Program-made: the position numbers and the translations under genes
Part shown: piece after piece, positions 1-64,000 of the stretch
Layout of the letters: every line of letters begins with the position of its first letter
How positions within the stretch are numbered: position 1 is the stretch's first letter
Origin: Nocardia ignorata NBRC 108230
GTDB lineage: Bacteria > Actinomycetota > Actinomycetes > Mycobacteriales > Mycobacteriaceae
DNA length: 64,000 nucleotides
Direction of reading: 5' to 3'
Assembly (NCBI RefSeq): GCF_001612905.1
Contig: NZ_BDBI01000010.1
Location: 1-64,000 of the forward strand
The notes under the pieces: generated by a model
The model's input: the letters and a program-made list of their open reading frames with translations, nothing else
The model's database searches: none
Told to the model about the DNA's origin: nothing

Positions 1-2
1 GC

Positions 3-326
3 GATGACACGGTGCGGGTGTGGGACCCCGACACGGATCAACCCCTGAGGCCACCGTTGACCGGCCACACCCTCCACGTGTTGTCGGTGGCATTCGGGAC
101 CCGCCCGGACGGCACCCTGCTACTGGCCAGCAGCAGCGACGATTGTACGGTCCGGATCTGGAACCCCGACACCGACCAACCCCTCGGGCCACCGTTGACC
201 GGCCACACCAACTCGGTATCGTCGGTGGCATTCGGGACCCGCCCGGACAGCACCCTGCTGCTGGCAGTCGCCGGCGAGGAGCTTGGCGTCGAATTGGTGC
301 TGGCCACCAATTTGGGGTCAGCGTGA
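3..326 (+). CDS. WD40-repeat protein, C-terminal fragment (5' end outside window)
   Basis: The frame is open from the window edge and encodes the end of a WD40 beta-propeller. Two nearly identical repeat units are visible, each with a V-R-(V/I)-W-(D/N)-P-D strand, a D-Q-P-L turn, an L-T-G-H motif and an S-V-A-F-G-T-R-P-D strand. Repeats this alike are typical of recently amplified actinobacterial WD40 proteins, often fused to NACHT or kinase signalling domains, but nothing upstream is visible to say which. The last repeat decays after about residue 85 into sequence without a WD signature, so the C-terminus may be truncated or frameshifted. Confidence 0.7.
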   Translation, partial: DDTVRVWDPDTDQPLRPPLTGHTLHVLSVAFGTRPDGTLLLASSSDDCTVRIWNPDTDQPLGPPLTGHTNSVSSVAFGTRPDSTLLLAVAGEELGVELVLATNLGSA

Positions 327-1327
327 GGCTGGCCAGTTGTGCGGACGACCCCGTGGTCAACACACGATCTGTGTGCAAGTCCCCCGTCCCGCACAGATGT
401 TTAGCCGATGAGTCATATTTTGCACGCCTTAAGGAGTTCGAGCCAGTTAAACGCTCATCGCTCTCAGACGTAAAGACGCTGCCCACCCCAGCATCCGACG
501 CGACACACATCAACCACACATAAATGACCGGAATCAGCGGGAAACTATGGGAAGTGACCAGAACACGACGTTCGTGAAAATTCTGGTCTACCAGTAGTTT
601 TGGGAACTTTCGGGCACCTTCGGGACGACCCGAACCGTCGTCAAGTGGACCCCTCTCGGGACCCGATTGCGCCCGCTCTGGCACCTACGTACCCAACGGA
701 CGCCCTGGCGTGGCAGAGACCACAAACCTTGAGCTTCAGGTCCCCAGGCCTAGTTCTGCGAGGTTCCCCAGATTTCGACGGCGCGCTTCACGAGCCGCCA
801 AGCACGTGCCGATTCGGTCGGGACCTGCGGGTGGCGACGGTGTGGGTTGGGTCTGCGGTCCCCGCCCCACACCATCACGGGAATGGTAGTCAGTTCTGTT
901 GTGCCCCAAGCTCTTCTGTGATCATCGCTACTCGGATCGAGAGGCCCGCCGGCTCAGCGGAAAGGGACGACGCTTCGGCCCCTGCCATCCACCGGGGCCG
1001 CCGGCTGCCCAGCGCTGGATAACCCGCCCTTCCGCCCTTGGCGGTTCCCCTCGTTCCATGGGCCGACATCACACCCACCCCCACAGGAGTCCGTATCGGT
1101 GGCTCGTTCGGGCACGCTGGAGTCGAGCGCGAGGACTGGAAGGCCAGAAACGCGGCCTCGTACTCGTCGGCGCCCGCGCAAGGGTCATCTGCCACGGCAA
1201 GTAGACCGCGGGACCGGATCAGATGCGCGACAACGGATGAGGGCAACCAGGTTCAGCTTCTCGAGCGGTCCTTCCCGCCGGTTTCCGGTTGATCTGATCG
1301 GACCCGTGCGAATGCCACGAAGCGCGA
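327..1327. other. 1-kb stretch without a convincing gene
   Basis: Several overlapping frames are open on both strands, as expected at this GC content, but none shows a domain, a good ribosome-binding site or consistent codon use. It carries the left copy of a direct repeat (587-604). It most likely represents decayed sequence at the edge of the accessory region. Confidence 0.5.
587..604 (+). repeat. Left copy of an 18-bp direct repeat flanking the accessory region
   Basis: TCTACCAGTAGTTTTGGG occurs here and again, identical and in the same orientation, at 52525-52542. Similarity extends in weakened form about 35 bases upstream (GAAG..ACCAG aligned at equal spacing) and about 35 bases downstream (TTCGGGCA, then CGAACCG). 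Inside it CTGGT-CT-ACCAG and CTAC-CA-GTAG form small inverted repeats. It could be an attachment-site pair or a dispersed intergenic repeat. Confidence 0.6.
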
Positions 1328-1672
1328 TCAGGCGGGGATCATCGCCCCCGCGTAGGCCCCCGCCGCACCGCCTGCAGCGGCACTGTCTGCTGCACCGGCC
1401 ATCATGCCGGGTGCTCCGAACAGCACGACTCCGGCCAAGGTCCCTACTCCAGCACCCACGCCCGCACCGACCCCGCATCCGAGTGCCGGCACGACGACAC
1501 AGCCCACGGCCCCGCCCGCCAGGCCACCGGCGACAGCCAGGGGGATCGTCGGCACAAACCCGGCGGCGGCACCGGCGGCACCGCCGGCCAGCGCTCCCAC
1601 CGTGGCACCGGCGACGAGCCCGTTGAACACATACGGGCTGTTTGGGCGTCCGTCGACGAACGGCTCTGACAC
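1328..1672 (-). CDS. Small glycine/alanine-rich hydrophobic protein (possible truncated secreted protein)
   Basis: A GTG-started frame of 114 residues is made almost entirely of glycine-zipper hydrophobic stretches (repeated AGGAAGAAAG and GVGAGVGAG patterns) with scattered cysteines. The composition resembles the C-terminal half of the secreted protein at 60734-61432, which has about 130 extra N-terminal residues including a signal peptide. This copy lacks both, so it is either a stand-alone membrane-associated protein or the 3' remnant of a longer gene. The function is unknown. The frame is long and hydrophobically coherent, which argues for coding, but GC-rich repeats can also open frames by chance. 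Confidence 0.45.
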   Translation of the reverse strand: MSEPFVDGRPNSPYVFNGLVAGATVGALAGGAAGAAAGFVPTIPLAVAGGLAGGAVGCVVVPALGCGVGAGVGAGVGTLAGVVLFGAPGMMAGAADSAAAGGAAGAYAGAMIPA

Positions 1673-1833
1673 CCCATATACACCTCGGACGCGGTTGCTG
1701 TCCCAGCAACACCACCCGGTTTGTCAAACGCGGTCAGTGTGCTTCAGTACCCGGAGCGTCAAGTCGCGACGGCAGGACGAAGAGGGATGATCGCGTACGC
1801 GGCCGTCGCTCGATTAGACGTCACATCAGAAAC

Positions 1834-1847
1834 TAGAACATGTTCTT
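1834..1847 (+). promoter_or_regulatory. KstR-like inverted-repeat operator (one mismatch) upstream of the pathway regulator
   Basis: TAGAACATGTTCTT matches the mycobacterial KstR consensus TnnAACnnGTTnnA except for the last base, and contains the 12-bp palindrome AGAACATGTTCT. It lies 48 bases upstream of the chosen start of the LuxR-type regulator at 1895. A perfect version of the same element occurs at 24759-24772. Confidence 0.6.
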
Positions 1848-1894
1848 GTCAAGATCGGTAGCGTTGGGTACCTTCGAGATCGGAGTTGGCAACA

Positions 1895-2653
1895 ATGCCG
1901 GTGGGAAAGGCGGGGGCCGCCGTGGATGCGGATATTGTAGACCAAGTGGATCGACCGAAACTGGCGTTGGATCGCGCCATTACGGGACCGAACGATCCTG
2001 TCGCCAAAATCGACGGAATAGCGCAGCTGATCCCCGGGGGCGAATGGAGTACCGACCTGCAGCGACGTCTGAAATCGGTGCAGAGGGAGATTGTTCTCGC
2101 CGTCTCCGACCCAATCCGGATGGAGCGTCGGTATCCGACAGCAGAATTGCTGGTACGCGATATGCTAACCGTGGGCAAACGGGTCCGGATATTAGTATCA
2201 CCCAAATACGCTGACAGCCGAGGCGAGCGCGCTCTACGCGCCGGATGCCCGTTGATCGACCGGATACGCGTCACCTACACCGACTTCCACAACGCGATGA
2301 TCGTCGATCGTCGCGAGGCCGTCGTATGGGCTTCTGCAGACGGGGCCCCGCGGGCGTATCTGTTCACCGGCAAGGTTCTGCCGGGCTCGATCGGGAAGTT
2401 TGTCACGCGGGCCTGGTCTGTGGGTCTTCCCCTACGTAACCATATGGAACTGCGGCGCAAGGACTTCGACTCCACCGCAATCACGGTGATGCGCTATCTC
2501 AACGCCGGGGTGACCGATGAGGTTGCGGCACGGCAGCTTTCAGTCTCGCCGCGCACCTACCGCCGGCACGTTGCCGACATCATGGCCCGCCTCGACACCA
2601 CCACCCGTTTTCAGCTAGGGGCGCGCGCGGTAGAACTGGGCCTATTGCACTGA
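1895..2653 (+). CDS. LuxR-type transcriptional regulator with PLD/TrmB-like sensor domain
   Basis: A 252-residue protein. The C-terminal 65 residues form a GerE/LuxR helix-turn-helix (V-T-D-E-V-A-A-R-Q-L-S-V-S-P-R-T-Y-R-R-H). Residues about 45-180 resemble the phospholipase-D-like fold used as a ligand or interaction domain in TrmB-type and some LuxR-type regulators: a V-R-I-L-V-S-P strand, an H-N-A-M-I-V-D strand and no catalytic HKD pair. ATG 1895 was chosen over TTG 1886 because GGAG sits nine bases before it. It precedes the carbapenam-type genes on the same strand, so it is probably their pathway-specific activator, which is an inference from position. A KstR-like palindrome upstream suggests a second layer of control. 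Confidence 0.8.
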   Translation: MPVGKAGAAVDADIVDQVDRPKLALDRAITGPNDPVAKIDGIAQLIPGGEWSTDLQRRLKSVQREIVLAVSDPIRMERRYPTAELLVRDMLTVGKRVRILVSPKYADSRGERALRAGCPLIDRIRVTYTDFHNAMIVDRREAVVWASADGAPRAYLFTGKVLPGSIGKFVTRAWSVGLPLRNHMELRRKDFDSTAITVMRYLNAGVTDEVAARQLSVSPRTYRRHVADIMARLDTTTRFQLGARAVELGLLH

Positions 2654-2898
2654 GTTGGGCCAGGCGCTACCCGAAAGTTGGCCGTTTGTGGCCACATAAG
2701 ACGCTGTACCCACAGTGAAACTTGACCTATCGTGGATAGCGCACCAAAGATGATGCACGGTTGATTCGGTTCGACCGCCGGACTAGTAGTCTTTTCTCTC
2801 ACTGTCTCGATGTCGGCCTGCGCGCGTGTAAAGGAGTTCAAGCACTGAGCAGGTACGATGCGTGGCTCGATTCTGCTCGGATGTAACGAGGATAAGCA

Positions 2899-3666
2899 AT
2901 GTATGACATCCAAGAAATTGCCGAACAAGTGACGTTCTCGACGTCCAATTGGCGCGGTAAGTTCCAAGAAGCACTTGACAAGTTCGGCTTTGCAATCATC
3001 GAACCAGCCGATACAGATGACCATCCTATCCAGTTGGAGGACATCATGCTCCCGCTGGGCGATCCGGTCGAGTACGGATTCGGCACCAAGCTGGCTCTCG
3101 AACCACTGGAGAATTCGGTTAATCTGCAGTTCACCACCAAGGGAATGCGACTGCACGCGGACTCCACGTTCAATTCGGGGCCGTTGGTGAAGTACATCGG
3201 AATGCAGTGCCTGACCGCACCCGAGGTAGGCGGAGAAACGCTAGTGGCACGATCCTCGGCGTTTTTCGACAATGCTGCGGAAGATCTACTCAAGACGATG
3301 CGGAATATCGTCATCGAATACCGCAACCGCATCGGAGGATATTACAAGGACCGCGCGGAGGGTGATCACCCACGCCTGGCTCCGATCCAGGTCGACCCCG
3401 ATACGGGCGAGGAGAAGCTCGTCGTCGGATTCACCGACCCGAAGGATCCTATGCGAACCCACGACGCCACCGTCGTCGGATACGACGCCGATCAGAGCGC
3501 GGAGCTACTATGCAGAATCGAAGAGACACTGCATCTTCCGAGTGTGCTCTACCGACACCAGTGGCGGGTCGGCCAAATCGTGGTGCTGGACAATCGACGA
3601 GTTCTGCACGGACGAGCAGCATTTCCGAATCAGTCGCGCAAACTGATTCGGCTGTCGGTCGCCTGA
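2899..3666 (+). CDS. CarC-like Fe(II)/2-oxoglutarate-dependent oxygenase
   Basis: 255 residues of the TauD/clavaminate-synthase superfamily. The iron triad is His86-Ala-Asp88 and His237 (V-L-H-G-R), with Arg251 placed to bind 2-oxoglutarate. The layout follows Pectobacterium carbapenem synthase CarC as I recall it: G-D-P-V-E-Y-G-F-G early, H-A-D then a Gly-Gly-Glu-Thr loop, G-Y-Y, V-G-Y-D-A-D-Q and V-L-D-N-R-R-V-L-H before the C-terminus. CarC epimerises C5 and desaturates C2-C3 of the carbapenam. The gene starts the run that continues into CarA-like and CarB-like genes, which supports that role. TauD-type oxygenases are diverse and NRPS loci often carry hydroxylases of this fold, so amino-acid hydroxylation is the alternative. 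The locus has a second, clearly paralogous copy at 15266-16045. Confidence 0.75.
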   Translation: MYDIQEIAEQVTFSTSNWRGKFQEALDKFGFAIIEPADTDDHPIQLEDIMLPLGDPVEYGFGTKLALEPLENSVNLQFTTKGMRLHADSTFNSGPLVKYIGMQCLTAPEVGGETLVARSSAFFDNAAEDLLKTMRNIVIEYRNRIGGYYKDRAEGDHPRLAPIQVDPDTGEEKLVVGFTDPKDPMRTHDATVVGYDADQSAELLCRIEETLHLPSVLYRHQWRVGQIVVLDNRRVLHGRAAFPNQSRKLIRLSVA

Positions 3667-3679
3667 TGTCGAGGCCGAA

Positions 3680-4993
3680 ATGAAGAACTATCCCTCGGTG
3701 TCCTTGGAGGGCTGGATCACGCCCTTCGGACTGGCATTCGCCGATGCCGCCGATGCCGGCAGACTGACGGTCGAGGAATACGGCCGGGAGTGGCCCCTAC
3801 CCGCGGGCGGGCCGGACAGCTGCGGCACGATCGAGTGGAGCAACGACGCGGTCGTGGTCCGCACGAACCGGCTGAATCCGACGACGCTGTATTACTGGGT
3901 TCACCCCGATTCCGATCGCTTTCTTATCGGAACCGACCGCGCCGGGTTGCTCGCCCGCATCGTCGCCGCAACCGGGTCTCACACCGATCACCCGCCGTAC
4001 CCCATCGGTGCGGGGCGAACAGTGACGTTCTCGACCACCCATGGCGGCCTCACCGTCGAGGACACGGTAACCGCACGCTGGACGTCGGCTCCTATCTCCG
4101 GTGAGACCGCGCACGAGGCCGGGAACCGACAGATCGCGGCCCTGCGCCGCGAGATCGCCGCCGTCGGCGGACCGCGTCCGATCACGGTCGTGGTGTCGGG
4201 CGGGGTGGATTCGGGGCTGGTGGCGGCGCTGGCCGAGCAGGCGGGAATAGTCGACCATCTGGCGAGCCTGGGCACGCCTTGGGGCGACGAATACCCCGAG
4301 GCCGACGAACTCGGCGCCCACCTCGGTGTTCCGGTGCGACGAATCGCCTTGTCGGAGGAAGAGATTCTGCGGGCCCTGCCCGAAACCGTGCGTATGCTCG
4401 GCACCACTGACCGCGAAACCGTCGCGGCGGGAGTGAATCTCGTTGCCGTCTACCGACAGGGGACGATTCCCGCCGGGACCATTCTGACCGGTGTGGGCGC
4501 GGACCTCATCAATTCGGGAAACCGAGACGGCTCGGGCCCCGTCGCCGATATCCAGAAGGCAGTCGCTGAACGGCTGGCGGAGGCGGCGGCGAGTTCCGAA
4601 CTCACCGGTGTCGGAGCCGCGGTCCACGGATACGCACTACGACACATGTATTGGAATTCCTCGGTCGTTCAAGCGGCCTTGGATACCGCGCCCGAGGTCA
4701 TGCGGTACCGGGACCGGGAAAAGGGGCATATGCGCCTGGCCGCCGAGCAACTGGTGCCCGACAGCGTCGCGTGGCGGCCCAAACAGGCCTTGCATCATGG
4801 CAGCGGCGTGGAACGCAATCTCGACGCCGCGGTCGCACGACTCATCGGGGTGGAGCAGGTCGACGCCGAACGATTCTACAGGTTGATCGAGGCCCAGCTA
4901 GTCGAGGCGCTGCTCAAATCTCCGGACGGCCCTATCCATTCTGATGACTGTCTCAAGGCGGCGATTTCCGCCTATCTGATCGAAAACCAGTGA
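3680..4993 (+). CDS. CarA-like beta-lactam (carbapenam) synthetase, asparagine-synthase fold
   Basis: 437 residues. The C-terminal half is an asparagine-synthetase-B-type ATP-pyrophosphatase domain with the P-loop S-G-G-V-D-S-G at residues 173-179 and the conserved lysine at Lys368 (R-P-K-Q-A-L-H-H-G-S-G). The N-terminal half keeps the Ntn-like fold pattern, but the protein begins M-K-N-Y: there is no Cys2, so it cannot hydrolyse glutamine. This is the hallmark of beta-lactam synthetase and CarA, which adenylate a carboxylate and close a four-membered ring instead of making asparagine. It lies 13 bases after the CarC-like gene and 18 bases before the CarB-like gene. At 437 residues it is shorter than CarA (about 500), mainly in the N-terminal half. 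The Tyr-Glu dyad that separates beta-lactam synthetases from asparagine synthetases should be checked by alignment. Confidence 0.82.
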   Translation: MKNYPSVSLEGWITPFGLAFADAADAGRLTVEEYGREWPLPAGGPDSCGTIEWSNDAVVVRTNRLNPTTLYYWVHPDSDRFLIGTDRAGLLARIVAATGSHTDHPPYPIGAGRTVTFSTTHGGLTVEDTVTARWTSAPISGETAHEAGNRQIAALRREIAAVGGPRPITVVVSGGVDSGLVAALAEQAGIVDHLASLGTPWGDEYPEADELGAHLGVPVRRIALSEEEILRALPETVRMLGTTDRETVAAGVNLVAVYRQGTIPAGTILTGVGADLINSGNRDGSGPVADIQKAVAERLAEAAASSELTGVGAAVHGYALRHMYWNSSVVQAALDTAPEVMRYRDREKGHMRLAAEQLVPDSVAWRPKQALHHGSGVERNLDAAVARLIGVEQVDAERFYRLIEAQLVEALLKSPDGPIHSDDCLKAAISAYLIENQ

Positions 4994-5011
4994 CACGCTA
5001 AGGGGTTATAT

Positions 5012-5791
5012 ATGAGGCGAATCGAGATCGAGGATGTCGCGGGCGTGCGCCTCCTGACACTTACGCACGAAAAATACACCAATCCGATCGGCAAGCAGAC
5101 CGCTGCGGACCTGATGAAGGCCCTCGCCGAGGCCGATCGGGACGACGGGGTGAGCGCGGTCGTGGTCACCGGTGGACGCGATCGCTGTTTCAGCGCGGGA
5201 GGCGACTTCAACGAAGCACGCATGCTGTTGGACGACGACATCGTGGACGAAACCATCGCCTGGTGCACCGATATGTATCTGGCCGTGTTGAACTGCGGAA
5301 AACCCGCCGTCGCTGCTGTGGATCATCACGCCATCGGCCTCGGATTCCAGCTGGCGATGATGTTCGACTGGAAGATCATGTCGTCGCGGGCCGATTTCAT
5401 CATGCCCGAACTGGAGCACGGAATCGGCGCCTCGGTCGGCGCCACCGTGCTGACGACCACCTGCAGTTACGACGTTGCGCGCCACGTGATCATGTCGTGC
5501 CAACCGATCGGACCCGAGGCAGCGCTGCGTTACACCATGGTGGACGAGGTGTGCGAACCAGAGTTTCTGATCGATCGCGCCGTGGCCCGCGCCCGACGGC
5601 TAGGGAGTTACCCCCGCATCGCATTTGCCGGCACAAAACGCGTGTCCACTGAGCCCATGCGCACAGCGCTGCAGCGTACCCTCCCAGCCTCGCAGGCAGT
5701 TCACCGCAACGGGTTCAAGGCGAAGGCCATGCACAAACACTTCAGGCGTGTGCTCGGCACATCGGACGAGAAAGCGGTCGACGCGAATTGA
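5012..5791 (+). CDS. carB: Carboxymethylproline synthase (CarB/ThnE-type crotonase)
   Basis: 259 residues of the crotonase superfamily, closely matching CarB over its whole length: F-S-A-G-G-D-F-N-E, A-V-L-N-x-x-K-P, A-I-G-x-G-F-Q, M-P-E-L-x-H-G-I-G-x-S-V-G and a C-terminal H-F-x-x-V-L-G. Glu133 aligns with the catalytic Glu131 of CarB, and Gly64 with oxyanion-hole Gly62. The expected reaction condenses a malonyl-type CoA with pyrroline-5-carboxylate to give a carboxymethylproline. Two pocket residues differ: CarB Trp79 is Thr81 here and Met108 is Leu110. From memory, these are positions mutated to let CarB take alkylmalonyl-CoAs. Its stop overlaps the next start (TGATG), so it is translationally coupled to the NRPS. 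Confidence 0.88.
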   Translation: MRRIEIEDVAGVRLLTLTHEKYTNPIGKQTAADLMKALAEADRDDGVSAVVVTGGRDRCFSAGGDFNEARMLLDDDIVDETIAWCTDMYLAVLNCGKPAVAAVDHHAIGLGFQLAMMFDWKIMSSRADFIMPELEHGIGASVGATVLTTTCSYDVARHVIMSCQPIGPEAALRYTMVDEVCEPEFLIDRAVARARRLGSYPRIAFAGTKRVSTEPMRTALQRTLPASQAVHRNGFKAKAMHKHFRRVLGTSDEKAVDAN

Positions 5792-8700
5792 TGTCGTTGT
5801 ATCCGAACCTTCGTCGCATCGCCATACGGCGGCCCGATGCACCGGCACTGATCGACTTCGATAAAGAAGTCACCTCGTATGGCCGACTGCTCGCAACAAC
5901 AGACGCCATCGCTGAAACACTTTGTTCCGCTGCACATTCCGGCCACATACTGGGGATCGCGGTGGACGATCCCCTCGGGTTCGTCGCCACGTATTTCGCG
6001 GCGGCAAAGTGCAACCTGGTGACCATATTGTTGGATGGCCGATCGACATCGACGGACCTTGCGCGTATGGCGGCGAGATTCGACCTGGATCTTCTGGTTC
6101 GCGACGGCGACTCCGGGCCCGGGTCAATCTGTATCGAGAACGTCCGCACCGATGGGCGCAGGGCCCACGCCTACTGCTCCGGCGATTTCGTCGTGCACTG
6201 CACGTCGGGATCGACCGGCGCACCGAAGGGCATCGTGATGAGCCAGGCGGCGGTAGCCGCCCGCGTGCAATCCTGGAGCCGTGAGTGTGCGCTGCGACCG
6301 ACAGACGTGGTGCTGTGCGCTCTCCCGCTATGGCACGGCCATGGAATCGACGTCCTGACCCTACCGACCCTGCTGGCCGGCGCGACGGTCGTTTTCACTC
6401 GCGGGTCGCATCTGACCGCCCGGGGCTTGACGCGGGCGATCCACCACCATGCGGTCACGATCGTCAGTGGTCTGCCGGTGATGTATCAGATGCTCGTCGG
6501 CGCGCAAGGCGTGAACGCGTCGATGCTGTCGTCGTTGCGCCTAGCCCTCACCGGCAGCGCACCCATTTCCGCCGACACGCAGGTGCAATTCGCCGAGCGG
6601 TTCGGGCTTCCGCTCCGTCAGGGGTACGGTCTCGGCGAAATCGGTATCATCGCATGGGACTCCGAGTATGCCGGGCCCGGCATGATCGGCTTTCCGGTGC
6701 GCGATGTCGAGATCCGGTTGGAGCCGACCGACGACGAATCGGTGTTCGAACTCCTGGCGCGGGGACCATCGCTTGCTCGCGGCTACTACCGCGACCCCGA
6801 AGCCGAGCACTCAATGTTCGCTGACGGCTGGCTGCGTACCCACGACCTGATCGCGGTCGAAGCGAACGGCTGGTCGGTGCGGGGGCGCAAATCCACCTTC
6901 ATCAATGTAACCGGAAACAAGGTCGCGCCGATCGAGATCGAGGTCGCACTGCGCGCCTGTGCGGGCGTCGGCGACTGCGCGGTGGTCGGGGTGGACGACG
7001 GCGACGGCGGCGAGCAGGTCGCAGCGTTGGTCGTCGCGGACGGTTCTCGCGATGCCGAGGCGATTCGCCGACGGGTCGCGAGGCATCTGCGCCCATACCA
7101 GCTACCACAGCTGTATTCGTTCGCCGACGCCATACCGCGGACCGCTGTCGGGAAGACCGACTACGACGCAGTACGGCGAGCCGTCGAAAGGCTCGGGGCA
7201 GACCGGGATTTCATCCACGGGCGGCCAGCGGATAGTGCCGTCGAATGGGGCGACCGCCGCCTCACCTATGCCGAGCTCGAGAGTGCTGTCGCGGCCCTGG
7301 CCAATCGACTCATCACGCTGGCACCGCCGCGGACCGCGGTCCTCGTCCTGGGGCCTCTGTGTCCGGCCTATCTCGTCGGGCTGCTGGCGACCTGGCGGGC
7401 GGGGGCCGTGCCGGTGCCCGTCGATGCCGGGACGAGCGCGAATCGGTATGCCTGGCTGGAGCGGCGTCTGGGCCCGGCGGTGGTGATCAGCACTGACGTC
7501 ACCACAGTGGACCAGTATGCGGGAGCCGCCTCCGGCGCCGGAGAGATAGTGCTCGATTCGGACACCGGTGCGATCGTGATCGATTCTGTTCCCGAAACTG
7601 CCTGCACTGCATCTACTTTTACTGACCCAGATGCGAGTTATGTGATTCCGACCTCCGGATCCACAGGCGAACCCAAGGCCATCGTCGGCAGTCGCCGGGG
7701 ATTGCGGGACTTCCTCGCCTGGTTCAGCAAAGAATTCGGACTGACTAAAGCCGACCGTTGCGCGGCGCTGACCCGGGTGAACTTCGATCCCTCGCTGCGC
7801 GAGCTGCTCGGGGTGCTCGGGGTCGGTGGCACCGTGGTACTACCGGCGATCGACGCACGATCGGATCTATCACGCCTGGCCGGCCACCTGATCGACACGC
7901 GGCCGACCATAGTGTTCCTCGTGCCCTCGGTCGCGACCCGACTGGCCGCAGAACCACGGCTGGCGGGCACGGTGCTCACCGAACTTCGTTTGATCTTCTG
8001 CGCGGGCGAGGTGCTGGGCAGACGGGTCGTCGAGCAGTGGACGGTGCTGGCGCCCAACGCCGAGATCGTCAACTTGTATGGACAGACCGAGGCCACCCTC
8101 GCCCAGCTGTACCGTCGGAATGCGCAGGACGTCACCACCCACCCGATACCGGTAGGTGTGCCACGGCCGGGCATCGAGGTCTCGGTAGACCACGACGGCT
8201 CCGGGATCGGCGAGGTGTATCTGGCCTCCGAATCACCCGCGCTTGGGGTTCTGGGCCTCGAATCCGGTGCCGTTCACCGGATCGTTCCAATCCCGAATCC
8301 GCTGCCCACCGGCGATCTCGGATACCGTACCGGCGGAGGCGAGCTCGTCGTCCTGGGCCGGGCGGGCAACGACATCAAGTACAGCGGTCGGCGAATCTCG
8401 TTCCACGAGTTCGTCGATGCCGTCGTGCAACTCCCGGGGGTCGTGCAGTGCGTAGTAGTCGATCGAGATGGGCCGCAGGTCTTTGTCTCCACCGATCGCG
8501 CCGAGAACATGCGGACCTCGATCGAGAAGCTCGGCCGGCGTTTCGACCTGCCGCGGTTCGTCGTCCACCTGCGGTCGGACCTGCCCTCGCTGCGCAATGG
8601 CAAGGTGGACCGCCGCGCACTGCTAGCCTCTTTGAACGACACCACGACGGCAGCCCCCACACCAGAGGCGACCGCAGGCGACGGATCCGAGCTCGAACAG

Positions 8701-10182
8701 CAGCTATGTGCGCTACTGGGGATGGAGCACGCGGACATCGGCTTCGTCGAGGTCGGGGTGACCTCCCTGGACATGCTCGCGGCGCTCACGACAATAAACC
8801 GCACGTACGGGGTCACACTCACCACGCCCGAATGCTTCGGCCTACGCACTACCCGTGAGCTGGCCAAGGAGATCCGCGCCCGCCGAACCGACGATGTGCC
8901 GACTCCCAGCGAGCAACCCGTCGGGATTGACACGGCGCGGGACTACCCGCTGTCAACCCGTCAGGTGGCGTACATCCGGATCTGCATGCCGGGCGGCAAC
9001 GCCAACTGGTGCAATTTGTCTCGGGAGATTCGATTCGACCGGCCGTGGACTAGCAGGGCTTTCGAGGAGGCACTGCGTACGCTGCTCGAGCGTCACGATG
9101 CGCTCGGGCTCGCTCTCACCCCGGATTGGCAGCGCCAAACCTTCACTCCAGCAGCAGAACTGACACCTTCGGTCGAGGTCGTCGATCTGGCGGTCGCGAC
9201 GTCCGCCCCAGAATTTCGAGACCGTGTAGAATCCGCCCGTGCGGCCCTGGTGAGCAGGTTGATCGATCCCTCCGCGCCGCCTCCGCTGCGGGTGGTCTTG
9301 GTACGCGGGACCGACGGGTGCTCGGCAATCGTCGCCGCGCACCACCTGTTCGTTGATGGCCCTGGCATGGATGTGCTGGCCGCCGATCTTCGTGCGGCGG
9401 TGTCCGGAAGACCGCGTTCCGTGAGCGCCGGCACGGGTACCTATCGCGCTTACTGCCTGGCAACGGCGCGATCGGACCGGCGGGGCGTATCCGCTACCTA
9501 TTGGCGGGATTTGCTCACCGATGTCGATCAGGTCCACCTGCCCGAGTCCGAGGACGGCGATGGGGCATCCGGAGAATTGCTCTCCCTGCCGTTCGGGGTG
9601 CTCCACACACGGGGAATTCACCAGATCGCACAGACATTGGGGGTGTCGGCATTTGCGGTGGTGCTCGCAGCCTTCGAGGCAGCCGTGTCCACCATCTTCG
9701 ATGTTCGGGGGCTGCCGATCGTTGTCGCCAATCAGCAGCGGGCGGGCGTAGATGCGTCCGTGGTCGGCATGTTCACCGGCACCCTCATCGTCCGGGCGAC
9801 CGGTTCGGCGTCGCTGCCGGATGCCGTCAAGGCTCTCGCCGATCAGCTGGCGGCGGGGACCGAGCATAGCGATTGGGAGTTCGACCAGCGCATTGCCGAT
9901 CTGAACCTGCCCGCGACCGACTACTTCCCCCTGTCCACGGTCCTGTTCAACCAGCGTCCCGTGCCGCGAGGAACCCCGGTACGCGAGCTCGGGTCGTGGC
10001 GACCACGCTCGCTGGGACGGTCACTGCGCTACCAGCTGCAGGGCGAGCTTCAAATGTCCGGGGCCGACATGGTCATGACGTACTACTACCGCCGGGGAAT
10101 CGGCGGCGCCGAGATCATCCACCGCGTTCACCGCACACTGCTGTGGGCTATCGGTGCAGCACAGGAGACGATTCATGCCTGA
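5791..10182 (+). CDS. NRPS protein, domain order A-A-T-C
   Basis: 1463 residues with two successive adenylation domains, a carrier domain and a condensation domain. A1 (about 1-460) is of acyl-CoA-ligase type: T-S-G-S-T-G near residue 138 and an unusual Y-G-L-G-E near 278 where Y-G-x-T-E is normal. A2 (about 465-950) has T-S-G-S-T-G-E-P-K near 620 and Y-G-Q-T-E near 762; its pocket reads D-P-R-L-F-A-L-L-A-K, which I cannot assign. The carrier serine is Ser992 (V-T-S-L-D). The C domain carries an intact His1184-His1185-x3-Asp1189-Gly. ATG 5791 overlaps the CarB-like stop and replaces TTG 5788. A protein opening with two A domains and ending in C suggests A1 activates an acid in trans, perhaps onto the free carrier at 13906. 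Confidence 0.88.
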   Translation: MSLYPNLRRIAIRRPDAPALIDFDKEVTSYGRLLATTDAIAETLCSAAHSGHILGIAVDDPLGFVATYFAAAKCNLVTILLDGRSTSTDLARMAARFDLDLLVRDGDSGPGSICIENVRTDGRRAHAYCSGDFVVHCTSGSTGAPKGIVMSQAAVAARVQSWSRECALRPTDVVLCALPLWHGHGIDVLTLPTLLAGATVVFTRGSHLTARGLTRAIHHHAVTIVSGLPVMYQMLVGAQGVNASMLSSLRLALTGSAPISADTQVQFAERFGLPLRQGYGLGEIGIIAWDSEYAGPGMIGFPVRDVEIRLEPTDDESVFELLARGPSLARGYYRDPEAEHSMFADGWLRTHDLIAVEANGWSVRGRKSTFINVTGNKVAPIEIEVALRACAGVGDCAVVGVDDGDGGEQVAALVVADGSRDAEAIRRRVARHLRPYQLPQLYSFADAIPRTAVGKTDYDAVRRAVERLGADRDFIHGRPADSAVEWGDRRLTYAELESAVAALANRLITLAPPRTAVLVLGPLCPAYLVGLLATWRAGAVPVPVDAGTSANRYAWLERRLGPAVVISTDVTTVDQYAGAASGAGEIVLDSDTGAIVIDSVPETACTASTFTDPDASYVIPTSGSTGEPKAIVGSRRGLRDFLAWFSKEFGLTKADRCAALTRVNFDPSLRELLGVLGVGGTVVLPAIDARSDLSRLAGHLIDTRPTIVFLVPSVATRLAAEPRLAGTVLTELRLIFCAGEVLGRRVVEQWTVLAPNAEIVNLYGQTEATLAQLYRRNAQDVTTHPIPVGVPRPGIEVSVDHDGSGIGEVYLASESPALGVLGLESGAVHRIVPIPNPLPTGDLGYRTGGGELVVLGRAGNDIKYSGRRISFHEFVDAVVQLPGVVQCVVVDRDGPQVFVSTDRAENMRTSIEKLGRRFDLPRFVVHLRSDLPSLRNGKVDRRALLASLNDTTTAAPTPEATAGDGSELEQQLCALLGMEHADIGFVEVGVTSLDMLAALTTINRTYGVTLTTPECFGLRTTRELAKEIRARRTDDVPTPSEQPVGIDTARDYPLSTRQVAYIRICMPGGNANWCNLSREIRFDRPWTSRAFEEALRTLLERHDALGLALTPDWQRQTFTPAAELTPSVEVVDLAVATSAPEFRDRVESARAALVSRLIDPSAPPPLRVVLVRGTDGCSAIVAAHHLFVDGPGMDVLAADLRAAVSGRPRSVSAGTGTYRAYCLATARSDRRGVSATYWRDLLTDVDQVHLPESEDGDGASGELLSLPFGVLHTRGIHQIAQTLGVSAFAVVLAAFEAAVSTIFDVRGLPIVVANQQRAGVDASVVGMFTGTLIVRATGSASLPDAVKALADQLAAGTEHSDWEFDQRIADLNLPATDYFPLSTVLFNQRPVPRGTPVRELGSWRPRSLGRSLRYQLQGELQMSGADMVMTYYYRRGIGGAEIIHRVHRTLLWAIGAAQETIHA

Positions 10183-13100
10183 ATTCGCGTCGGTCACGCT
10201 GCCCTCTACTATCGCCCTCGGACCGATTCAGCGCGCCTATCTGGTCGGGGACCAAGAGGGGCTGGAACTACGCAGCCCGGCCAGGTACTACCTGGCTTGT
10301 GAGCTGAACACCGAACTCGTAGACGGACTACAGCAGCGCGTCGATCGTCTGATCGGCACCCACCCCATCCTGCGCACCCGCATCGGTGCGGACCTAACAC
10401 CGACCCCGATGCCTGAGGATGCCAGGCTCACCGTCGTAGTTCGCGAGACCACACCGCAGACCTTCACCACCGTGGACGCTGAGGTTGCCGACGAATTTAG
10501 GTGCGACACTCTGGAATTCGATGACTGGCCTCAGATGCGGATCACCGTTGTCCGCTCCGATAAGCGAGCCCGGCTGCACATCGTCTACGCCATGTGGCTG
10601 ATGGACGGGGTCGGGCTGGCACGATTTCTGACCGATTTGGTGGCGACGGATCATCCGCAAACCCCGAAGGCGACAGTCGCGCCCGCACCACCCGAAGGCC
10701 CCCGCGCGCGCGACGAAAAATACTGGCGCGCAATCGCAACTACCTTGGCCGAGGCTGCGGATCTGCCCTTGCGGCCGGGCTGGCGACAGGCCGGCCGCGC
10801 CGTCGAGCATCGCATCGTGCGCGTCGACCCCGAGGCGGGGCAAGCGCTTGCAGCCACGGCACGGGCGCACGGGCTGACGGTCCCGATGATTTTCCTCACC
10901 GTATACGGGACGCTGCTGGGTTCCATGGGCGGCGGCCGAGCTCACACCATCACCCTGGTTCAACCGCGGCACCGATGCCAGGACGAAGGTGTGGCAATCA
11001 GCAACTGTGGAACCACCGTGCCGCTGCAGATTCCAGCGGCGGAGGGGCGCGACTTCGTCACCCTCGCGCGCGAAGTCCAGAGCTGCTATCTGGAGCATTC
11101 CCTGCATTCGTCGTTGAGCGGAATTGATATTGCCCGCCTGACGGGCCGACCCGCCGACCGGCGGCGGCTGGCCCACCCCTTCGCGTTCACCGCGGTCGAG
11201 CTCGACAGCGAGCGCGAAAGGGCTTCAGGGCTGCAACGAGATTGGGATAGCGTTCAGATGCGCGTCCCGCAGGTACTGCTCGACCATCAGGTCGGCGTCG
11301 ATGCTGACGGCTCGATACTGCTCGGTTTCGACTGGCGCACAGATGCGTTCGACGATGGATTCGTCGGCGATCTCGTCGCGCAGTACACCCGGATTGTGCA
11401 GCGCCTGGCGAGCGATGACAAGACCTGGACTCGTCCACCACAGCGACCGGCATTCCTGGCGCATGACACACTGCATCGTCGCGTGCTGCACACTGCCGAG
11501 CGCATGCCTGACGCGATTGCAGTTCGTGACGCCGATGGGCTGCTCTCCTACGCCGACCTGGTCGACGCCGCCGCAGATATCGCGCATCGTCTGGTGAGTG
11601 TCGGAGCCGAGGTCGGCGAACGGGTCGGGATCCACATGGCCCGTGGGCGCGGTCAGATCGCGGCCGCGCTCGGAACGCTCATGGCGGGCTGTGTGTTCGT
11701 ACCGCTCGATCGCGGTCTGCCGCCCGGCCGTCTCGACCGCATCACCCGCCAGGCGAGCCTGCGCTCGGTCGTGACCGACGCCGACGAGACCATGATCGAC
11801 GGGTGGCTGATGCGTGGAGTCACGGCAGTCACGGTTTCTGATCCGCCAACGGCGCATGCGAACCCTCGTGTACAGGACCGTGGCTCGGCAGATGTCGCGT
11901 ACGTGATCTTCACGTCCGGATCGACCGGAGAGCCGAAAGGCGTCGTGATCCGACACACCGCCGTGCTGAACACTATCGAGGCGGTCAACAGTCTGATCGA
12001 TCTCACACCCTCGGATTCCGTTCTCGCGGTGTCCTCGCTCGGATTCGACCTGTCGATCTACGACATCTTCGGACCCTTGCTCGTCGGTGCGACAGTCGTA
12101 ATGCTGTCGGAGGACGCTGCTCGAAAGCCGTCCGCATGGACCAGGTCGGTGTCTGAACACGGCGTGACTGTCTGGAACTCGGCGCCGGCCCTAGCCGGGC
12201 TCCTGAGCGAAGAAGGTGTCGCACTCCCGGGCGTCCGCGTCTATCTGCTCAGTGGCGACTGGATTCCCCAACAGCTGCCCGCAGCGCTCCAGCAAATCTC
12301 CGCCGATGCCGAGGTGATAAGTCTCGGCGGAGCGACCGAGGGATCGATCTGGTCGATCTACCATCGCGTCACACCGGACGACAGGATAGGACGGTCAATT
12401 CCGTACGGAAGACCATTGCCTGGGCAGAACATTCTGGTCTTGGACGACCAGCGTCGACCCATCCCTGACTGGCATGTCGGCGATATTTACATCGCGGGCC
12501 GCGGTGTCGCCGACGGCTACCTCGATGACCCCGACCGGACTGCGGCCGCCTTCATCGACGATCCCGAGTACGGGTGGATCTATCGGACCGGCGATCGCGG
12601 GCGGCGCGATCGCCACGGCGTGGTCGAATTCCTCGGCCGCTTGGACAGTCAGGTGAAGGTCAACGGGCACCGAGTCGAGCTAGGTGAGATCGAATCCGTG
12701 CTCGACACGCTTGAATTCGTCCGACGCAGCGCCGTCTGCGTCGGCGACGACGGTGGCGGAGTCGCGGCATATGCCGTCATCTCAGAGCTGGCACCGCCAA
12801 CCTGGGCGTCGCAAGCCATAACTGTGCTGCGCGACGAACTGCCCTCCTACATGGTTCCCTATGCCCTCGTCGCGGTGAACGAGATTCCGTTGACCAGCAA
12901 CGGAAAGATCGATCACCAGCGGCTACGAGCGATCGCACCCACAGCTGCCGATGCGGCCGACACAGCAAAACCGCCCGGAGGCGGCCTGCACGTGCAGGAG
13001 GTGGCCGCGTGCTGGACCGAGGTGCTGGGCCGCGCACCCGGCCGGGACAGCTTTTTCGAATCAGGCGGCGGCTCACTAGATGCTATTCGGCTGCTGTCGT

Positions 13101-13909
13101 TGCTGCGGACGAAGCTGGGCTACGACATTCCGTTCGGAATATTCGTGAGCGATCCCACGGTGTCGGGCCTGGCCGGGCTGTGCGCGAATGCGCGGCAGGC
13201 GACGGAATCGGCGGTGTGGAGTTTCGCGCCCCGGAGCGTGGATCGCCCACGCGGTCGCGTGGTCTTCTTTCCGCCCGTCGGTGGTGGTGTCTCGTGCTAT
13301 TCCGAGCTGATCCACAGTGTGGCCGGCGATCTCGATGTGCGTGTGCTCGGGTTCGATAGCCCGTTAGGTGATCAGCCCGCGATGGATGAAATCGCCGCGG
13401 CCTGCCTGCGTGAACTCGCCGCGCACGACTCCGACACGGATGTGGTGTTCGTCGGTTGGTCGTTCGGCGGTGCCCTCGCCGTCGAGGCCGCGCACAAAGC
13501 CCCATATCCAGTGCGACGTGTCGTCGCGATCGACACCCCCGTCTCAACGGCCGCGCGGCGATGCGACGATGACGAGGCCGCTTTGCTGGCGGGATTCGTC
13601 GGTGACGTCCAGCAGTCGGGGGGCGTGGCTGTCCGCGCGGCGGACGTGCGTACCGATCAGACCCTGCGCCGCAGATTTGACGTCTACAAGCAGAACATGG
13701 TGGCGCTGCGCGAGTGGCATCCCCCCGTCGGCATACCGCACGTCGTCGAACTACGAGCCGCCGAATATCCGGCCGAGCCTGATCCGCGAGCGTGGAGCCG
13801 AGTGGCGGACAGTCCACCGAGCATCCTGCTAGGGGGAGGACATTTCGACGTATTCGAGCCCGACAACGCCAGGCGCATCCAGGACGAGATCGAAAGTGCA
13901 TTCCAATGA
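10175..13909 (+). CDS. NRPS protein, C/Cy-like domain followed by A(Cys)-T-TE
   Basis: 1244 residues. ATG 10175 is preferred because AGGAG precedes it; it overlaps the upstream gene. The first domain (about 1-430) looks like a heterocyclisation (Cy) domain outside its core, but the core reads A-M-W-L-M-D-G near residue 138, so it has neither HHxxxDG nor the Cy motif DxxxxDxxS. The A domain (G-S-T-G-E-P-K-G near 580, G-G-A-T-E-G-S-I-W near 718) gives the ten-residue code D-L-Y-N-L-S-L-I-W-K, which I recall as the cysteine code of siderophore Cy modules. The carrier serine is Ser967. The C-terminal type I thioesterase has G-W-S-F-G-G with Ser1096 and a late His in G-G-H-F-D. The protein should load cysteine, join it to the upstream intermediate and release the product. 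Confidence 0.88.
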   Translation: MPEFASVTLPSTIALGPIQRAYLVGDQEGLELRSPARYYLACELNTELVDGLQQRVDRLIGTHPILRTRIGADLTPTPMPEDARLTVVVRETTPQTFTTVDAEVADEFRCDTLEFDDWPQMRITVVRSDKRARLHIVYAMWLMDGVGLARFLTDLVATDHPQTPKATVAPAPPEGPRARDEKYWRAIATTLAEAADLPLRPGWRQAGRAVEHRIVRVDPEAGQALAATARAHGLTVPMIFLTVYGTLLGSMGGGRAHTITLVQPRHRCQDEGVAISNCGTTVPLQIPAAEGRDFVTLAREVQSCYLEHSLHSSLSGIDIARLTGRPADRRRLAHPFAFTAVELDSERERASGLQRDWDSVQMRVPQVLLDHQVGVDADGSILLGFDWRTDAFDDGFVGDLVAQYTRIVQRLASDDKTWTRPPQRPAFLAHDTLHRRVLHTAERMPDAIAVRDADGLLSYADLVDAAADIAHRLVSVGAEVGERVGIHMARGRGQIAAALGTLMAGCVFVPLDRGLPPGRLDRITRQASLRSVVTDADETMIDGWLMRGVTAVTVSDPPTAHANPRVQDRGSADVAYVIFTSGSTGEPKGVVIRHTAVLNTIEAVNSLIDLTPSDSVLAVSSLGFDLSIYDIFGPLLVGATVVMLSEDAARKPSAWTRSVSEHGVTVWNSAPALAGLLSEEGVALPGVRVYLLSGDWIPQQLPAALQQISADAEVISLGGATEGSIWSIYHRVTPDDRIGRSIPYGRPLPGQNILVLDDQRRPIPDWHVGDIYIAGRGVADGYLDDPDRTAAAFIDDPEYGWIYRTGDRGRRDRHGVVEFLGRLDSQVKVNGHRVELGEIESVLDTLEFVRRSAVCVGDDGGGVAAYAVISELAPPTWASQAITVLRDELPSYMVPYALVAVNEIPLTSNGKIDHQRLRAIAPTAADAADTAKPPGGGLHVQEVAACWTEVLGRAPGRDSFFESGGGSLDAIRLLSLLRTKLGYDIPFGIFVSDPTVSGLAGLCANARQATESAVWSFAPRSVDRPRGRVVFFPPVGGGVSCYSELIHSVAGDLDVRVLGFDSPLGDQPAMDEIAAACLRELAAHDSDTDVVFVGWSFGGALAVEAAHKAPYPVRRVVAIDTPVSTAARRCDDDEAALLAGFVGDVQQSGGVAVRAADVRTDQTLRRRFDVYKQNMVALREWHPPVGIPHVVELRAAEYPAEPDPRAWSRVADSPPSILLGGGHFDVFEPDNARRIQDEIESAFQ

Positions 13910-14160
13910 GCGAAGCCGACATCAAGCAGGTGATCGCCGACGAGCTCGGTGCTCGCGGCTACCAGATCGGCCCCGATGAATTCGCCGCGGACCTCATCAG
14001 CGTCGGCGTCAATTCTGTGAATCTGGTCCGAGTGCTCACCACACTCGAAGAGCAGTACAACATCGAATTCGAGCCTACCGGATTCTTTCGCGAGCCGGTG
14101 ACCGTCGTCCGCCTCGCCCAGAAGATCATCGGGCTCCTGGCGCAGAGTGCGAGCGCATGA
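13906..14160 (+). CDS. Free-standing acyl/peptidyl carrier protein
   Basis: 84 residues with the carrier fold and a phosphopantetheine serine at Ser37 in G-V-N-S-V-N-L. It overlaps both neighbours by ATGA, so it is coupled to the NRPS upstream and the flavoprotein downstream. A separate carrier in an NRPS locus usually holds one building block while a tailoring enzyme acts on it. The adjacent flavoprotein or the second oxygenase is the natural candidate, and the orphan A1 domain at the start of the 5791-10182 protein is a candidate loader. Confidence 0.85.
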   Translation: MSEADIKQVIADELGARGYQIGPDEFAADLISVGVNSVNLVRVLTTLEEQYNIEFEPTGFFREPVTVVRLAQKIIGLLAQSASA

Positions 14161-15269
14161 CGGCCATCGAGTACGACCACGACGCGCGCCTGACCGCCCG
14201 GGCTTTCGATGTCGCGGAGCTGGCCGCTGACCGGGCCGAAGAGGCCGAATCGGCGCGCACTCCGGATATCACAGTGGTCGACGCGGTCGTCGACGCGGGA
14301 TTCGCACGCCATTTCGCGCCGCCGGAATTCGCCGGCGCTGGCGGATCGTTCACCGCACTGGCCCGGGCGGCGGCCACCGTCGGCGCCCGATGCCCGGCCA
14401 CGGCATGGTGTGCGGTGCTGGCGGCCCTCATGACACGAGGAGCGGGTGCCCTGTCGGTCGAAGGCCAGCGACGCCTGTGGGGCGACAGACCCGACGTGCT
14501 CATTGCCGGTGGCGTGCTGCCAAAGGGCATCGTATCCCCGGGAGACGGCGGCTGGATATTGTCGGGGGTGTGGCCCACCGTGTCGGCCTGCGAATGCGCG
14601 GACTGGGTGCTACTGGCCGCCATCGTCGAGTCCGGCGGCGAGCCGACAGGACGAATATGCCTTGTGCCGCAGTCAGATATCCGCATCGAACGGACGTGGG
14701 ACAGCACCGGGATGCTCGCCACTGGGAGCCACACCGTGGTCGCCGAGCAGCTGTTCGTTCCCGCGTCGCTGACGTTTCCGTCGAGCGCGCTCACCGAGAC
14801 CGACTCTCCGCCGGTCGGCCCCGACGGTAGAGCGGTGCCCATGCTGGCGGTCAATTCCCTCGCCTTCTCTATGCCGATATTGGGCGCGGCCCGCGGAGCG
14901 CTGCGACTGTGGCAGCAACTGGTCGCGACTCGGGACCTCACCTACATCGCACCGGTGTATGCCCGCGCGTCGAGTGAGATCGACGCGGCGGGATTGATTC
15001 TCGAGCGGGTCGCCTACCTCGCCGATACCGCATCGACCTTCAGTCGAGCCGACGTTGTCCGCAACAGGCGCGACTGCGCCTTCGCCGCAGGGCTTCTGGT
15101 CGATGCCGTGGATCGGCTATTCCGCGCCTCGGGCTCTGGCGGGCACAGCACCAGTGCCCCACTGCAGCGACTGTGGCGCGACGTCCACACCGCGGGATCG
15201 CATGCCGCACTCCAATTCGGCCCCATCGCAACGGCCTACACCCAACACACCTTGGGCACGAGTTCATGA
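14157..15269 (+). CDS. Acyl-CoA-dehydrogenase-fold flavoprotein (dehydrogenase or group D monooxygenase)
   Basis: 370 residues of the acyl-CoA dehydrogenase fold. The C-terminal pattern L-Q-R-L-W-R-D-V-H-T-A-G-S-H is characteristic of the HsaA/DszC-like group D flavin monooxygenases and carrier-bound dehydrogenases. The usual acyl-CoA dehydrogenase catalytic glutamate is not obvious. No flavin reductase gene is in the operon, so as a monooxygenase it would need one in trans. Immediate coupling to the free carrier protein suggests oxidation or desaturation of a carrier-bound acyl or aminoacyl group. The substrate is not predictable from sequence. Confidence 0.72.
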   Translation: MTAIEYDHDARLTARAFDVAELAADRAEEAESARTPDITVVDAVVDAGFARHFAPPEFAGAGGSFTALARAAATVGARCPATAWCAVLAALMTRGAGALSVEGQRRLWGDRPDVLIAGGVLPKGIVSPGDGGWILSGVWPTVSACECADWVLLAAIVESGGEPTGRICLVPQSDIRIERTWDSTGMLATGSHTVVAEQLFVPASLTFPSSALTETDSPPVGPDGRAVPMLAVNSLAFSMPILGAARGALRLWQQLVATRDLTYIAPVYARASSEIDAAGLILERVAYLADTASTFSRADVVRNRRDCAFAAGLLVDAVDRLFRASGSGGHSTSAPLQRLWRDVHTAGSHAALQFGPIATAYTQHTLGTSS

Positions 15270-16045
15270 AGGGCATGCCTGTGCAGACAACTACCGATAT
15301 GAGGGAATTGGCCGAGCACGCGCGCTGCGACCGCAGTCCTCGGTCCCGCTACCGCGACAAGCTCGAGCAGTACGGGTTCGTCGTGCTCGAGTCAGACGGC
15401 AATGAGTGCCTGACGCTCGAGGACATCATGGCTTCCCTCGGCGAGCCGGTCGAATACGGATACGGCACGAAACTGATCCAGGAGCAGCGTCCGCAGACCA
15501 ACAACTCGCAGTTCCGAACCGGCGCGATTCCGATGCACGCTGACGGGTTCTTCAATGCCGACGGCGTGCGCTATATCGGACTGGAGTGTCTGGAGGCTCC
15601 ACCCACAGGAGGCGAGACACTCATCGCCACCAGCAGCTCATTCTTCGCCTCCGCTCCGAGCGACCTCGTGGCGAGACTACGCGATATCGAGATCGAGTAC
15701 CGCTCGAATGTCTCCGGATTCTACAACGAGCGGCCGGACGGAAATCTCGTGGTCGCTCCGATCCAGGTGGATCCGGTCACGGGCGGCGATGCACTGCGCA
15801 TGGGAGTGGACTACCCGGAGGACCCGACACGCAACTTCCAAGCATCGGTGGTCGGCTACACCAGGAAACAGAGCCTCGCGCTATTCGAACAGCTCGATAC
15901 AGTGTTCTGCCGCCCAGAGGTCACCTATGCGCACCGATGGGAGGTGGGCCAGATCCTCATCATGGACAACTTGCGCGTGGTGCACGGTAGATCCGCCTAC
16001 CCGGTTGACGCACCCAGAAAGATGGTACGCATCTCGGTTTCCTGA
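15266..16045 (+). CDS. Second CarC-like Fe(II)/2-oxoglutarate-dependent oxygenase
   Basis: 259 residues. ATG 15266 overlaps the upstream stop (ATGA) and is preferred over a longer frame. It is a paralogue of the 2899-3666 protein: the shared signatures run L-E-D-I-M, G-x-P-V-E-Y-G-(F/Y)-G-T-K-L, H-A-D, G-G-E-T-L, A-P-I-Q-V-D-P, V-V-G-Y, and a final D-N-x-R-V-(L/V)-H-G-R. The iron ligands are His91, Asp93 and His240. Two oxygenases of one lineage in one locus suggest an internal duplication with divided labour, for example epimerisation/desaturation by one and hydroxylation by the other. Thienamycin biosynthesis also uses two such enzymes (ThnG and ThnQ). Confidence 0.8.
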   Translation: MKGMPVQTTTDMRELAEHARCDRSPRSRYRDKLEQYGFVVLESDGNECLTLEDIMASLGEPVEYGYGTKLIQEQRPQTNNSQFRTGAIPMHADGFFNADGVRYIGLECLEAPPTGGETLIATSSSFFASAPSDLVARLRDIEIEYRSNVSGFYNERPDGNLVVAPIQVDPVTGGDALRMGVDYPEDPTRNFQASVVGYTRKQSLALFEQLDTVFCRPEVTYAHRWEVGQILIMDNLRVVHGRSAYPVDAPRKMVRISVS

Positions 16046-16065
16046 GCCAGTCGCCGGAGAATAAC

Positions 16066-17499
16066 GTGTCCAATTCCGCTGCACCATTAGAAATATCGAA
16101 TAGCGTCCGTGGGAAGAGTTTGATCTTGGCGGGTCTGCTCGTCTGCCAGTTGATGATCATCGTCGACGTAACGGTCATGAACGTCGCACTCCCCCGGATC
16201 AAATCCGACCTGAATTTCAGCGCTACCGGATTGTCATGGGTGATCGACGCGTACACGCTGGTGTTCGCCGGGCTGCTCCTATTGGGTGGGCGGGCCGGCG
16301 ACCTGCTCGGGCGACGACGGGTGTTCATTGCAGGCATCGCACTGTTCGCGGCGGCCTCCCTGGTCGGCGGCCTGGCACAGGGCCCGTCCTGGCTGCTTAT
16401 CGCCCGCGTGGGGCAGGGTATCGGCGCGGCCTTGGCAGCGCCGAACACCCTCGCGCTGCTGACCGCCCTCTATACCGAGCGCTCGGCGCGGATGAAGGCA
16501 TTGTCGCTGTATTCAGCGATGGCGGGTGCGGGATTCGCACTCGGGTTGATTGCCGGTGGCCTGCTCACCGAATGGCTGACCTGGCGGTCCGTACTGTTCA
16601 TTAATGTTCCACTCGGCGGTTTCGCGCTTGTCGTGATATCGCGGAATCTGCCGACCGTAGAGCGAAATACAGGTCGGCTGGGTCTTCCCGGAGCGACCGC
16701 CGCAACCGCCGGGATCTCCGCACTAGTGTACGGATTCATCTGTGCGGGATCGAACGGCTGGGACGACCCGGTAGCTGGGGCCGCACTCGCGCTCGGCGCT
16801 TTCCTGACCATCATCTTCCTTGCGATAGAACATAATTCAGCGCAACCGCTCCTGCCGTTGCGGCTGTTCACCGAACGCGACCGCGCGGCTGCCTACGGCA
16901 CAGTGTTCGTAGGATACATGAGCAGCATGTCGATGTTCTTCTTTATGACGCTCTACCTGCAGGACGCGCTCGGCTTCAGCCCGCTTGCCACCGGGCTGGC
17001 ATTTCTGCCCACTGCACTACTGATGTTCGCCATGATCCGGGTTATCCCGCACATGCTGCAGCGTTTCGGTCCAAGACGGGTCACCATGGTCGGCGCGGCG
17101 ATACTGTTCGCCGGGCTTGCGCTGCCGACCCAATTGAACACCAACACTGCTTATTTTCCCCTGGTATTCATAACAGCGGCGCTGATGGGCTGCGGTACGG
17201 GACTTGCCCTCATGCCGCTAAGTGTCATTGTCATGGCCGATATTCCTCCGGATCTGGCGAGCGTGGCGGGTGGGTCGTTGCAAGCGACTCAGCAGACCGG
17301 CGCCGCTCTCGGTTTAGCCATCCTGATCACAGTATTCGGTGGCTCGACCCGACACCTGACCGCAGCACCGGACCAGGTCCTCGTCCACGGCGTGACCTCG
17401 GCCTTCACCGCTGCCGCGGTCATGGGGATTCTGACATTCATGGGGACGCTTCTATTTCGGCATCACCGATCCGACACTGTGCACAAGGATGAACAATGA
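16066..17499 (+). CDS. MFS drug exporter of the DHA2 (14-TM) family
   Basis: 477 residues with a GTG start, 20 bases after the oxygenase. The motif G-G-R-A-G-D-L-L-G-R-R-R near residue 74 is the MFS loop 2-3 signature; the length and the even spread of hydrophobic segments fit a 14-helix EmrB/QacA-type proton antiporter. Located within the biosynthetic operon, it most likely exports the product and may be the main self-protection gene, since no beta-lactamase or alternative transpeptidase is encoded in the window. Its stop overlaps the P450 start (ATGA). Confidence 0.9.
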   Translation: MSNSAAPLEISNSVRGKSLILAGLLVCQLMIIVDVTVMNVALPRIKSDLNFSATGLSWVIDAYTLVFAGLLLLGGRAGDLLGRRRVFIAGIALFAAASLVGGLAQGPSWLLIARVGQGIGAALAAPNTLALLTALYTERSARMKALSLYSAMAGAGFALGLIAGGLLTEWLTWRSVLFINVPLGGFALVVISRNLPTVERNTGRLGLPGATAATAGISALVYGFICAGSNGWDDPVAGAALALGAFLTIIFLAIEHNSAQPLLPLRLFTERDRAAAYGTVFVGYMSSMSMFFFMTLYLQDALGFSPLATGLAFLPTALLMFAMIRVIPHMLQRFGPRRVTMVGAAILFAGLALPTQLNTNTAYFPLVFITAALMGCGTGLALMPLSVIVMADIPPDLASVAGGSLQATQQTGAALGLAILITVFGGSTRHLTAAPDQVLVHGVTSAFTAAAVMGILTFMGTLLFRHHRSDTVHKDEQ

Positions 17500-18701
17500 C
17501 CGCTGATTCGATACATCGCCTGACCGAGGACTTCTACCGAAATCCCCAGGACACCTACCGCGTCCTCAACGAACACGGCCGGGTTCACCACGTCCAGTTA
17601 CCGAATGGCTTGCGCGCGTGGATGGTCACGGGATACGACCTGGCGAAACAGGTGCTCAGCGACCCGACTATCAGCAAGGATCTGTACGGTCCGGCCGGCA
17701 CACTGGCCCAGTTGAACGCCAACATACCGCTGCGTCTGGATCCGCCGGTGAACGACAACCTCGTGTATTCCGATCCGCCGCGGCACACTCGTTTGCGCAA
17801 GATCGCTATGAGGGCGCTGACCGGGCGGGCGATCCGTGAGTTCGATTCGAAAATCCCGCAGATCGCAGAATCAATTCTAGAATCGGTGGGCACGGCGGCC
17901 GAGGTCGACATTCTCAGCGCCTACGCGTACCCGTTCACCGTCACCGTGGTATGCGAACTTATCGGCATCGACCCCGCCGACCGGGGCGAGTTCCAGGGCT
18001 GGCTGCAGACTCAACTGTCAGCCGCTGGAACCCCCGAGAAGTACGCCGCTGCGGCCAGTTTCGAGAAGTATGTGTACCGACTGATGGACCTGCGCGACGG
18101 ACGACCCGCCACAGACTTCCTCTCCGATCTTATGAGACCGCCCGACGACGGTGAACGGCTGGAGCGGAGGGAGTTGGTCGCCATGGTAAACGCGCTGCTA
18201 CTCGGCGGCCAGGAGACAACCGCAGCACTCATTGGGAATTCCATCCTGACGATGCTGCGGCGTCCCGGGCTGATGCAGGAGCTGCGTGCGGATCCGGGAA
18301 TCGTGCCAGCATTCATCGAGGAAATGCTGCGCTACGAGAGTTCCGGCAATGTCTCGCCGCCGCGATTCACAACAGCGCCGATCGAAATCGGCGGGCAGAA
18401 GATCGATTCGGGGCAGGTCGTGGTCGTATCGCTGGCCAGCGCCAACCGCGACCCGAACAAGTTCGAGCGACCGGACGAGCTCGAGCCGAACCGACTCGAC
18501 AATCGACATCTCGCCTTCGGCTACGGCATTCACCGCTGTGCCGGTGCAGCTCTGGCCCGGCGGGAGGCCCAGGTGGCCGTGTCGAGTCTGCTGGCGCATT
18601 ACTCCGATATCTCCGCAGCCACGGACCTCGAAACGCTCCGTTGGCAGTCCAGCTCCATTACCCACGGGTTGGTGTCCCTTCCCGTACGTGTGAAAATATG
18701 A
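17496..18701 (+). CDS. Cytochrome P450
   Basis: 401 residues, a typical soluble bacterial P450 size. The heme motif F-G-Y-G-I-H-R-C-A-G has its ligand at Cys348. The I-helix reads L-G-G-Q-E-T-T near residue 236, so glutamine precedes the acid-Thr pair where alcohol or histidine is common. The K-helix ExxR is E-M-L-R. No ferredoxin gene accompanies it, so electrons must come from elsewhere. Overlapping starts and stops on both sides place it in the same operon as the CarABC-like genes, and tailoring oxidation of the bicycle or side chain is the likely job. Confidence 0.92.
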   Translation: MTADSIHRLTEDFYRNPQDTYRVLNEHGRVHHVQLPNGLRAWMVTGYDLAKQVLSDPTISKDLYGPAGTLAQLNANIPLRLDPPVNDNLVYSDPPRHTRLRKIAMRALTGRAIREFDSKIPQIAESILESVGTAAEVDILSAYAYPFTVTVVCELIGIDPADRGEFQGWLQTQLSAAGTPEKYAAAASFEKYVYRLMDLRDGRPATDFLSDLMRPPDDGERLERRELVAMVNALLLGGQETTAALIGNSILTMLRRPGLMQELRADPGIVPAFIEEMLRYESSGNVSPPRFTTAPIEIGGQKIDSGQVVVVSLASANRDPNKFERPDELEPNRLDNRHLAFGYGIHRCAGAALARREAQVAVSSLLAHYSDISAATDLETLRWQSSSITHGLVSLPVRVKI

Positions 18702-19501
18702 AACAAAGGTTGTCTGAAATGCGGCTGACAGATCAGCAGATCCGAAGTTACGAATCCGATGGATTTCTCGTGCTGGAATCCGTGTTCAACGAGTACGAAG
18801 TCGCTTCGCTGCTCGATGCGATGGACACCGATGACGCCGAGGGCCCGCATCGGATCCTCGACGCGGAGGCGAACGAGCTCGTGGCCCTGTACGGCTCGCA
18901 TCAACGTATCGACGTTTTCGCCGATCTCGTTCGCTCGCCACAGCTGCTGCACCCGGCCCGCACACTCGTGGGTGGGGACGTATATGTCTACCAGTTCAAG
19001 ATCAATGTGAAGCCCGCTTTCGGCAAGGACCGAGTGTCATGGCATCAGGATTATACTGCGTGGAAGATCGCCGACTGGCTGCCGTCTGCACGACTGGTCA
19101 ATGCCGCGCTGCTACTAGACGAGGCAACGGAGTTCAACGGCCCGTTGATCTTCGTGCCCGGCTCGCATCAGACAGGCAGTCTGCGTGACAAGCGCGACAA
19201 GGCATCGGCTTCGGAGCTGCACCTCGACCCGGAGGACATCGCCCTGCAGCCGCAGAACGTCGCCCACCTGGTCGATAAGTTCGGGATGCGTAGCGTGCAG
19301 GCGCCGGCCGGATCCGTGGTCTTGTTCTCCCCGGAGATCGTTCACGGGTCGGCGCCGAACATGTCGCCGACCCGGCGACGGCTGCTCATCGCAACCTACA
19401 ACTCCTGCTCCAACCTTCCCCGGACCGCCGAACCGCGCGCCAGTTACCTGGTCGGCGACGATGTGCGCCCGCTGGAATCACCTGTGTGGAGCCAGAAGTG
19501 A
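18698..19501 (+). CDS. Phytanoyl-CoA dioxygenase (PhyH) family oxygenase
   Basis: 267 residues starting at ATG 18698, which overlaps the P450 stop (ATGA). The iron ligands are His116-Gln-Asp118 (W-H-Q-D) and His216 (V-H-G-S), with an arginine-rich stretch downstream to bind 2-oxoglutarate. The family catalyses hydroxylation, desaturation or halogenation of aliphatic carbons. With two CarC-like enzymes this makes three Fe/2OG oxygenases in the locus. A plausible role is hydroxylation of the C6 alkyl side chain, comparable to C8 hydroxylation in thienamycin; that is an inference from context only. Confidence 0.87.
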   Translation: MKQRLSEMRLTDQQIRSYESDGFLVLESVFNEYEVASLLDAMDTDDAEGPHRILDAEANELVALYGSHQRIDVFADLVRSPQLLHPARTLVGGDVYVYQFKINVKPAFGKDRVSWHQDYTAWKIADWLPSARLVNAALLLDEATEFNGPLIFVPGSHQTGSLRDKRDKASASELHLDPEDIALQPQNVAHLVDKFGMRSVQAPAGSVVLFSPEIVHGSAPNMSPTRRRLLIATYNSCSNLPRTAEPRASYLVGDDVRPLESPVWSQK

Positions 19502-20610
19502 TGGCGCGCGCGGTCGTTCTCGACAAATTCGGCGCAACGCCGTCGCTGCGGGAGTTCAGCATCCCCGAACCCGAGGCGGGCGAACTCCTGATCGCTGGCA
19601 CCTACGGCGGTGTGTGCGGCACGGATCTGCATCTGCAGCGAGGGCATCTGCCGATTCCGTTGCCACTGGTCCTCGGTCACGAGGGGCTGGGCACGGTCAG
19701 CCAAATCGGAGGTGACATGACCGATGCCCTGGGCGAGCAACTCTCGCCGGGCGACCGTGTTATGTGGGCATCCTCTATCGCGTGTGGCACCTGTGTGCCG
19801 TGCCGACAGTATCGCGAGCCTACTTTGTGCGAGAACCGACTCACGTATGGTGTCAATCGCCCTGCACTCGAAGGTGATGCGCTATCGGGAGCGTGGGCGG
19901 AATATATTCGACTACATCCCGGCGCCGCCGTGATCAAGGTGCCGGACGCGATAGACGATCTTACAGCCATTGCCTTCGCCTGTGCCGGACCAACCATGGT
20001 CCATGCGCTGTTCGAACGACGCCCCGTGCGTCTAGGCGAAACCGTGGTTGTGCAGGGCAGCGGTCCGGTCGGCCTCGCCGCCGCGGCGTTCGCCCAGCTG
20101 GCCGGTGCTCAGCGCGTGATCATCGTGGGCGGCCCTGCGGGGCGCCTAGAGAAGGCGAAACAGAGCGGTATCGGCGACGAGCACATCGACATCATCGATC
20201 AGGGGCCGGAAGCGGCCGCACGGCAGGTTCGTGAGCTAGTACCCGCAGGAGCAGATCTCGTCGTCGAATGCACTGGGGTGCCTGAAGCCGTCGCACAGGG
20301 CATCGGATTCGCGCGCCGCGGCGGTGCATACCTGATTGTCGGCCAGTACACCGACGCGGGGCCAACCACAATCAACCCGCATCACATCGTGCGCCAGCAA
20401 CTGACTGTCGTGGGCTCGTGGGCGTTCTCCGGAGCGCATCTGGTCGAGTACGTACGGATGCTGCCGGCACTGGCATCCCGCTTCGATCTGTCCAGGCTCG
20501 TGACCGTCTACCCACTCGAAGAATTCGCCAATGCGCTGACCGCGGTCGGGCAAGGGCGCGTACTCAAAGCGGTGCTGGCCGCGACCCGTGCCCAGAGAGG
20601 GAGGGAGTGA
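19501..20610 (+). CDS. Zinc-dependent medium-chain alcohol dehydrogenase
   Basis: 369 residues. ATG 19501 shares a base with the preceding stop (TGATG). The catalytic zinc site is C-G-T-D with G-H-E-G-L-G; the structural zinc site is the four-cysteine C-G-T-C-V-P-C-(x7)-C lobe. The Rossmann motif G-S-G-P-V-G-L-A follows near residue 187. It should oxidise an alcohol or reduce a ketone with NAD(P)H. Directly after the PhyH gene, it may oxidise the hydroxyl that enzyme installs. Confidence 0.87.
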   Translation: MARAVVLDKFGATPSLREFSIPEPEAGELLIAGTYGGVCGTDLHLQRGHLPIPLPLVLGHEGLGTVSQIGGDMTDALGEQLSPGDRVMWASSIACGTCVPCRQYREPTLCENRLTYGVNRPALEGDALSGAWAEYIRLHPGAAVIKVPDAIDDLTAIAFACAGPTMVHALFERRPVRLGETVVVQGSGPVGLAAAAFAQLAGAQRVIIVGGPAGRLEKAKQSGIGDEHIDIIDQGPEAAARQVRELVPAGADLVVECTGVPEAVAQGIGFARRGGAYLIVGQYTDAGPTTINPHHIVRQQLTVVGSWAFSGAHLVEYVRMLPALASRFDLSRLVTVYPLEEFANALTAVGQGRVLKAVLAATRAQRGRE

Positions 20611-21050
20611 TGAGTCTGTTCACCCGGCTCGATCATGTCGGTATTGCGTGCCACGATCTGGATCAGGCTGTCCGCCTCTATCGAGCGGCGTTCGACCTCG
20701 AAGTATGTCACCGCGAGCGCAATGACGACCAGGGCGTCGTCGAAGCTATGATCCGGCTCAATGGCGCCGACGATGGTGGCGCCACCTATATCCAATTGCT
20801 CGCGCCGACCCGGGCGGATTCTCCGGTAGGTAAGTTCCTGCGGACGCGGGGTGAGGGCTTGCACCACGTCGCGTTCGGGTGCGCCGACGTCGATCGGGCC
20901 TCGGCGGTGCTGCGGGCTCGCGGTGTGGACGTTCTCTTCGATCCGCCGCGGGCGGCCTCGATGGGATCACGTGCCACCTTTCTCCATCCCCACGACTGCG
21001 GCGGCGTTCTGGTGGAAATAGTCACTGCCGCCACCATCCAATCGCATTAA
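20610..21050 (+). CDS. VOC-family methylmalonyl/ethylmalonyl-CoA epimerase
   Basis: 146 residues starting at ATG 20610, which overlaps the dehydrogenase stop. The two beta-alpha-beta-beta-beta halves carry the metal ligands of methylmalonyl-CoA epimerase: L-D-H-V-G-I near the start, Q-L-L in the middle, L-H-H-V-A-F and a final E-I-V. The family flips the C2 stereocentre of 2-alkylmalonyl-CoAs. Placed 37 bases before crotonyl-CoA carboxylase/reductase, it probably interconverts ethylmalonyl-CoA epimers so that a stereoselective CarB-like condensation can draw on both. Confidence 0.85.
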   Translation: MSLFTRLDHVGIACHDLDQAVRLYRAAFDLEVCHRERNDDQGVVEAMIRLNGADDGGATYIQLLAPTRADSPVGKFLRTRGEGLHHVAFGCADVDRASAVLRARGVDVLFDPPRAASMGSRATFLHPHDCGGVLVEIVTAATIQSH

Positions 21051-21087
21051 TACCCATCGGCTAACGCCGGTGAAAGAAGGATTGAAA

Positions 21088-22410
21088 ATGGACGAGTTGT
21101 CTACTGCTGTCGTGTCGGGGGCATCACCCGAGGAACTCGAGCGTATTCCGGTGCCCACCCGGTACACCGCTGCACATGTGCGCGCCAAGGATGTCGAGAT
21201 GTTCTCGGAGGTGACCGACAAGGATGTCCGAAAATCCATTCATGTGGGGCCAGTGGACATGCCCGAGCTCGCCCCCGACGAGGTACTGATCGCCGTCATG
21301 GCGGCGGCAATGAATTACAACACCGTCTGGTCCGCCATATTCGAGCCGCTGCCGACGTTCAACTTCCTGCGGCACTACGGGAAGCAGGGCGGATGGGCCG
21401 CGCGCCACGATCAGCCGTTCCACGTACTCGGGTCCGACGCGTCGGGGGTCGTGGTGCGCGTCGGCTCTGGTGTGCGCAAGTGGAAGGTGGGAGACCATGT
21501 CGTGGTCGCGACCGCTCACGTCGACGATCAGGAGCCGCTGACCCATCACGACGGCATGATGGGTGACGAGCAGCGGGCATGGGGGTTCGAGACCAACTTC
21601 GGCGGGCTGGCGCACTACGCCGTCGCCCGGGCTAGTCAGTTGCTGCCCAAGGCCGACCATCTGAGCTGGGAGGAAGCAGCCTGCAATCCTTTGTGCGCGG
21701 GGACCGCCTACCGCATGCTCGTCGGTGAGCATGGTGCGCGCATGCGGCAGGGCGATGTGGTTCTCATCTGGGGAGCTGCCGGCGGCTTGGGTGGATATGC
21801 CGTGCAGTTCGTTCGCAACGGCGGCGGTATTCCGATCGGCGTGGTCAGTTCGCCGGAGAAGGCGGCGATCGCCCGGCGGCTCGGCTGCGAAACGGTGATC
21901 GACCGACGAGAGATCGGCGAGATCTCGGCCGATCCCGATGCCACGGTGCGCGCGGGACGGAAGCTGGGGAAATTGATCCGGCAGGAGATCGGGGAGGATC
22001 CCCGAATAGTTTTCGAACACGTCGGCAGAGATACGTTCGGGATTTCTGTCTTCGTAGCGGCCCGCGGCGGAACTATCGTCACGTGCGGTTCGAGCACCGG
22101 GTACGCGCACAATTTCGACAACCGCTATCTGTGGATGCGGATGAAGAAGATCATCGGCAGCCACGGAGCCAACCTATACGAGCAGTCGCAGGTCAATCGG
22201 TTGATCCAACAAGGGCGTATCTCACCAATGCTGTCTGAGGTCTACCCGCTTGCAGAGGTCGGGGAGGCCGCGCGCGGGATTCAAGAGAACACACACATTG
22301 GCAAGGTCGGGGTGCTTTGCTTGGCTCCGTCGGAGGGCCTCGGCGTCACCGATGCCGACCTGCGTGCCCGTATCGGCGAGGATCACCTCGCCCCGATCCG
22401 GACCATGTAG
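21088..22410 (+). CDS. ccr: Crotonyl-CoA carboxylase/reductase
   Basis: 440 residues. ATG 21088 was chosen over GTG 21070 because GAAGGA lies seven bases before it. It matches the reductive carboxylase family throughout, including the N-terminal I-P-V-P-x-R-Y-x-[19 protein letters not shown], the Rossmann stretch W-G-A-A-G-G-L-G and I-I-G-S-H near the end. It converts crotonyl-CoA, CO2 and NADPH to ethylmalonyl-CoA, or longer enoyl-CoAs to longer alkylmalonyl-CoAs. There is no polyketide synthase in the window to use this extender, and the only obvious malonyl-CoA consumer nearby is the CarB-like enzyme. That makes it the likely supplier of a branched substrate. Confidence 0.93.
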
Positions 22411-22429
22411 CGGGAGGGGGCAGTCGAAT

Positions 22430-24259
22430 ATGGGGCACTACCGAAGCAATGTTCGTGACCTGGAGTTCAACCTCTTCGAGGTATTGGGCCTGGGTTCGGT
22501 TCTGGAAAGCGGTGCGTTCGGCGAGCTGGAGGCCGACACCGTCAAGGAGATGATCAACGAGGTTCGCCGTTTGGCTGAGGGCCCGTTGGGTGAGTCGTTC
22601 GCCGATGCCGATCGCAATCCACCGGTGTTCGATCCAGAGACCCACCGTGTCGCGCTGCCCGAGACGTTCAAGCGCAGCTATCGCTGCCTGGTCGACGTCG
22701 GATGCGAGAAGCTCGGTATTGCAGCAGAATTGGGCGGTATCACGGTGCCGTCGATCGTGCTGTGGGCGCTGTCCGAGCTCATTCTGGGCGCCCAACCCGC
22801 AGCGTATTTCTACGGTATGGCCGGGGCACAGTTCGCGAACATCTTCTTCGACAACGCGACTGATGAGCAGAAGAGGTGGGCGCAGATCGCGGTCGAGCAG
22901 GGTTGGGGCGCGACGATGATGCTCACCGAACCCGACGCCGGTTCGGATGTGGGCGCCGGTCGCACCAAGGCGATCGAGCAGGGCGACGGGTCCTGGCACA
23001 TCGAAGGTGTGAAGCGGTTTATCACCTCCGCCGATTCCGATGACCTGTTCCCCAACATCATGCATCTGGTGCTGGCGCGCCCCGAGGGCGCGGGCCCTGG
23101 TACCAAGGGCCTGTCGCTGTTCTTCGTGCCTATGTTCCACTTCGACCCCGCCACGGGGGCACTCGGCGATCGCAACGGCGTGTTCGTCACCGGCCTCGAG
23201 CACAAAATGGGCCTGAAGGTATCGGCAACCTGCGAGGTGGCTTTCGGCAGGCACGGTATCCCAGCCAAAGGCTGGCTCGTCGGTGAGGTCCACGACGGTA
23301 TCTCGCAGATGTTCAAGGTCATTGAGCACGCCCGGATGATGGTGGGCACCAAGGCGATCGCGACCTTGTCGACCGGCTACCTGAACGCTCTCGACTACGC
23401 CAAGCAGCGCGTGCAGGGTGCCGACCTGACCCAGATGACCGACAAGACCGCGCCGCGCGTCACCATAACCCACCACCCAGATGTGCGGCGCAGTCTCGCA
23501 ATGCAGAAGGCCTATGCCGAAGGTCTGCGCGCGGTCTACCTATACACCGCCGCGCACCAGGACCCCGTTGTCGCCGAGCACGTCTCCGGCATCGACGCTG
23601 ATTTGGCCGCACGCGTTAACGGTTTGCTGCTGCCGATTGTCAAGGGTGTCGGCTCCGAGCGCGCCTACCAGTACCTGACCGATTCGCTGCAGACCTTCGG
23701 TGGCTCCGGCTTCCTGCAGGACTACCCGATCGAGCAGTACATCCGCGACGCGAAGATCGACTCGCTGTACGAGGGCACCACCGCCATCCAGGCGCAGGAC
23801 TTCTTCTTCCGCAAGATCGCCCGCGACCGCGGTGTGGCCCTGGCCCACGTGGCAGACCAGGTGCAGAAGTTCATCAGCTCCGAAGCCGGCAACGGCCGCC
23901 TGAAGGCCGAGCGCAAGCTGCTGGCCACCGCCCTCGAAGACGTGCAGGCCATGGCCGCCACCCTCACCGGGCACCTGATGGGCGCCCAGGACCAGCCGAC
24001 CGAGCTGTACAAGGTCGGCCTGGGTTCGGTCCGCTTCCTGATGGCCGTCGGTGACCTGGTCATCGGCTGGCAGCTGCTGCGTCAGGCCGAGGTCGCTATA
24101 GCCGCCCTCGACAGCGGTTCGGACGAGGCGTTCTACCACGGCAAGGCCGCGATCGCGCAGTTCTTCGCCCGCAACGTCCTGCCCGAACTGACCTCTACAC
24201 GCACCGTGCTGTCCGACCTCGACAACGACATCATGAAACTTGCCGAAGCAGCCTTCTGA
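22430..24259 (+). CDS. fadE5: FadE5-type acyl-CoA dehydrogenase
   Basis: 609 residues. ATG 22430 follows GGGAGGGGG and is preferred over upstream in-frame starts. The sequence tracks mycobacterial FadE5 closely: Y-x-S-N-V-R-D at the N-terminus, [31 protein letters not shown], and [14 protein letters not shown]. FadE5 oxidises a broad range of saturated acyl-CoAs to 2-enoyl-CoAs. Here it sits 19 bases after the CCR gene and could provide crotonyl-CoA, or longer enoyl-CoAs, as its substrate. A housekeeping FadE5 presumably exists elsewhere in the genome, so this may be a dedicated copy. Confidence 0.92.
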
Positions 24260-24289
24260 GCAATGCTGCGCAATCAGAGGACTTCACCG

Positions 24290-24733
24290 ATGAACGAATT
24301 GTTCGGCCGCGCACACCACATCTGCATCGTGGTCGCTGATGTCGACGCCGCGATCGGCTACTACGAGAACCTCGGAATAGGAAACTGGCAGCCCTATCCG
24401 GATCTTTCACAATACGATAACGAAGAACTCGATGTACCCGACCGACGGGCATTCCTCGCATTGCGCTATGTCTACACCGATGCCGTTGCCGGACTGCAGC
24501 TGCAGTTGGTCGAGCCCGGCCCCGGTGACACACCACAGCGGCGATTTCTTGAGCGTACCGGCGGCGGTGTCTTCCACGTCGGTTTCGCGGTGGATGATAT
24601 CGACGCGTCGACCGAAACCGCCTGCGCTGCGGGGATTCCGGTCATGATGTCCGGCCGACGTGACGACCGCACCGGGTTCAGCTATCTCGACACCTCCGAA
24701 CGCGCGGGGGTCGTCCTCGAGATTCGACGATGA
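24290..24733 (+). CDS. VOC-family protein, methylmalonyl-CoA-epimerase-like
   Basis: 147 residues from ATG 24290 (CAGAGG upstream); an ATG at 24263 would add nine residues. Metal-ligand-type positions are visible in A-H-H-I-C-I-V-V near the start, L-Q-L-V-E in the middle, F-H-V-G-F-A-V and a C-terminal L-E-I. It is more divergent from canonical epimerases than the 20610 protein, with a longer central loop. Being the last gene of the co-directional run, it may be a second alkylmalonyl-CoA epimerase for a different chain length, or a glyoxalase-type resistance or tailoring protein. Confidence 0.72.
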   Translation: MNELFGRAHHICIVVADVDAAIGYYENLGIGNWQPYPDLSQYDNEELDVPDRRAFLALRYVYTDAVAGLQLQLVEPGPGDTPQRRFLERTGGGVFHVGFAVDDIDASTETACAAGIPVMMSGRRDDRTGFSYLDTSERAGVVLEIRR

Positions 24734-24758
24734 CGCCGGGTGGCCGCCTGACAAAAGT

Positions 24759-24772
24759 TAGAACATGTTCTA
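24759..24772 (+). promoter_or_regulatory. Perfect KstR-type operator
   Basis: TAGAACATGTTCTA is a 14-bp perfect palindrome and matches the KstR consensus TnnAACnnGTTnnA at every fixed position. KstR is the TetR repressor of cholesterol catabolism in mycolic-acid actinobacteria. The site ends ten bases before the GTG start of the hydrolase at 24783, so it probably overlaps the promoter of a short-leader or leaderless transcript. A near-perfect copy is at 1834-1847. Confidence 0.75.
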
Positions 24773-24782
24773 GTCTGTTGGG

Positions 24783-25637
24783 GTGGATGTGACATACGAG
24801 AACACACTGAAGACCGTTCACACCGAAAAGGGGGTTCTGCGTTATCACGAGGCCGGGGACGGGCCGCCGCTGATTCTGTTGCACGGCTCGGGGATCGGGG
24901 TAAACGGCTGGCGCAACTTCGGCGCGAATCTAGGGCACTTCGCGGAGGACTACCACTGCTACATCCTCGAGTTCCCCGGATTCGGAGCGAGCGATCCGGT
25001 ACCGGGGGCACACCCGGTGCTCACCGCGATCGAGTCAGTGCAGCGGTTCATGGATGCGCTCGACCTCGAATCTGCTGCGATTGTCGGCAATTCGATGGGC
25101 GGTGTGGTCGGTGCGATGTTCGCGCTTGCGCATCCGACCCGGGTCGACAAGCTGGTGGCCATCGGAGGTGTCGGCACCAACATCTTCAGTCCCGGGCCGA
25201 GCGAGGGCACCCGGTTGCTGCGCGAGTTCGCCGATTCTCCTAGCCGCGAGGCGCTGGTGCGCTGGCTCAACTGCATGGTGTACGACCAGAACCTGGTCAC
25301 CGAAGACCTGATCGATGAGCGCTGGAAGGCAGCCTCCGAACCCGATTCCTTGGCAACACTGCAGGCTATGTACAGTTCGAAAGCCGCTGCCCTACAAGAA
25401 CAGTCAGAGGCTAAGTCGAAAATGCCGCCCTACTGGTCCATGCTGCACAAAGTCCAGTGCCCCACCCTCATGCTCTGGGGCGCAGACGACCGTCAATGCC
25501 CCCTCGATATGGCCCAACTGCCCCTCCGCCTAATCCCCCACGCCGAGCTCCACGTCCTCCCCCGCTGCGGCCACTGGGTCTTCGTAGAAGCCAAACTACC
25601 CTTCCATCGCATCACCAAGGAATTCCTCCAGCGCTAA
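24783..25637 (+). CDS. Meta-cleavage product hydrolase, HsaD/BphD-like
   Basis: 284 residues with an alpha/beta-hydrolase fold. The nucleophile elbow is G-N-S-M-G-G, the oxyanion region L-L-H-G-S-G, the acid lies in W-G-A-D-D-R and the histidine in C-G-H-W-V-F-V-E. The middle segment (F-S-P-G-P-S-E-G-T, then M-V-Y-D-Q-N-L-V) follows HsaD, which cleaves a C-C bond in a steroid meta-cleavage product. A perfect KstR box in front strengthens the steroid-catabolism reading. No other steroid genes surround it, so it may be an isolated regulon member or one co-opted by the biosynthetic locus. GTG 24789 is an alternative start. Confidence 0.85.
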   Translation: MDVTYENTLKTVHTEKGVLRYHEAGDGPPLILLHGSGIGVNGWRNFGANLGHFAEDYHCYILEFPGFGASDPVPGAHPVLTAIESVQRFMDALDLESAAIVGNSMGGVVGAMFALAHPTRVDKLVAIGGVGTNIFSPGPSEGTRLLREFADSPSREALVRWLNCMVYDQNLVTEDLIDERWKAASEPDSLATLQAMYSSKAAALQEQSEAKSKMPPYWSMLHKVQCPTLMLWGADDRQCPLDMAQLPLRLIPHAELHVLPRCGHWVFVEAKLPFHRITKEFLQR

Positions 25638-26190
25638 CCCACCTATCGGCCCCCCGTTCTTCACGTGCGCTACTCGGCGCGAGGAGGGCGGCGGGTAGCG
25701 AGTCGACTTCAGTGGAGGTGTCGGCTCGGCGATCGCGGGGAACGAACACCCCAGCCAAGATTGCGACCAGCGCGATCGCCCGTACCACCGGCAGGCGGCG
25801 GCGAAGACTGTGCCGATGCCAAGGATCGGCGACAGTGGAAAGATCTGCCGCCACCCCGCAGGAACCGGCGGCAGGGCAGCATCGGCACCGGCCGACGCCG
25901 GATAGTCCTGGGGCGGCAGGTCCCGGACAGCCGCCGCAAGCGATGATGGAAACGCTTACATTGCAATGTCTTTCGACGATCAGGTGCACGACCGTCGATC
26001 GTCACCGGCGACGGTGTGTCCCCATCGGCACGCCAAACCCGCAGGCCACAACCTCACATCCCTACTACGCCGGGCCCTTGGCCGGGGTTCCGGAAGCATT
26101 CGCTTCCGGAAACCCGGCGACGCTCTGCGGTAGCCGGATGGCGAACGGCATCTCCCGCCAGATTTTCGACCCCTGATCGCCGGACGAGCT
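25638..26190. other. No gene recognised; contains a strong hairpin
   Basis: Open frames exist on both strands but show no domain or start signal. The stretch leads into decayed transposase sequence and is probably scar tissue. Confidence 0.4.
26081..26118. terminator. Long inverted repeat (17-bp arms, one mismatch)
   Basis: The arms at 26081-26097 and 26102-26118 pair at 16 of 17 positions around a four-base loop (ATTC), centred on TTCCGGAAGC and GCTTCCGGAA. There is no T-run on either side. It could terminate the hydrolase transcript about 450 bases upstream, or be the terminal structure of a mobile element. Confidence 0.45.
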
Positions 26191-27076
26191 AGTGGGCCGC
26201 CAATGGTGTGGCCCATGCCGAGATCGCCCACAGGTTCGATACCTCGCGGCAGACCGTGATCAACTGGCGATCCCGCTACCAGGCGCACGGACTCGACGGG
26301 TTGCATGACGAGCACTGTTCGGAGCGGCCGCGGACCATGAACCGGGACAAATTGATCACCACCACCTTGACCCCGCGTCCCCGTAAATATGGTGCTACAC
26401 ACTGGAGTTGGCGGTTTCTGGCCGATCACTCGCTATCGCACGGCACGGTATCGAAGGTGTGAGCGAGTACGGGGTGCAACCATGGCTAGTCGAGACGTTC
26501 AAGTTCTCCACAATCCGGAACTGGTCGGCAAAGTCACCGACATTCGTCGGGCTCTACCTGGACCCGCAGGAGAACGCGATCGTGCTCTGCGTGGACGAGA
26601 AGTCCCAGATCCAAGCCCTGGACCGCACCGCACCGACATTTGCCGATGAAGATCGTTATCCCTGAGGGCCAAACTCACGACTACATCCGCAACGGCAGGA
26701 CCATCCTATTCGCGGCGCTGGAAGTCGCCACCGGCAAAGTCACGGCGTCTGCAAACCACGCCATCGCCACAGGAGTTTCTCGCATTCCTCAAACATGTCG
26801 CTCGTGCCTATCCGACCGGTTAGCTGCACCTGGTGATGGACAACTACGCCACCCACAAGGAAGGCCGAGGTACGCGCCTGGAGCACCGAAAACCTGCGTA
26901 TCCGAATGCATTCCACACCAGGTTCAGCGTCGTGGATGAACCTGGTCGAGGTGTGGTTCGGCATCATCGAACGCCAACCCATCCACCGCGGCACCTTCCG
27001 CAACATCCGCGAGTTGACCACCAAGATCCGCGAGTTCATCAACGGCTGAAACCCGAGAGCGAAGCCCTTCGTCTAG
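26191..27076 (+). pseudogene. IS630-family transposase, frameshifted relic
   Basis: Conserved pieces appear in order but in different frames. First come the helix-turn-helix (E-I-A-H-R-F-D-T-S-R-Q-T-V-I-N-W-R) and K-Y-G-A-T-H-W-S-W-R. Next, in another frame, are Y-G-V-Q-P-W-L-V-E-T-F-K-F-S-T and the catalytic strand L-C-V-D-E-K-S-Q-I-Q-A-L-D-R-T. After a further shift come L-V-M-D-N-Y-A-T-H-K, the DDE segment V-E-V-W-F-G-I-I-E-R and F-I-N-G followed by an in-frame stop. At least three frameshifts and a stop make it inactive. Confidence 0.85.
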
Positions 27077-27712
27077 ATGTACTGACCTGAGAGGTTGGGG
27101 ACACGGCTGGCTGATGGGTGGCCTGCGGGTGCGGTGTGGCCGCGGTAGTGATCGTAGGTGTGGAGCCAGGCGGTGAAGGCTGCACATCGTTCGGTGTCGC
27201 TGCGGTAGAGCCGGGCGTAGGCCCACTCATCGGCCAAAGTCTGGTGGAAGCGTTCGACTTGCCGTTGGTTCGAGGCCGGTAGGGCGGGTCCGTTTGTGCA
27301 CGACGGACCGAGAGATTGGCGGATGTTTTAGATTGATAGCAGGAACCGTTTTCCGTCAATACTTTTCGATCGGCCACGCCGTGCCTGGCGAACCAAGCGT
27401 TGGCGCGGGTCCAGAACTCGGCGGCGGTGTCTTTGCGTTCATCGGCGAGTAGTTCGGTGTGGGCCAACCGCGAGTGGTCATCCGGTGCGGTGTGGAGGTA
27501 GTGGTAGCCGCGGACCGGGTTGCCGTAGGCGTTGTGTTCCCCGGTCGGCTTGTGTCCTTGGGAGTTTCGATAGCGGCTAGCCCAGCGAGCTGCGGTGGTC
27601 GGTGAGACCTGGAACCGTCCGCGGCTCGGCGCAGCGGACAACCGTCATCGATGACACAGCGAGCCAGGCACCGGACCAACTCCGACAACGGGGCGTTACG
27701 GTGTGACACGAA
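27074..27712 (-). pseudogene. IS481-family transposase, frameshifted relic
   Basis: Read on the minus strand it begins M-S-H-R-N-A-P-L-S, passes through an rve-type integrase core (Y-L-H-T-A-P-D-D-H-S-R-L-A-H-T-E, then L-T-E-N-G-S-C-Y, then R-P-R-T-N-G-K) and ends V-P-N-L-S-G-Q-Y. The N-terminal helix-turn-helix part and the segment after T-N-G-K are in different frames from the core. It abuts the end of the IS630 relic. Confidence 0.82.
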
Positions 27713-27769
27713 GACCTCCGAGGCGTGGGTGCGTTCCTAGACAGCTCGCAGTTCACTCGGAGGTCTTCG
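27709..27769. repeat. Inverted repeat pair beside the IS481 relic
   Basis: CGAAGACCTCCGA (27709-27721) and TCGGAGGTCTTCG (27757-27769) are perfect inverted repeats 35 bases apart. The left arm directly precedes the start of the IS481 relic. The right arm precedes an ATG on the plus strand beginning M-S-A-R-H-A-V, which looks like a decayed second IS481 start. This suggests two head-to-head copies, or terminal repeats left by deletion. Confidence 0.6.
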
Positions 27770-27882
27770 CCATGTCAGCTCGCCACGCCGTCACCAACGT
27801 CCATGGTCAGTACAGACCAAGACCGCTGAGCAGATCAGATCCTCGCCAAGGCCCACCGTCCAACACCTTCACATACGGCCCG

Positions 27883-29355
27883 CTAGCGCTCGTGGGCTGC
27901 ATGCATCAGGCCGCTCATCCTGGGGGCGACGCCATAAATGACCAGGCCCACAGCAACTGCGACGACTCCGGTGATTCCGAAATACGCGACCTCATGGCTG
28001 GCATCGTAGAAGCGCGACAGCACACCGGACATCGACGAACCGATAGCCGCGGACAAGAAGTACACGGCCATCATTTGTGCCCGAAACGCCTCGGGCGCAA
28101 GCTGAGTCGTGACCGCGAGGAGAGTCGGCGACATCAGCAGCTCGGCTACCGCGAAACCACCGAGAACGAAGAACACCAGCAGCGCTGGCACTGTCCGGCC
28201 AGAAAATCCGGCAAGTGGCACGAACAGCAGAAAGGCAGCACCCATTCCAATCACGCCATAGGCGACCTTGTGCCAGGCGGAAGGAGCCCGGTTGCCCAGC
28301 CGGGTCCATACGATCACCAGCAACGGTGAGAGAGCGATGACCCAGGCCGGCTCCAGCCAGCCGAGCCAGTTCGAAGGCGCAGTCCACCCGAAGAAGGACC
28401 AGTTCATCCGCTCGTCGGAGTACACAGCCAGCACCGTGAAGACCTGCTGGAACAGCGAGCAGAACACTGCATTGGCGATGAACAGTGGAATATAGCCGAC
28501 TACCCGAGTTCGCTCAACCGCAGTGACTTTCGGACTGATGAGGATGACAACAAAGCAGACGAAAGCGGCAGCGGCAATAACACCAGTCATAGTCCACGCC
28601 AGATTGGACAGGGTCACAAGTCCGGTCATCAACACGACGAGAACGACTGCCACTGCTACAGCTGCGACTGTCAGCACCTTGCCGATTTCATTGCGTCGCA
28701 GTGGATTCGGAATTGTGCGACCCTGTATGCCAAGGTTTCGTCGGAAGATTGCGTATTGGGCCAGGCCTACAGACATACCAATAGCCGCCGCGCCGAATCC
28801 GTAGTGGAAGTCTAGATTTATCTGGAGCACACCAGTGATCAACGGGCCTGTTAGAGCACCGATATTTATGCCCAGAAAGAACAGGGTGAATCCACCGTCA
28901 ATGCGACGGTCGTCCTTGTCGTAGAGGGTTCCCAGTAGTGACGACGCATTCGCCTTCACCGCGCCGCTACCAAGCGCAACCATGACGAGGCCGATGCCCA
29001 CACCTTGCAGGCCAGGAATAACCGCCAACGCAGTGTGCCCTGCCATAACCAGTAAGGCGCCGTAGAACACACAACGCTCCATGCCAAGCATCCGGTCTGC
29101 GACCCATCCCCCCAGCATGGTCGACAGGTACATCAGGCCGCCGTATGCACCAACGATGCCTGTTGCGGTCGACTTTTCCAGACCAAGGCCGCCGTCCAAG
29201 AGCGAATAATACAGATAGTATCCGAGGAGAGTGAGCATTCCGTAGAACGAGAATCGCTCCCACAACTCCACGCCGAACAAATTTAGCAACCCAATCGGAT
29301 GTCCGAACATCATCCGCCTGCTAGTGGGCCAAGGCTTTTGTGCGACCCCAGTCAT
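27883..29355 (-). CDS. POT/PTR-family proton-coupled peptide transporter
   Basis: About 490 residues with 12-14 hydrophobic segments and the POT signature E-L-W-E-R-F-S-F-Y-G (ExxERxxYY-like) near the N-terminus, followed by a W-V-A-D-R loop motif. The family imports di- and tripeptides with protons. The start at 29355 (M-T-G-V-A-Q) has GAGAGG upstream; in-frame ATGs at 29370 and 29406-29421 would extend it. It is intact among dead insertion sequences, and its codons look less GC-biased than those of the flanking biosynthetic genes, which suggests separate acquisition. Whether it serves either biosynthetic locus is unknown. Confidence 0.9.
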   Translation of the reverse strand: MTGVAQKPWPTSRRMMFGHPIGLLNLFGVELWERFSFYGMLTLLGYYLYYSLLDGGLGLEKSTATGIVGAYGGLMYLSTMLGGWVADRMLGMERCVFYGALLVMAGHTALAVIPGLQGVGIGLVMVALGSGAVKANASSLLGTLYDKDDRRIDGGFTLFFLGINIGALTGPLITGVLQINLDFHYGFGAAAIGMSVGLAQYAIFRRNLGIQGRTIPNPLRRNEIGKVLTVAAVAVAVVLVVLMTGLVTLSNLAWTMTGVIAAAAFVCFVVILISPKVTAVERTRVVGYIPLFIANAVFCSLFQQVFTVLAVYSDERMNWSFFGWTAPSNWLGWLEPAWVIALSPLLVIVWTRLGNRAPSAWHKVAYGVIGMGAAFLLFVPLAGFSGRTVPALLVFFVLGGFAVAELLMSPTLLAVTTQLAPEAFRAQMMAVYFLSAAIGSSMSGVLSRFYDASHEVAYFGITGVVAVAVGLVIYGVAPRMSGLMHAAHER

Positions 29356-29421
29356 AAATTGACCTCTCATGATTCTATCCCCCAGAGTGGGCAAATTCGT
29401 TTTGCGCATACGCGTACCCAT

Positions 29422-30177
29422 CTAGAGGCCTATCAACGAAAGCGCGCCAAGATTCGATCGGCCCTGCAAAAGTTTGCATATCCGTGCCCCTTAATTCAAC
29501 TACGCGGATCCGTTGCGACATCAGCGTGCGGACATTCGGCACCGATCAGCCACTGGCCCTGGATTGGCGAGCCTGCAGCGTGGGCCGAATCCCCACCTGA
29601 TATCCTCGACTTTCATCAGCCTTCGACTAATGAAAGTCGCCGCTTGACCCGCGTAGATTCCGAGCAGAGGTCGACTCAGCGTGGTTGCCCATATCTCTTT
29701 CATGCCGCCATTCCATCAGATAAGCGGAAAAAGTTCCATCGTGGATTCATAATCATCTCCGTGGCGATACACACATTTGGCAGTAACTCTAACAACGGCT
29801 CCTCTGCACTGCGGAGGCACACAAGAGATCAATTTACCTCGGCCCTCATCCTCGTTTACCTGTGCCAAACAGGCGCAGCACCGCAGTTCAATCGAAGTAA
29901 ATAGGACCGATTTCCGCCCCCGCCGCGAATTTCAGCGTTCCGAAGCCTATGGATACCGTCGATTACCGCCATCATGAGCTGATGAATGATAGCCGGAAAG
30001 CAGCGTTTCAACGCTAAAATTGCCTACCGACCACAAATACTGGATATCCCCCTCGGCGGTAAGATAAAGCTAAGAACTCTAGAACCCACAGCGGCCATAA
30101 AATCTGCGCAGCCTGCACCATCAACCGAACACGTATCAAACGCCTACCGGACCCGAGACCGGCTAATCCCATACTAA
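29422..30177. other. Low-GC intergenic stretch, no gene recognised
   Basis: The base composition falls to about half GC, well below the rest of the window, and no frame carries a recognisable domain. It is probably foreign or decayed DNA upstream of the POT gene; a promoter for that gene is expected near its right-hand start but no convincing boxes were found. Confidence 0.4.
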
Positions 30178-30555
30178 TCAGCCCTTCTTCAATTCCCGCA
30201 CGCCCAACCAACCTGCAGCAACGGACTTTGCGCCAGCTTCAAATCGGCTTCGGGCTCCTAGAAGTTCAACAATGACGGCCACTCGACGCCTGACCGTACG
30301 TTCCGAGATTCCAATACGTCGGCCAATCGCGTCATCGGTCAAGCCTTCTGCCAAAAGCAAGATGAGCGCCAGTTGCTCCCCAGATGGCTTCTCCTCATTA
30401 GCACTTGAGAAGTACTCGACGGTCGTCGATGGCGATGGACCACATCGGCGGGCGCCGCGGCGAGCAGTGCGCGCAGTTCGTCGTGACTGCTGGCTGAATT
30501 CTTCCGTGTGAGATACCGGGCCTAATTCAAATCCTTCGAATATCCGCTGATCCAT
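30178..30555 (-). CDS. Short LuxR-type helix-turn-helix protein
   Basis: 125 residues. The last 65 are a GerE/LuxR HTH (L-T-D-D-A-I-G-R-R-I-G-I-S-E-R-T-V-R-R-R) resembling that of the pathway regulator at 1895-2653, including the R-F-x-x-G-A after the recognition helix. The N-terminal 60 residues are low-complexity and match no sensor domain, so it may be the 3' remnant of a longer regulator rejoined to an upstream start. A good AGGGGG ribosome-binding site precedes ATG 30555, so expression of an HTH-only protein is possible. Confidence 0.6.
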   Translation of the reverse strand: MDQRIFEGFELGPVSHTEEFSQQSRRTARTARRGARRCGPSPSTTVEYFSSANEEKPSGEQLALILLLAEGLTDDAIGRRIGISERTVRRRVAVIVELLGARSRFEAGAKSVAAGWLGVRELKKG

Positions 30556-31078
30556 CCGGACCCCCTAGGCATTTCTTTGTTTACGAGAAGATCTACCGAA
30601 TCGCTTCCGACTTTCGCGACTCAAGTAGCGCTGTCCGCCCCCTCAGACTCGTCCTATACCAGCACCTTGAGTCTATTCCTACCAGACAATGAACCACTGT
30701 CAAACCCGTGGTGATCACCGTTGTCGGTTTGCACACAAATTGCCCTCAGTTCATATTGTTCACATGCTGCCATATCTCCAATGCCGGCAAACCGGGCCAG
30801 CTTGACTCAGTTTCGCGGGTTTTGGCCAATCGGGGTAGCTGGTCGACATCCCCCAGGTCCGTTGCCGCAGTTGGGCTCGGGTACACGATCGATGCCTCGA
30901 TCCGAGGCTAGCATCTTGTAAGCCTTCATAACGAGCCCTTGAGATAAAACTCAATCATCATCAACCGTAGCCGCAACGGACCCGCAAATTTGTCCGTTCT
31001 TTCCGACCCGCGAACTTTAGTCCCCCTTTAACATTAGGAGTTGTCCTAATCCGGTCACCAGTAGTGAGCCGCCGCGCT
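30556..31078. other. No gene recognised
   Basis: Low-GC sequence between the short LuxR gene and an IstB relic. Short frames on both strands lack domains and good start signals. Confidence 0.4.
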
Positions 31079-31480
31079 GAAAATCGAGGGTCTGCCGTGA
31101 ATTCGCCGATCCCGACGCGGGCACCGATCCGGGACCTGGCCAGTTTGTGGTTCCGCAACAACGCGGCGAATGTGCTGTTCCTTGGTCCGCCCGGAGTCTG
31201 CAAGACCACGCTGACCGTCCGTTGGCGCGCGGCCGCGCTCTAGGCCGGTCACCGCGTCTACTTCACCACCGCCGCCGAGCTAGCAGCGAAGTGCCACAGA
31301 GCCGCGCTGGAGGGACGTTGGTACACCTGCATGCGGTTCTTCGCCGGACCGAAGCTCCCCGTCATCAACGAGCTCGGCTACCTCCCACTGCACGGCGACT
31401 GAGCCTCGACGTTGTTTCAGCTGATCAATCAACACTATCTGAACAGTGGCACGATCTCGATGAGATGCATCGGGATCTTC
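31079..31480 (+). pseudogene. IstB-like (IS21) transposition ATPase, interrupted relic
   Basis: The frame containing 31181 reads F-L-G-P-P-G-V-C-K-T-T-L, the Walker A of IstB (normally G-P-P-G-x-G-K-T), followed by a stop near 31241, then A-G-H-R-V-Y-F-T-T-A-A-E-L and L-P-V-I-N-E-L-G-Y-L-P, with a second stop near 31400 before F-Q-L-I-N. Two in-frame stops and a Gly-to-Cys change in the P-loop show it is dead. Confidence 0.8.
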
Positions 31481-31599
31481 TACTGGACAACAGCTTTCGG
31501 AGACGCGGCCGTCGCCGCGGCAATGCTGGACCGGCTCCTGCACCGGACCACGGTCGTCGGCAACGACGGGCGCTGCAGCAGCAGAGTCCGCCGCCGATA

Positions 31600-31884
31600 T
31601 CAGGCCGCGAACTGCGGCACCTTTTCCACGAAAGCCCCTTTGCTGCAGTCGGAATGGTTGCAAAACAGCCGTCGGACCCGCAGTTCGATCACTACCTCGC
31701 GCCCGGTGATCGAGGTGTCCGCCAGTCGCCGACTGCAGCGCCTGTGGCCTCGCCCTGACGGTGTCGCACAACTCGGACAGGCGGCCGGTTCATCGCGGGT
31801 CGCGGCCTCGACCCACACCGTGGAGCCAGTGGCTCGAACTTGGCTGATCGCCAGTCCGTCGAGGTGCGAGAACAAGATTCCCAT
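31600..31884 (-). pseudogene. ISL3-family transposase, N-terminal zinc-finger fragment
   Basis: 94 residues read as the start of an ISL3 transposase: a short hydrophobic lead, V-W-V-E-A-A-T-R, C-P-S-C, then a basic segment with V-R-R-L-F-C-N-H-S-D-C completing the four-cysteine zinc finger, and F-V-E-K-V-P-Q-F. The catalytic domain is missing, so only a fragment survives next to the IstB relic. Confidence 0.75.
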
Positions 31885-32858
31885 CGGTCAGGATCAGAAC
31901 ACCAGCCACATGATCAACTATCAAGCACCCCTTCGCATCTCGATGTGGTCAATCACGGAGTCTGTGCCAGATCCGGTTTTCGACGAGCACAGACAGCCGG
32001 CCGCCACCCGCGATTGCCCTCACTGCGGCGAGCCGAACACCGTTGTCGCGCTGCTCACCACGTCGGAAGCAGCTTCCCCACAGACAACCGAATCCTCCCG
32101 CTACATCACGTCACCTGATAGCTCAACCTCTGCTCCGTCTGGGAATTTCGCCGCGCGCTTCTGGGGACTAATTTCTAGCGCCATCAGAGATGAGGACACG
32201 CCGAATAGCGCCGCGCCGCTGAGCGAGGCCCTGACGCCGATGGGATTGCAACAGCTGTAGCCGCGAAGACCCTAGTCATTCATTTTGCCAACGGGTTCGA
32301 CTTCCTCCCTTCCGCATCAAGTGAATGCGCAAACGACGAAGGGACCAGCACATGGGCCGACGCTTCGAGCACGCGATTGCCAAGAACGCCTTCGCTCAGC
32401 TCTCCACGTATGTTTGGTGGCGGGAGATCCGTGGGGAGGGCACCGACACCGCATCAGATGGAAGCGATTCGACCAGGTCGCACTCAACGGGGATGGGTCC
32501 CCATCGAATTCGGCGCCATCCAACCTCGCTTTGATCTCGGCCACGCGATGCAGCTCTCGAGGCATCATGATCCCTTCCGGCACGCCGGGTGCGGCTGGCT
32601 GGAGAGGGCGCCAGCGCAATCCGAGCACCGCACCTAAGTCCGCCCTACATCCTCACCGAGGTTGCAAACAAGGCGATGCGATCCCACCGCCGATGCCGAG
32701 CAACCCGGATACCGAATCGGGTGGTCGGGATCGCCAGGGGTCTGTACCGCTCGCGCGACCAGATGAACCGCTGATCCGGGGGCGGCCCGCCCCCGGACGA
32801 ATGCAGCGAGGCGACGTGGACATGCAGCCAGCCAGCGGAACGCAGAACAGAACCGTCG
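31885..32858. other. About 1 kb without a recognisable gene
   Basis: Frames on both strands stay open for up to about 190 codons but show no domains, weak starts and unconvincing composition. A short C-P-H-C-G-E motif near 32015 hints at a decayed zinc-finger protein. The stretch separates the insertion-sequence relics from the end of the minus-strand operon. Confidence 0.4.
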
Positions 32859-33410
32859 TCATTGCCTGAGGAGGAAGAGGCTGAACGCCGCGAGCGTCAT
32901 TGCGTCGATGACCACGCCGCCTCTGACCATCTGAATGAGGTCGTCACAGGAAACCCACCTCTGCTCCATGTCCTGTTCAGTGCGCTCACGAGCGGTCACG
33001 CCCTGGGACAGCCCTGTTGCGAGGAAGACGTCGCAGCGCTGGCTGGTCAGACCCGGCGCGACCCCGACTTGGCCGAGATGGGAAAGCTCCCGGGCGCGCA
33101 GCCCCGTCTCCTCTGCAAGCTCGGCCCGGGCCAGTTCCTCGCCAGGCGGGCCGGCATCCGGCCATGAGCCCTGAGGGAATTCCCAGGTGCGGACGCCGAG
33201 CGGATAGCGGAACTGCCCGACCAGGTGAACTCCGTTCCGCTCGAAGGGAATCACACAAGCGGCGGCCGGCTTGTCGACCACCGCATAGAGGCCGGGCGTG
33301 CCGTCCGCCAACACAGTCTGGTCCTCCCGGAGGGTCAGCCACGGGCACGTGTAGACCACCTTGGAAAAGCGTTGGAGCATAGGATCCACTTGGCCTTTCA
33401 AAGCATCCAT
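32859..33410 (-). CDS. Nudix hydrolase, ADP-ribose/nucleotide-sugar pyrophosphatase-like
   Basis: 183 residues. A Nudix box is recognisable as W-E-F-P-Q-G-S-W followed by G-E-E-L-A-R-A-E-L-A-E-E-T-G-L; the glutamates for metal binding are kept, with a short insertion after the first glycine. The N-terminal part resembles ADP-ribose pyrophosphatases. It is the last gene of the minus-strand operon, ten bases after the MFS gene. In an operon that makes UDP-linked pentoses, cleavage of a nucleotide-sugar pyrophosphate to a sugar 1-phosphate is a reasonable guess, with the HAD phosphatase acting next. Confidence 0.82.
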   Translation of the reverse strand: MDALKGQVDPMLQRFSKVVYTCPWLTLREDQTVLADGTPGLYAVVDKPAAACVIPFERNGVHLVGQFRYPLGVRTWEFPQGSWPDAGPPGEELARAELAEETGLRARELSHLGQVGVAPGLTSQRCDVFLATGLSQGVTARERTEQDMEQRWVSCDDLIQMVRGGVVIDAMTLAAFSLFLLRQ

Positions 33411-33419
33411 CCCTCGGTC

Positions 33420-34652
33420 TCACTTGGCGAGTGTCATTTGCGGCTTAGCGGCCAAGCTTCGCTCCGCCCAACGGCTGATACGGGGTGCCACGAGGCCCGG
33501 CGCGACAAGGAGGAGACCAAGCAGCAGCCAGCCCCAGGTTCCGAGCCCTATGCAAAGAGTCGTCACTAGCACGGGGGCAAACGACCCGGACAGCCCTTCG
33601 CCGAGATTGAAGAATCCCTGATACTTGCCCATCGAGTGCTCCGGTGCCAGGCCGAGGGCAATCTGGAAGATCCCCCCGCTGTGCCAGATCTCGCCGAGGC
33701 CGTGAACAGAGACGGCGAACAGCACCAAACCGATCGCGATCCACCCGGGCAAGACTGCCGCGACTGGAACCAGCATGCAGGAGAGCAAGAAGCAGAATCC
33801 GGCGCGCTGCCACGCTCGGCCAGCCGCGCCGGGCGTATCCAGTCCGCGGACCACTCGGACCTGGAAGAGCACGACAATGAGCGTGTTCGTGAGCATACAC
33901 GCCGAGATCATCCACAGTGGGACCTTGTGCTCCGTCAAGATCCAAAGAGGGAGGGCGAGCACTGTGACTTGGTGCTGGATCATCAGCATCGCGCTGACCG
34001 CAGTCACCGCGATGTACGGGCGGTCGCGGTACACCGACCGCGCGGCCGATCCACTCACCGCGTTCTCGGTCTTCGGCACCGGCGGCAGGAACGGCATCGA
34101 CCGTTGGATGACCGCCGCCAGCGCGAAACTGACCGCGTTCGCCAGCAGCGCGGATGCATAGATCTCCTGGGTTCCAAAGGACGCGAGGACACCGCCAAGT
34201 CCCACCCCGATGGCAGCCCCGCTATTCGTCACCACCTGGAGCTTCGCCCTGAACCTGACGGGGTCCGCGCCGATCCTGGCAATCACCGTGTACCGCGAGG
34301 CCCTGCCTCCTTCACCGGCGAATACCCCTACGCACAGCAATAGCAGGACCGGCAGGAAGCCATGAACGACAGGCAGAATCCCCGCGGCAACGGCCTGTGT
34401 CGTATAGGCCATCACAACGACGCCCCTGGGCCCTTTCCTGTCTGCCAAGTACCCGAAGGCTAGCCCCGCGGTGAGCGCGAGCACTCCGGCGATGCTCAGA
34501 GCCAAACCGAACTGCGTGGCGCTAAATCCGACATGGCGAATAACAAAAATCGGTAGAATGGCGTAATTGAGGCCCGTTCCGATGGTGTCAATCAGCGAGG
34601 CCACCGCGAGCCGACGTTCAGGCCCCGGCGGGAACACATTGACAGGGTTCAA
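33420..34652 (-). CDS. MFS transporter, probable product exporter
   Basis: 410 residues with 12 predicted hydrophobic helices and the loop motif G-Y-L-A-D-R-K-G-P-R-G between helices 2 and 3, a DHA1-like pattern. It begins at a TTG codon with GAGGAG upstream. It is encoded between the ATP-grasp and Nudix genes in the same direction, so it is probably the exporter of the minus-strand pathway. Confidence 0.87.
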   Translation of the reverse strand: MNPVNVFPPGPERRLAVASLIDTIGTGLNYAILPIFVIRHVGFSATQFGLALSIAGVLALTAGLAFGYLADRKGPRGVVVMAYTTQAVAAGILPVVHGFLPVLLLLCVGVFAGEGGRASRYTVIARIGADPVRFRAKLQVVTNSGAAIGVGLGGVLASFGTQEIYASALLANAVSFALAAVIQRSMPFLPPVPKTENAVSGSAARSVYRDRPYIAVTAVSAMLMIQHQVTVLALPLWILTEHKVPLWMISACMLTNTLIVVLFQVRVVRGLDTPGAAGRAWQRAGFCFLLSCMLVPVAAVLPGWIAIGLVLFAVSVHGLGEIWHSGGIFQIALGLAPEHSMGKYQGFFNLGEGLSGSFAPVLVTTLCIGLGTWGWLLLGLLLVAPGLVAPRISRWAERSLAAKPQMTLAK

Positions 34653-34697
34653 GAGGCTGACTCCTCATGTCCTCGAAATCGCCGTTCGTTTAGCGGT

Positions 34698-35894
34698 CTA
34701 TCGGGCCTTGGAACAGAACCAGTTGAAGATTTCATTCGCATCGCGCTCCACCGCTTCTACGGAGCCCCCCTCCAGGAGGACCTGACCCGTTCTCACATTG
34801 ATTCCTGTTCGCGAGTCGGGCACCTCGCCGCCCGGCTGCACCTGCATGAGGACCCTCAACACTCCTGGCATCAGCGCGATCTCTTCAGCGCCTGGAAAGC
34901 TGCTCCATTCAGTTCGTGCCGGCAGATGGATGCTTCCGTATGACGATGGTGAGGGCGCGCGCCTGTGCAAAGGAGGCGCACCCATCAATACACGCGCCCA
35001 TTCCTGGTCCAGCACGACTCCGTATTTCTGGTGGACCTGGAGTGGGATAATCCCGCCAGCCATTCGCCCCGCGCATTCGCCGAACACGAATTCACCGCCG
35101 CGCTCGAAAGACTCGAGGTGGAAAACACCGTCCCGGAGGCCTATGGCCGCCAACGAATCCTCGGCCATCACGCGTGCGGCGCTAAAAATGTCGCGGTCCA
35201 CGACTGGATCGAAGAGCACCGACCCTACGATCCTTCCTTCCCGAGCCCCAACCAAAGGGGCGAAGTACCGGCCCACGCTGAAGAACTCGATGCGACCAGC
35301 GCGAACGACCCCGTCGAAATGGTATTCAGCCCCGTCGACATACTCCTCCGCCAGCCACGGGCGGCTCTCCGCGCGATCTCCAAGAGAACGGGCGAAGCAT
35401 GCCAGGTCAGCCGCGTCCCGGACAACGCAGGTGTCGTGACTCGCTGCACCGGCGTGAGGCTTCACGACGATGGGGAATCCGACGTCGGTGTTCATCAGGT
35501 CACTCAGCCGATCGACCGTGCGACAACGAGCGGTGGGGATCATCGCGTGCCGGACTGCCTCCTTCTGCACCGCCTTGTCCCGGAGAACCGTTGCGGTGCG
35601 CAGGCCGATTCCGCGCGTGCGCCCTAAGTCGACGAGCACGGCGGCGGGCATGATCAAAAACTCGTCCGCAGTGCAGATGAGGTCGAAGTCGGAAGCACTC
35701 AGCCCACGGCGCGTCAGAGCCGAGACTAGTTGCTCGATGTCGCGCAGGTCGCCCACCGCGACTGGTAAACACGCCTCGCCTGATGCGGCGATGTCGACGA
35801 GATCCGATGATCTCGCCAAAAGCACGACCTCATCCGCCAGCTTCGAGATCTCCATTAGAACCTCTTTGCGCCACCCGAGAAGGAGAACCCTCAT
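34698..35894 (-). CDS. ATP-grasp carboxylate-amine ligase
   Basis: 398 residues with the ATP-grasp layout: an N-terminal Rossmann-like domain (M-R-V-L-L-L-G-W), a D-K-A-V-Q-K preATP helix, the lysine strand F-P-I-V-V-K-P-H-A-G-A-A-S, E-E-Y-V-D-G, and a C-terminal metal-binding segment V-F-H-L-E-S-F with E-C-A-G-R-M-A-G-G-I-I. This arrangement is nearer to L-amino-acid ligases and BacD-like enzymes than to RimK-like graspetide ligases. It probably forms an amide between a small acid and an amine or peptide N-terminus, as the peptide ligase of pheganomycin biosynthesis does. Confidence 0.87.
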   Translation of the reverse strand: MRVLLLGWRKEVLMEISKLADEVVLLARSSDLVDIAASGEACLPVAVGDLRDIEQLVSALTRRGLSASDFDLICTADEFLIMPAAVLVDLGRTRGIGLRTATVLRDKAVQKEAVRHAMIPTARCRTVDRLSDLMNTDVGFPIVVKPHAGAASHDTCVVRDAADLACFARSLGDRAESRPWLAEEYVDGAEYHFDGVVRAGRIEFFSVGRYFAPLVGAREGRIVGSVLFDPVVDRDIFSAARVMAEDSLAAIGLRDGVFHLESFERGGEFVFGECAGRMAGGIIPLQVHQKYGVVLDQEWARVLMGAPPLHRRAPSPSSYGSIHLPARTEWSSFPGAEEIALMPGVLRVLMQVQPGGEVPDSRTGINVRTGQVLLEGGSVEAVERDANEIFNWFCSKAR

Positions 35895-35983
35895 CTAGAC
35901 ACCACCCCTAGCCCTGCAACAACCTTTCACTGCGAACATCTACGCGTCCTCCTCGGTTCTTCGTGCAAATCCGCCACCGCGCA

Positions 35984-36784
35984 TCACACGAAGCCAATAT
36001 TCATCATGGAATGTCCATCGATGCTCAGACGGAAATCGTCCCCTCTCGCCACCGCGAGGGCACGAGACGGAGAACCAGATAGCACCACGTCCCCCGGTCT
36101 GAGCTCCTGACCGTTCTCCCGAAGTTCCATGGCGAGCCACGCCACTGCCATGGTGGGGTTTCCAAGAACCTCGGACGCCTTCTCCCGGGTCTCACCTTTG
36201 CCATTGCGTCTCATGCTGAGCGTGAGGTCTCCGAGGCCAAGCCCCAGGAGATTGCCCTGCCATTCCCCAATGGCGAACCCGCCAAAGGATGCGTTGTCAG
36301 CGACCGTGTCCACCATGCAGATGCGTTCATCCGCGAAGCGGCTGTCCACTACCTCGGCGGCCAGCGCCACGGCATCAGCAGCGGCAATCACGTCCTCCGC
36401 AGTGACAGCGCCGCTTTTCAGCGGCCTTCCAATCAGAAAGGCCAGCTCCGCCTCCAGTCGGGGCCGCAGGAAAAGGTCGAGTGGAATCTCGACTTTTCCG
36501 CAATGCACGGAAAACCTCCTGGACTCGAGCAGACATCCGTAATCTGGATGATCGAGTCCGTACTGATCACGCATCGAGCGACTCACTAGACCGATCTTGT
36601 AGCCGACAAGCCGGTCGCCGTTTGCGACCTTGAGTTGATTCCAGCGCGCCTGGATTCTTTTCGCCGTCTGCACGGAGTCCGGTCCGATGATCCCGCTGAT
36701 AAGTGGCATGGGGGAACGAACCGACATGGCCTGCTCAAGCTGGCAGACGATCTGATCGATGTCGACACTGGAGCTCGGCGTCAT
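35984..36784 (-). CDS. 2-keto-4-pentenoate hydratase / FAH-family protein
   Basis: 266 residues matching the 2-oxopent-4-enoate hydratase group (MhpD/XylJ): Y-K-I-G-L-V-S, L-R-P-R-L-E-A-E-L-A-F-L-I-G with its metal-binding glutamates, A-A-E-V-V-D-S-R-F, and D-V-V-L-S-G-S-P at the C-terminus. These enzymes hydrate 2-hydroxy-2,4-dienoates or decarboxylate 4-oxalocrotonate. Its start overlaps the SGNH stop (ATGA). No aromatic-cleavage dioxygenase is nearby, so it more likely acts on a biosynthetic enol or keto acid. Confidence 0.85.
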   Translation of the reverse strand: MTPSSSVDIDQIVCQLEQAMSVRSPMPLISGIIGPDSVQTAKRIQARWNQLKVANGDRLVGYKIGLVSRSMRDQYGLDHPDYGCLLESRRFSVHCGKVEIPLDLFLRPRLEAELAFLIGRPLKSGAVTAEDVIAAADAVALAAEVVDSRFADERICMVDTVADNASFGGFAIGEWQGNLLGLGLGDLTLSMRRNGKGETREKASEVLGNPTMAVAWLAMELRENGQELRPGDVVLSGSPSRALAVARGDDFRLSIDGHSMMNIGFV

Positions 36785-37854
36785 GACCTCAACACCTCTC
36801 GCTCCCAGGCCACATATCTTTCAGCGAGCGTGCGGTGACCCTCCGCGTTCGGGTGCAGTCCGTCAGGAAAATGCTCGGCATCCACCAAAAGGTCTCTGCC
36901 GTCCACGAAGAACAAACGACCATCGCCCCTACTCCGCCTGATGTCCGCCACGGAGCGAACCGTCGCTCTGATCTGTGACAAGGTCAGCTCCTCTCGCTCA
37001 CTCAGGTCTTCGAATGACGGACAAATGACTGGAGAAATTAGCGCAATCGGAGTTTGTGGCAGTTCACGTCGGATCAGGCCGAGGAAGCCGTGCAAAGCAG
37101 GCCCGAACGTCCTAGCGGTGAAGCTCTTCGCCAGGAACACATTGATTCCGACCTCAAGGCTGATGTAGGCCGGTCCGAGCGCGACGACGTCACCCGCCAC
37201 CGAGGGGTCGAGATGACAACCGCCGTCGAATCCCAGGCAGTGGAGCCGCCGTCCGAGCGCATGCGCGGCGAGCACGGACCACGAGGATGTCGGGCTGACC
37301 CCGACGCCCTGAGTGATGCTGCTACCGTAAACCGCCCAACCGGGCCGGGGGGCCGCTCCAACGGGAAAGAGCCGTGCCCGCCCGTCGACCCAAAGGGAAC
37401 AGAGACGATAGGCGGGTTCGACCGGAAGCCAGACCTCCACGTCCTTGACCTCCGCTGGCAGGTTCGCAAACAGCACTTCTCCATCAGCGGCGACGATCGC
37501 TGTTGCGGACCGCACACCCCCGATCGCCAGATCGCACAGGCCATGCAACCAGGGTCTGAGCATCTCCGGGTCGTCAGAGGGCTCCAAGCGGAGGCCGATC
37601 GAAATCGCATCGGTCCGAAGGCGGATACGGACACCGGCACCACACCTCGCCGGTCCGATCAGGGAGGGATGCGCCATGCTGGCGGCCGTGTGGTCCATCC
37701 GCCAGGGCTGTACCGATCCGTCCTCAAACGTCTCGATCGTGACCGCCCCTTCGAGAACGGCATCGGGGTCGGCGAGCGGAACGCCTCGCCGAGACGGAGC
37801 GGCCTCTCCTGCCCTTATGCCACTCCGCTGGTCCGCTGAAACGCTCGAAGACAT
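36781..37854 (-). CDS. SGNH/GDSL-family hydrolase
   Basis: 357 residues. A C-terminal SGNH domain carries block I Y-G-S-S-I-T-Q-G with the serine nucleophile, block III G-I-N-V-F, and block V D-G-L-H-P-N-A-E-G-H with the Asp-x-x-His pair. The N-terminal 150 residues form a beta-rich domain like that of two-domain GDSL proteins that act on carbohydrates. No signal peptide is seen, so it is cytoplasmic and could act as an esterase or acyl transferase on a pathway intermediate. Confidence 0.85.
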   Translation of the reverse strand: MSSSVSADQRSGIRAGEAAPSRRGVPLADPDAVLEGAVTIETFEDGSVQPWRMDHTAASMAHPSLIGPARCGAGVRIRLRTDAISIGLRLEPSDDPEMLRPWLHGLCDLAIGGVRSATAIVAADGEVLFANLPAEVKDVEVWLPVEPAYRLCSLWVDGRARLFPVGAAPRPGWAVYGSSITQGVGVSPTSSWSVLAAHALGRRLHCLGFDGGCHLDPSVAGDVVALGPAYISLEVGINVFLAKSFTARTFGPALHGFLGLIRRELPQTPIALISPVICPSFEDLSEREELTLSQIRATVRSVADIRRSRGDGRLFFVDGRDLLVDAEHFPDGLHPNAEGHRTLAERYVAWEREVLRS

Positions 37855-37890
37855 CTCCCACCTCGCTCTCGGCTTCTTCCTGTAGTCGGC

Positions 37891-38913
37891 TCAAAATCGG
37901 GGAAGGACTTCCTCCGCGAATAGCCGCATGTTCTCCGTCGCCTCGTCCAGGGGCATGGCCCCATAACTCAACTCGCCGACAAATCGAGTCAGGCCGTACC
38001 TCTCCCGGTAGCCGTTGATCTTTTCGAAGCACTCATCAGGCGTACCTACGACGTGCTTTCCGATGAAATGCGCGGTCGCGGCGGTGATCTCCTCGTCGGT
38101 CCCGATCCGCCTGTCCGGGGCGTTTATCTCGCCTGGCTTCGCCGTGTAGTGCCTCGCGAGTGACTCGACCATCGGCTGCATATACCGCTCAGCCCTGGCG
38201 ACGGCATCCTTCCGCGTTGCGGCCACCGAGACGTACAGGTGCGCGGTCAGCTCGCCCGGACTGAATCCGGCCTTCTCGGCAGTCGTCCTATATGTGGCGA
38301 TCAGTGAATCGGTGTAGTCCTGGTTGTCCTCAGGCGAGAAGAGTAGGTTGAGGCCCTGTTCGCCGGCGAGCTTCGCGGAGCGCTCGGTGTGAGCCGCCCC
38401 GTAGAATTCTGCCTCGGGCCGGTGTACCGGGCGGGGCCTGACTGTAACGTTCTCTAGTCGGTTGAACTTTCCAACATAGGAAAAGATCTCGCTCTCCAGC
38501 AGGCCACGGACGCATTCGATTCCTTCTTCCAGGCGTTGTGCACCCTCGTCCTGCAGAACTCCAAAATGTCCGTACTCCACAGCGCTACTGCCACGTCCGA
38601 ACCCGATGACCGTGCGGCCTCCTGAGAGGATGTCGAGCACCGCGACCTCCTCCGCGACCCTGATCGGGTTGTGCCACGGCAGCACCACAACGGACGTTCC
38701 CAGCCGAATACGGTTCGTTCGTCCGGCCATGTATGACAGCAGTTGGAGAGCATTGGGAATCGGCGAGTGGCCGGTGAAGTGGTGCTCGACCGCCCACAAC
38801 GATTCAAATCCCAGTGGCTCCGCGCAATCTGCCAAATTCAGGGCGTCCCGATAGACGTCGACGTCAGGCCGGGTGACGGGGTTCATCAACGCGAGTCCCA
38901 TGCCAACGAGCAT
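37891..38913 (-). CDS. LLM-class (luciferase-like) flavin-dependent oxidoreductase
   Basis: 340 residues from ATG 38913, which has GAGGAG upstream. It has the luciferase-like TIM-barrel pattern: G-F-E-S-L-W-A-V-E-H-H-F, R-I-R-L-G-T-S-V-V-V-L-P-W-H-N-P-I-R-V-A-E-E, the L-S-G-G-R strand and G-F-G-R-G. This subgroup uses FMNH2 or F420H2; Nocardia-type hosts make F420, so either is possible. It directly follows the radical SAM gene. In RiPP loci such enzymes hydroxylate or reduce side chains. Confidence 0.87.
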   Translation of the reverse strand: MLVGMGLALMNPVTRPDVDVYRDALNLADCAEPLGFESLWAVEHHFTGHSPIPNALQLLSYMAGRTNRIRLGTSVVVLPWHNPIRVAEEVAVLDILSGGRTVIGFGRGSSAVEYGHFGVLQDEGAQRLEEGIECVRGLLESEIFSYVGKFNRLENVTVRPRPVHRPEAEFYGAAHTERSAKLAGEQGLNLLFSPEDNQDYTDSLIATYRTTAEKAGFSPGELTAHLYVSVAATRKDAVARAERYMQPMVESLARHYTAKPGEINAPDRRIGTDEEITAATAHFIGKHVVGTPDECFEKINGYRERYGLTRFVGELSYGAMPLDEATENMRLFAEEVLPRF

Positions 38914-38953
38914 CTGTTCTCCTCTAGCTTCGATAGTCGGTCGGCGAGATGGA

Positions 38954-40066
38954 TTAGACTGGCGGGCTAATCGTCGTGTTGGTCTCGCGCACGAGCCGGC
39001 GCCACACATGAACGATCAGCTGCTGTAGAGCAGCGCAATAGACGCTCGGATTCCGCAATCCGTTCTCCTCCGAATAGCGGTGGGACACATGACCGCCACG
39101 GCACACGTTGACCACGTTGCAGGCACGGCAGCTGTCGCAGAGCAGAACCAGGTCATTGCGCATGGCTTGTACGGAGCTCAGTTCGGCGACCTGGGCGAGC
39201 GAGTGGGCGAAGATGTTCATGTCCAGCTTGGCGGCGCCGGCGTAGGCTGTCTTCAGAGTGTCGTCTAGTTCGAGCGAACCGTCTGTCTCGACGACTAGGT
39301 ATTCAGAGTCGGAATTGACCGCTCCTTCGCCCATCAGTCTAAGGATTATGTCATCGAAAGTTCTGACGCGTACCTGGCTCTGCTGGTCCAGCCAGTAATC
39401 GAACGCGGTGCAGAGCCAGTCTCCGTAGGCCGCGACGCCTTCCGCCGGCACTCTGTCGTGGTTGTTGAGCGGCAAGAGAAAGTCGATCATCGGCGGCTGA
39501 TGCGCGCTCAGGTAGTCGACGACTTCCCTAGGGTTCGACCGCACGTCTACGACGGACAGAAAGCCCGCGAAGATCGCCCGGTGCCGCGGCCCGGTGATGT
39601 TCGGGAGCGCAGCGTCGAGGCGCCCGCCGATCGGACGCCCCCGGAGGTCGAGCCGGTTCTTGTCATTAGTCTCCGGCGGTCCGTCGACGCTGACGTAGAG
39701 GCCGATGCCCAGCTCCGCCAGCAGGTCTCCGATCTCGTCCGTGAATAGGAGGCCGTTGGTTTGGATCGCGGTCGACACCCGAATCCCGGTGTCCTGGAAC
39801 ACATCGGTGATGCATTTGAGCAGGGACCGCAGATGGCGGGTTCCGCCAAGGAAGGGCTCACCACCGTGGAAATTGATGACTACTCCGGTCAGCCCGCGCT
39901 CAAGCGCGTGTTCGAGGACTCTCCCGGCCGCCTTAGCGGCGACCCTCTCGGACATCAGCTTGGGCTGAGACTTCCAAGAGTCGTCGCCGAGATTGTAGAC
40001 ATAACAGTAGCTGCAGTCCAGATTGCACCTGCTGGCGATCTTCCATACGAACGTGTCGAAACTCAT
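38954..40066 (-). CDS. Radical SAM/SPASM peptide-modifying enzyme, FxsB-like
   Basis: 370 residues. The radical SAM cluster is Cys14-x3-Cys18-x2-Cys21, followed by N-F-H-G-G-E-P-F and a barrel ending near residue 240. The C-terminal SPASM-type region has C-D-S-C-R-A-C, N-V-C-R-G-G-H, S-H-R-Y and N-P-S-V-Y-C, which I associate with the FxsB maturase family. Those enzymes link an aromatic side chain to the beta-carbon of the residue two positions later (three-residue cyclophanes). ATG 40066 overlaps the peptidase stop (ATGA). No RRE domain is obvious at the N-terminus. The likely substrate is the precursor encoded at 45848-46096. Confidence 0.88.
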   Translation of the reverse strand: MSFDTFVWKIASRCNLDCSYCYVYNLGDDSWKSQPKLMSERVAAKAAGRVLEHALERGLTGVVINFHGGEPFLGGTRHLRSLLKCITDVFQDTGIRVSTAIQTNGLLFTDEIGDLLAELGIGLYVSVDGPPETNDKNRLDLRGRPIGGRLDAALPNITGPRHRAIFAGFLSVVDVRSNPREVVDYLSAHQPPMIDFLLPLNNHDRVPAEGVAAYGDWLCTAFDYWLDQQSQVRVRTFDDIILRLMGEGAVNSDSEYLVVETDGSLELDDTLKTAYAGAAKLDMNIFAHSLAQVAELSSVQAMRNDLVLLCDSCRACNVVNVCRGGHVSHRYSEENGLRNPSVYCAALQQLIVHVWRRLVRETNTTISPPV

Positions 40067-41877
40067 GCAGCCGAGCCCTTCTTTAGCAGGCGAGTCAATT
40101 GTTCGAGCTCGTCCATCCAGGACGCGAGGCGCTCGATGCCTCCGCGCCACGCCGCTTCCCGATCGATTTCGATGCCGATTTCCGCCAAGAGGTCGGACAG
40201 GCCGCGTGAGCCCCCGGACTCCAGCAATTCCACCAAGTGCACTGATCGATCCTTCTGACCCTCCAGGCGGTCCATCAGGCAGAGCGCCAGTAACTGTCCG
40301 TACGGGTAGGAGTAGAGGTATCCAGGAACCTCGAAGAAGTGCCGCACGGTCATCCAGAGGTCGGCGTAACCCTCCCGGTATGAGCCGACGGTCTCTCCAT
40401 AGAGTTCGCCTTGAGACTCCATCCAGAGCCGCCTCAGATCGTCCTTGCCGAGCGCTCCACTCTCCTTGAAACACCGGTGGATCCCGTCTTCGAATGCCCA
40501 CAGGGCTCCGATTCTGAAGACAAGGTCCATCACACGATCGATGAGCGCTCCCAGGCGGGCGAACCTCTCCTCCGGCCGCTCCACAATGTCCACGCGCCTG
40601 CGTAGCGCTATCAGTTCCGCGAAGATGGCGATTGTCTCGGCATGGACGACCGGGACCTCCTGGTGGAAGACTCCCTGGCCTGCCGACAGCAGACCGTGCA
40701 CGCCATGGCCGAGCTCGTGGACGAGCGTAATCAGGTCCTGGGTGCCGCCGCGCCAGCTCAGCATGATGAAGGGGTGCACCGATGGCACCGAGAACTCGCA
40801 AAAGGCTCCGACGCGACGCCCGCCACCTGTCCGCGCGTCGATCCAGCCGTTCTCGACGAAGCGCTCCGCGCTCTTCCTGAGGTCCGCTGCGAACCAGCCA
40901 AAAGAGTCGAAAGCGGTCAAGAGAGCCTCGTCCCAGTCCAGGTCGTCCTCCGAAGAAACAAGCGGGGCAAGCCGGTCACTATCGGTGAGCGATTCCATGT
41001 CCAGCACGCGCGCTTTCAGCCGGCACCACCGGTGCATTAGGTGGTAGTTGCCAGTGATGGACTTATACAGCGCCTCGACGCTGGCCGCTGTCACATCGTT
41101 CTCGCGGTTTCGCCGCTCGAGCCAGTGCTCATAGCCGTGCAGGCAGTCCGTGGTGGTCCAGTCCTCAACGATGGCGCGCAGGATGTGGGCCATCGTCTCG
41201 GTCTCCCTGCCGGGCACCGAGCAGAGACCGTGCAACGCGGCTGATCGGACGTCAGCCTCCCGCGAGGACAGTTTTCCGAGTGCCTCACCCATCGAGATTT
41301 CTGCGCCTGCATAGGGCACGCGAACCTGGTCCGCCACCGCGTAGTAGAGCTGCTTCCATGACTCCGAACTTGTGCCGGCCTTGACCGCCAGAACATGCGC
41401 AGCCTTCTCGCCGAGCGTGGATCCGCCCGTGGATCTGAGTCTCAGCAGGTACTGGCGGGCGCAGGCGACACGTCCGTCCGCCAAGAGCTCCAGAGCCCGG
41501 TGTTCCGGTACCGCCGCCCAAACCTGCGTGAAGCCGTTCAACCGCTGCTGGATGGCTGACGCCCAGCGGGTAACCGCCTCATAGACGCGGATGTTCCCGG
41601 GAGCGTTGACGTCCGTGCTCCACACCAGGACCGCATAGCATCTGAGGCGCTTGAGCCGGTCCAATATCTCGGCGAGCTTGGCAATCTGCCCACAGAACAA
41701 TTCTGACGAGTCGAAGACCGTGTCGTCCTGCGCCCTTGCAAACAAATCCATCAGGAGATCGACCTCCGCCATGATCTGCTCAACTGTGCGGGCGCCGCCG
41801 CCTTCGGCCGCGAGAAGTTCTTTGACGTCCCAAGGTCCTTCATAAACAATCTCGGTAGGAGATTGGATCATTTCCAT
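40063..41877 (-). CDS. M3-family metallopeptidase (oligoendopeptidase F-like)
   Basis: 604 residues. The zinc motif is His387-Glu-Leu-Gly-His391 (V-H-E-L-G-H-G-V-H-G), with the third ligand expected in H-A-E-T-I-A-I-F-A-E-L about 25 residues later. The size and arrangement fit PepF-type oligoendopeptidases, which cut short unfolded peptides inside the cell. It overlaps the HAD gene upstream and the radical SAM gene downstream. It is the only protease in the operon, which makes it the prime candidate for removing the precursor leader or releasing a small modified fragment. Confidence 0.9.
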   Translation of the reverse strand: MEMIQSPTEIVYEGPWDVKELLAAEGGGARTVEQIMAEVDLLMDLFARAQDDTVFDSSELFCGQIAKLAEILDRLKRLRCYAVLVWSTDVNAPGNIRVYEAVTRWASAIQQRLNGFTQVWAAVPEHRALELLADGRVACARQYLLRLRSTGGSTLGEKAAHVLAVKAGTSSESWKQLYYAVADQVRVPYAGAEISMGEALGKLSSREADVRSAALHGLCSVPGRETETMAHILRAIVEDWTTTDCLHGYEHWLERRNRENDVTAASVEALYKSITGNYHLMHRWCRLKARVLDMESLTDSDRLAPLVSSEDDLDWDEALLTAFDSFGWFAADLRKSAERFVENGWIDARTGGGRRVGAFCEFSVPSVHPFIMLSWRGGTQDLITLVHELGHGVHGLLSAGQGVFHQEVPVVHAETIAIFAELIALRRRVDIVERPEERFARLGALIDRVMDLVFRIGALWAFEDGIHRCFKESGALGKDDLRRLWMESQGELYGETVGSYREGYADLWMTVRHFFEVPGYLYSYPYGQLLALCLMDRLEGQKDRSVHLVELLESGGSRGLSDLLAEIGIEIDREAAWRGGIERLASWMDELEQLTRLLKKGSAA

Positions 41878-42503
41878 GACCCCTCCTTGAAATTCGGCTC
41901 AATCACGTGCTGGCGAAGATCTCTCAGGTCGGTCAGGGCCGGTCGCGGGCCGACTCCGAACCAGATGAAGGTGACACCAGCCTGCGCGGCTGCTTTCCGA
42001 TCGTATTCCGAGTCACCGATGTAGACCGCAGTCTCGGGCGGCGCTCCGACCGTCGCGCACGCCTGCAGGATCCCTTCGGGATACGGCTTGGGGCGTTGCA
42101 AGTCGTCGGAAGTCAAGACGGTATCGAAAGCTAGGCCACTCAGTCGCAGAACGAGCGCGGCGAAGTCCTTCGACGAGTTTGTCACCAGACCGGTGCTGAT
42201 TCCCTGCGAGCGCAGCTCGATGAAGGTCTCCGCCGCGTGTGGGTTCAGCACGAGAAGGTCCGCGAAGGACTCCAGGTGACACTTGTAGAACTCCTCAAGC
42301 CGCCGTCCCGACCAGCCCGGGAGGAACTCAGCTGCGTCGGCCTCCGCGTCCTGGCCCCAGCTCTTCCTCAGCGCCTGCCAGCTGACCGCAGGAAGGCCTT
42401 CAGAAGCCGCGGCATGGTTGATCAGTGCTCGCCAGAACTCGAAACTCTCGACCAGGACTCCGTCAAGATCGAAAAGTACCGCTCGGCAGCGCTCGCCGTT
42501 CAC
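41868..42503 (-). CDS. HAD-superfamily phosphatase (phosphoglycolate-phosphatase-like)
   Basis: 211 residues from GTG 42503, which overlaps the upstream stop (GTGA); longer in-frame starts reach 42560. The motifs are F-D-L-D-G-V-L-V-E-S, V-T-N-S-S-K, the lysine in R-P-K-P-Y-P and G-D-S-E-Y-D, with a helical cap after motif I, so it is subfamily IA. It should dephosphorylate a small sugar or organic phosphate. With the Nudix hydrolase in the same operon, a route from UDP-sugar to sugar 1-phosphate to free sugar is possible. Confidence 0.85.
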   Translation of the reverse strand: MNGERCRAVLFDLDGVLVESFEFWRALINHAAASEGLPAVSWQALRKSWGQDAEADAAEFLPGWSGRRLEEFYKCHLESFADLLVLNPHAAETFIELRSQGISTGLVTNSSKDFAALVLRLSGLAFDTVLTSDDLQRPKPYPEGILQACATVGAPPETAVYIGDSEYDRKAAAQAGVTFIWFGVGPRPALTDLRDLRQHVIEPNFKEGSWK

Positions 42504-43336
42504 GAGATCAGCCACGAGGCTTGGTCTCGGTCGCTGTTCGACACTTCCTTGTTGAAACACCGTGTCCGGAGAAGGAGTCGTTTCTGGTCGGTGAAGTTGG
42601 TCCGGCCGTGCAGGGTCCGCCGGTTGAGCGTGACGAGCAGGTCCCCTGACCGAAGGTCGCTTATGTACGGCTCAACGGAATCGAGTGCCTCAATGAGGCT
42701 ACCGAGGGCGCGGTGCTGCGTCTTCGTGAGTTCCCTACCGGTCACCTCGAGGGCGTCCTCCATGGACCCAAGCCGAAACCGGATGCCGTCATCACCGAAA
42801 AGGACCGGCGCCTGAAGGATCCTCGGCGGGTTGCGAAGTTTTCCGCCGAAAAGGAATACGGGCTCTCGGAGGACGCGGAGGGCATCTTCCCCGTCCGGCT
42901 GGTCGCCGATGTACGCCGCGAGTTCCGAAGCCGGCCAGACGAGGCTTGTGCCCCCGTCGTCCGCCGGGGTCACGCACCACAGCATGACGACGTCCTCGGG
43001 AAACGGCTTCGAGCTCTCATCCGAATGGGCTTCACAGGCCCCCAGCGTAAAAGTGACGTCTGTCCCACCGGGTTCCGTCGGCTTGACTTCGTCGATGAAA
43101 CTGCCGCTTTCCTCGTCGAAGCGGTTATTGTCTGAGACTTCGCCGAAGAGGCTGGCGGTCCGGCGCACAAGTTCGCTGCGGTCGGTATCGCTTAGTGTGT
43201 GGAAGCCGATCCCTCGAACCACGCACGCATAAGGAGCACGGGACAGGATCTCCATCACCTTGTGCCTCAACGCTTCCCATGCCTCTGCCGTGGACCTGGC
43301 ATGGTCAGCAACGTCTAGACGTGGAATGGATTTCAT
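42500..43336 (-). CDS. TauD/clavaminate-synthase-like Fe/2OG oxygenase
   Basis: 278 residues from ATG 43336. The iron ligands are in A-H-S-D-E (H-x-D) and R-T-L-H-G-R near the C-terminus, followed by a basic stretch L-L-R-T-R for 2-oxoglutarate. It is a different lineage from the two CarC-like oxygenases in the plus-strand locus: the spacing is longer, and the G-x-P-V-E-Y-G block is absent. It is encoded between the aminotransferase and the HAD gene. Hydroxylation of an amino-acid side chain of the precursor or of a free building block is the expected chemistry. Confidence 0.82.
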   Translation of the reverse strand: MKSIPRLDVADHARSTAEAWEALRHKVMEILSRAPYACVVRGIGFHTLSDTDRSELVRRTASLFGEVSDNNRFDEESGSFIDEVKPTEPGGTDVTFTLGACEAHSDESSKPFPEDVVMLWCVTPADDGGTSLVWPASELAAYIGDQPDGEDALRVLREPVFLFGGKLRNPPRILQAPVLFGDDGIRFRLGSMEDALEVTGRELTKTQHRALGSLIEALDSVEPYISDLRSGDLLVTLNRRTLHGRTNFTDQKRLLLRTRCFNKEVSNSDRDQASWLIS

Positions 43337-43358
43337 CCAAACCCTCCCTACCTGCCGT

Positions 43359-44573
43359 TTAAGAATTCGTGTTGCGGGCGAGCTCGTGATACGCATCGGC
43401 CATCCGCTGAGCGAGGTCGTTGACCTCCTGGATGCCATACCGTTCGTTCCAGGGAAGGACCAGCACTCCGGCGCGGGCCCGCTGCACACCCGGGAACCGC
43501 TCCGGTGCATAGTCGACGGCTTCAGGGTCGGCGAGCGTGAACGGGTATCGGCTGGTCCCGAAGGTCCGCTGCTCCTTCACCGCTTTCCACTCATACGCGG
43601 GACGCTGGTAGCCCGGCATGACACCGAGGACGCCCAAGTCCTTGAGGGCCATGGCGTAGCGGGCCATGCCGCCGTCGACAATCTGCTCGTCGATGTGCAG
43701 CGCGATCCTCCAGAAGGACTGGGTCGCACCAGGCAGCGGCTTGATCAGTCGCAGGCCTTCCAACCCGCTCAGCTGCGCCTCAAGGGCATTGGCCGCATTC
43801 CGCCGCGCGGCGAGCAGGTCCGGTAGCCGCTCGAGCTGCGCCGCGCCGACTGCAGCCTGCAGCTCCGTCATGCGGTAGTTCAGGGACAGGAAGTGGTGCT
43901 CAGCGATCTCGTCGGTGTAGATTCGAGCCTTGTTCACGAACTGGTGGGCGCGCTCGAAGAAGGCGGCACCGTTCGCCGTGACCACGCCGCCTTCCCCCGT
44001 CGTGATGTGCTTCGTCTGCTGCAGGCTGAAGCAGGCAAGCGCGCCGAAGGCACCCACATGGCGGCCGTCCAGTGTTGCACCGTAGGCCTGGGCGCAGTCC
44101 TCGATCACAGGGATGCCGAGCCTGTCCACGACCTTCAGAATCTCGCGGACGTCCGCCGGGTTGCCGAACAGGTGCGTCACGATCACCGCTCGGGTCCGGG
44201 GGGTGATCCGCGCGGCCACGGTTTCGGCGGTGATGTTCAGCGAAACCGGGTCGACATCGGCAAAGACTGGAATGCATCCCTGCCAGAGGATTCCGGCCAC
44301 CCCGCCGAAGTCCGTTAGTGGAGAAGTGATCACTTCGCTGCCGGGCTCAAGGTCCAGAGCGGCGATGGCAACATGTACGGCAGCCGTCCCCGATGCGCAG
44401 GACACCGCGGGTGCACCGATCAGATCGGCGAAGGCTTTCTCCATACGAGCGCTGAACTTTCCCCGGGTAGAGTTCAGTTGGCCGCTCGCAAGGACCTCTT
44501 GCAGATACTCAAGTTCCCTGCCGTGGAACGAGCGGCCCGAAGCGTCCTGGTCGGAAGGCCAAGAGCGGCTCAT
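43359..44573 (-). CDS. DegT/DnrJ/EryC1 PLP-dependent aminotransferase
   Basis: 404 residues. The PLP lysine is in Q-Q-T-K-H-I-T-T-G-E-G-G, preceded by the cofactor aspartate in V-I-E-D-C-A-Q-A-Y-G and the N-terminal G-T-A-A-V-H segment. The family transaminates keto sugars on a nucleotide carrier. Overlap (ATGA) with an ArnA-like decarboxylase, which produces a UDP-4-keto-pentose, suggests an ArnB-type reaction giving a UDP-4-amino-4-deoxy-pentose. It is not close to ArnB over its whole length and could also aminate another keto sugar or a cyclitol. Confidence 0.87.
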   Translation of the reverse strand: MSRSWPSDQDASGRSFHGRELEYLQEVLASGQLNSTRGKFSARMEKAFADLIGAPAVSCASGTAAVHVAIAALDLEPGSEVITSPLTDFGGVAGILWQGCIPVFADVDPVSLNITAETVAARITPRTRAVIVTHLFGNPADVREILKVVDRLGIPVIEDCAQAYGATLDGRHVGAFGALACFSLQQTKHITTGEGGVVTANGAAFFERAHQFVNKARIYTDEIAEHHFLSLNYRMTELQAAVGAAQLERLPDLLAARRNAANALEAQLSGLEGLRLIKPLPGATQSFWRIALHIDEQIVDGGMARYAMALKDLGVLGVMPGYQRPAYEWKAVKEQRTFGTSRYPFTLADPEAVDYAPERFPGVQRARAGVLVLPWNERYGIQEVNDLAQRMADAYHELARNTNS

Positions 44574-45664
44574 CGCACGGGCTCCTCGGCGGCAACCGCA
44601 TAGTCCAGGTGGTAGGCCGTCATCGTCTCGCGCATAGTCCGTTCCAGGGTCTTCACCGGACTCCAGCCGAGCTGTCGCTTTACCTGCTCGATGCTCGGCA
44701 TCCGCCGGTCACAGTCCTCGTAGCCGGGCCCATAGAAGCTCTCCGCGGGAACGTCCACGATTGGGTGTTCGAGATAGGAGTCGTCGTGGGCGATCTCGGC
44801 GTACAGCCGACGCATCAGCTCGGCCAGCTCGCGGATTGTTACCTCGTTGTCCGGGTTGCCGAGGTTGAAGATGTGATTCTTCGCCGCCTTGGGCATCTCC
44901 AGCATCAGCATGATCGCGTCCATCGCGTCATCGATGGACAGGATCGTCCGGCGGGCTGTGCCGCCGTCGACGAGCTGCATCGGCGTCCGGTCGATCAAAG
45001 CGCTCATAAAGCAGGCAAGGACCCGCGGGACTCCCTCGCCGTCACGACCCGGCAAATAGTCCATCCTCGGGCCGAAGAAGTTCAGCGGCCGCACGACAGT
45101 GAACGGGAGTCCGCTCTCCTTGTGATGGGCGAAGATCAGGCGTTCCACGACCTGCTTGGCCGCCGCGTAGGTCCAGCGCTGGTTGCGGATGGGACCCATG
45201 ATGAGGGGAGTCGTGTCCTCATCGAGGACGTAGAGGTCGGTGTCCCGATATCGGTTATCCGGAAGGTAGCTGGCTACCGTCCGGCCGTAAACCTCGCTCG
45301 TCGAGAAGTGGATCAGCCATGTGCCGTACTCAGCGCACATGTCGACCACCGGGTAGAGGTCGAAAAGGTTAGCCTTCAGGACCCGGATGGGCTCCGTGTT
45401 GTATTCAGCGGGGTTGCAAATCGCCGCGAGGTTGATCACCACGTCGGCGTCAGCGATGACGGACCGGAGATGCCGTCGCGCCGCGGCGGTTGAAAGATCT
45501 TCTTTCCGGAACTCGAAGTCTGGGTGTCCTAGATAATCCGAGATCTTGTGATCATCAAGGTCCCACCCGATGATTTTGTTGCCCCGCCCGCCGAGCAGCC
45601 TGCCCAAGAGGTGACTTCCAATATAGCCGCCACATCCAAGCATGACAATCTTTGCGTCCCGCAC
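44570..45664 (-). CDS. ArnA-like UDP-glucuronate oxidative decarboxylase
   Basis: 364 residues from GTG 45664 (AGGGA upstream). It is an extended SDR with G-C-G-G-Y-I-G at the N-terminus and Y-A-A-A-K as the active-site YxxxK. It follows the C-terminal decarboxylase half of ArnA closely, as I recall that sequence: H-P-D-F-E-F, A-A-I-C-N-P-A-E-Y, S-T-S-E-V-Y-G, R-P-L-N-F-F-G-P-R-M-D, N-L-G-N-P-D-N-E and S-F-Y-G-P-G-Y-E-D. The reaction converts UDP-glucuronate to a UDP-4-keto-pentose with loss of CO2. The formyltransferase half of ArnA is absent. The UDP-glucose dehydrogenase at 49248 could supply the substrate. Confidence 0.87.
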   Translation of the reverse strand: MRDAKIVMLGCGGYIGSHLLGRLLGGRGNKIIGWDLDDHKISDYLGHPDFEFRKEDLSTAAARRHLRSVIADADVVINLAAICNPAEYNTEPIRVLKANLFDLYPVVDMCAEYGTWLIHFSTSEVYGRTVASYLPDNRYRDTDLYVLDEDTTPLIMGPIRNQRWTYAAAKQVVERLIFAHHKESGLPFTVVRPLNFFGPRMDYLPGRDGEGVPRVLACFMSALIDRTPMQLVDGGTARRTILSIDDAMDAIMLMLEMPKAAKNHIFNLGNPDNEVTIRELAELMRRLYAEIAHDDSYLEHPIVDVPAESFYGPGYEDCDRRMPSIEQVKRQLGWSPVKTLERTMRETMTAYHLDYAVAAEEPVR

Positions 45665-45760
45665 TATATTTCCCTACCCCAATAGATCCAAGCCCGAACG
45701 GGCACCAATTCGGCCCGACGACGAGTACAAATCCTCCTCATCGGCACTTCTACTTTGCGA

Positions 45761-45799
45761 CCGTCGCCGGGGCCTGGATCAGATTCGCCCCGGCGACGG
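45761..45799 (-). terminator. Strong hairpin between precursor and enzyme genes
   Basis: Thirteen-base perfect arms (45761-45773 and 45787-45799) around a 13-base loop, about 50 bases after the precursor stop and about 100 bases before the decarboxylase start. With no T-run it would act as a partial terminator or a 3' stabiliser, giving more precursor mRNA than enzyme mRNA. Confidence 0.65.
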
Positions 45800-45812
45800 C
45801 CATCACTAAAAA

Positions 45813-45830
45813 GGCTGGTCTATACCAGCC
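45813..45830 (-). terminator. Second short hairpin just after the precursor gene
   Basis: GGCTGGT (45813-45819) and ACCAGCC (45824-45830) pair perfectly around a four-base loop, 18 bases after the precursor stop on the minus strand. An A-rich run (CTAAAAA) precedes it on the plus strand, which reads as TTTTTAG after the hairpin on the minus strand. That is the arrangement of an intrinsic terminator for the precursor transcript. Confidence 0.6.
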
Positions 45831-45847
45831 GAGGGCAAAGGACCCTC

Positions 45848-46096
45848 TTAGATGCCAGCGGCCTTGGCCTCGGCCAGCGAACCAACCGGCGGGGAGGTGT
45901 AGGTTCCACCGATGTGGCCAGCGAGGCGCTGCTGAACGGCCTGGTTGACCAGGTCCTTCAGCGAATTGTTCTGGAGGGTGCTGATGTCACCGATAGAGAT
46001 TGACTCGATGTCGGCAACGGACAGATTCTGAACCGCCTCGTACCACTCGCCCTGCGGCAGTTCGGATTCGATTTTCTTGACTTCTGAAGGCAGCAT
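45848..46096 (-). CDS. Probable RiPP precursor peptide (82 residues)
   Basis: ATG 46096 is preceded by GGAAAGG at good spacing. The first 60 residues form an acidic, amphipathic leader (E-L-P-Q-G-E-W-Y-E-A, then L-V-N-Q-A-V-Q-Q-R-L). The last 23 are glycine- and small-residue-rich: H-I-G-G-T-Y-T-S-P-P-V-G-S-L-A-E-A-K-A-A-G-I. There is no cysteine, which rules out lanthipeptide or sactipeptide chemistry. Tyr66-Thr-Ser68 fits the aromatic-x-x pattern used by FxsB-type cyclophane maturases, with serine third as in FxSxx precursors. It is the first gene of the minus-strand operon and is followed by two hairpins. I do not recognise the family; the assignment rests on size, composition and neighbours. 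Confidence 0.72.
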   Translation of the reverse strand: MLPSEVKKIESELPQGEWYEAVQNLSVADIESISIGDISTLQNNSLKDLVNQAVQQRLAGHIGGTYTSPPVGSLAEAKAAGI

Positions 46097-46112
46097 GTCA
46101 GCCCTTTCCAAA

Positions 46113-46134
46113 CGGGATATCGGGATATTCCCGA
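46113..46134 (-). promoter_or_regulatory. Tandem and partly palindromic repeat upstream of the precursor gene
   Basis: CGGGATAT occurs twice in tandem (46113-46120 and 46121-46128), and with the following TCCCG it makes an imperfect inverted repeat. It lies 17 bases upstream of the precursor start, where it could be an operator or part of the ribosome-loading region. Confidence 0.35.
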
Positions 46135-46439
46135 CACAAATGAATCTATAGCCCGGCAAACTGAATTGCCAGCAGTTCTTGGGATGCTGGCCGGAAGCGG
46201 TCAGACAACGGCGCTGAGTCAGCTGTCGGCGACCATGCGGCGGTTCGATGAACTCGAAACCAACCAGCCTGTCGTCAACCCGCTCCTCAAGGCCTGGGCC
46301 CTCCTGTGACGCTTCGATCCGAGTAGGCCTCGCTGACCGGCAGGATGCGTCCCACGTCCTGGCGGTCAGCGAGGTGGCGGTTGGCTGATCGGGATGGTCG
46401 ACGTGGCCCGGCTCGGTCGAGTCTCGGCGTAGCCGCCGT

Positions 46440-47075
46440 TTAGCCAGCCTTCGCGTAGGTCTTGCGAAACCCGCGCCGGCTCCGGAGAATGTATGTCGTT
46501 TGGTGCAATGCTTTTCTCCCGCTAGTTGCGTAGACCGTCGGCGAACCGACTGGTCGCGTGCAGCTGGGCGAACGCGGCCAAGCTGAGCCAGATCCAGCGG
46601 TCGGCCACGCACCTGCACGCGAGTCCAGCCGAGAGTTTGCTGAACTGCCGGAGGTGTGCTCAATATCGAAGTGGCGCAGAAACATTCGCCAGCGAAGATC
46701 GACGTCTTCGACCGCGGCGCCGACATCAGACATCGCGACCGTGTGGATGGAGAACCGGAGCGTGGACCAGGCGCAGCAGTGAGTGCACGTGACGCTGGAG
46801 GAGTTCTCGCCGGTGATGGCGTTCCAGATCTTGGGGGCGGCAAGGACACCCGTAGCGAGTTCATCAACCACCATCCTGCAGGCCTGCTGTCAACGGATGT
46901 CCAGCTGATGCGCGGCTCGGGTAGCCACACTGCCCCGCGATCGCACTGGGCCGGTTGTTCTTCGCGGCCAGATGGGATTCCTCAAGGCCTTCCCAGTCCC
47001 AGCCAGGTTCAAAGGCCGGTTCAGCGTAGAGCTTCCGTCCCCGACTTCGCCTGAGAGCCGGCGATCCGTGCGATG
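46440..47075 (-). pseudogene. DDE-type transposase relic with frameshifts
   Basis: Minus-strand pieces in different frames spell W-R-M-F-L-R-H-F-D-I-E-H-T, then Q-Q-T-L-G-W-T-R-V-Q-V-R, then R-R-G-F-R-K-T-Y-A-K-A-G before a stop. These are the C-terminal landmarks of a large actinobacterial IS4-like/IS701-like transposase group. The catalytic glutamate (I-E-H-T) survives but the frame is broken at least twice. It separates the precursor operon from the tyrosyl-tRNA synthetase. Confidence 0.72.
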
Positions 47076-47165
47076 GCACGCCGTACGGTGCTCGGCGATT
47101 ACCGCACGGGGCCGTTGGTCGGGCAGGCTAGGGGCTGACAAATGTCAATTCAACTAGGGGTAGCT

Positions 47166-48131
47166 GTGACTGACATCGTGGATGAACTGCAGTGGCGTGG
47201 CCAGTTGGCTCATACGACTGATCTGGATGAACTCCGTGCGGTACTTGCTGACGGTCCGGTCACGTTCTATTTTGGGTTCGACCCAACGGCACCCAGTCTT
47301 CATGTCGGCAACCTCGTTCAAGTTACTGCCATGCGACGTCTACAGCTGGCCGGGCACAAGCCCCTCGCGCTAGTGGGCGGGGCCACCGGTTTGATCGGCG
47401 ATCCCAGCGGACGCTCGACCGAGCGCCAGTTGAACTCCACGGAGATCGTGGCCGAATGGGTAAATCGGATCCAGGACCAAGTGTCGAGATTCTTGTCCTT
47501 CGAGGGTGAGAACGCCGCCCGGATGGTCAATAACCTTGACTGGGCCGATCCGATGTCGGCCATCAACTTCTTGCGGGATGTCGGCACACATTTTCCAGTC
47601 AACAAGATGCTGGCGCGTGAGGTCGTGGCCTCCCGGTTGGAGACTGGCCTGTCCTTCACTGAATTCTCCTACCAGTTGCTCCAGGGCATGGACTTCCTCG
47701 AGCTGCACCGCCGCTTCGGATGTGTACTCCAGGGCGGCGGGAGCGACCAGTGGGGCAACCTCACCGCTGGCACGGACCTGATCCGCAGGGTCACTGGCAA
47801 TCACGTGCACGCGATCTCTACCCCGCTGCTGACCAAGCCCGACGGCACCAAGTACGGCAAGACGGCCGGTGGCGCGATCTGGCTCGACCCCGAGCTGACC
47901 TCTCCGGATGCATTCTTCCAGTACTGGATCAATGTGGGTGACAACGAGGTCAGCAAACTGCTGCGTACTTTTAGCTTCAAGCCGCGGGAGGAGATCGAGG
48001 ATCTGGAGAAACGGTCGGCTGCGCGTCCTGAGGCCCGGATCGGCCAGCTCGCGCTCGCTGAGGAGCTCACCACACTGGTTCACGGTGCCCAAAAGATGGA
48101 GAAGGCGATCGCAGCATCACAACGCTGTTAG
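47166..48131 (+). CDS. tyrS: Tyrosyl-tRNA synthetase lacking the C-terminal S4 domain
   Basis: 321 residues from GTG 47166 (AGGGG upstream). The class I signatures are intact: His46-V-G-N for HIGH and K-Y-G-K-T for KMSKS, with the tyrosine pocket G-Q and Q-G-G-S-D-Q-W-G-N. The normal enzyme has about 420 residues; this one stops after E-E-L-T-T-L-V-H-G-A-Q-K-M-E-K-A-I, at the linker to the S4 RNA-binding domain, and no S4 remnant is visible in any frame downstream. From studies of truncated Bacillus TyrRS, such a core makes tyrosyl-AMP but charges tRNA very poorly. It may be a tyrosine-activating enzyme, a resistance copy, or a gene cut by a mobile element. Confidence 0.85.
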   Translation: MTDIVDELQWRGQLAHTTDLDELRAVLADGPVTFYFGFDPTAPSLHVGNLVQVTAMRRLQLAGHKPLALVGGATGLIGDPSGRSTERQLNSTEIVAEWVNRIQDQVSRFLSFEGENAARMVNNLDWADPMSAINFLRDVGTHFPVNKMLAREVVASRLETGLSFTEFSYQLLQGMDFLELHRRFGCVLQGGGSDQWGNLTAGTDLIRRVTGNHVHAISTPLLTKPDGTKYGKTAGGAIWLDPELTSPDAFFQYWINVGDNEVSKLLRTFSFKPREEIEDLEKRSAARPEARIGQLALAEELTTLVHGAQKMEKAIAASQRC

Positions 48132-48302
48132 GGGCTCCAGCCGCGACCGCCGGCGTGCCATTGCGCAGTTGTGACACTGGGACGAAACTAGTCGCAATGA
48201 GTCGCAGCGTTGCGCCGCAGACTGCGTGAGATCGTCGACTGTGATCTCCTCATCCGGCAGGCGCTTCTGCGCAGGCCGAAGCCTTGAGCGCGCAGGATGG
48301 TG

Positions 48303-48333
48303 ACTTATTCTCGCTCGCTGAGCGAGAATAAGT
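48303..48333. repeat. Perfect inverted repeat with 14-bp arms
   Basis: ACTTATTCTCGCTC (48303-48316) and GAGCGAGAATAAGT (48320-48333) pair without mismatch around GCT. No T-run follows. It lies 170 bases after the truncated tyrosyl-tRNA synthetase and could be a recombination site, the end of a mobile element or a large operator. Confidence 0.7.
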
Positions 48334-49247
48334 TGCCCATCAGTCAAGTTAGTCAACGACATGCCGCCACTTCCGCGGAACGTACGCGGGCCTCCCGTCG
48401 GAGAATCCTGTCCAGCGCTGCCGCGTCCTCACTCGGGCTGCCACCAGACACTGTTCTTAGAACTGTCGCAGCTCTTTGCATTTAGACCTTCCCTGCGGAC
48501 TATTCGATGCGGATCTCGCACGAGGCGATCTATAGGCGTTGCCCATCGTTGACTGGGGATTAGATACGACGCGCCTCATCCGCCCGCTTTCGCATCGGGC
48601 GGGTGCTGTGCGCACCTATATCCGTGGGTGGGCAGGAACGTTGGCCGACCAGGCAATCAGGACCAGTCTTGTCCCGCCGAGACTCGCGATCGTGCCACTG
48701 CTGACACCGCGGAGGCAACTTGATCTTCGGTCGGGAGAGCTCCTCGATCGGGGCACTGACCGAACGGGACACCTGATCCACTGTGCTGCTGTGCTTCTCC
48801 CACGCCTACCGAAAGGCACCCATCTCAGTCGACGCGCCGCCGTAGACGACCACACGGCACTGATCGGTCACTCCCAACCGGCGGCGGAAGGTTTTCGGCT
48901 GGGCAACTCCAGGTGCCGGCGGCTGGTTGGAGTGAAGCAGTACGCGTCGATTCGCCTTCGCGACGACTGTTCGTAGGCTGGCGCCGGGATCGGTTGACCG
49001 CAATAGGACATATATCGCAACACGGTTGGCGAGTCCCTAAACACGTTGTACAAGAAGGTATCAGGATTCGTTGTCGAGTACCGCTGAAGTTGTTCGTACG
49101 ACTTCTGATTCAACAAATCAAGTGAGGACTTTTCCGGGCGGCGATGGCCAGACCACCCTGGCAGTCCCGAGTCGACTTTGACCAACACACCCGAGGCCAC
49201 CGCCGCCGCAAGGCGTAGCCTCGCGAAATGGCAAGCAAGGAACAACA
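48334..49247. other. About 0.9 kb without a recognisable gene
   Basis: Frames on both strands lack domains and good starts. The stretch contains AT-richer patches typical of decayed or intergenic DNA. The promoter of the UDP-glucose dehydrogenase gene should lie in its last 100 bases. Confidence 0.4.
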
Positions 49248-50549
49248 ATGCGAATCGCTGTCTACGGTATGGGCTACCTGGGCGTAACCCATGCGGCGTG
49301 CATGGCCGAGCTTGGGCACGACGTGATCGGCGTCGAGATCGATACTGCCAAGCTCGCCAAGCTTCACGCTGGCGAAGTCCCCTTCTACGAACCGGATCTG
49401 CCAAGGTTGCTGTTGGACAACATAGAAGCTGGCCGGCTACGGTTCACCGACTCCTATGCTGAGGCGGCCGTGTGGGGCCCAGCTCATTTCATTACTGTCG
49501 GCACTCCGCAGCGCAAAGGCGAATACGCTGCTGACACGTCCTATGTCGAGACAGTAGTGGAGTCACTCCTACCACTGCTCGACTCCGATGCAGTCATCTT
49601 TGGCAAATCGACAGTGCCGGTCGGCACTGCGGGCCGACTAGCCCAACGTGCCGCGGAGCTTGCCGACGTCGATATCGATGTTGAGATCTGTTGGAACCCC
49701 GAGTTTTTGCGTGAAGGACACGCCGTCGCCGACACCCTGCGTCCGGACCGACTGGTGGTAGGCGTGCGTTCCGGCGGACGTGCCGAGGAGATGGCGCGAG
49801 AGATCTATGCCAGCATGCTCGCCGCGCACACACCTTTTCTAGTCACCGACCTGCCGACGGCTGAGCTGGTCAAGACATCAGCGAATGCCTTTTTGGCAAC
49901 TAAGATCTCGTTCATCAACGCGGTCGCTGGTGTATGCGAGGCCGTCGGCGCGGACGTGGTCGCCGTCGCCGATGCGATAGGATACGACCAGCGGATCGGG
50001 CGCCGGTTTCTCGATGCCGGACTCGGTTTCGGCGGCGGCTGCCTCCCTAAAGACATCCGGGCGTTCATGGCACGTGCCGGAGAGGTCGGCGCCGATCATC
50101 TGCTGACGTTGTTACGCGAGGTGGACTCGATCAACATGCGGCGTCGCACTCGGGTGGTCGATATCGTCCGCGAAGTGTGCGGGAGCCTGATCGGCGCCCG
50201 AATCGCTGTCCTTGGCGCGGCATTCAAACCCGAATCCGACGATGTGCGCGACTCACCCGCTCTCAACGTGGCCGGGCAGCTCCAACTGCAGGGCGCCAAT
50301 GTCACCGTCTATGACCCCCGGGCCATGGACAACTCACGGCGCATCTTCCCGACCCTGGACTATGCCACCTCTGCGTTGGAGGCGTGCGCGAAGGCGGACG
50401 CAGTACTCGTGCTCACAGAGTGGACCGAATTCATCGACCTCAACCCGCTCGACGTTAGTGCTGTCGCCCGAGGACGTCACATCATCGATGGCAGGCAGTG
50501 TTTGAACCAGGCGGATTGGGCAACGGCAGGCTGGACTTACCACACCTGA
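49248..50549 (+). CDS. ugd: UDP-glucose 6-dehydrogenase family protein
   Basis: 433 residues with AAGGA before the ATG. The N-terminal NAD motif is G-M-G-Y-L-G-V-T-H-A, followed by V-G-T-P-Q-R-K-G, S-T-V-P-V-G-T, N-P-E-F-L-R-E-G and the catalytic cysteine in G-F-G-G-G-C-L-P-K-D. The C-terminal UDP-binding domain has A-F-K-P-E-S-D-D-V-R-D-S-P. The product is UDP-glucuronate (or GDP-mannuronate in close relatives). It is on the opposite strand from the precursor operon and about 3 kb upstream of it, but it would make the substrate of the ArnA-like decarboxylase encoded there. Confidence 0.92.
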   Translation: MRIAVYGMGYLGVTHAACMAELGHDVIGVEIDTAKLAKLHAGEVPFYEPDLPRLLLDNIEAGRLRFTDSYAEAAVWGPAHFITVGTPQRKGEYAADTSYVETVVESLLPLLDSDAVIFGKSTVPVGTAGRLAQRAAELADVDIDVEICWNPEFLREGHAVADTLRPDRLVVGVRSGGRAEEMAREIYASMLAAHTPFLVTDLPTAELVKTSANAFLATKISFINAVAGVCEAVGADVVAVADAIGYDQRIGRRFLDAGLGFGGGCLPKDIRAFMARAGEVGADHLLTLLREVDSINMRRRTRVVDIVREVCGSLIGARIAVLGAAFKPESDDVRDSPALNVAGQLQLQGANVTVYDPRAMDNSRRIFPTLDYATSALEACAKADAVLVLTEWTEFIDLNPLDVSAVARGRHIIDGRQCLNQADWATAGWTYHT

Positions 50550-51008
50550 GCCTAGTGGGGTGCTTCCAAAGCCTCGCCAAGTTGATCGGGACCGTACGCG
50601 CGCAACGCCGCCGTAGTAGTCGGGGTCAGCGAGCTTCGCACCCAATTTCCGTTGGCTCGGATTGGGGACCCGATGACTCAACCGCGCTCTGCCAACCACC
50701 GTGCAGGTGCCACAGCCGTGTCTGCGCAATCGCATCAAGGATTTCCGCCGGCAGCTCGAATGACACCCGCAGCACCTGAGCTACGCGGCCATAGCAGGGC
50801 TCGGCACAGGCCAGTCATGCCCAACCTTCACCAGCGATCGACGGCGCGCAGGCCATCACCAGTGCGGCCCCGGACAAGATCACGGCCAACTACATTCACA
50901 TCGTCCGTCACCGCACATCGGAACCGCGACAACAAGAGGTACGCAGACGGGATCCATCAAACCCACAACCAAAACGGGGAGTTGTGCGGGCCTGACCTGC
51001 TATTTCTG
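50550..51008. other. No gene recognised
   Basis: No domain or start signal was found on either strand between the UDP-glucose dehydrogenase gene and the tRNA fragment. Confidence 0.4.
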
Positions 51009-51046
51009 TGGAGCTAAGGGGATTCGAACCCCTGACCCCCACTCGG
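51009..51046 (-). other. 3' fragment of a tRNA-Ala gene (possible attachment site)
   Basis: On the minus strand the sequence ends GGGGTCAGGGGTTCGAATCC followed by CCTTAGCTCCA. This is the T-arm and acceptor strand of an actinobacterial tRNA-Ala. The matching 5' half (acceptor GGGGCTA, D-arm and full anticodon arm) is absent upstream, so it is not a gene. tRNA 3' ends are the usual footprints of integrase-mediated insertion. Confidence 0.75.
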
Positions 51047-51222
51047 CAGTTCACAACCTCCGATGATCACCACCACACCCGCCTACAGCCCGTAGTCAGC
51101 TTCGATTCTTGACTGACCGGAAGTCTTCGACGCTAGCGCGTTTCAAAGTCCGCGGCCTTGGTAAGTCCGCCGAATCCTGCCCCGACGACGACCACCGGTG
51201 CGCCGTCATGGCCACGCCCAAT

Positions 51223-52090
51223 TGATCACCGACCGGGTCGCGGTGGGCCTGGGTGGGTTCGGCCAGCTGGTCCAGTGTTGCCACCAGTGCAGGTAGTCGG
51301 GGGCGGCCATCGGTGCGTCGAAGACGTCCAGGCTGATGCCGAATCCGTCGACCAACTCGCCCAGGTGTGCTCCCAGGTGTTGGCGGTGGCGGTGTAGTTC
51401 GCGGTGGACGCGCTGGGCACGCCGGGGTGTCATCCGCCGGTGGGCGGCGAACCAGGTCCCTCGCTGCAGGATTCCTTCCAGCGTGTAGACCGCGGTCGCG
51501 GATTCGAGCAGGCCTCGCGCGGTGTCGCCGTCGGCTATGGTCGCGCGAGTCGTTCGCTGGTGGCGGCGGCGAGTTCGACGGCGGCGGTATCGCGATCGAG
51601 CGCGGTTCCGGCCGCAGTGATGTTGTCGCGTCGCAGTCCGGCCGCTATGCTGGCCGCTCTGTCGATGAGCATCCGGATATACCAGGACAGATGCGATGGG
51701 GTGGCCGGCAGCGCCAAGGTGATGATGTCGAAGGAGGTGAGTTGTCCGGCTTGTTTCCACAGCAGCTGTGATTCGCCTTCGGCGGTGATGATTCCTTCGG
51801 TGTTGCCGATCCAGTCCTGGATCCAGTTGGTGCGCAACGATCCTTGGGCGCCGCTGCGTTGCCGGCAGGTCAACAGGACCTCGTGGGCGGTGTAGGCCAG
51901 TAGCTGTTTGATCAGCATCGACCACACCGATGAGCGGGTCACCCGCCGGTGCGGCCACGGCCATGTCCTGCACGCAGCGTCCAAGCACGCTGGTGGCGTA
52001 GGTCGCTGCCAGCACGGAGACCAGGTCGCGGCTGACCGTGCCCCGCTCAGCCATCAGGGTCCGGCCACCGGGTCGTTGCCGTGCATAGTT
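51223..52090 (-). pseudogene. Acyl-CoA oxidase/dehydrogenase C-terminal region, frameshifted
   Basis: One minus-strand frame reads Y-T-A-H-E-V-L-L-T-C-R-Q-R-S-G-A-Q-G, then G-I-I-T-A-E-G-E, landmarks of the acyl-CoA oxidase C-terminal half. After a frameshift near 51540, a second frame continues with Y-T-L-E-G-I-L-Q-R-G-T-W-F-A-A-H-R-R, L-V-D-G-F-G-I, D-A-P-M-A-A-P-D-Y-L and W-W-Q-H-W. The N-terminal FAD domain is missing. It is a remnant of a lipid-oxidation or natural-product gene. Confidence 0.7.
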
Positions 52091-52524
52091 GACCGTCACC
52101 GCCAACCCGGCCCGCGCACCGGCGGCGGACGCGCCCGAGTGCGGACCATAACCCCAGTCTGCACCCCCCTGACCAGATGTCGACCGTGCTGGCCACCCTC
52201 ACGCGAGGTGTGCCGGGTGGCTGCCAGACTCGGAAACTGGTGGTTTGATCATGGTGGGGTCGGCAGATCGCCACTGCTGGGAGAAGGAGACGACGACCAC
52301 GGTGCCGACGACTCCAGCCTCGCTTCGGCCAGGTAAGTCAAGCGTGTGCCGGGCCGGTCCCCGAGTTCGGTGATGACGGCATGAACGCGCTGGTGCATGT
52401 CTGGTTCGGTGCCGGGACCGCGGTGCGTAACGATGGACGATCGGATCACAGCCGGGTGCGAGCCCTTCTGAAGAGCCGTAAACAACGAGAAGCAACCAGG
52501 ATTCTGTGCGCGCCAAAGTCCTGA

Positions 52525-52542
52525 TCTACCAGTAGTTTTGGG
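52525..52542 (+). repeat. Right copy of the 18-bp direct repeat
   Basis: Identical to 587-604, same orientation, with diverged similarity on both sides. It lies between the acyl-CoA oxidase relic and an empty stretch before the SDR gene. Confidence 0.6.
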
Positions 52543-53081
52543 TACATTCGGGCAGCTTTGAGTCGATGCGAACCGACGCCGGGTAGTCGCAGGTTTTCAA
52601 ATCTTCCGCCAACCACCCTGCCCTGAGCGGGCGGTTGGCGCAGTAGACCGCTGAGTTAGAAATGCTTCATGACGATCCCGCCGTCAGCCCAGCACCAATG
52701 ACGTCCGCTGAATCAGACGGTGTGTGTAGTGGTCGAATCGCCCTCCGGACACAACGCTTTTTATTGATTTACCTCGCTGACCTGCACATATAGATGTAAG
52801 TCAAATCCGACTTCGAGCCGTGCTAGTTGCGAAACCGCAGGCAGGAGTTCGTGGGGGTTCATTACGGTTCTATCTGAGAGAGCCTCGAGAAGGCTGACAG
52901 CATCAGCGAATCATTGAGGCCATCTGCTGCAGAGGCATCAACCGATCGAGATCACAAACTCCCGATTAGGTCGGCCGCTTTGAAACTCGTCCCCTTGCAG
53001 CAATTGGACCGATCTGTGAACTCCGTCGACGTACGCAGTGCGACAGACCACCTGCTCGCTCGATAGCCGATGACCCGCGGG
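52543..53081. other. No gene recognised; AT-richer than its surroundings
   Basis: No frame carries a domain or start signal. A lower-GC patch around 52740-52810 may be promoter-like, but no gene follows it on the plus strand. Confidence 0.4.
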
Positions 53082-53942
53082 TCAGTCCGCCGCGACAGCG
53101 CATCGGCTATCGAGGCCGGTAAGCTCTTCCGAATATGCCCACAGCTGTGCGGCCAGCTCGAGATCCACCGCCTGCTTACGGAACGAACGCCAGGGGACAT
53201 GTCGTTCGAAGTAGGCGCCGTTGATCCAGCCCGCGTCGGCCGCCAGGTACACCAGTGGATCGGCACCGCGCTCTGGGCCGAGGAGCAGCTTCCGTACCGG
53301 ACGTGACCGGACGATCGCGCCCATCTTGTACGGTCCGTTGTCCCAGGCACCGGTGAGCACGGGGCCCGGATTGACTGCTGCGGTTGTCAGACCGGTGCCC
53401 GCGGTGCGGCGCGCCAATTCTCGTGTGAACAGAATATTCGCCATCTTGGTGTCGGCGTAGGCGGTGATCTGGTTGAACGGCCCGGTGACCGCGTTCACGC
53501 GATCCAGCCGCAATCGCGCGAAGCGGTGGTCCGAACTCGAGGTGTTCACTACCCGCGCCCGGGACATCTCCAACCGTTCACGCAGCAGGTTCGTGAGGAG
53601 AAACCCGGCGAGGTGGTTGACCTGGAAGGTCAACTCGTTGCCGTCGACAGTAGCCGTGCGTCCAGGCCAGGATCCACCCGCGTTGTTGAGGAGCGCGTCG
53701 ATCCTGTCGTAACGATCGAGCAATCTCGTGGCGAGCATGCGGACATCGTCCAAGCGGGTGAAGTCGGCCGTGAACGCCGTGCCTCCGATGCGCGCCGCCA
53801 CCGCGGAAGTCCGCTCCGGTGAGCGGCCGACAACTGCGACCTCGGCACCGCGCGTGGCCAGTTTCGCGGCGGCCGCGGAGCCGATACCCGCGCTCGCCCC
53901 TGTCACCACGATGGTCTTCCCGGTCAGATCCGACCCCTGCAT
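53082..53942 (-). CDS. Short-chain dehydrogenase/reductase
   Basis: 286 residues from ATG 53942, with GGAGGG upstream. The cofactor motif is T-G-A-S-A-G-I-G, then N-N-A-G, and the active site follows as S-S-S and Y-A-D-T-K (YxxxK). The layout resembles retinol-dehydrogenase/WW-oxidoreductase-type SDRs, with a long C-terminal tail. It may act on a lipid or steroid alcohol. An AT-rich element shared with three neighbouring transcription units lies about 40 bases upstream. Confidence 0.88.
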   Translation of the reverse strand: MQGSDLTGKTIVVTGASAGIGSAAAAKLATRGAEVAVVGRSPERTSAVAARIGGTAFTADFTRLDDVRMLATRLLDRYDRIDALLNNAGGSWPGRTATVDGNELTFQVNHLAGFLLTNLLRERLEMSRARVVNTSSSDHRFARLRLDRVNAVTGPFNQITAYADTKMANILFTRELARRTAGTGLTTAAVNPGPVLTGAWDNGPYKMGAIVRSRPVRKLLLGPERGADPLVYLAADAGWINGAYFERHVPWRSFRKQAVDLELAAQLWAYSEELTGLDSRCAVAAD

Positions 53943-53980
53943 GTATCCCTCCGGATGCGCACAACCAATCACTTTGCCGC

Positions 53981-53995
53981 ACAATATATTTCATT
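53981..53995 (-). promoter_or_regulatory. AT-rich element upstream of the SDR gene
   Basis: In the direction of transcription it reads ATGAAATATATTGT. Related elements lie upstream of the genes at 55220, 60318 (minus strand) and 60734; see the separate finding. Confidence 0.4.
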
Positions 53996-54106
53996 TATCA
54001 TCCCCTGTCGCGGCGAAACGATCCGCACACCGTGCCGCGAGCAGGTCGGACACGATGTGAGATGTCGCACAGGTAAGGCTCCACTTACCTCTGGCACACT
54101 TCCGTT

Positions 54107-54835
54107 GTGCTCTTCTTCGATGGACCATCCGGGCTGGTGCACTACCGGCGCTGGCGGACAGCGCGATCACGGATGGCCGTGGTGCTTCTCCACGGACTCG
54201 GGCAGCAGAGCGCGGACTATCACCGGTTCGCCAGGTTCCTGAACCGGCACCACATCGATGTCTGGGGCATCGACCACATGGGCCACGGATTGAGCGAGGG
54301 CGAGTTCGACGGGGTCCCCCCGGTCGACGAATTGGCTACTGCGACAGTGCAGTTGATGGCTCTTGCCCGATCGGCAGACTCGTCCGGCTCGCTGGCACTG
54401 GTCGGACATTCCCTCGGCGCGGGAACGGCGCTCATCGCCATGCAGTCCGGCTCCGCCGAGGTGCGGAATGTTTCGCGGGTAGTCCTCACCGGAACCCCGG
54501 AACAGGCTCAGACCCTCGCCATTCCGGCACCGAAAGTTCCCACACTCGTTCTGCATGGGCGTGAGGATCGGCGGGCCAAGATCGACCCGATCAGGACATG
54601 GTGCGCGAATCGGCCGACGGTCACCCTGCGGGAGGTGCCCGATGCGGGGCACGATCTGCTACACGAACCGGCCCACCGGACTGTCAGCGAAACAATCGTG
54701 GACTTCCTCGCCCAGGAAATGGATCCGTTCACGTCGGCGCAGCAGATCTCGGCCGGGTCATCCTCGGTGCCACGACGGTTCGAGCATCGACGACGGCACA
54801 GCTGCCATCCGGGATGTCACGTCAGCAGCCGATAG
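54107..54835 (+). CDS. Alpha/beta hydrolase, monoacylglycerol-lipase/lysophospholipase-like
   Basis: 242 residues from GTG 54107. The motifs are L-L-H-G-L-G with H-M-G-H-G, the nucleophile elbow G-H-S-L-G-A-G, the acid in H-G-R-E-D and the histidine in A-G-H-D-L-L. The small size and H-G-L-G-x-x-S-x-x-Y resemble bacterial monoglyceride lipases. It diverges from the SDR gene across a 165-base region holding the AT-rich element, so the two may share control. Confidence 0.85.
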   Translation: MLFFDGPSGLVHYRRWRTARSRMAVVLLHGLGQQSADYHRFARFLNRHHIDVWGIDHMGHGLSEGEFDGVPPVDELATATVQLMALARSADSSGSLALVGHSLGAGTALIAMQSGSAEVRNVSRVVLTGTPEQAQTLAIPAPKVPTLVLHGREDRRAKIDPIRTWCANRPTVTLREVPDAGHDLLHEPAHRTVSETIVDFLAQEMDPFTSAQQISAGSSSVPRRFEHRRRHSCHPGCHVSSR

Positions 54836-54938
54836 GTGACGTTCGACTGCTTCGTCGGCCCGCGTCGGCGGCGACGCAGGCACGCCGAAAACCCTGGATG
54901 TTCGGCGACCACCCCATCGCGCCGCCCTTGACATGCGT

Positions 54939-54974
54939 GGTTCGTCTCGACCGGTTTCCCGGTCGAGACGAACC
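54939..54974 (+). terminator. Perfect 16-bp hairpin
   Basis: Arms 54939-54954 and 54959-54974 are fully complementary around TTTC, about 100 bases after the hydrolase stop, followed by TTCCCC. It is probably the transcript terminator. Confidence 0.7.
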
Positions 54975-55128
54975 TTCCCCGTGCACCCACACGGCGCCGC
55001 CACGTCGCGGGGCAGCCCGACCCTAACCGATCCAGTAGCTCGACCGTTTGAGCCGCGCCGACCCCAGCAGTGCCCCGTCCTAGCCGCTGATTTTCGTGCG
55101 ATCCTTGCGTCACCACACACTCAGCGGC

Positions 55129-55151
55129 ATATACTATTAAATATATTTTAG
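55129..55151 (+). promoter_or_regulatory. AT-rich palindromic element upstream of an SDR gene
   Basis: Contains the perfect palindrome AAATATATTT within ATATACTATTAAATATATTT. It lies about 70-90 bases upstream of the gene at 55220, in promoter position, and is followed immediately by the hairpin at 55156-55180. Confidence 0.45.
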
Positions 55152-55155
55152 AACC

Positions 55156-55180
55156 CGATGGGTCGCCTCGCGACCCATCG
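55156..55180 (+). promoter_or_regulatory. Perfect 11-bp hairpin in the leader of the 55220 gene
   Basis: CGATGGGTCGC (55156-55166) and GCGACCCATCG (55170-55180) pair around CTC. It sits between the AT-rich element and the ribosome-binding site, where it could be an operator or a leader-RNA structure. Confidence 0.5.
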
Positions 55181-55219
55181 ACCTGCGTCCATGCCATGCA
55201 TGGAGGGAAGTGAGAGACC

Positions 55220-56119
55220 ATGTTGCGTTTCGACGGGAAGGTCGCCATCGTCACGGGCGGCGGCCGGGGGCTCGGCCGTTCGCACGCGCTGCTGCTGGCC
55301 TCACGGGGAGCATCGGTCGTAGTCAACGACTTCGGATCTTCTGCCGCCGGGCAAGGGTCCGATACCTCTCCGGCCGACGACGTGGTCTCCGAGATCATCG
55401 CGGCGGGTGGAAAGGCGGTGGCGAACCACGACAGTGTGACCACCGGAGCCGAGTCGATCGTGCAGACCGCGATCGACGCGTTCGGGCGTCTCGACATCCT
55501 CGTGAACAATGCCGGCATCAACCACATGACCCCTTTCGGGCCGGAGGCGATCGAAGGCATCCGGCAGCACATCGAGGTCAATTTTCTCGGCACCGCGGCT
55601 GTGACGGCCGCAGCCTGGCCGCATCTCATCGCGTCGGGCGCGGGGCGAGTGGTCAACACCGCGTCGCCGACGCTGGTCGGCTTCGAACAGCAGAGCGCCT
55701 ACGTGGCCTCGAAGGGTGCGGTCTTCTCGTTCACCCGCACTCTCGCCATGGAGGCGCTCGCGGTCGGGATTCGTGTGAACGCGATCGCCCCCACCGCCTA
55801 CACGCGGATGGCGGCGGAAGCGGAGATCCCCGATGATCTCAAGAAGAAGCTCGAGGCGACGATGACCACCGAAATGGTGTCTCCGACGGTCGCCTACCTC
55901 GCGCACGAGGACTGTTCCATCACCGGCGAGACCCTCCTGAGCCAGGGTGGTCTGATGCAGCGCTTCGCACTCACGATGAACGACGGGTATACGAACCCCG
56001 AGGCCACGCCGGAGGACATCCAGGCGAACCTCGACGCCATCCTGGCCGATGGCAGCAGCAAGCCGGTCGGAATCATCGGGTCCGAGAACGAGGGCTCGCT
56101 TCTCGACTTGTTCAACTGA
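55220..56119 (+). CDS. Short-chain dehydrogenase/reductase (hydroxyacyl-CoA dehydrogenase-like)
   Basis: 299 residues with TGGAGGGAAG before the ATG. The cofactor motif is T-G-G-G-R-G-L-G, then V-V-N-D-F-G, N-N-A-G, and Y-V-A-S-K-G as the active-site YxxxK. The insertion after the second strand and the C-terminal extension fit the multifunctional-protein/17-beta-HSD4-type SDRs that act on acyl-CoAs. It is followed by an MDR gene in the same direction. Confidence 0.9.
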   Translation: MLRFDGKVAIVTGGGRGLGRSHALLLASRGASVVVNDFGSSAAGQGSDTSPADDVVSEIIAAGGKAVANHDSVTTGAESIVQTAIDAFGRLDILVNNAGINHMTPFGPEAIEGIRQHIEVNFLGTAAVTAAAWPHLIASGAGRVVNTASPTLVGFEQQSAYVASKGAVFSFTRTLAMEALAVGIRVNAIAPTAYTRMAAEAEIPDDLKKKLEATMTTEMVSPTVAYLAHEDCSITGETLLSQGGLMQRFALTMNDGYTNPEATPEDIQANLDAILADGSSKPVGIIGSENEGSLLDLFN

Positions 56120-56203
56120 TCCTGACCAGGCCGGGGTGGGCATCGACCTCACCCCGGCCGGAGCTGTCGGGCACCGCTGACCCAGCTATCGCCAGGAGCA
56201 CGC

Positions 56204-57193
56204 TTGACCGACACGATGCGCGCACTCGTTTCCGGAATCGGCCCCGACTGGGTACTACGAGAAGTTCCGCGACCGCAGCCCGCAGCAGGTCAGATCCTGG
56301 TGCGCAATCGCGCCGCCGCCACCAACAACGCCGACCTGCCGATGCTCGCCGCCGCGGACCCGACTCACGGCGGACACGGCAACCAGTTCATCGCCGGTTT
56401 CGAATACGCCGGTGAGGTAGCCGCGCTCGGCGACGGCGTGGACGGGTGGCAGGTCGGCGATCCGGTGATGGGGTCGATTCCATCGTCTTTCGCCGAATAC
56501 ATCGTCGCCGATCAGCGCTTCGTCCTCCCCCGCCCCGGCGATCTCGATCCGGCCGTGGCGTGCGCGCTGCCGACCGGTCTGCTCACCGAACACGGCGCAC
56601 TCACCGCTGCGAGATTCACTGCTGGACAGAGCGTGCTCATCACCGGCGCTTCCACCGGTATCGGACTCATCGGCGCCCAGTTGGCCAAAGCCCTCGGCGC
56701 CGCCCAGGTCATCGGCACCTCCCGTACCGCCGCGAAACGCGAGCTGTTGGCGGAGGCGGGGGTCGACACGGTCATCGTCACCGACGAACAAGAGCTTACC
56801 GAAGCCACCCTCGATGCCACCGACGGTGAGGGCGTCGACGTGGTGCTCGACCACATCGCGGGCCAGACCTTCGCCCGATGCCTGCCCGCGACCAAGATCG
56901 ACGGTCACGTCGTCAATATCGGCCGCCTCGCCGGCCCGGCCTCCACCATCGACCTCGACGCCCTGTCCTACCGGCATCTCACGGTTCATGGAGTCTCATT
57001 CGGCTTCACCCGCGACCAGGAGATGGCCGACGTCATCGCCGCGCTCCTGCCCGAGGTGATCCCGGCCGTCGCTCGCGGGCAGATCCGACCGGTGATCGAC
57101 AGCACCCTGGGCCTGACGCAGGGCAAGGCAGCCGCCGATCGGCTGCGATCCGGCGAAGCAGTCGGAAAGATCGTGCTGGTCATGGGGAACTGA
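56204..57193 (+). CDS. NADPH:quinone reductase-like MDR oxidoreductase
   Basis: 329 residues from TTG 56204, which has CAGGAG at good spacing; ATG 56216 is an alternative. It lacks zinc ligands and has the quinone-reductase pattern: F-E-Y-A-G-E-V-A-A-L-G-D-G-V, V-L-I-T-G-A-S-T-G-I-G and G-K-I-V-L-V-M at the end. Substrates range from quinones to enoyl-CoAs. It is co-directional with the SDR at 55220, 84 bases downstream. Confidence 0.9.
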   Translation: MTDTMRALVSGIGPDWVLREVPRPQPAAGQILVRNRAAATNNADLPMLAAADPTHGGHGNQFIAGFEYAGEVAALGDGVDGWQVGDPVMGSIPSSFAEYIVADQRFVLPRPGDLDPAVACALPTGLLTEHGALTAARFTAGQSVLITGASTGIGLIGAQLAKALGAAQVIGTSRTAAKRELLAEAGVDTVIVTDEQELTEATLDATDGEGVDVVLDHIAGQTFARCLPATKIDGHVVNIGRLAGPASTIDLDALSYRHLTVHGVSFGFTRDQEMADVIAALLPEVIPAVARGQIRPVIDSTLGLTQGKAAADRLRSGEAVGKIVLVMGN

Positions 57194-57329
57194 TAAGCAC
57201 GTTCGCCCCGGTTTCGATTTGCCGTCGTGATCATCGGCTCGTGAGCGCAGGCGCGGCATCGAAGTCGACCTGCCGGCCTGCGCTCACATCCCGACATCCG
57301 TGCCTCCGGCAGCCGGCGACAGTGACCAG

Positions 57330-58613
57330 CTATCGCGAATCCGGTAGCCAGGTCACGACATCGGGCCACAGGATGAAGCCGATGGCGACGATCACCATGG
57401 CGACCGCGTAGGGCGCGGCACCCCGGAACACTTCGACGGTGTCGCGGCCGGTCGCCCGCGCCACGACGAAGACGTTCAAGCCGAGCGGTGGCGAGATCAG
57501 GCCGATCTCGCCCATGAGGACAACGAACACGCCGAACCAGATCACGTCGTAGCCGATCGTCTCCACCAACGGCAGGACGATGGGCACGGTGAGGGCGATG
57601 ATGGCGACCTGGTCCATGAAGAAGCCGAGCACGATGTACATCACCAGCAAGGCGAGCATGATCGCGATCGGCGGAACCGGCAGGCCCTCGATCCAGGTGA
57701 CCATCGAGGCCGCGACTTTGGTCTGCGCGAACGCGTAACCGAACACGTGCGCCGCGATCACGATGGCGAAGATCATCGCGCTGGACTTGACCGAATCGAC
57801 CACCGCGTCGACGAGACCGGTGACGGTCATGCGGCCGTGTATCGCGACAAGCAGTGCGGCGACCAGGCAACCGATGGCCGCGGACTCGGTGGGCGTCACG
57901 ATGCCGAAGTAGATCAGACCGACCACCGCCAGGAACACGACCGCGATCGGCAGGGCCTCGAGCACCGCCTTGATCTTGGTCAGCCACGAGGACCGTTCGC
58001 CGCGCGGCATCCTGGACGGGTCGCGCAGGGCGGGCAGCAGCATGGCAGCCAACAGCGCCGCGGCGATGATCAGCCCCGGAACCAGGCCGGCGACGATCAT
58101 GTCCCCCACACTGGTTTCGGCGGTGACGGCGTAGAACACGAGGATGACGCTGGGCGGGATCATGCCGCCGAGCGTGCCGACCGAGGCCACGATGCCGGTG
58201 GCGGTGGTCGGGCGGTATCCCTCATCGATCATGCGTTTGCTGGTCGTCTCGGCGAGTGTCGCCGCGGCGGCGGTCGACGAACCGGAGATGGCCGCGAAGC
58301 CGACTCCCGCTGCGGTGGAAGCGATTCCGGTGCCGCCGGGGATCCGGCCGAACATGGTGCGCCCGGCGTTGAACAGCGAGTCCATCATTCCCGACATCAG
58401 CATCAGATGTGCCATCAGGATGAACAACGGAATCGCCGACAGGGACAGCGACTGCACCGATCCCACCGGTATCGCCTCCAGGACTCCGAGTCCGGCCCCG
58501 ACCGACAGCTGCAGAGCCAAGCCCGCCAAACCGGCACCGAGAATCGCGAACGACACCGGCACCCGGACTGCGATCAGGGCGATCAGCAGCACTGCCATGA
58601 CAAGCGCGATCAT
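57330..58613 (-). CDS. dctM: TRAP transporter large permease subunit
   Basis: 427 residues with about 12 hydrophobic segments, including the DctM landmarks P-L-F-I-L-M-A, A-G-V-G-F-A-A-I-S-G-S-S, G-G-M-I-P-P-S and I-G-L-I-S-P-P-L-G-L-N-V-F. It overlaps the small permease gene by ATGA. TRAP systems import organic acids using a sodium or proton gradient and a binding protein. Confidence 0.95.
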   Translation of the reverse strand: MIALVMAVLLIALIAVRVPVSFAILGAGLAGLALQLSVGAGLGVLEAIPVGSVQSLSLSAIPLFILMAHLMLMSGMMDSLFNAGRTMFGRIPGGTGIASTAAGVGFAAISGSSTAAAATLAETTSKRMIDEGYRPTTATGIVASVGTLGGMIPPSVILVFYAVTAETSVGDMIVAGLVPGLIIAAALLAAMLLPALRDPSRMPRGERSSWLTKIKAVLEALPIAVVFLAVVGLIYFGIVTPTESAAIGCLVAALLVAIHGRMTVTGLVDAVVDSVKSSAMIFAIVIAAHVFGYAFAQTKVAASMVTWIEGLPVPPIAIMLALLVMYIVLGFFMDQVAIIALTVPIVLPLVETIGYDVIWFGVFVVLMGEIGLISPPLGLNVFVVARATGRDTVEVFRGAAPYAVAMVIVAIGFILWPDVVTWLPDSR

Positions 58614-59269
58614 CGCGCACCTCCCGCGATGTCGGTACCGGAATGGCTCGTCGCCACCGGGGTTTCAGGTGTGTCGCCTGGGTCGTAGTCGGTGGCGAGG
58701 ACTGTCCAGGGCGCGATCAGCTCGCGGATGAGATCGATGAGGACCACGATCATGCCGAGCACCATCGAGACGGGCAGAATCGCGCGCATGAACCACCCGG
58801 GTATGAGCAGTTCCGACGACCCGCGGATCGGTCCTTCGTCGATGGCGATCGCGAACACCAGGCCTTCGATACCGGCGGTGAGCAGTGCGCCCATGCCGAT
58901 GAGCAGCACGAGGTAGGCCAGGATCAGCAGGACTTTCCGCATCCGCACACCCAGGCGGTAGAAGAGGCTGGTCACGGCGACGTGGGCGCCGCTGCGGTAG
59001 GCGGTCACCAGTCCGAAGAAGGCGACGATGGTGAGCAGGTACATCTCGATGAACGCGACAGCCCAACCCACTGTGACGGAGAAGAAGGTACGCAGGACCA
59101 CGTCGACGAGCGTCAACGCGACGATCGCGACGATCGCGATTCCGGCGATGACGCCGCAGACCGCCGAGATGCCGTTCTGGACGCGATCCAGTCCGGGGTG
59201 TTCCTCGGTGCGATAACCGAACATGGTGCGCTGGGCGGTACCGTGCCGGAAGGGGTGAACGATACTCAT
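58610..59269 (-). CDS. dctQ: TRAP transporter small permease subunit
   Basis: 219 residues from ATG 59269; ATGA overlaps link it to both neighbours. Four hydrophobic helices and the E-M-Y-L-L-T-I-V-A-F-F-G pattern are typical of DctQ, which bridges the binding protein and the large permease. Confidence 0.9.
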   Translation of the reverse strand: MSIVHPFRHGTAQRTMFGYRTEEHPGLDRVQNGISAVCGVIAGIAIVAIVALTLVDVVLRTFFSVTVGWAVAFIEMYLLTIVAFFGLVTAYRSGAHVAVTSLFYRLGVRMRKVLLILAYLVLLIGMGALLTAGIEGLVFAIAIDEGPIRGSSELLIPGWFMRAILPVSMVLGMIVVLIDLIRELIAPWTVLATDYDPGDTPETPVATSHSGTDIAGGAR

Positions 59270-60318
59270 TTCGCCGCTCCCCCGACCCGGGCCTCGATCG
59301 CATCGAGAACCTCGCGGGCGTCCAGGCCCGCTGATTCCAGGTCGCGAACCCATTCGGCGCGCACGCTCGCGAGCGCGGCGTCCCACTGTGGGCGCGTCTG
59401 TGGGCTGACCTCGTCGAATTGGATTCCGGCCGCCCGCATCGCGTCGACGGCCTTCGCGTCGGCCGCGGCGATCGACGTGCAGGCTCCGGCGCGCGCCACT
59501 TCGGCGGCCGCCTGCACCACCCGTCGTTGCGCGTCGTCGAGCTCGGCCCAGGCATCGGCGTTCATCGTGAACCAGATGCTGCTCGAGCCCAGATTCGCCC
59601 GCAGCGTTCCGTACCGCAGCACCTCCTGGAAGCTGTAGGAGAGCACGGCGTAGCGCGGCAACAGCGCGCCATCGATCGTTCCACGTGAGAGCGCCTCGTA
59701 CATGTCGCCGACCGGCAACGAGACCGGGGCCACGCCAAGACCTTTCGCGACCCGGTCACCCACGCCACCGGGCGAGCGCACCAGCAGGCCGGCGAGGTCC
59801 TCGGGTCGGGTGGCGCGGCGGTCGGCGGTGAAGACCTCGATCCCGGAGACGGCAGCACCCCACAGTGGCACGACACCGCGCTGCTCGATCTCCTTGTCGT
59901 AGATGATCCCGCCGGGTTTCACCAGGGGATCGAGCACCTGAACCGTGGTGCACGGATCGTCGGTCAGCCCCGGAAGATCACCTACGCCGGTCAGTGGCAA
60001 CTCGTCGGCCAGGTAGGCCGGCAGGACGAATCCCATGTCCACCGCGCGGGTTCGGACGAGGGTGAGCATTTCCTGGGTCTTGCCCAGTTGCCCGGCACCG
60101 TAGTAGTCCAGGTGCAAGCCGACCTCGGGACCGTGCTCACGCAGATAAGCGAAGAACGGGGCGGAGCCACCTTTGCTGACCGGATGCCCACCGGAGAATC
60201 CGTCGGCCACCACCAGCGTGATGCCGTCGTCGGAGCCGTGTTCCGCCGAGCCGCAGCCCACGGTCGCGACCAGGATCGCGGCCAGCGCTGCCAGTGCCGC
60301 TTTCGGACGACGCGTCAT
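59266..60318 (-). CDS. dctP: TRAP transporter substrate-binding lipoprotein
   Basis: 350 residues from ATG 60318. A lipoprotein signal is clear: two basic residues, a hydrophobic core and the lipobox V-A-T-V-G-C. The DctP fold follows with the arginine of the ligand pocket expected in L-L-V-R-S-P-G-G-V and an E-A-L-S-R-G-T-I-D-G-A segment. Substrates are usually carboxylates; the SDRs and dehydrogenases around it suggest an organic-acid or aromatic-acid pathway, but no substrate can be named. Confidence 0.92.
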   Translation of the reverse strand: MTRRPKAALAALAAILVATVGCGSAEHGSDDGITLVVADGFSGGHPVSKGGSAPFFAYLREHGPEVGLHLDYYGAGQLGKTQEMLTLVRTRAVDMGFVLPAYLADELPLTGVGDLPGLTDDPCTTVQVLDPLVKPGGIIYDKEIEQRGVVPLWGAAVSGIEVFTADRRATRPEDLAGLLVRSPGGVGDRVAKGLGVAPVSLPVGDMYEALSRGTIDGALLPRYAVLSYSFQEVLRYGTLRANLGSSSIWFTMNADAWAELDDAQRRVVQAAAEVARAGACTSIAAADAKAVDAMRAAGIQFDEVSPQTRPQWDAALASVRAEWVRDLESAGLDAREVLDAIEARVGGAAK

Positions 60319-60460
60319 GGTTTGCCACCACCCGAGCAAGCTCCGGGCAGCCGTCGAAGCGAGGTAGTCGGCACTGCCGGATCGCTCTCGGGTGGGGTGG
60401 CTCGATACTTGAAACCCACGCTCGTCTCCGCTTCATCAGGTGTGGCTGACGCCACAGTTC

Positions 60461-60476
60461 AGCATAATATATAAAG
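60461..60476 (-). promoter_or_regulatory. AT-rich element upstream of the TRAP operon
   Basis: In the direction of transcription it reads TTTATATATTATGC, about 145 bases upstream of dctP. The core ATATATTATG is identical to that of the element at 60581-60596 in front of the divergent gene. Confidence 0.45.
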
Positions 60477-60580
60477 CACCGTATCAAGAAGTGTGACGCG
60501 TCACTGGCGATTCGACCGTACCCGCGCCGAACTCCACGTTCGGATGAAGTTCGCGAAAACCCGATCTGAAATCTTGCTCA

Positions 60581-60596
60581 GCGAATATATTATGTT
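60581..60596 (+). promoter_or_regulatory. AT-rich element upstream of the secreted-protein gene
   Basis: GCGAATATATTATGTT on the plus strand, 138 bases before ATG 60734. It shares ATATATTATG with the divergent TRAP promoter region. Confidence 0.45.
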
Positions 60597-60733
60597 TTCT
60601 GCTCCGATCCGCTTGCGATCCGACGCAGATCTCGCGCTGTCCGGCGGCAGATCCTGCCCACCAGCAAGCCTCCCGTTACCCCAACTTCGGTGGCCGGCGC
60701 GTCAGAACCCCACCCCCCTTCTCGAGGAGCACT

Positions 60734-61432
60734 ATGAAACCCACCCGTCTGGCAGGCGCCTGTGCCGCCACGCTCAGCGCCCTGGTCCTGACCTCGACCG
60801 TCGCCGCCGCCGACCCCCTCAGCGTCGACATCGTCCCCGGCGTGAACTACACCGCGTACAAGGACGGAACCGCGGCCGTCATCGAGATCGAGCACGGCGC
60901 CCTCATCGTGGACAACGGCCAGTTCCAGATCCGGTCCGACCGCGGCGAGATCTTGGCCGGCGTGCCGCTCGAGTTCAACGTCGACGACATCGCCTTTCCG
61001 ATCGACGTGGCCATCACCGGCGACACCGCGCGCCTGACCCCGGTGCTCGATCCCGCCCGCGCCCACTACCGACCCGTCGCGCTCCCCCACCAGGAACAGG
61101 CACCGTGGAAATCCCCGTACGACCGTGAGCAGGCCGCCTGGTCGCGGATGACCTCGACCATCTCGATGGGTGCGGCCGTGGGCGCCCTGGTCGGGGCGGT
61201 CGGCGCGGGCACCATCGGGTGTCTGCTCGGCGGCGTGACAGCCGGTGTCGCCACCGGGCCCCTGGCATTGCTGTTCGGTGCGGGCCCGCTGGCCGGTTGC
61301 CTCATCGGCGCCGCCGCCCTGGCCCCGATCGGTGTGCTGACCGGCGCGATCCTGGTCGGCGCTCCGGTAGCGATCGCGGCCGTCATCCAGTACCAGGACA
61401 CGGTCAACGCCCCGTTCCCCAGCCAGAAATAG
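60734..61432 (+). CDS. Secreted protein with glycine-rich hydrophobic tail
   Basis: 232 residues with GAGGAG before the ATG. A Sec signal peptide runs to A-A-A-D near residue 27. The middle (about 30-125) is predicted beta-rich (E-I-E-H-G-A-L-I-V-D-N-G-Q-F). The last 90 residues are a glycine-zipper hydrophobic region (M-G-A-A-V-G-A-L-V-G-A-V-G-A-G) with spaced cysteines. I recall such proteins as abundant but uncharacterised in Nocardia. The tail could insert in the membrane or envelope. A short related frame occurs at 1328-1672. Confidence 0.85.
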   Translation: MKPTRLAGACAATLSALVLTSTVAAADPLSVDIVPGVNYTAYKDGTAAVIEIEHGALIVDNGQFQIRSDRGEILAGVPLEFNVDDIAFPIDVAITGDTARLTPVLDPARAHYRPVALPHQEQAPWKSPYDREQAAWSRMTSTISMGAAVGALVGAVGAGTIGCLLGGVTAGVATGPLALLFGAGPLAGCLIGAAALAPIGVLTGAILVGAPVAIAAVIQYQDTVNAPFPSQK

Positions 61433-61509
61433 ACGGCCGGTGGGCGGCTCGTCGGGGCCGCCCACCTCGTGCCGAGCGAAGCGACCCCGAGCCCCCGAAG
61501 GACACGCAC

Positions 61510-62820
61510 GTGACACAACTCGCGAAAGAGCAAACCTCGCCCGCCACACCACCACCGACCCCGGGCCCGGGGATAACCGGATGGGGTCTGACCGGGATGC
61601 TGGTGGTGCTCTACCTCCTCAACGCGTCGGACAAGGCGGTGTTCGGGCTCATCGCCCAGCCGCTGCGCGAGGATCTGGATCTGAGCGCATCGCAGATCGG
61701 GTTCACGGGCAGCCTGTTCTTCCTCGCTTTCACCGTCGGCGGGTTCCTCGCGGGACCGATCAACAAGCTCCTGGCGCTGCGCTGGTCGATCGCGCTCATC
61801 GCGGTGCTGTGGGGTCTGGTCATGCTGCCGCTGGTGGTGTGGGCGACCTTCGCCGTGCTGCTGCTGAGCCGGATGCTGCTCGGTTTCACGGAAGGGCCCA
61901 CCTCGGCTCTGCTGCACACCGCGGCGTACTCGTGGCATCCGCCGAACAAGCGCGGACTACCCAGTGGGCTCATTCTCACGGGCAGCATGCTGGCCAAGAT
62001 GGCCGTCGTACCCCTGCTGGCGCTGGTCGTCGCGGAGTACGGCTGGCGCGCGGCGATCATCGTGCTCGCGGCCGCGACCGCCCTGTGGTGCGTCCCGTGG
62101 CTGCTGACGTGGCGGCCGGGCCCGTATCAGGTGGGTGGCAAGCATGCCGCGCCCGAGGACGCCACGACCGAACCCGCGGTGCCGTGGCGGCGGCTGCTGA
62201 CGTCGAAGACCTTCGTCTCGGCGGTCGTCGTCGCGATCACCGCGTACGCGCTGATGTCGGTCGTGTTGACTTGGCTACCTTCGTATTTCGAACAGGGCCT
62301 CGGGTACTCGCGACTGGAGTCGGGCACACTGTTCGCCGCGCCGAGTTTCGTCGGGATCGCCACGCTCGTCGGTGGCTCGTGGCTCAGCGACCGCGGCGTG
62401 AGTCGTGGCCTGTCGACCCGGCTGGTGCGAGTGGTCGTGCCGTGCGTCGGTGTCATGATCGCCGGCGTACTGCTGCTGAGCCTGCCCCTGCTCGGGTCGC
62501 CGCTGCTGGCGGTGATCGCGGTGTCGGTGGCCTACGGCCTGGTGGTGGCGATCTTCCCGCTGCTCAATGCCGCGGTCATCGCGACGTGCCCGCCGCGCCA
62601 GACCGCCGGGGTGATCGGCGCGTTCTTCGCGCTGCAGGCGATCGGCGGCATCATCGGTCCGTGGTCGATGGGGATCGTGGTCGACGCGTCGGCGAGCAAG
62701 GTCGACGGCTATACGGCCGCCTTCCAATGCCTCGGTGTGGTGGGCGCGATCGCCGCGGTGGCGGCGTTGTTCCTCGCCGATCCGCTCCGCGATCGGGAAC
62801 GGTTGCGCGTGACTCGCTGA
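61510..62820 (+). CDS. MFS transporter, ACS/organic-anion type
   Basis: 436 residues from GTG 61510, with 12 hydrophobic helices. The N-terminal N-A-S-D-K-A-V-F-G-L pattern and G-F-T-E-G-P-T-S-A-L resemble the anion:cation symporter branch that imports aromatic and sugar acids. It follows the secreted-protein gene by 77 bases and may share its promoter. Together with the TRAP system it points to uptake of organic acids. Confidence 0.88.
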   Translation: MTQLAKEQTSPATPPPTPGPGITGWGLTGMLVVLYLLNASDKAVFGLIAQPLREDLDLSASQIGFTGSLFFLAFTVGGFLAGPINKLLALRWSIALIAVLWGLVMLPLVVWATFAVLLLSRMLLGFTEGPTSALLHTAAYSWHPPNKRGLPSGLILTGSMLAKMAVVPLLALVVAEYGWRAAIIVLAAATALWCVPWLLTWRPGPYQVGGKHAAPEDATTEPAVPWRRLLTSKTFVSAVVVAITAYALMSVVLTWLPSYFEQGLGYSRLESGTLFAAPSFVGIATLVGGSWLSDRGVSRGLSTRLVRVVVPCVGVMIAGVLLLSLPLLGSPLLAVIAVSVAYGLVVAIFPLLNAAVIATCPPRQTAGVIGAFFALQAIGGIIGPWSMGIVVDASASKVDGYTAAFQCLGVVGAIAAVAALFLADPLRDRERLRVTR

Positions 62821-62837
62821 GCCTCGACGAACAGAAG

Positions 62838-62873
62838 AACGGCCGGGAGACTTCATCGTCTCCCGGCCGTTTT
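62838..62873. terminator. Bidirectional intrinsic terminator
   Basis: Fourteen-base perfect arms (62838-62851 and 62858-62871) with a six-base loop, ending in TTT on the plus strand and starting with an A-run (GAAGAA) that serves the minus strand. It sits between the convergent MFS and aldehyde dehydrogenase genes. Confidence 0.88.
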
Positions 62874-62884
62874 CGCTGGGCGGC

Positions 62885-64000
62885 TCAGCCCAGGTTCATG
62901 TAGACGGCCTTCGGGTAGAGGTAGCTCTCCACGTGTTCGCGGCCGCCCTTCCAGCCGTAGCCGCTCATCTTCGTTCCGCCGAAGCCGACCGACGGGTCGA
63001 GGATCCCGTAGCAGTTCACCCAGACGGTGCCCGCGTTGATGCCGCGCGACACCTTGTGCGCGGTGCTGAGATCCCTGGTCCAGACCCCACCGGCCAGCCC
63101 GTACGGGGTGGCGTTGGCCAGGCGCAGCGCCTCCTCGGTGTCGTCGAACGGGATCACCGTCGCCACCGGGCCGAAGATCTCCTCCTGCGCGATGGTCATC
63201 TCGTTGGTGGCCGAGGCGAACACCGTGGGCTCGACGAAGAAGCCCGATGCGCGGTCGCCGTCGAGCCGCTTGCCGCCGCTGACCAATTCGGCCTCACCGG
63301 AACCGATGTCGATGTAGTTCAGCACCCGGTCGAGTTGGCGCTGTGAGATCAGCGGGCCCAGTTGGCTGTTCGGGTCGAGGCCGTCACCCACCCGGATCGT
63401 CTTGGTGAATTCGGCCATGCGCGAGACGAATTCGTCGTGAATCGAGCGCTGGACGAAGATACGGGTGCCGGCCACGCAGACCTGACCGCTGTTGGTGTAC
63501 ACGCCCATCGCCGCGCCCGGCACCGCCAGATCCAGATCGGCATCGGCGAAGACGATGTCGGGCGACTTGCCACCGAGCTCGAGCTGCAGCCGCTTCATGT
63601 TCCCGGCCGAGGCGCGCACGATGGTCTGGGCGGTACCGACCGAACCGGTGAACGCGATGCGGTCCACACCGGGGTGCTCGGCCAACGCCGCGCCCGCGTC
63701 CTTGCCGTAACCGGTGACCACGTTGACGACACCGTCGGGAACGCCCGCCTCGGTGAGCAATTCGGCCACCCGCAGCACCGACAGCGACGCGTCCTCGGCA
63801 GGCTTGAGGACGGCGGTGCAGCCGGTCGCCAGGGCCGGGCCGAAGATCCACCAGAGACCGATGAGCGGGCCGTTCCACGGGATGATCCCGCCGACCACAC
63901 CGACGGGTTCGCGGTAGCGCAGGGTCAGGAAGTCACCGGGCAGCGAGTTCGGCGGCGTGCTCGCGGTGCCCGCGTCGACCTGGGAGGCGAAGAACTGCAG
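62885..64000 (-). CDS. Aldehyde dehydrogenase, C-terminal part (5' end outside window)
   Basis: The frame is open to the window edge (position 64000) and covers about 370 residues. The landmarks are P-W-N-G-P-L, K-P-A-E-D-A-S, F-T-G-S-V-G-T, the general base in L-E-L-G-G-K-S-P, the nucleophile in G-Q-V-C-V-A-G-T-R and E-E-I-F-G-P-V. It is NAD(P)-dependent and likely of betaine-/phenylacetaldehyde-dehydrogenase type. The methionine near 63898 is internal (G-V-V-G-G-I-I-P-W-N-G), not a start. Confidence 0.93.
   Translation of the reverse strand: MQFFASQVDAGTASTPPNSLPGDFLTLRYREPVGVVGGIIPWNGPLIGLWWIFGPALATGCTAVLKPAEDASLSVLRVAELLTEAGVPDGVVNVVTGYGKDAGAALAEHPGVDRIAFTGSVGTAQTIVRASAGNMKRLQLELGGKSPDIVFADADLDLAVPGAAMGVYTNSGQVCVAGTRIFVQRSIHDEFVSRMAEFTKTIRVGDGLDPNSQLGPLISQRQLDRVLNYIDIGSGEAELVSGGKRLDGDRASGFFVEPTVFASATNEMTIAQEEIFGPVATVIPFDDTEEALRLANATPYGLAGGVWTRDLSTAHKVSRGINAGTVWVNCYGILDPSVGFGGTKMSGYGWKGGREHVESYLYPKAVYMNLG

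What the first reader, a model, noticed from the sequence alone, without database searches (positions are those of the whole stretch)
2899..5791. CarC-, CarA- and CarB-like genes together: a candidate carbapenem-type beta-lactam locus in a Nocardia-like actinomycete
Seen: three adjacent genes encode an Fe/2OG oxygenase with CarC-like layout, an asparagine-synthase-fold protein without the Ntn cysteine, and a crotonase with near-complete CarB motifs (AGGDFNE, MPELxHGIG). Established: these three activities suffice for the simple carbapenem in Pectobacterium and recur as the core in Streptomyces cattleya. Inference: the locus makes a carbapenam-derived product. Coupling to a cysteine-type NRPS and a free carrier is not part of any carbapenem locus I can recall.
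Basis: partly seen in the sequence, partly recalled or inferred. Interest (0 to 1): 0.93.

Follow-up and report, generated by a model that had tools for sequence, protein, structure and literature searches.

The report
Carbapenem-type pathway fed by ethylmalonyl-CoA
A compact gene cluster found in Nocardia and Streptomyces puts carbapenem-type enzymes in one unbroken row with a crotonyl-CoA carboxylase/reductase and a cysteine-type peptide assembly line, and is predicted to build an ethyl-bearing beta-lactam joined to cysteine, in the way enzyme engineers have combined such parts in the test tube.

Summary
The three genes are real and open a tightly packed 15-gene row (2899-24259), likely one operon. 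The crotonase is a carboxymethylproline synthase: it groups with CarB and ThnE, away from enoyl-CoA hydratases. The synthetase has the beta-lactam synthetase fold and keeps the catalytic Lys and Glu, but the dyad Tyr is Val. At the position where engineered CarB variants (W79F/A/Y/S) take ethylmalonyl-CoA, this crotonase has Thr; all five reference enzymes checked have Trp. Thr, Val and CCR travel together: Thr pairs with Val in 10 of 10 linked pairs, and CCR is linked to 8 of 13 Thr-type, 0 of 11 Leu-type and 0 of 26 Trp-type crotonases. A Streptomyces lineage nested among Thr/Val rows has Leu/Ile and no linked CCR. Best reading: a natural CCR - carboxymethylproline synthase - beta-lactam synthetase route to a 6-ethyl carbapenam, in place of thienamycin's radical-SAM methylases, with a Cy-A(Cys)-T-TE line likely adding a cysteine-derived ring. 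No activity or product is shown. My paper searches found no description of it.

The parts
1886..2653 (+). LuxR-type HTH protein (GerE domain), likely cluster regulator
   Evidence: PF00196 3e-5; homologue at the same place in 2 of 6 other loci, 69% and 55% identity
2899..3666 (+). oxy1: TauD/TfdA-type Fe/2OG oxygenase, CarC superfamily
   Evidence: PF02668 1.7e-28; HxD...H...R conserved; 6 of 6 other loci
3680..4993 (+). ASL: beta-lactam-synthetase-like enzyme; dyad Tyr replaced by Val272, Glu307 and Lys368 kept, no Ntn Cys
5012..5791 (+). CMPS: carboxymethylproline synthase; Thr81 where CarB has Trp79
5791..10182 (+). NRPS1: acyl-CoA-ligase-like domain - A2 - T1 - C1 (the ligase is a separate ORF in 5 of 6 other loci)
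   Evidence: domains; active-site motifs conserved in the 6 loci aligned; split seen
10175..13909 (+). NRPS2: Cy-like - A(Cys, DLYNLSLIW) - T2 - TE
   Evidence: A-code residues the same in the 6 loci aligned, except Leu or Met at one position; the N-terminal domain's only PDB hits at E<=1e-5 are heterocyclization domains
13906..14160 (+). free acyl carrier protein (84 aa, GVNSVNL serine)
   Evidence: annotated acyl carrier protein in S. decoyicus
14157..15269 (+). ACAD: HsaA-like flavin monooxygenase / acyl-CoA dehydrogenase family
   Evidence: NF045629 1e-48 (166 bits, below its cutoff of 450), PF08028 5.2e-27
15266..16045 (+). oxy2: second TauD/TfdA-type Fe/2OG oxygenase
   Evidence: PF02668 6.2e-29; motifs conserved; 6 of 6 other loci
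16066..17499 (+). MFS exporter (DHA2/LmrA-like)
   Evidence: below the LmrA cutoff; 5 of 6 other loci
17496..18701 (+). cytochrome P450
   Evidence: PF00067 8e-30; 6 of 6 other loci
18698..19501 (+). PhyH-type Fe/2OG oxygenase, 31% matches at two places of the thienamycin region; Nocardia loci only
   Evidence: PF05721 4.4e-33; tblastn to L038; 3 of 6 other loci
19498..20610 (+). zinc alcohol dehydrogenase; Nocardia loci only
   Evidence: 3 of 6 other loci
20607..21050 (+). methylmalonyl-CoA epimerase family (possibly an ethylmalonyl-CoA epimerase)
   Evidence: TIGR03081 126.8 bits, above cutoff 114.95; 2 of 6 other loci
21088..22410 (+). CCR: crotonyl-CoA carboxylase/reductase, likely ethylmalonyl-CoA source
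   Evidence: TIGR01751 551.7 bits, above cutoff 378.55; 5 of 6 other loci; only copy in this genome at E<=1e-60
22430..24259 (+). FadE-type acyl-CoA dehydrogenase, possible crotonyl-CoA supply
   Evidence: below all cutoffs; 2 of 6 other loci, N. salmonicida (cut by the contig end) and G116

Best explanation
This gene row likely makes a 6-ethyl carbapenam-type beta-lactam by feeding ethylmalonyl-CoA from its own crotonyl-CoA carboxylase/reductase into a carboxymethylproline synthase that has Thr in place of a conserved pocket Trp, and then would join it to cysteine on a peptide assembly line. Inferred steps: (1) FadE, CCR and the epimerase supply ethylmalonyl-CoA; (2) the CMPS decarboxylates it and adds it to pyrroline-5-carboxylate, giving 6-ethyl-carboxymethylproline; (3) the beta-lactam-synthetase-like enzyme, with Val in place of the dyad Tyr, adenylates the arm that carries the ethyl group and closes the beta-lactam; (4) the 2OG oxygenases, P450 and flavoenzyme oxidise the core, perhaps on the free carrier protein; (5) A2-T1-C1 and Cy-A(Cys)-T2-TE couple the acid to cysteine and close a thiazoline; (6) the MFS pump exports it. 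Shown: gene content, packing, conservation, active-site residues, trees and the three-way association of Thr, Val and CCR. Not shown: any enzyme activity, co-transcription or the product.
For: CMPS identity: CarB 5.6e-64; 62 CMPS rows split from 5 ECHs at 100/99. Pocket residue: of 50 database CMPS hits with the column filled (51 hits less one fragment), the Trp79 equivalent is Trp in 26, Thr in 13, Leu in 11; Trp also in CarB, ThnE, AttD, the Acinetobacter enzyme and Pantoea CarB. PMC6542682 (passages, section 9): CarB W79F/A/Y/S variants take ethylmalonyl-CoA (there with methylated aldehyde partners), were coupled to Ccr, and (6R)-6-ethyl-t-CMP is converted 75% by CarA. Association: CMPS and ASL rows linked by equal contig length pair Thr-Val 10, Leu-Ile 3, Leu-Tyr 2, Leu-Phe 1, Trp-Tyr 2 of 18 (which entered 32 of 51 CMPS and 30 of 45 ASL hits); CCR is linked to 8 of 13 Thr, 0 of 11 Leu and 0 of 26 Trp rows (against the 119 listed CCR rows with a contig length). 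Loci read directly: 6 with CCR are all Thr/Val; 1 without CCR anywhere in its genome (at E<=1e-60) is Leu/Tyr. Trees: Val+Ile clade 100/97, Ile nested in it 99/97; the seven Leu Streptomyces-type rows (100/99) nest among Thr rows. CCR lies 37 bp after the preceding gene of the row. Thienamycin region: 3 CxxxCxxC ORFs and no CCR; here: 0 of 17 proteins with CxxxCxxC.
Against: The dyad Tyr of beta-lactam synthetases is missing in this synthetase. No beta-lactamase or penicillin-binding protein family showed up in the 30 window proteins scanned with Pfam (not every ORF was scanned). oxy1 and oxy2 are not specifically CarC. The first Asp of the Cy motif is Ala in all 6 loci aligned. The association counts share ancestry, so the Fisher p of 0.002 is not a proper probability; in the CMPS tree the Thr rows are not one resolved clade, and at least 4 changes among Trp, Thr and Leu are needed. 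CCR linkage goes by the longest contig of a 90% protein cluster, so links can be missed in either class, and only the best 120 of 638 CCR hits were listed. Five Thr rows had no linked CCR, three of them on contigs of 73 kb, 92 kb and 1.34 Mb. CarA with its Tyr in place accepts a 6-ethyl substrate, so Tyr-to-Val is not strictly needed; Thr was not among the W79 replacements named in the passages read.
Confidence: 0.55

Rival explanations
1. The CMPS product is not closed to a beta-lactam: with the dyad Tyr gone, the synthetase joins the carboxymethyl arm to another amine, and the pathway makes an ethyl-carboxymethylproline peptide with a thiazoline.
For: Tyr is Val, Ile or Phe in 24 of the 36 ASL rows put in the tree; R. 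fascians AttE and the Acinetobacter homologue show neither Tyr nor Glu in the alignment, so relatives tolerate dyad loss; the A2 code has Arg at position 239 that could bind a side-chain carboxylate (inference); no resistance gene found.
Against: Glu and Lys are kept in all 44 full-length rows; the position covaries with the CMPS residue that bears on the malonyl-derived substituent, as expected if that arm is the adenylated one; Tyr is kept in locus G083, which has the same core genes.
Confidence: 0.22
2. CCR feeds something else (the free acyl carrier, or general metabolism) and the CMPS uses malonyl- or methylmalonyl-CoA; the Thr is a neutral change.
For: A methylmalonyl-CoA-epimerase-family gene adjoins CCR; CCR is the only copy in this genome at E<=1e-60, so it could also serve metabolism; the rows are related, so drift plus ancestry is possible; five Thr rows had no linked CCR.
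Against: No polyketide synthase domain was found in the cluster proteins scanned; S. novaecaesareae has a second CCR elsewhere (53% identical), so the cluster copy is extra there; Leu-for-Thr, Ile-for-Val and lack of a linked CCR coincide in a nested lineage.
Confidence: 0.15
3. A plain CarABC-type carbapenem pathway, with the NRPS belonging to a separate product.
For: CMPS, synthetase and 2OG oxygenase are adjacent as in the carABC-type set of Pantoea At-9b.
Against: All genes from 2899 to 24259 overlap or lie within 37 bp, and the NRPS, carrier, flavoenzyme, second oxygenase and P450 stay with the three genes in 6 of 6 other loci; the CMPS differs at position 79 from the five car-, thn- and att-type CMPSs checked.
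Confidence: 0.08

Closest known systems
Pectobacterium/Pantoea carABC simple carbapenem locus
   Same: CMPS, AsnB-fold synthetase and TauD-type oxygenase adjacent; CMPS 38% to Pantoea CarB
   Different: No NRPS or carrier annotated and no CCR found in the 16.7-kb Pantoea stretch; CMPS has Trp79; synthetase has the Tyr
Thienamycin cluster of Streptantibioticus (Streptomyces) cattleya
   Same: tblastn matches to CMPS (31%), synthetase (33%) and PhyH oxygenase (31%, two places)
   Different: Three CxxxCxxC radical-SAM-like ORFs and no CCR in the 36.7-kb stretch, against CCR and no CxxxCxxC protein here. The record is unannotated: gene names, and that the C6 chain there comes from radical-SAM methylation, are recalled
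Engineered Ccr + CarB W79 variant + CarA cascade (PMC6542682)
   Same: Ethylmalonyl-CoA from Ccr, changed position 79, 6-ethyl-CMP products, carbapenam closure
   Different: That is a test-tube cascade with mutant CarB and wild-type CarA; here Thr and Val occur naturally and an NRPS follows
Rhodococcus fascians att locus and Acinetobacter plasmid locus
   Same: CMPS, synthetase, TauD oxygenase and adenylate-forming ligase in a row
   Different: No NRPS annotated and no CCR found in the stretches read; neither Tyr nor Glu of the dyad aligned; ArgJ in both and ArgG/ArgH in R. fascians
Cysteine NRPS modules (HMWP2/Irp2, bacillamide BmdB)
   Same: Cy-A(Cys)-T order; the N-terminal domain's only PDB matches are Cy domains
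   Different: First Asp of the Cy motif is Ala; preceded by a C domain on NRPS1

Membership tests
Carboxymethylproline synthase (CarB/ThnE) | Groups with CarB/ThnE, not with enoyl-CoA hydratases | tested here: met
   100/99 split from 5 ECHs of the same genome; the tool warns that the ECH rows are long branches
Carboxymethylproline synthase (CarB/ThnE) | CarB Gln111, Glu131, His229 equivalents | tested here: met
   Q, E and H in the window protein
Carboxymethylproline synthase (CarB/ThnE) | Makes carboxymethylproline from P5C and a malonyl-CoA | not testable with these tools
   needs enzyme assay; a change at Trp79 is compatible, since CarB W79 variants are active (PMC6542682)
Beta-lactam/carbapenam synthetase | Fold | tested here: met
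Beta-lactam/carbapenam synthetase | Tyr of the Tyr-Glu dyad | tested here: not met
   Val272; hence described as beta-lactam-synthetase-like, not filed as a member
Beta-lactam/carbapenam synthetase | Glu of the dyad and the catalytic Lys (Lys443) | tested here: met
   Glu307 and Lys368; kept in all 44 full-length rows; the Lys region of one fragment (P0049) does not align
Beta-lactam/carbapenam synthetase | No Ntn nucleophile Cys | tested here: met
   starts MKNYPSV
Beta-lactam/carbapenam synthetase | ATP-dependent beta-lactam closure | not testable with these tools
   needs enzyme assay
CarC | Orthology to CarC rather than other TauD enzymes | tested here: inconclusive
   27% to Pantoea CarC, 1.5e-18; three other TauD-type chains score above CarC in PDB; no tree made
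Thienamycin-type complex carbapenem cluster | Cobalamin/radical-SAM methylases | tested here: not met
   CxxxCxxC in 0 of 17 cluster and flanking proteins
Crotonyl-CoA carboxylase/reductase | TIGR01751 above curated cutoff | tested here: met
   551.7 bits against 378.55
Cysteine heterocyclization NRPS module | Cys A-domain code (DLYNLSLIW, recalled) | tested here: met
   Leu or Met at one code position; positions assigned by eye against recalled GrsA numbering
Cysteine heterocyclization NRPS module | Cy motif DxxxxDxxS (recalled) | tested here: not met
   first Asp is Ala in 6 of 6 loci aligned; second Asp kept; the Ser kept in 4 of 6

The most novel reading that the evidence does not exclude
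Nature evolved the same solution that enzyme engineers built: a crotonyl-CoA carboxylase/reductase wired into a carbapenem pathway, with the carboxymethylproline synthase pocket (Trp to Thr) and the beta-lactam synthetase pocket (Tyr to Val) opened together, and both changed again where CCR was lost. The product is a new beta-lactam class: a 6-ethyl carbapenam or carbapenem whose acid is built into a cysteine-derived thiazoline by an NRPS.
Probability: 0.4. Interest if true: 0.88.

Novelty: new variant of a known kind. Interest (0 to 1): 0.72.

Why it matters
Carbapenems are last-line antibiotics, and thienamycin-type members carry a two-carbon chain at C6 that is added by radical-SAM methylases (recalled). 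A natural CCR-based route would be a second, simpler solution, and would hand engineers ready-made enzymes for 6-ethyl carbapenams. The linked changes in two active sites give a direct test of which residues set substrate choice, and of whether the Tyr of the Tyr-Glu dyad is essential. A carbapenam joined to a cysteine NRPS would be a beta-lactam scaffold that turned up in none of my paper searches.

Tried and rejected
Enoyl-CoA hydratase: rejected. Asparagine synthetase: rejected on scores and fold ranking; the deep ASL tree with beta-lactam synthetase, CarA and ThnM has long branches that meet and even puts AsnB beside Pantoea CarA, so it does not place the family. Chance adjacency: rejected. 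Thienamycin-type cluster: rejected. A search for more Leu/Ile loci in the order of G216 found only G216 itself (1 of 391 genomes), so lack of CCR in that lineage rests on contig-length linkage alone. Pseudomonas-type synthetase relatives (P0036-P0048) keep the Tyr, but their neighbourhoods could not be reached. What A2 activates, and what the acyl-ligase domain and free carrier do, could not be settled. Papers: no description of this cluster in the listings; the library lacks most subscription journals. Searches (dyad papers; att locus) gave papers of which I saw passages only: PMC13060819, PMC12130866 and PMC7002392, and for PMC12482188; none describes this cluster in the passages seen. PMC2833280 and PMC137491 on the dyad are not held, so the roles of Tyr348, Glu382 and Lys443 are recalled.
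Full report
What is there. The three reported ORFs are intact and at the stated places. They open a run of 15 genes from 2899 to 24259 in which neighbours overlap or lie at most 37 bp apart, likely one operon: TauD oxygenase, beta-lactam-synthetase-like enzyme (ASL), carboxymethylproline synthase (CMPS), NRPS1 (acyl-CoA-ligase-like, A2, T1, C1), NRPS2 (Cy-like, A for Cys, T2, TE), free carrier, HsaA-like flavoenzyme, second TauD oxygenase, MFS pump, P450, PhyH oxygenase, zinc dehydrogenase, methylmalonyl-CoA-epimerase-family protein, crotonyl-CoA carboxylase/reductase (CCR), and a FadE-type dehydrogenase. A LuxR-type regulator lies upstream. The genome is in the same genus as G097, which is Nocardia salmonicida NBRC 13393 by its 116022-base contig.

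Distribution. A close ASL (E below 1e-126) is found in 4 of 150 genomes of the genus including this one; 38 more have only weak matches, 2.3e-13 or worse. It is in 2 of 70 and 2 of 394 genomes drawn from the genus and family of S. novaecaesareae (the same two), and on a linear plasmid of S. decoyicus. In the six other loci read, oxy1, ASL, CMPS, both NRPS parts, carrier, flavoenzyme, oxy2 and P450 are present in 6 of 6; MFS and CCR in 5 of 6; PhyH and zinc dehydrogenase in the 3 Nocardia loci only; the epimerase-family protein in 2. The ligase domain is a separate ORF in 5 of 6.

The crotonase is a CMPS. Its best solved relative is CarB (5.6e-64). In a tree of 67 rows it lies in a group with CarB, ThnE, R. 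fascians AttD and an Acinetobacter homologue, split from five enoyl-CoA hydratases of its own genome by a 100/99 branch; the hydratases are long branches. CarB Gln111, Glu131 and His229 are kept.

The link that explains the changes. [quoted passage not shown] At that position the window CMPS has Thr81. Of 50 database CMPS hits with the column filled, 26 have Trp, 13 Thr and 11 Leu; CarB, ThnE, AttD, the Acinetobacter enzyme and Pantoea CarB have Trp. Linking CMPS and ASL hits by equal contig length, Thr goes with Val in 10 of 10 pairs, Leu with Ile, Tyr or Phe in 6 of 6, and Trp with Tyr in 2 of 2 (32 of 51 CMPS and 30 of 45 ASL hits entered). CCR is linked to 8 of 13 Thr rows, 0 of 11 Leu rows and 0 of 26 Trp rows. 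In loci read directly, the six with CCR are all Thr/Val and the one without is Leu/Tyr. The ASL tree puts Val plus Ile in one clade (100/97) with the seven Ile rows nested inside (99/97), next to the Val row of Streptomyces sp. 1114.5, a strain name that also bears a CCR hit. The CMPS tree puts seven Leu rows (100/99) inside Thr rows, but does not resolve the Thr rows as one clade, and needs at least 4 changes in all. So the two pockets seem to have changed together with the gain of CCR, and again in a lineage where no linked CCR was seen. Limits: shared ancestry; linkage by the longest contig of a 90% protein cluster, which can miss links in any class; only the best 120 of 638 CCR hits listed; and five Thr rows without a linked CCR, three on contigs of 73 kb, 92 kb and 1.34 Mb.

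Reading. CCR would supply ethylmalonyl-CoA, CMPS would make 6-ethyl-carboxymethylproline, and the ASL would close the beta-lactam on the arm that carries the ethyl group; that its changed position covaries with the CMPS pocket is the main reason to think it acts on that arm. The thienamycin region shows three CxxxCxxC ORFs and no CCR; this cluster shows CCR and no CxxxCxxC protein among 17. The A domain of NRPS2 carries the cysteine code (recalled) in all 6 loci aligned, with Leu or Met at one position, and the only solved relatives of its N-terminal domain are heterocyclization domains, so a cysteine-derived thiazoline is likely, though the first Asp of the Cy motif is Ala. A2-T1 has no upstream condensation domain, so its substrate would start the chain; that this is the bicyclic acid is inference.

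Against. The Tyr loss, the lack of a recognised resistance gene among the 30 proteins scanned with Pfam, the weak case for a true CarC and the untested activities keep confidence moderate. The finding is a new variant of the carbapenem kind with a directly testable prediction.

Noticed in passing
L050 7959-12043 (R. fascians pFiD188) and L049 4646-8952 (Acinetobacter plasmid p10FS3-1-1): CMPS, synthetase, TauD oxygenase and adenylate-forming ligase sit in a row in both, with neither dyad residue of the synthetase aligned; suggests the att-locus compound is built by a carboxymethylproline-type pathway.
   Followed up: partly
window 24783-25637: HsaD-like alpha/beta hydrolase after a 523-bp gap; homologues (83% and 65% identity) lie upstream of the cluster in G116 and G083.
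   Followed up: no
window 34698-45664 (- strand): A second run of biosynthetic-looking genes: ATP-grasp-like, FAA hydrolase, GDSL lipase, luciferase-like monooxygenase, M3 peptidase, TauD, DegT aminotransferase, NAD epimerase.
   Followed up: no
L035 (S. decoyicus NZ_CP108348.1, 80385-121647): The cluster lies on a linear plasmid beside ACP, ketosynthase III, PLP enzymes and a large NRPS, so it may move between strains.
   Followed up: no
proteins P0036-P0048: Synthetase relatives named from Pseudomonas and one Gloeotrichia (33-43% identity) keep Tyr, Glu and Lys; their gene neighbourhoods are unknown here.
   Followed up: no
window 3-326: WD40-like repeat ORF (by eye) running off the window's left end.
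   Followed up: no
L051 6456-11015 (Pantoea At-9b plasmid pPAT9B01): A carABC-type set followed by proline dehydrogenase and a 2Fe-2S protein, as in a simple carbapenem locus.
   Followed up: partly
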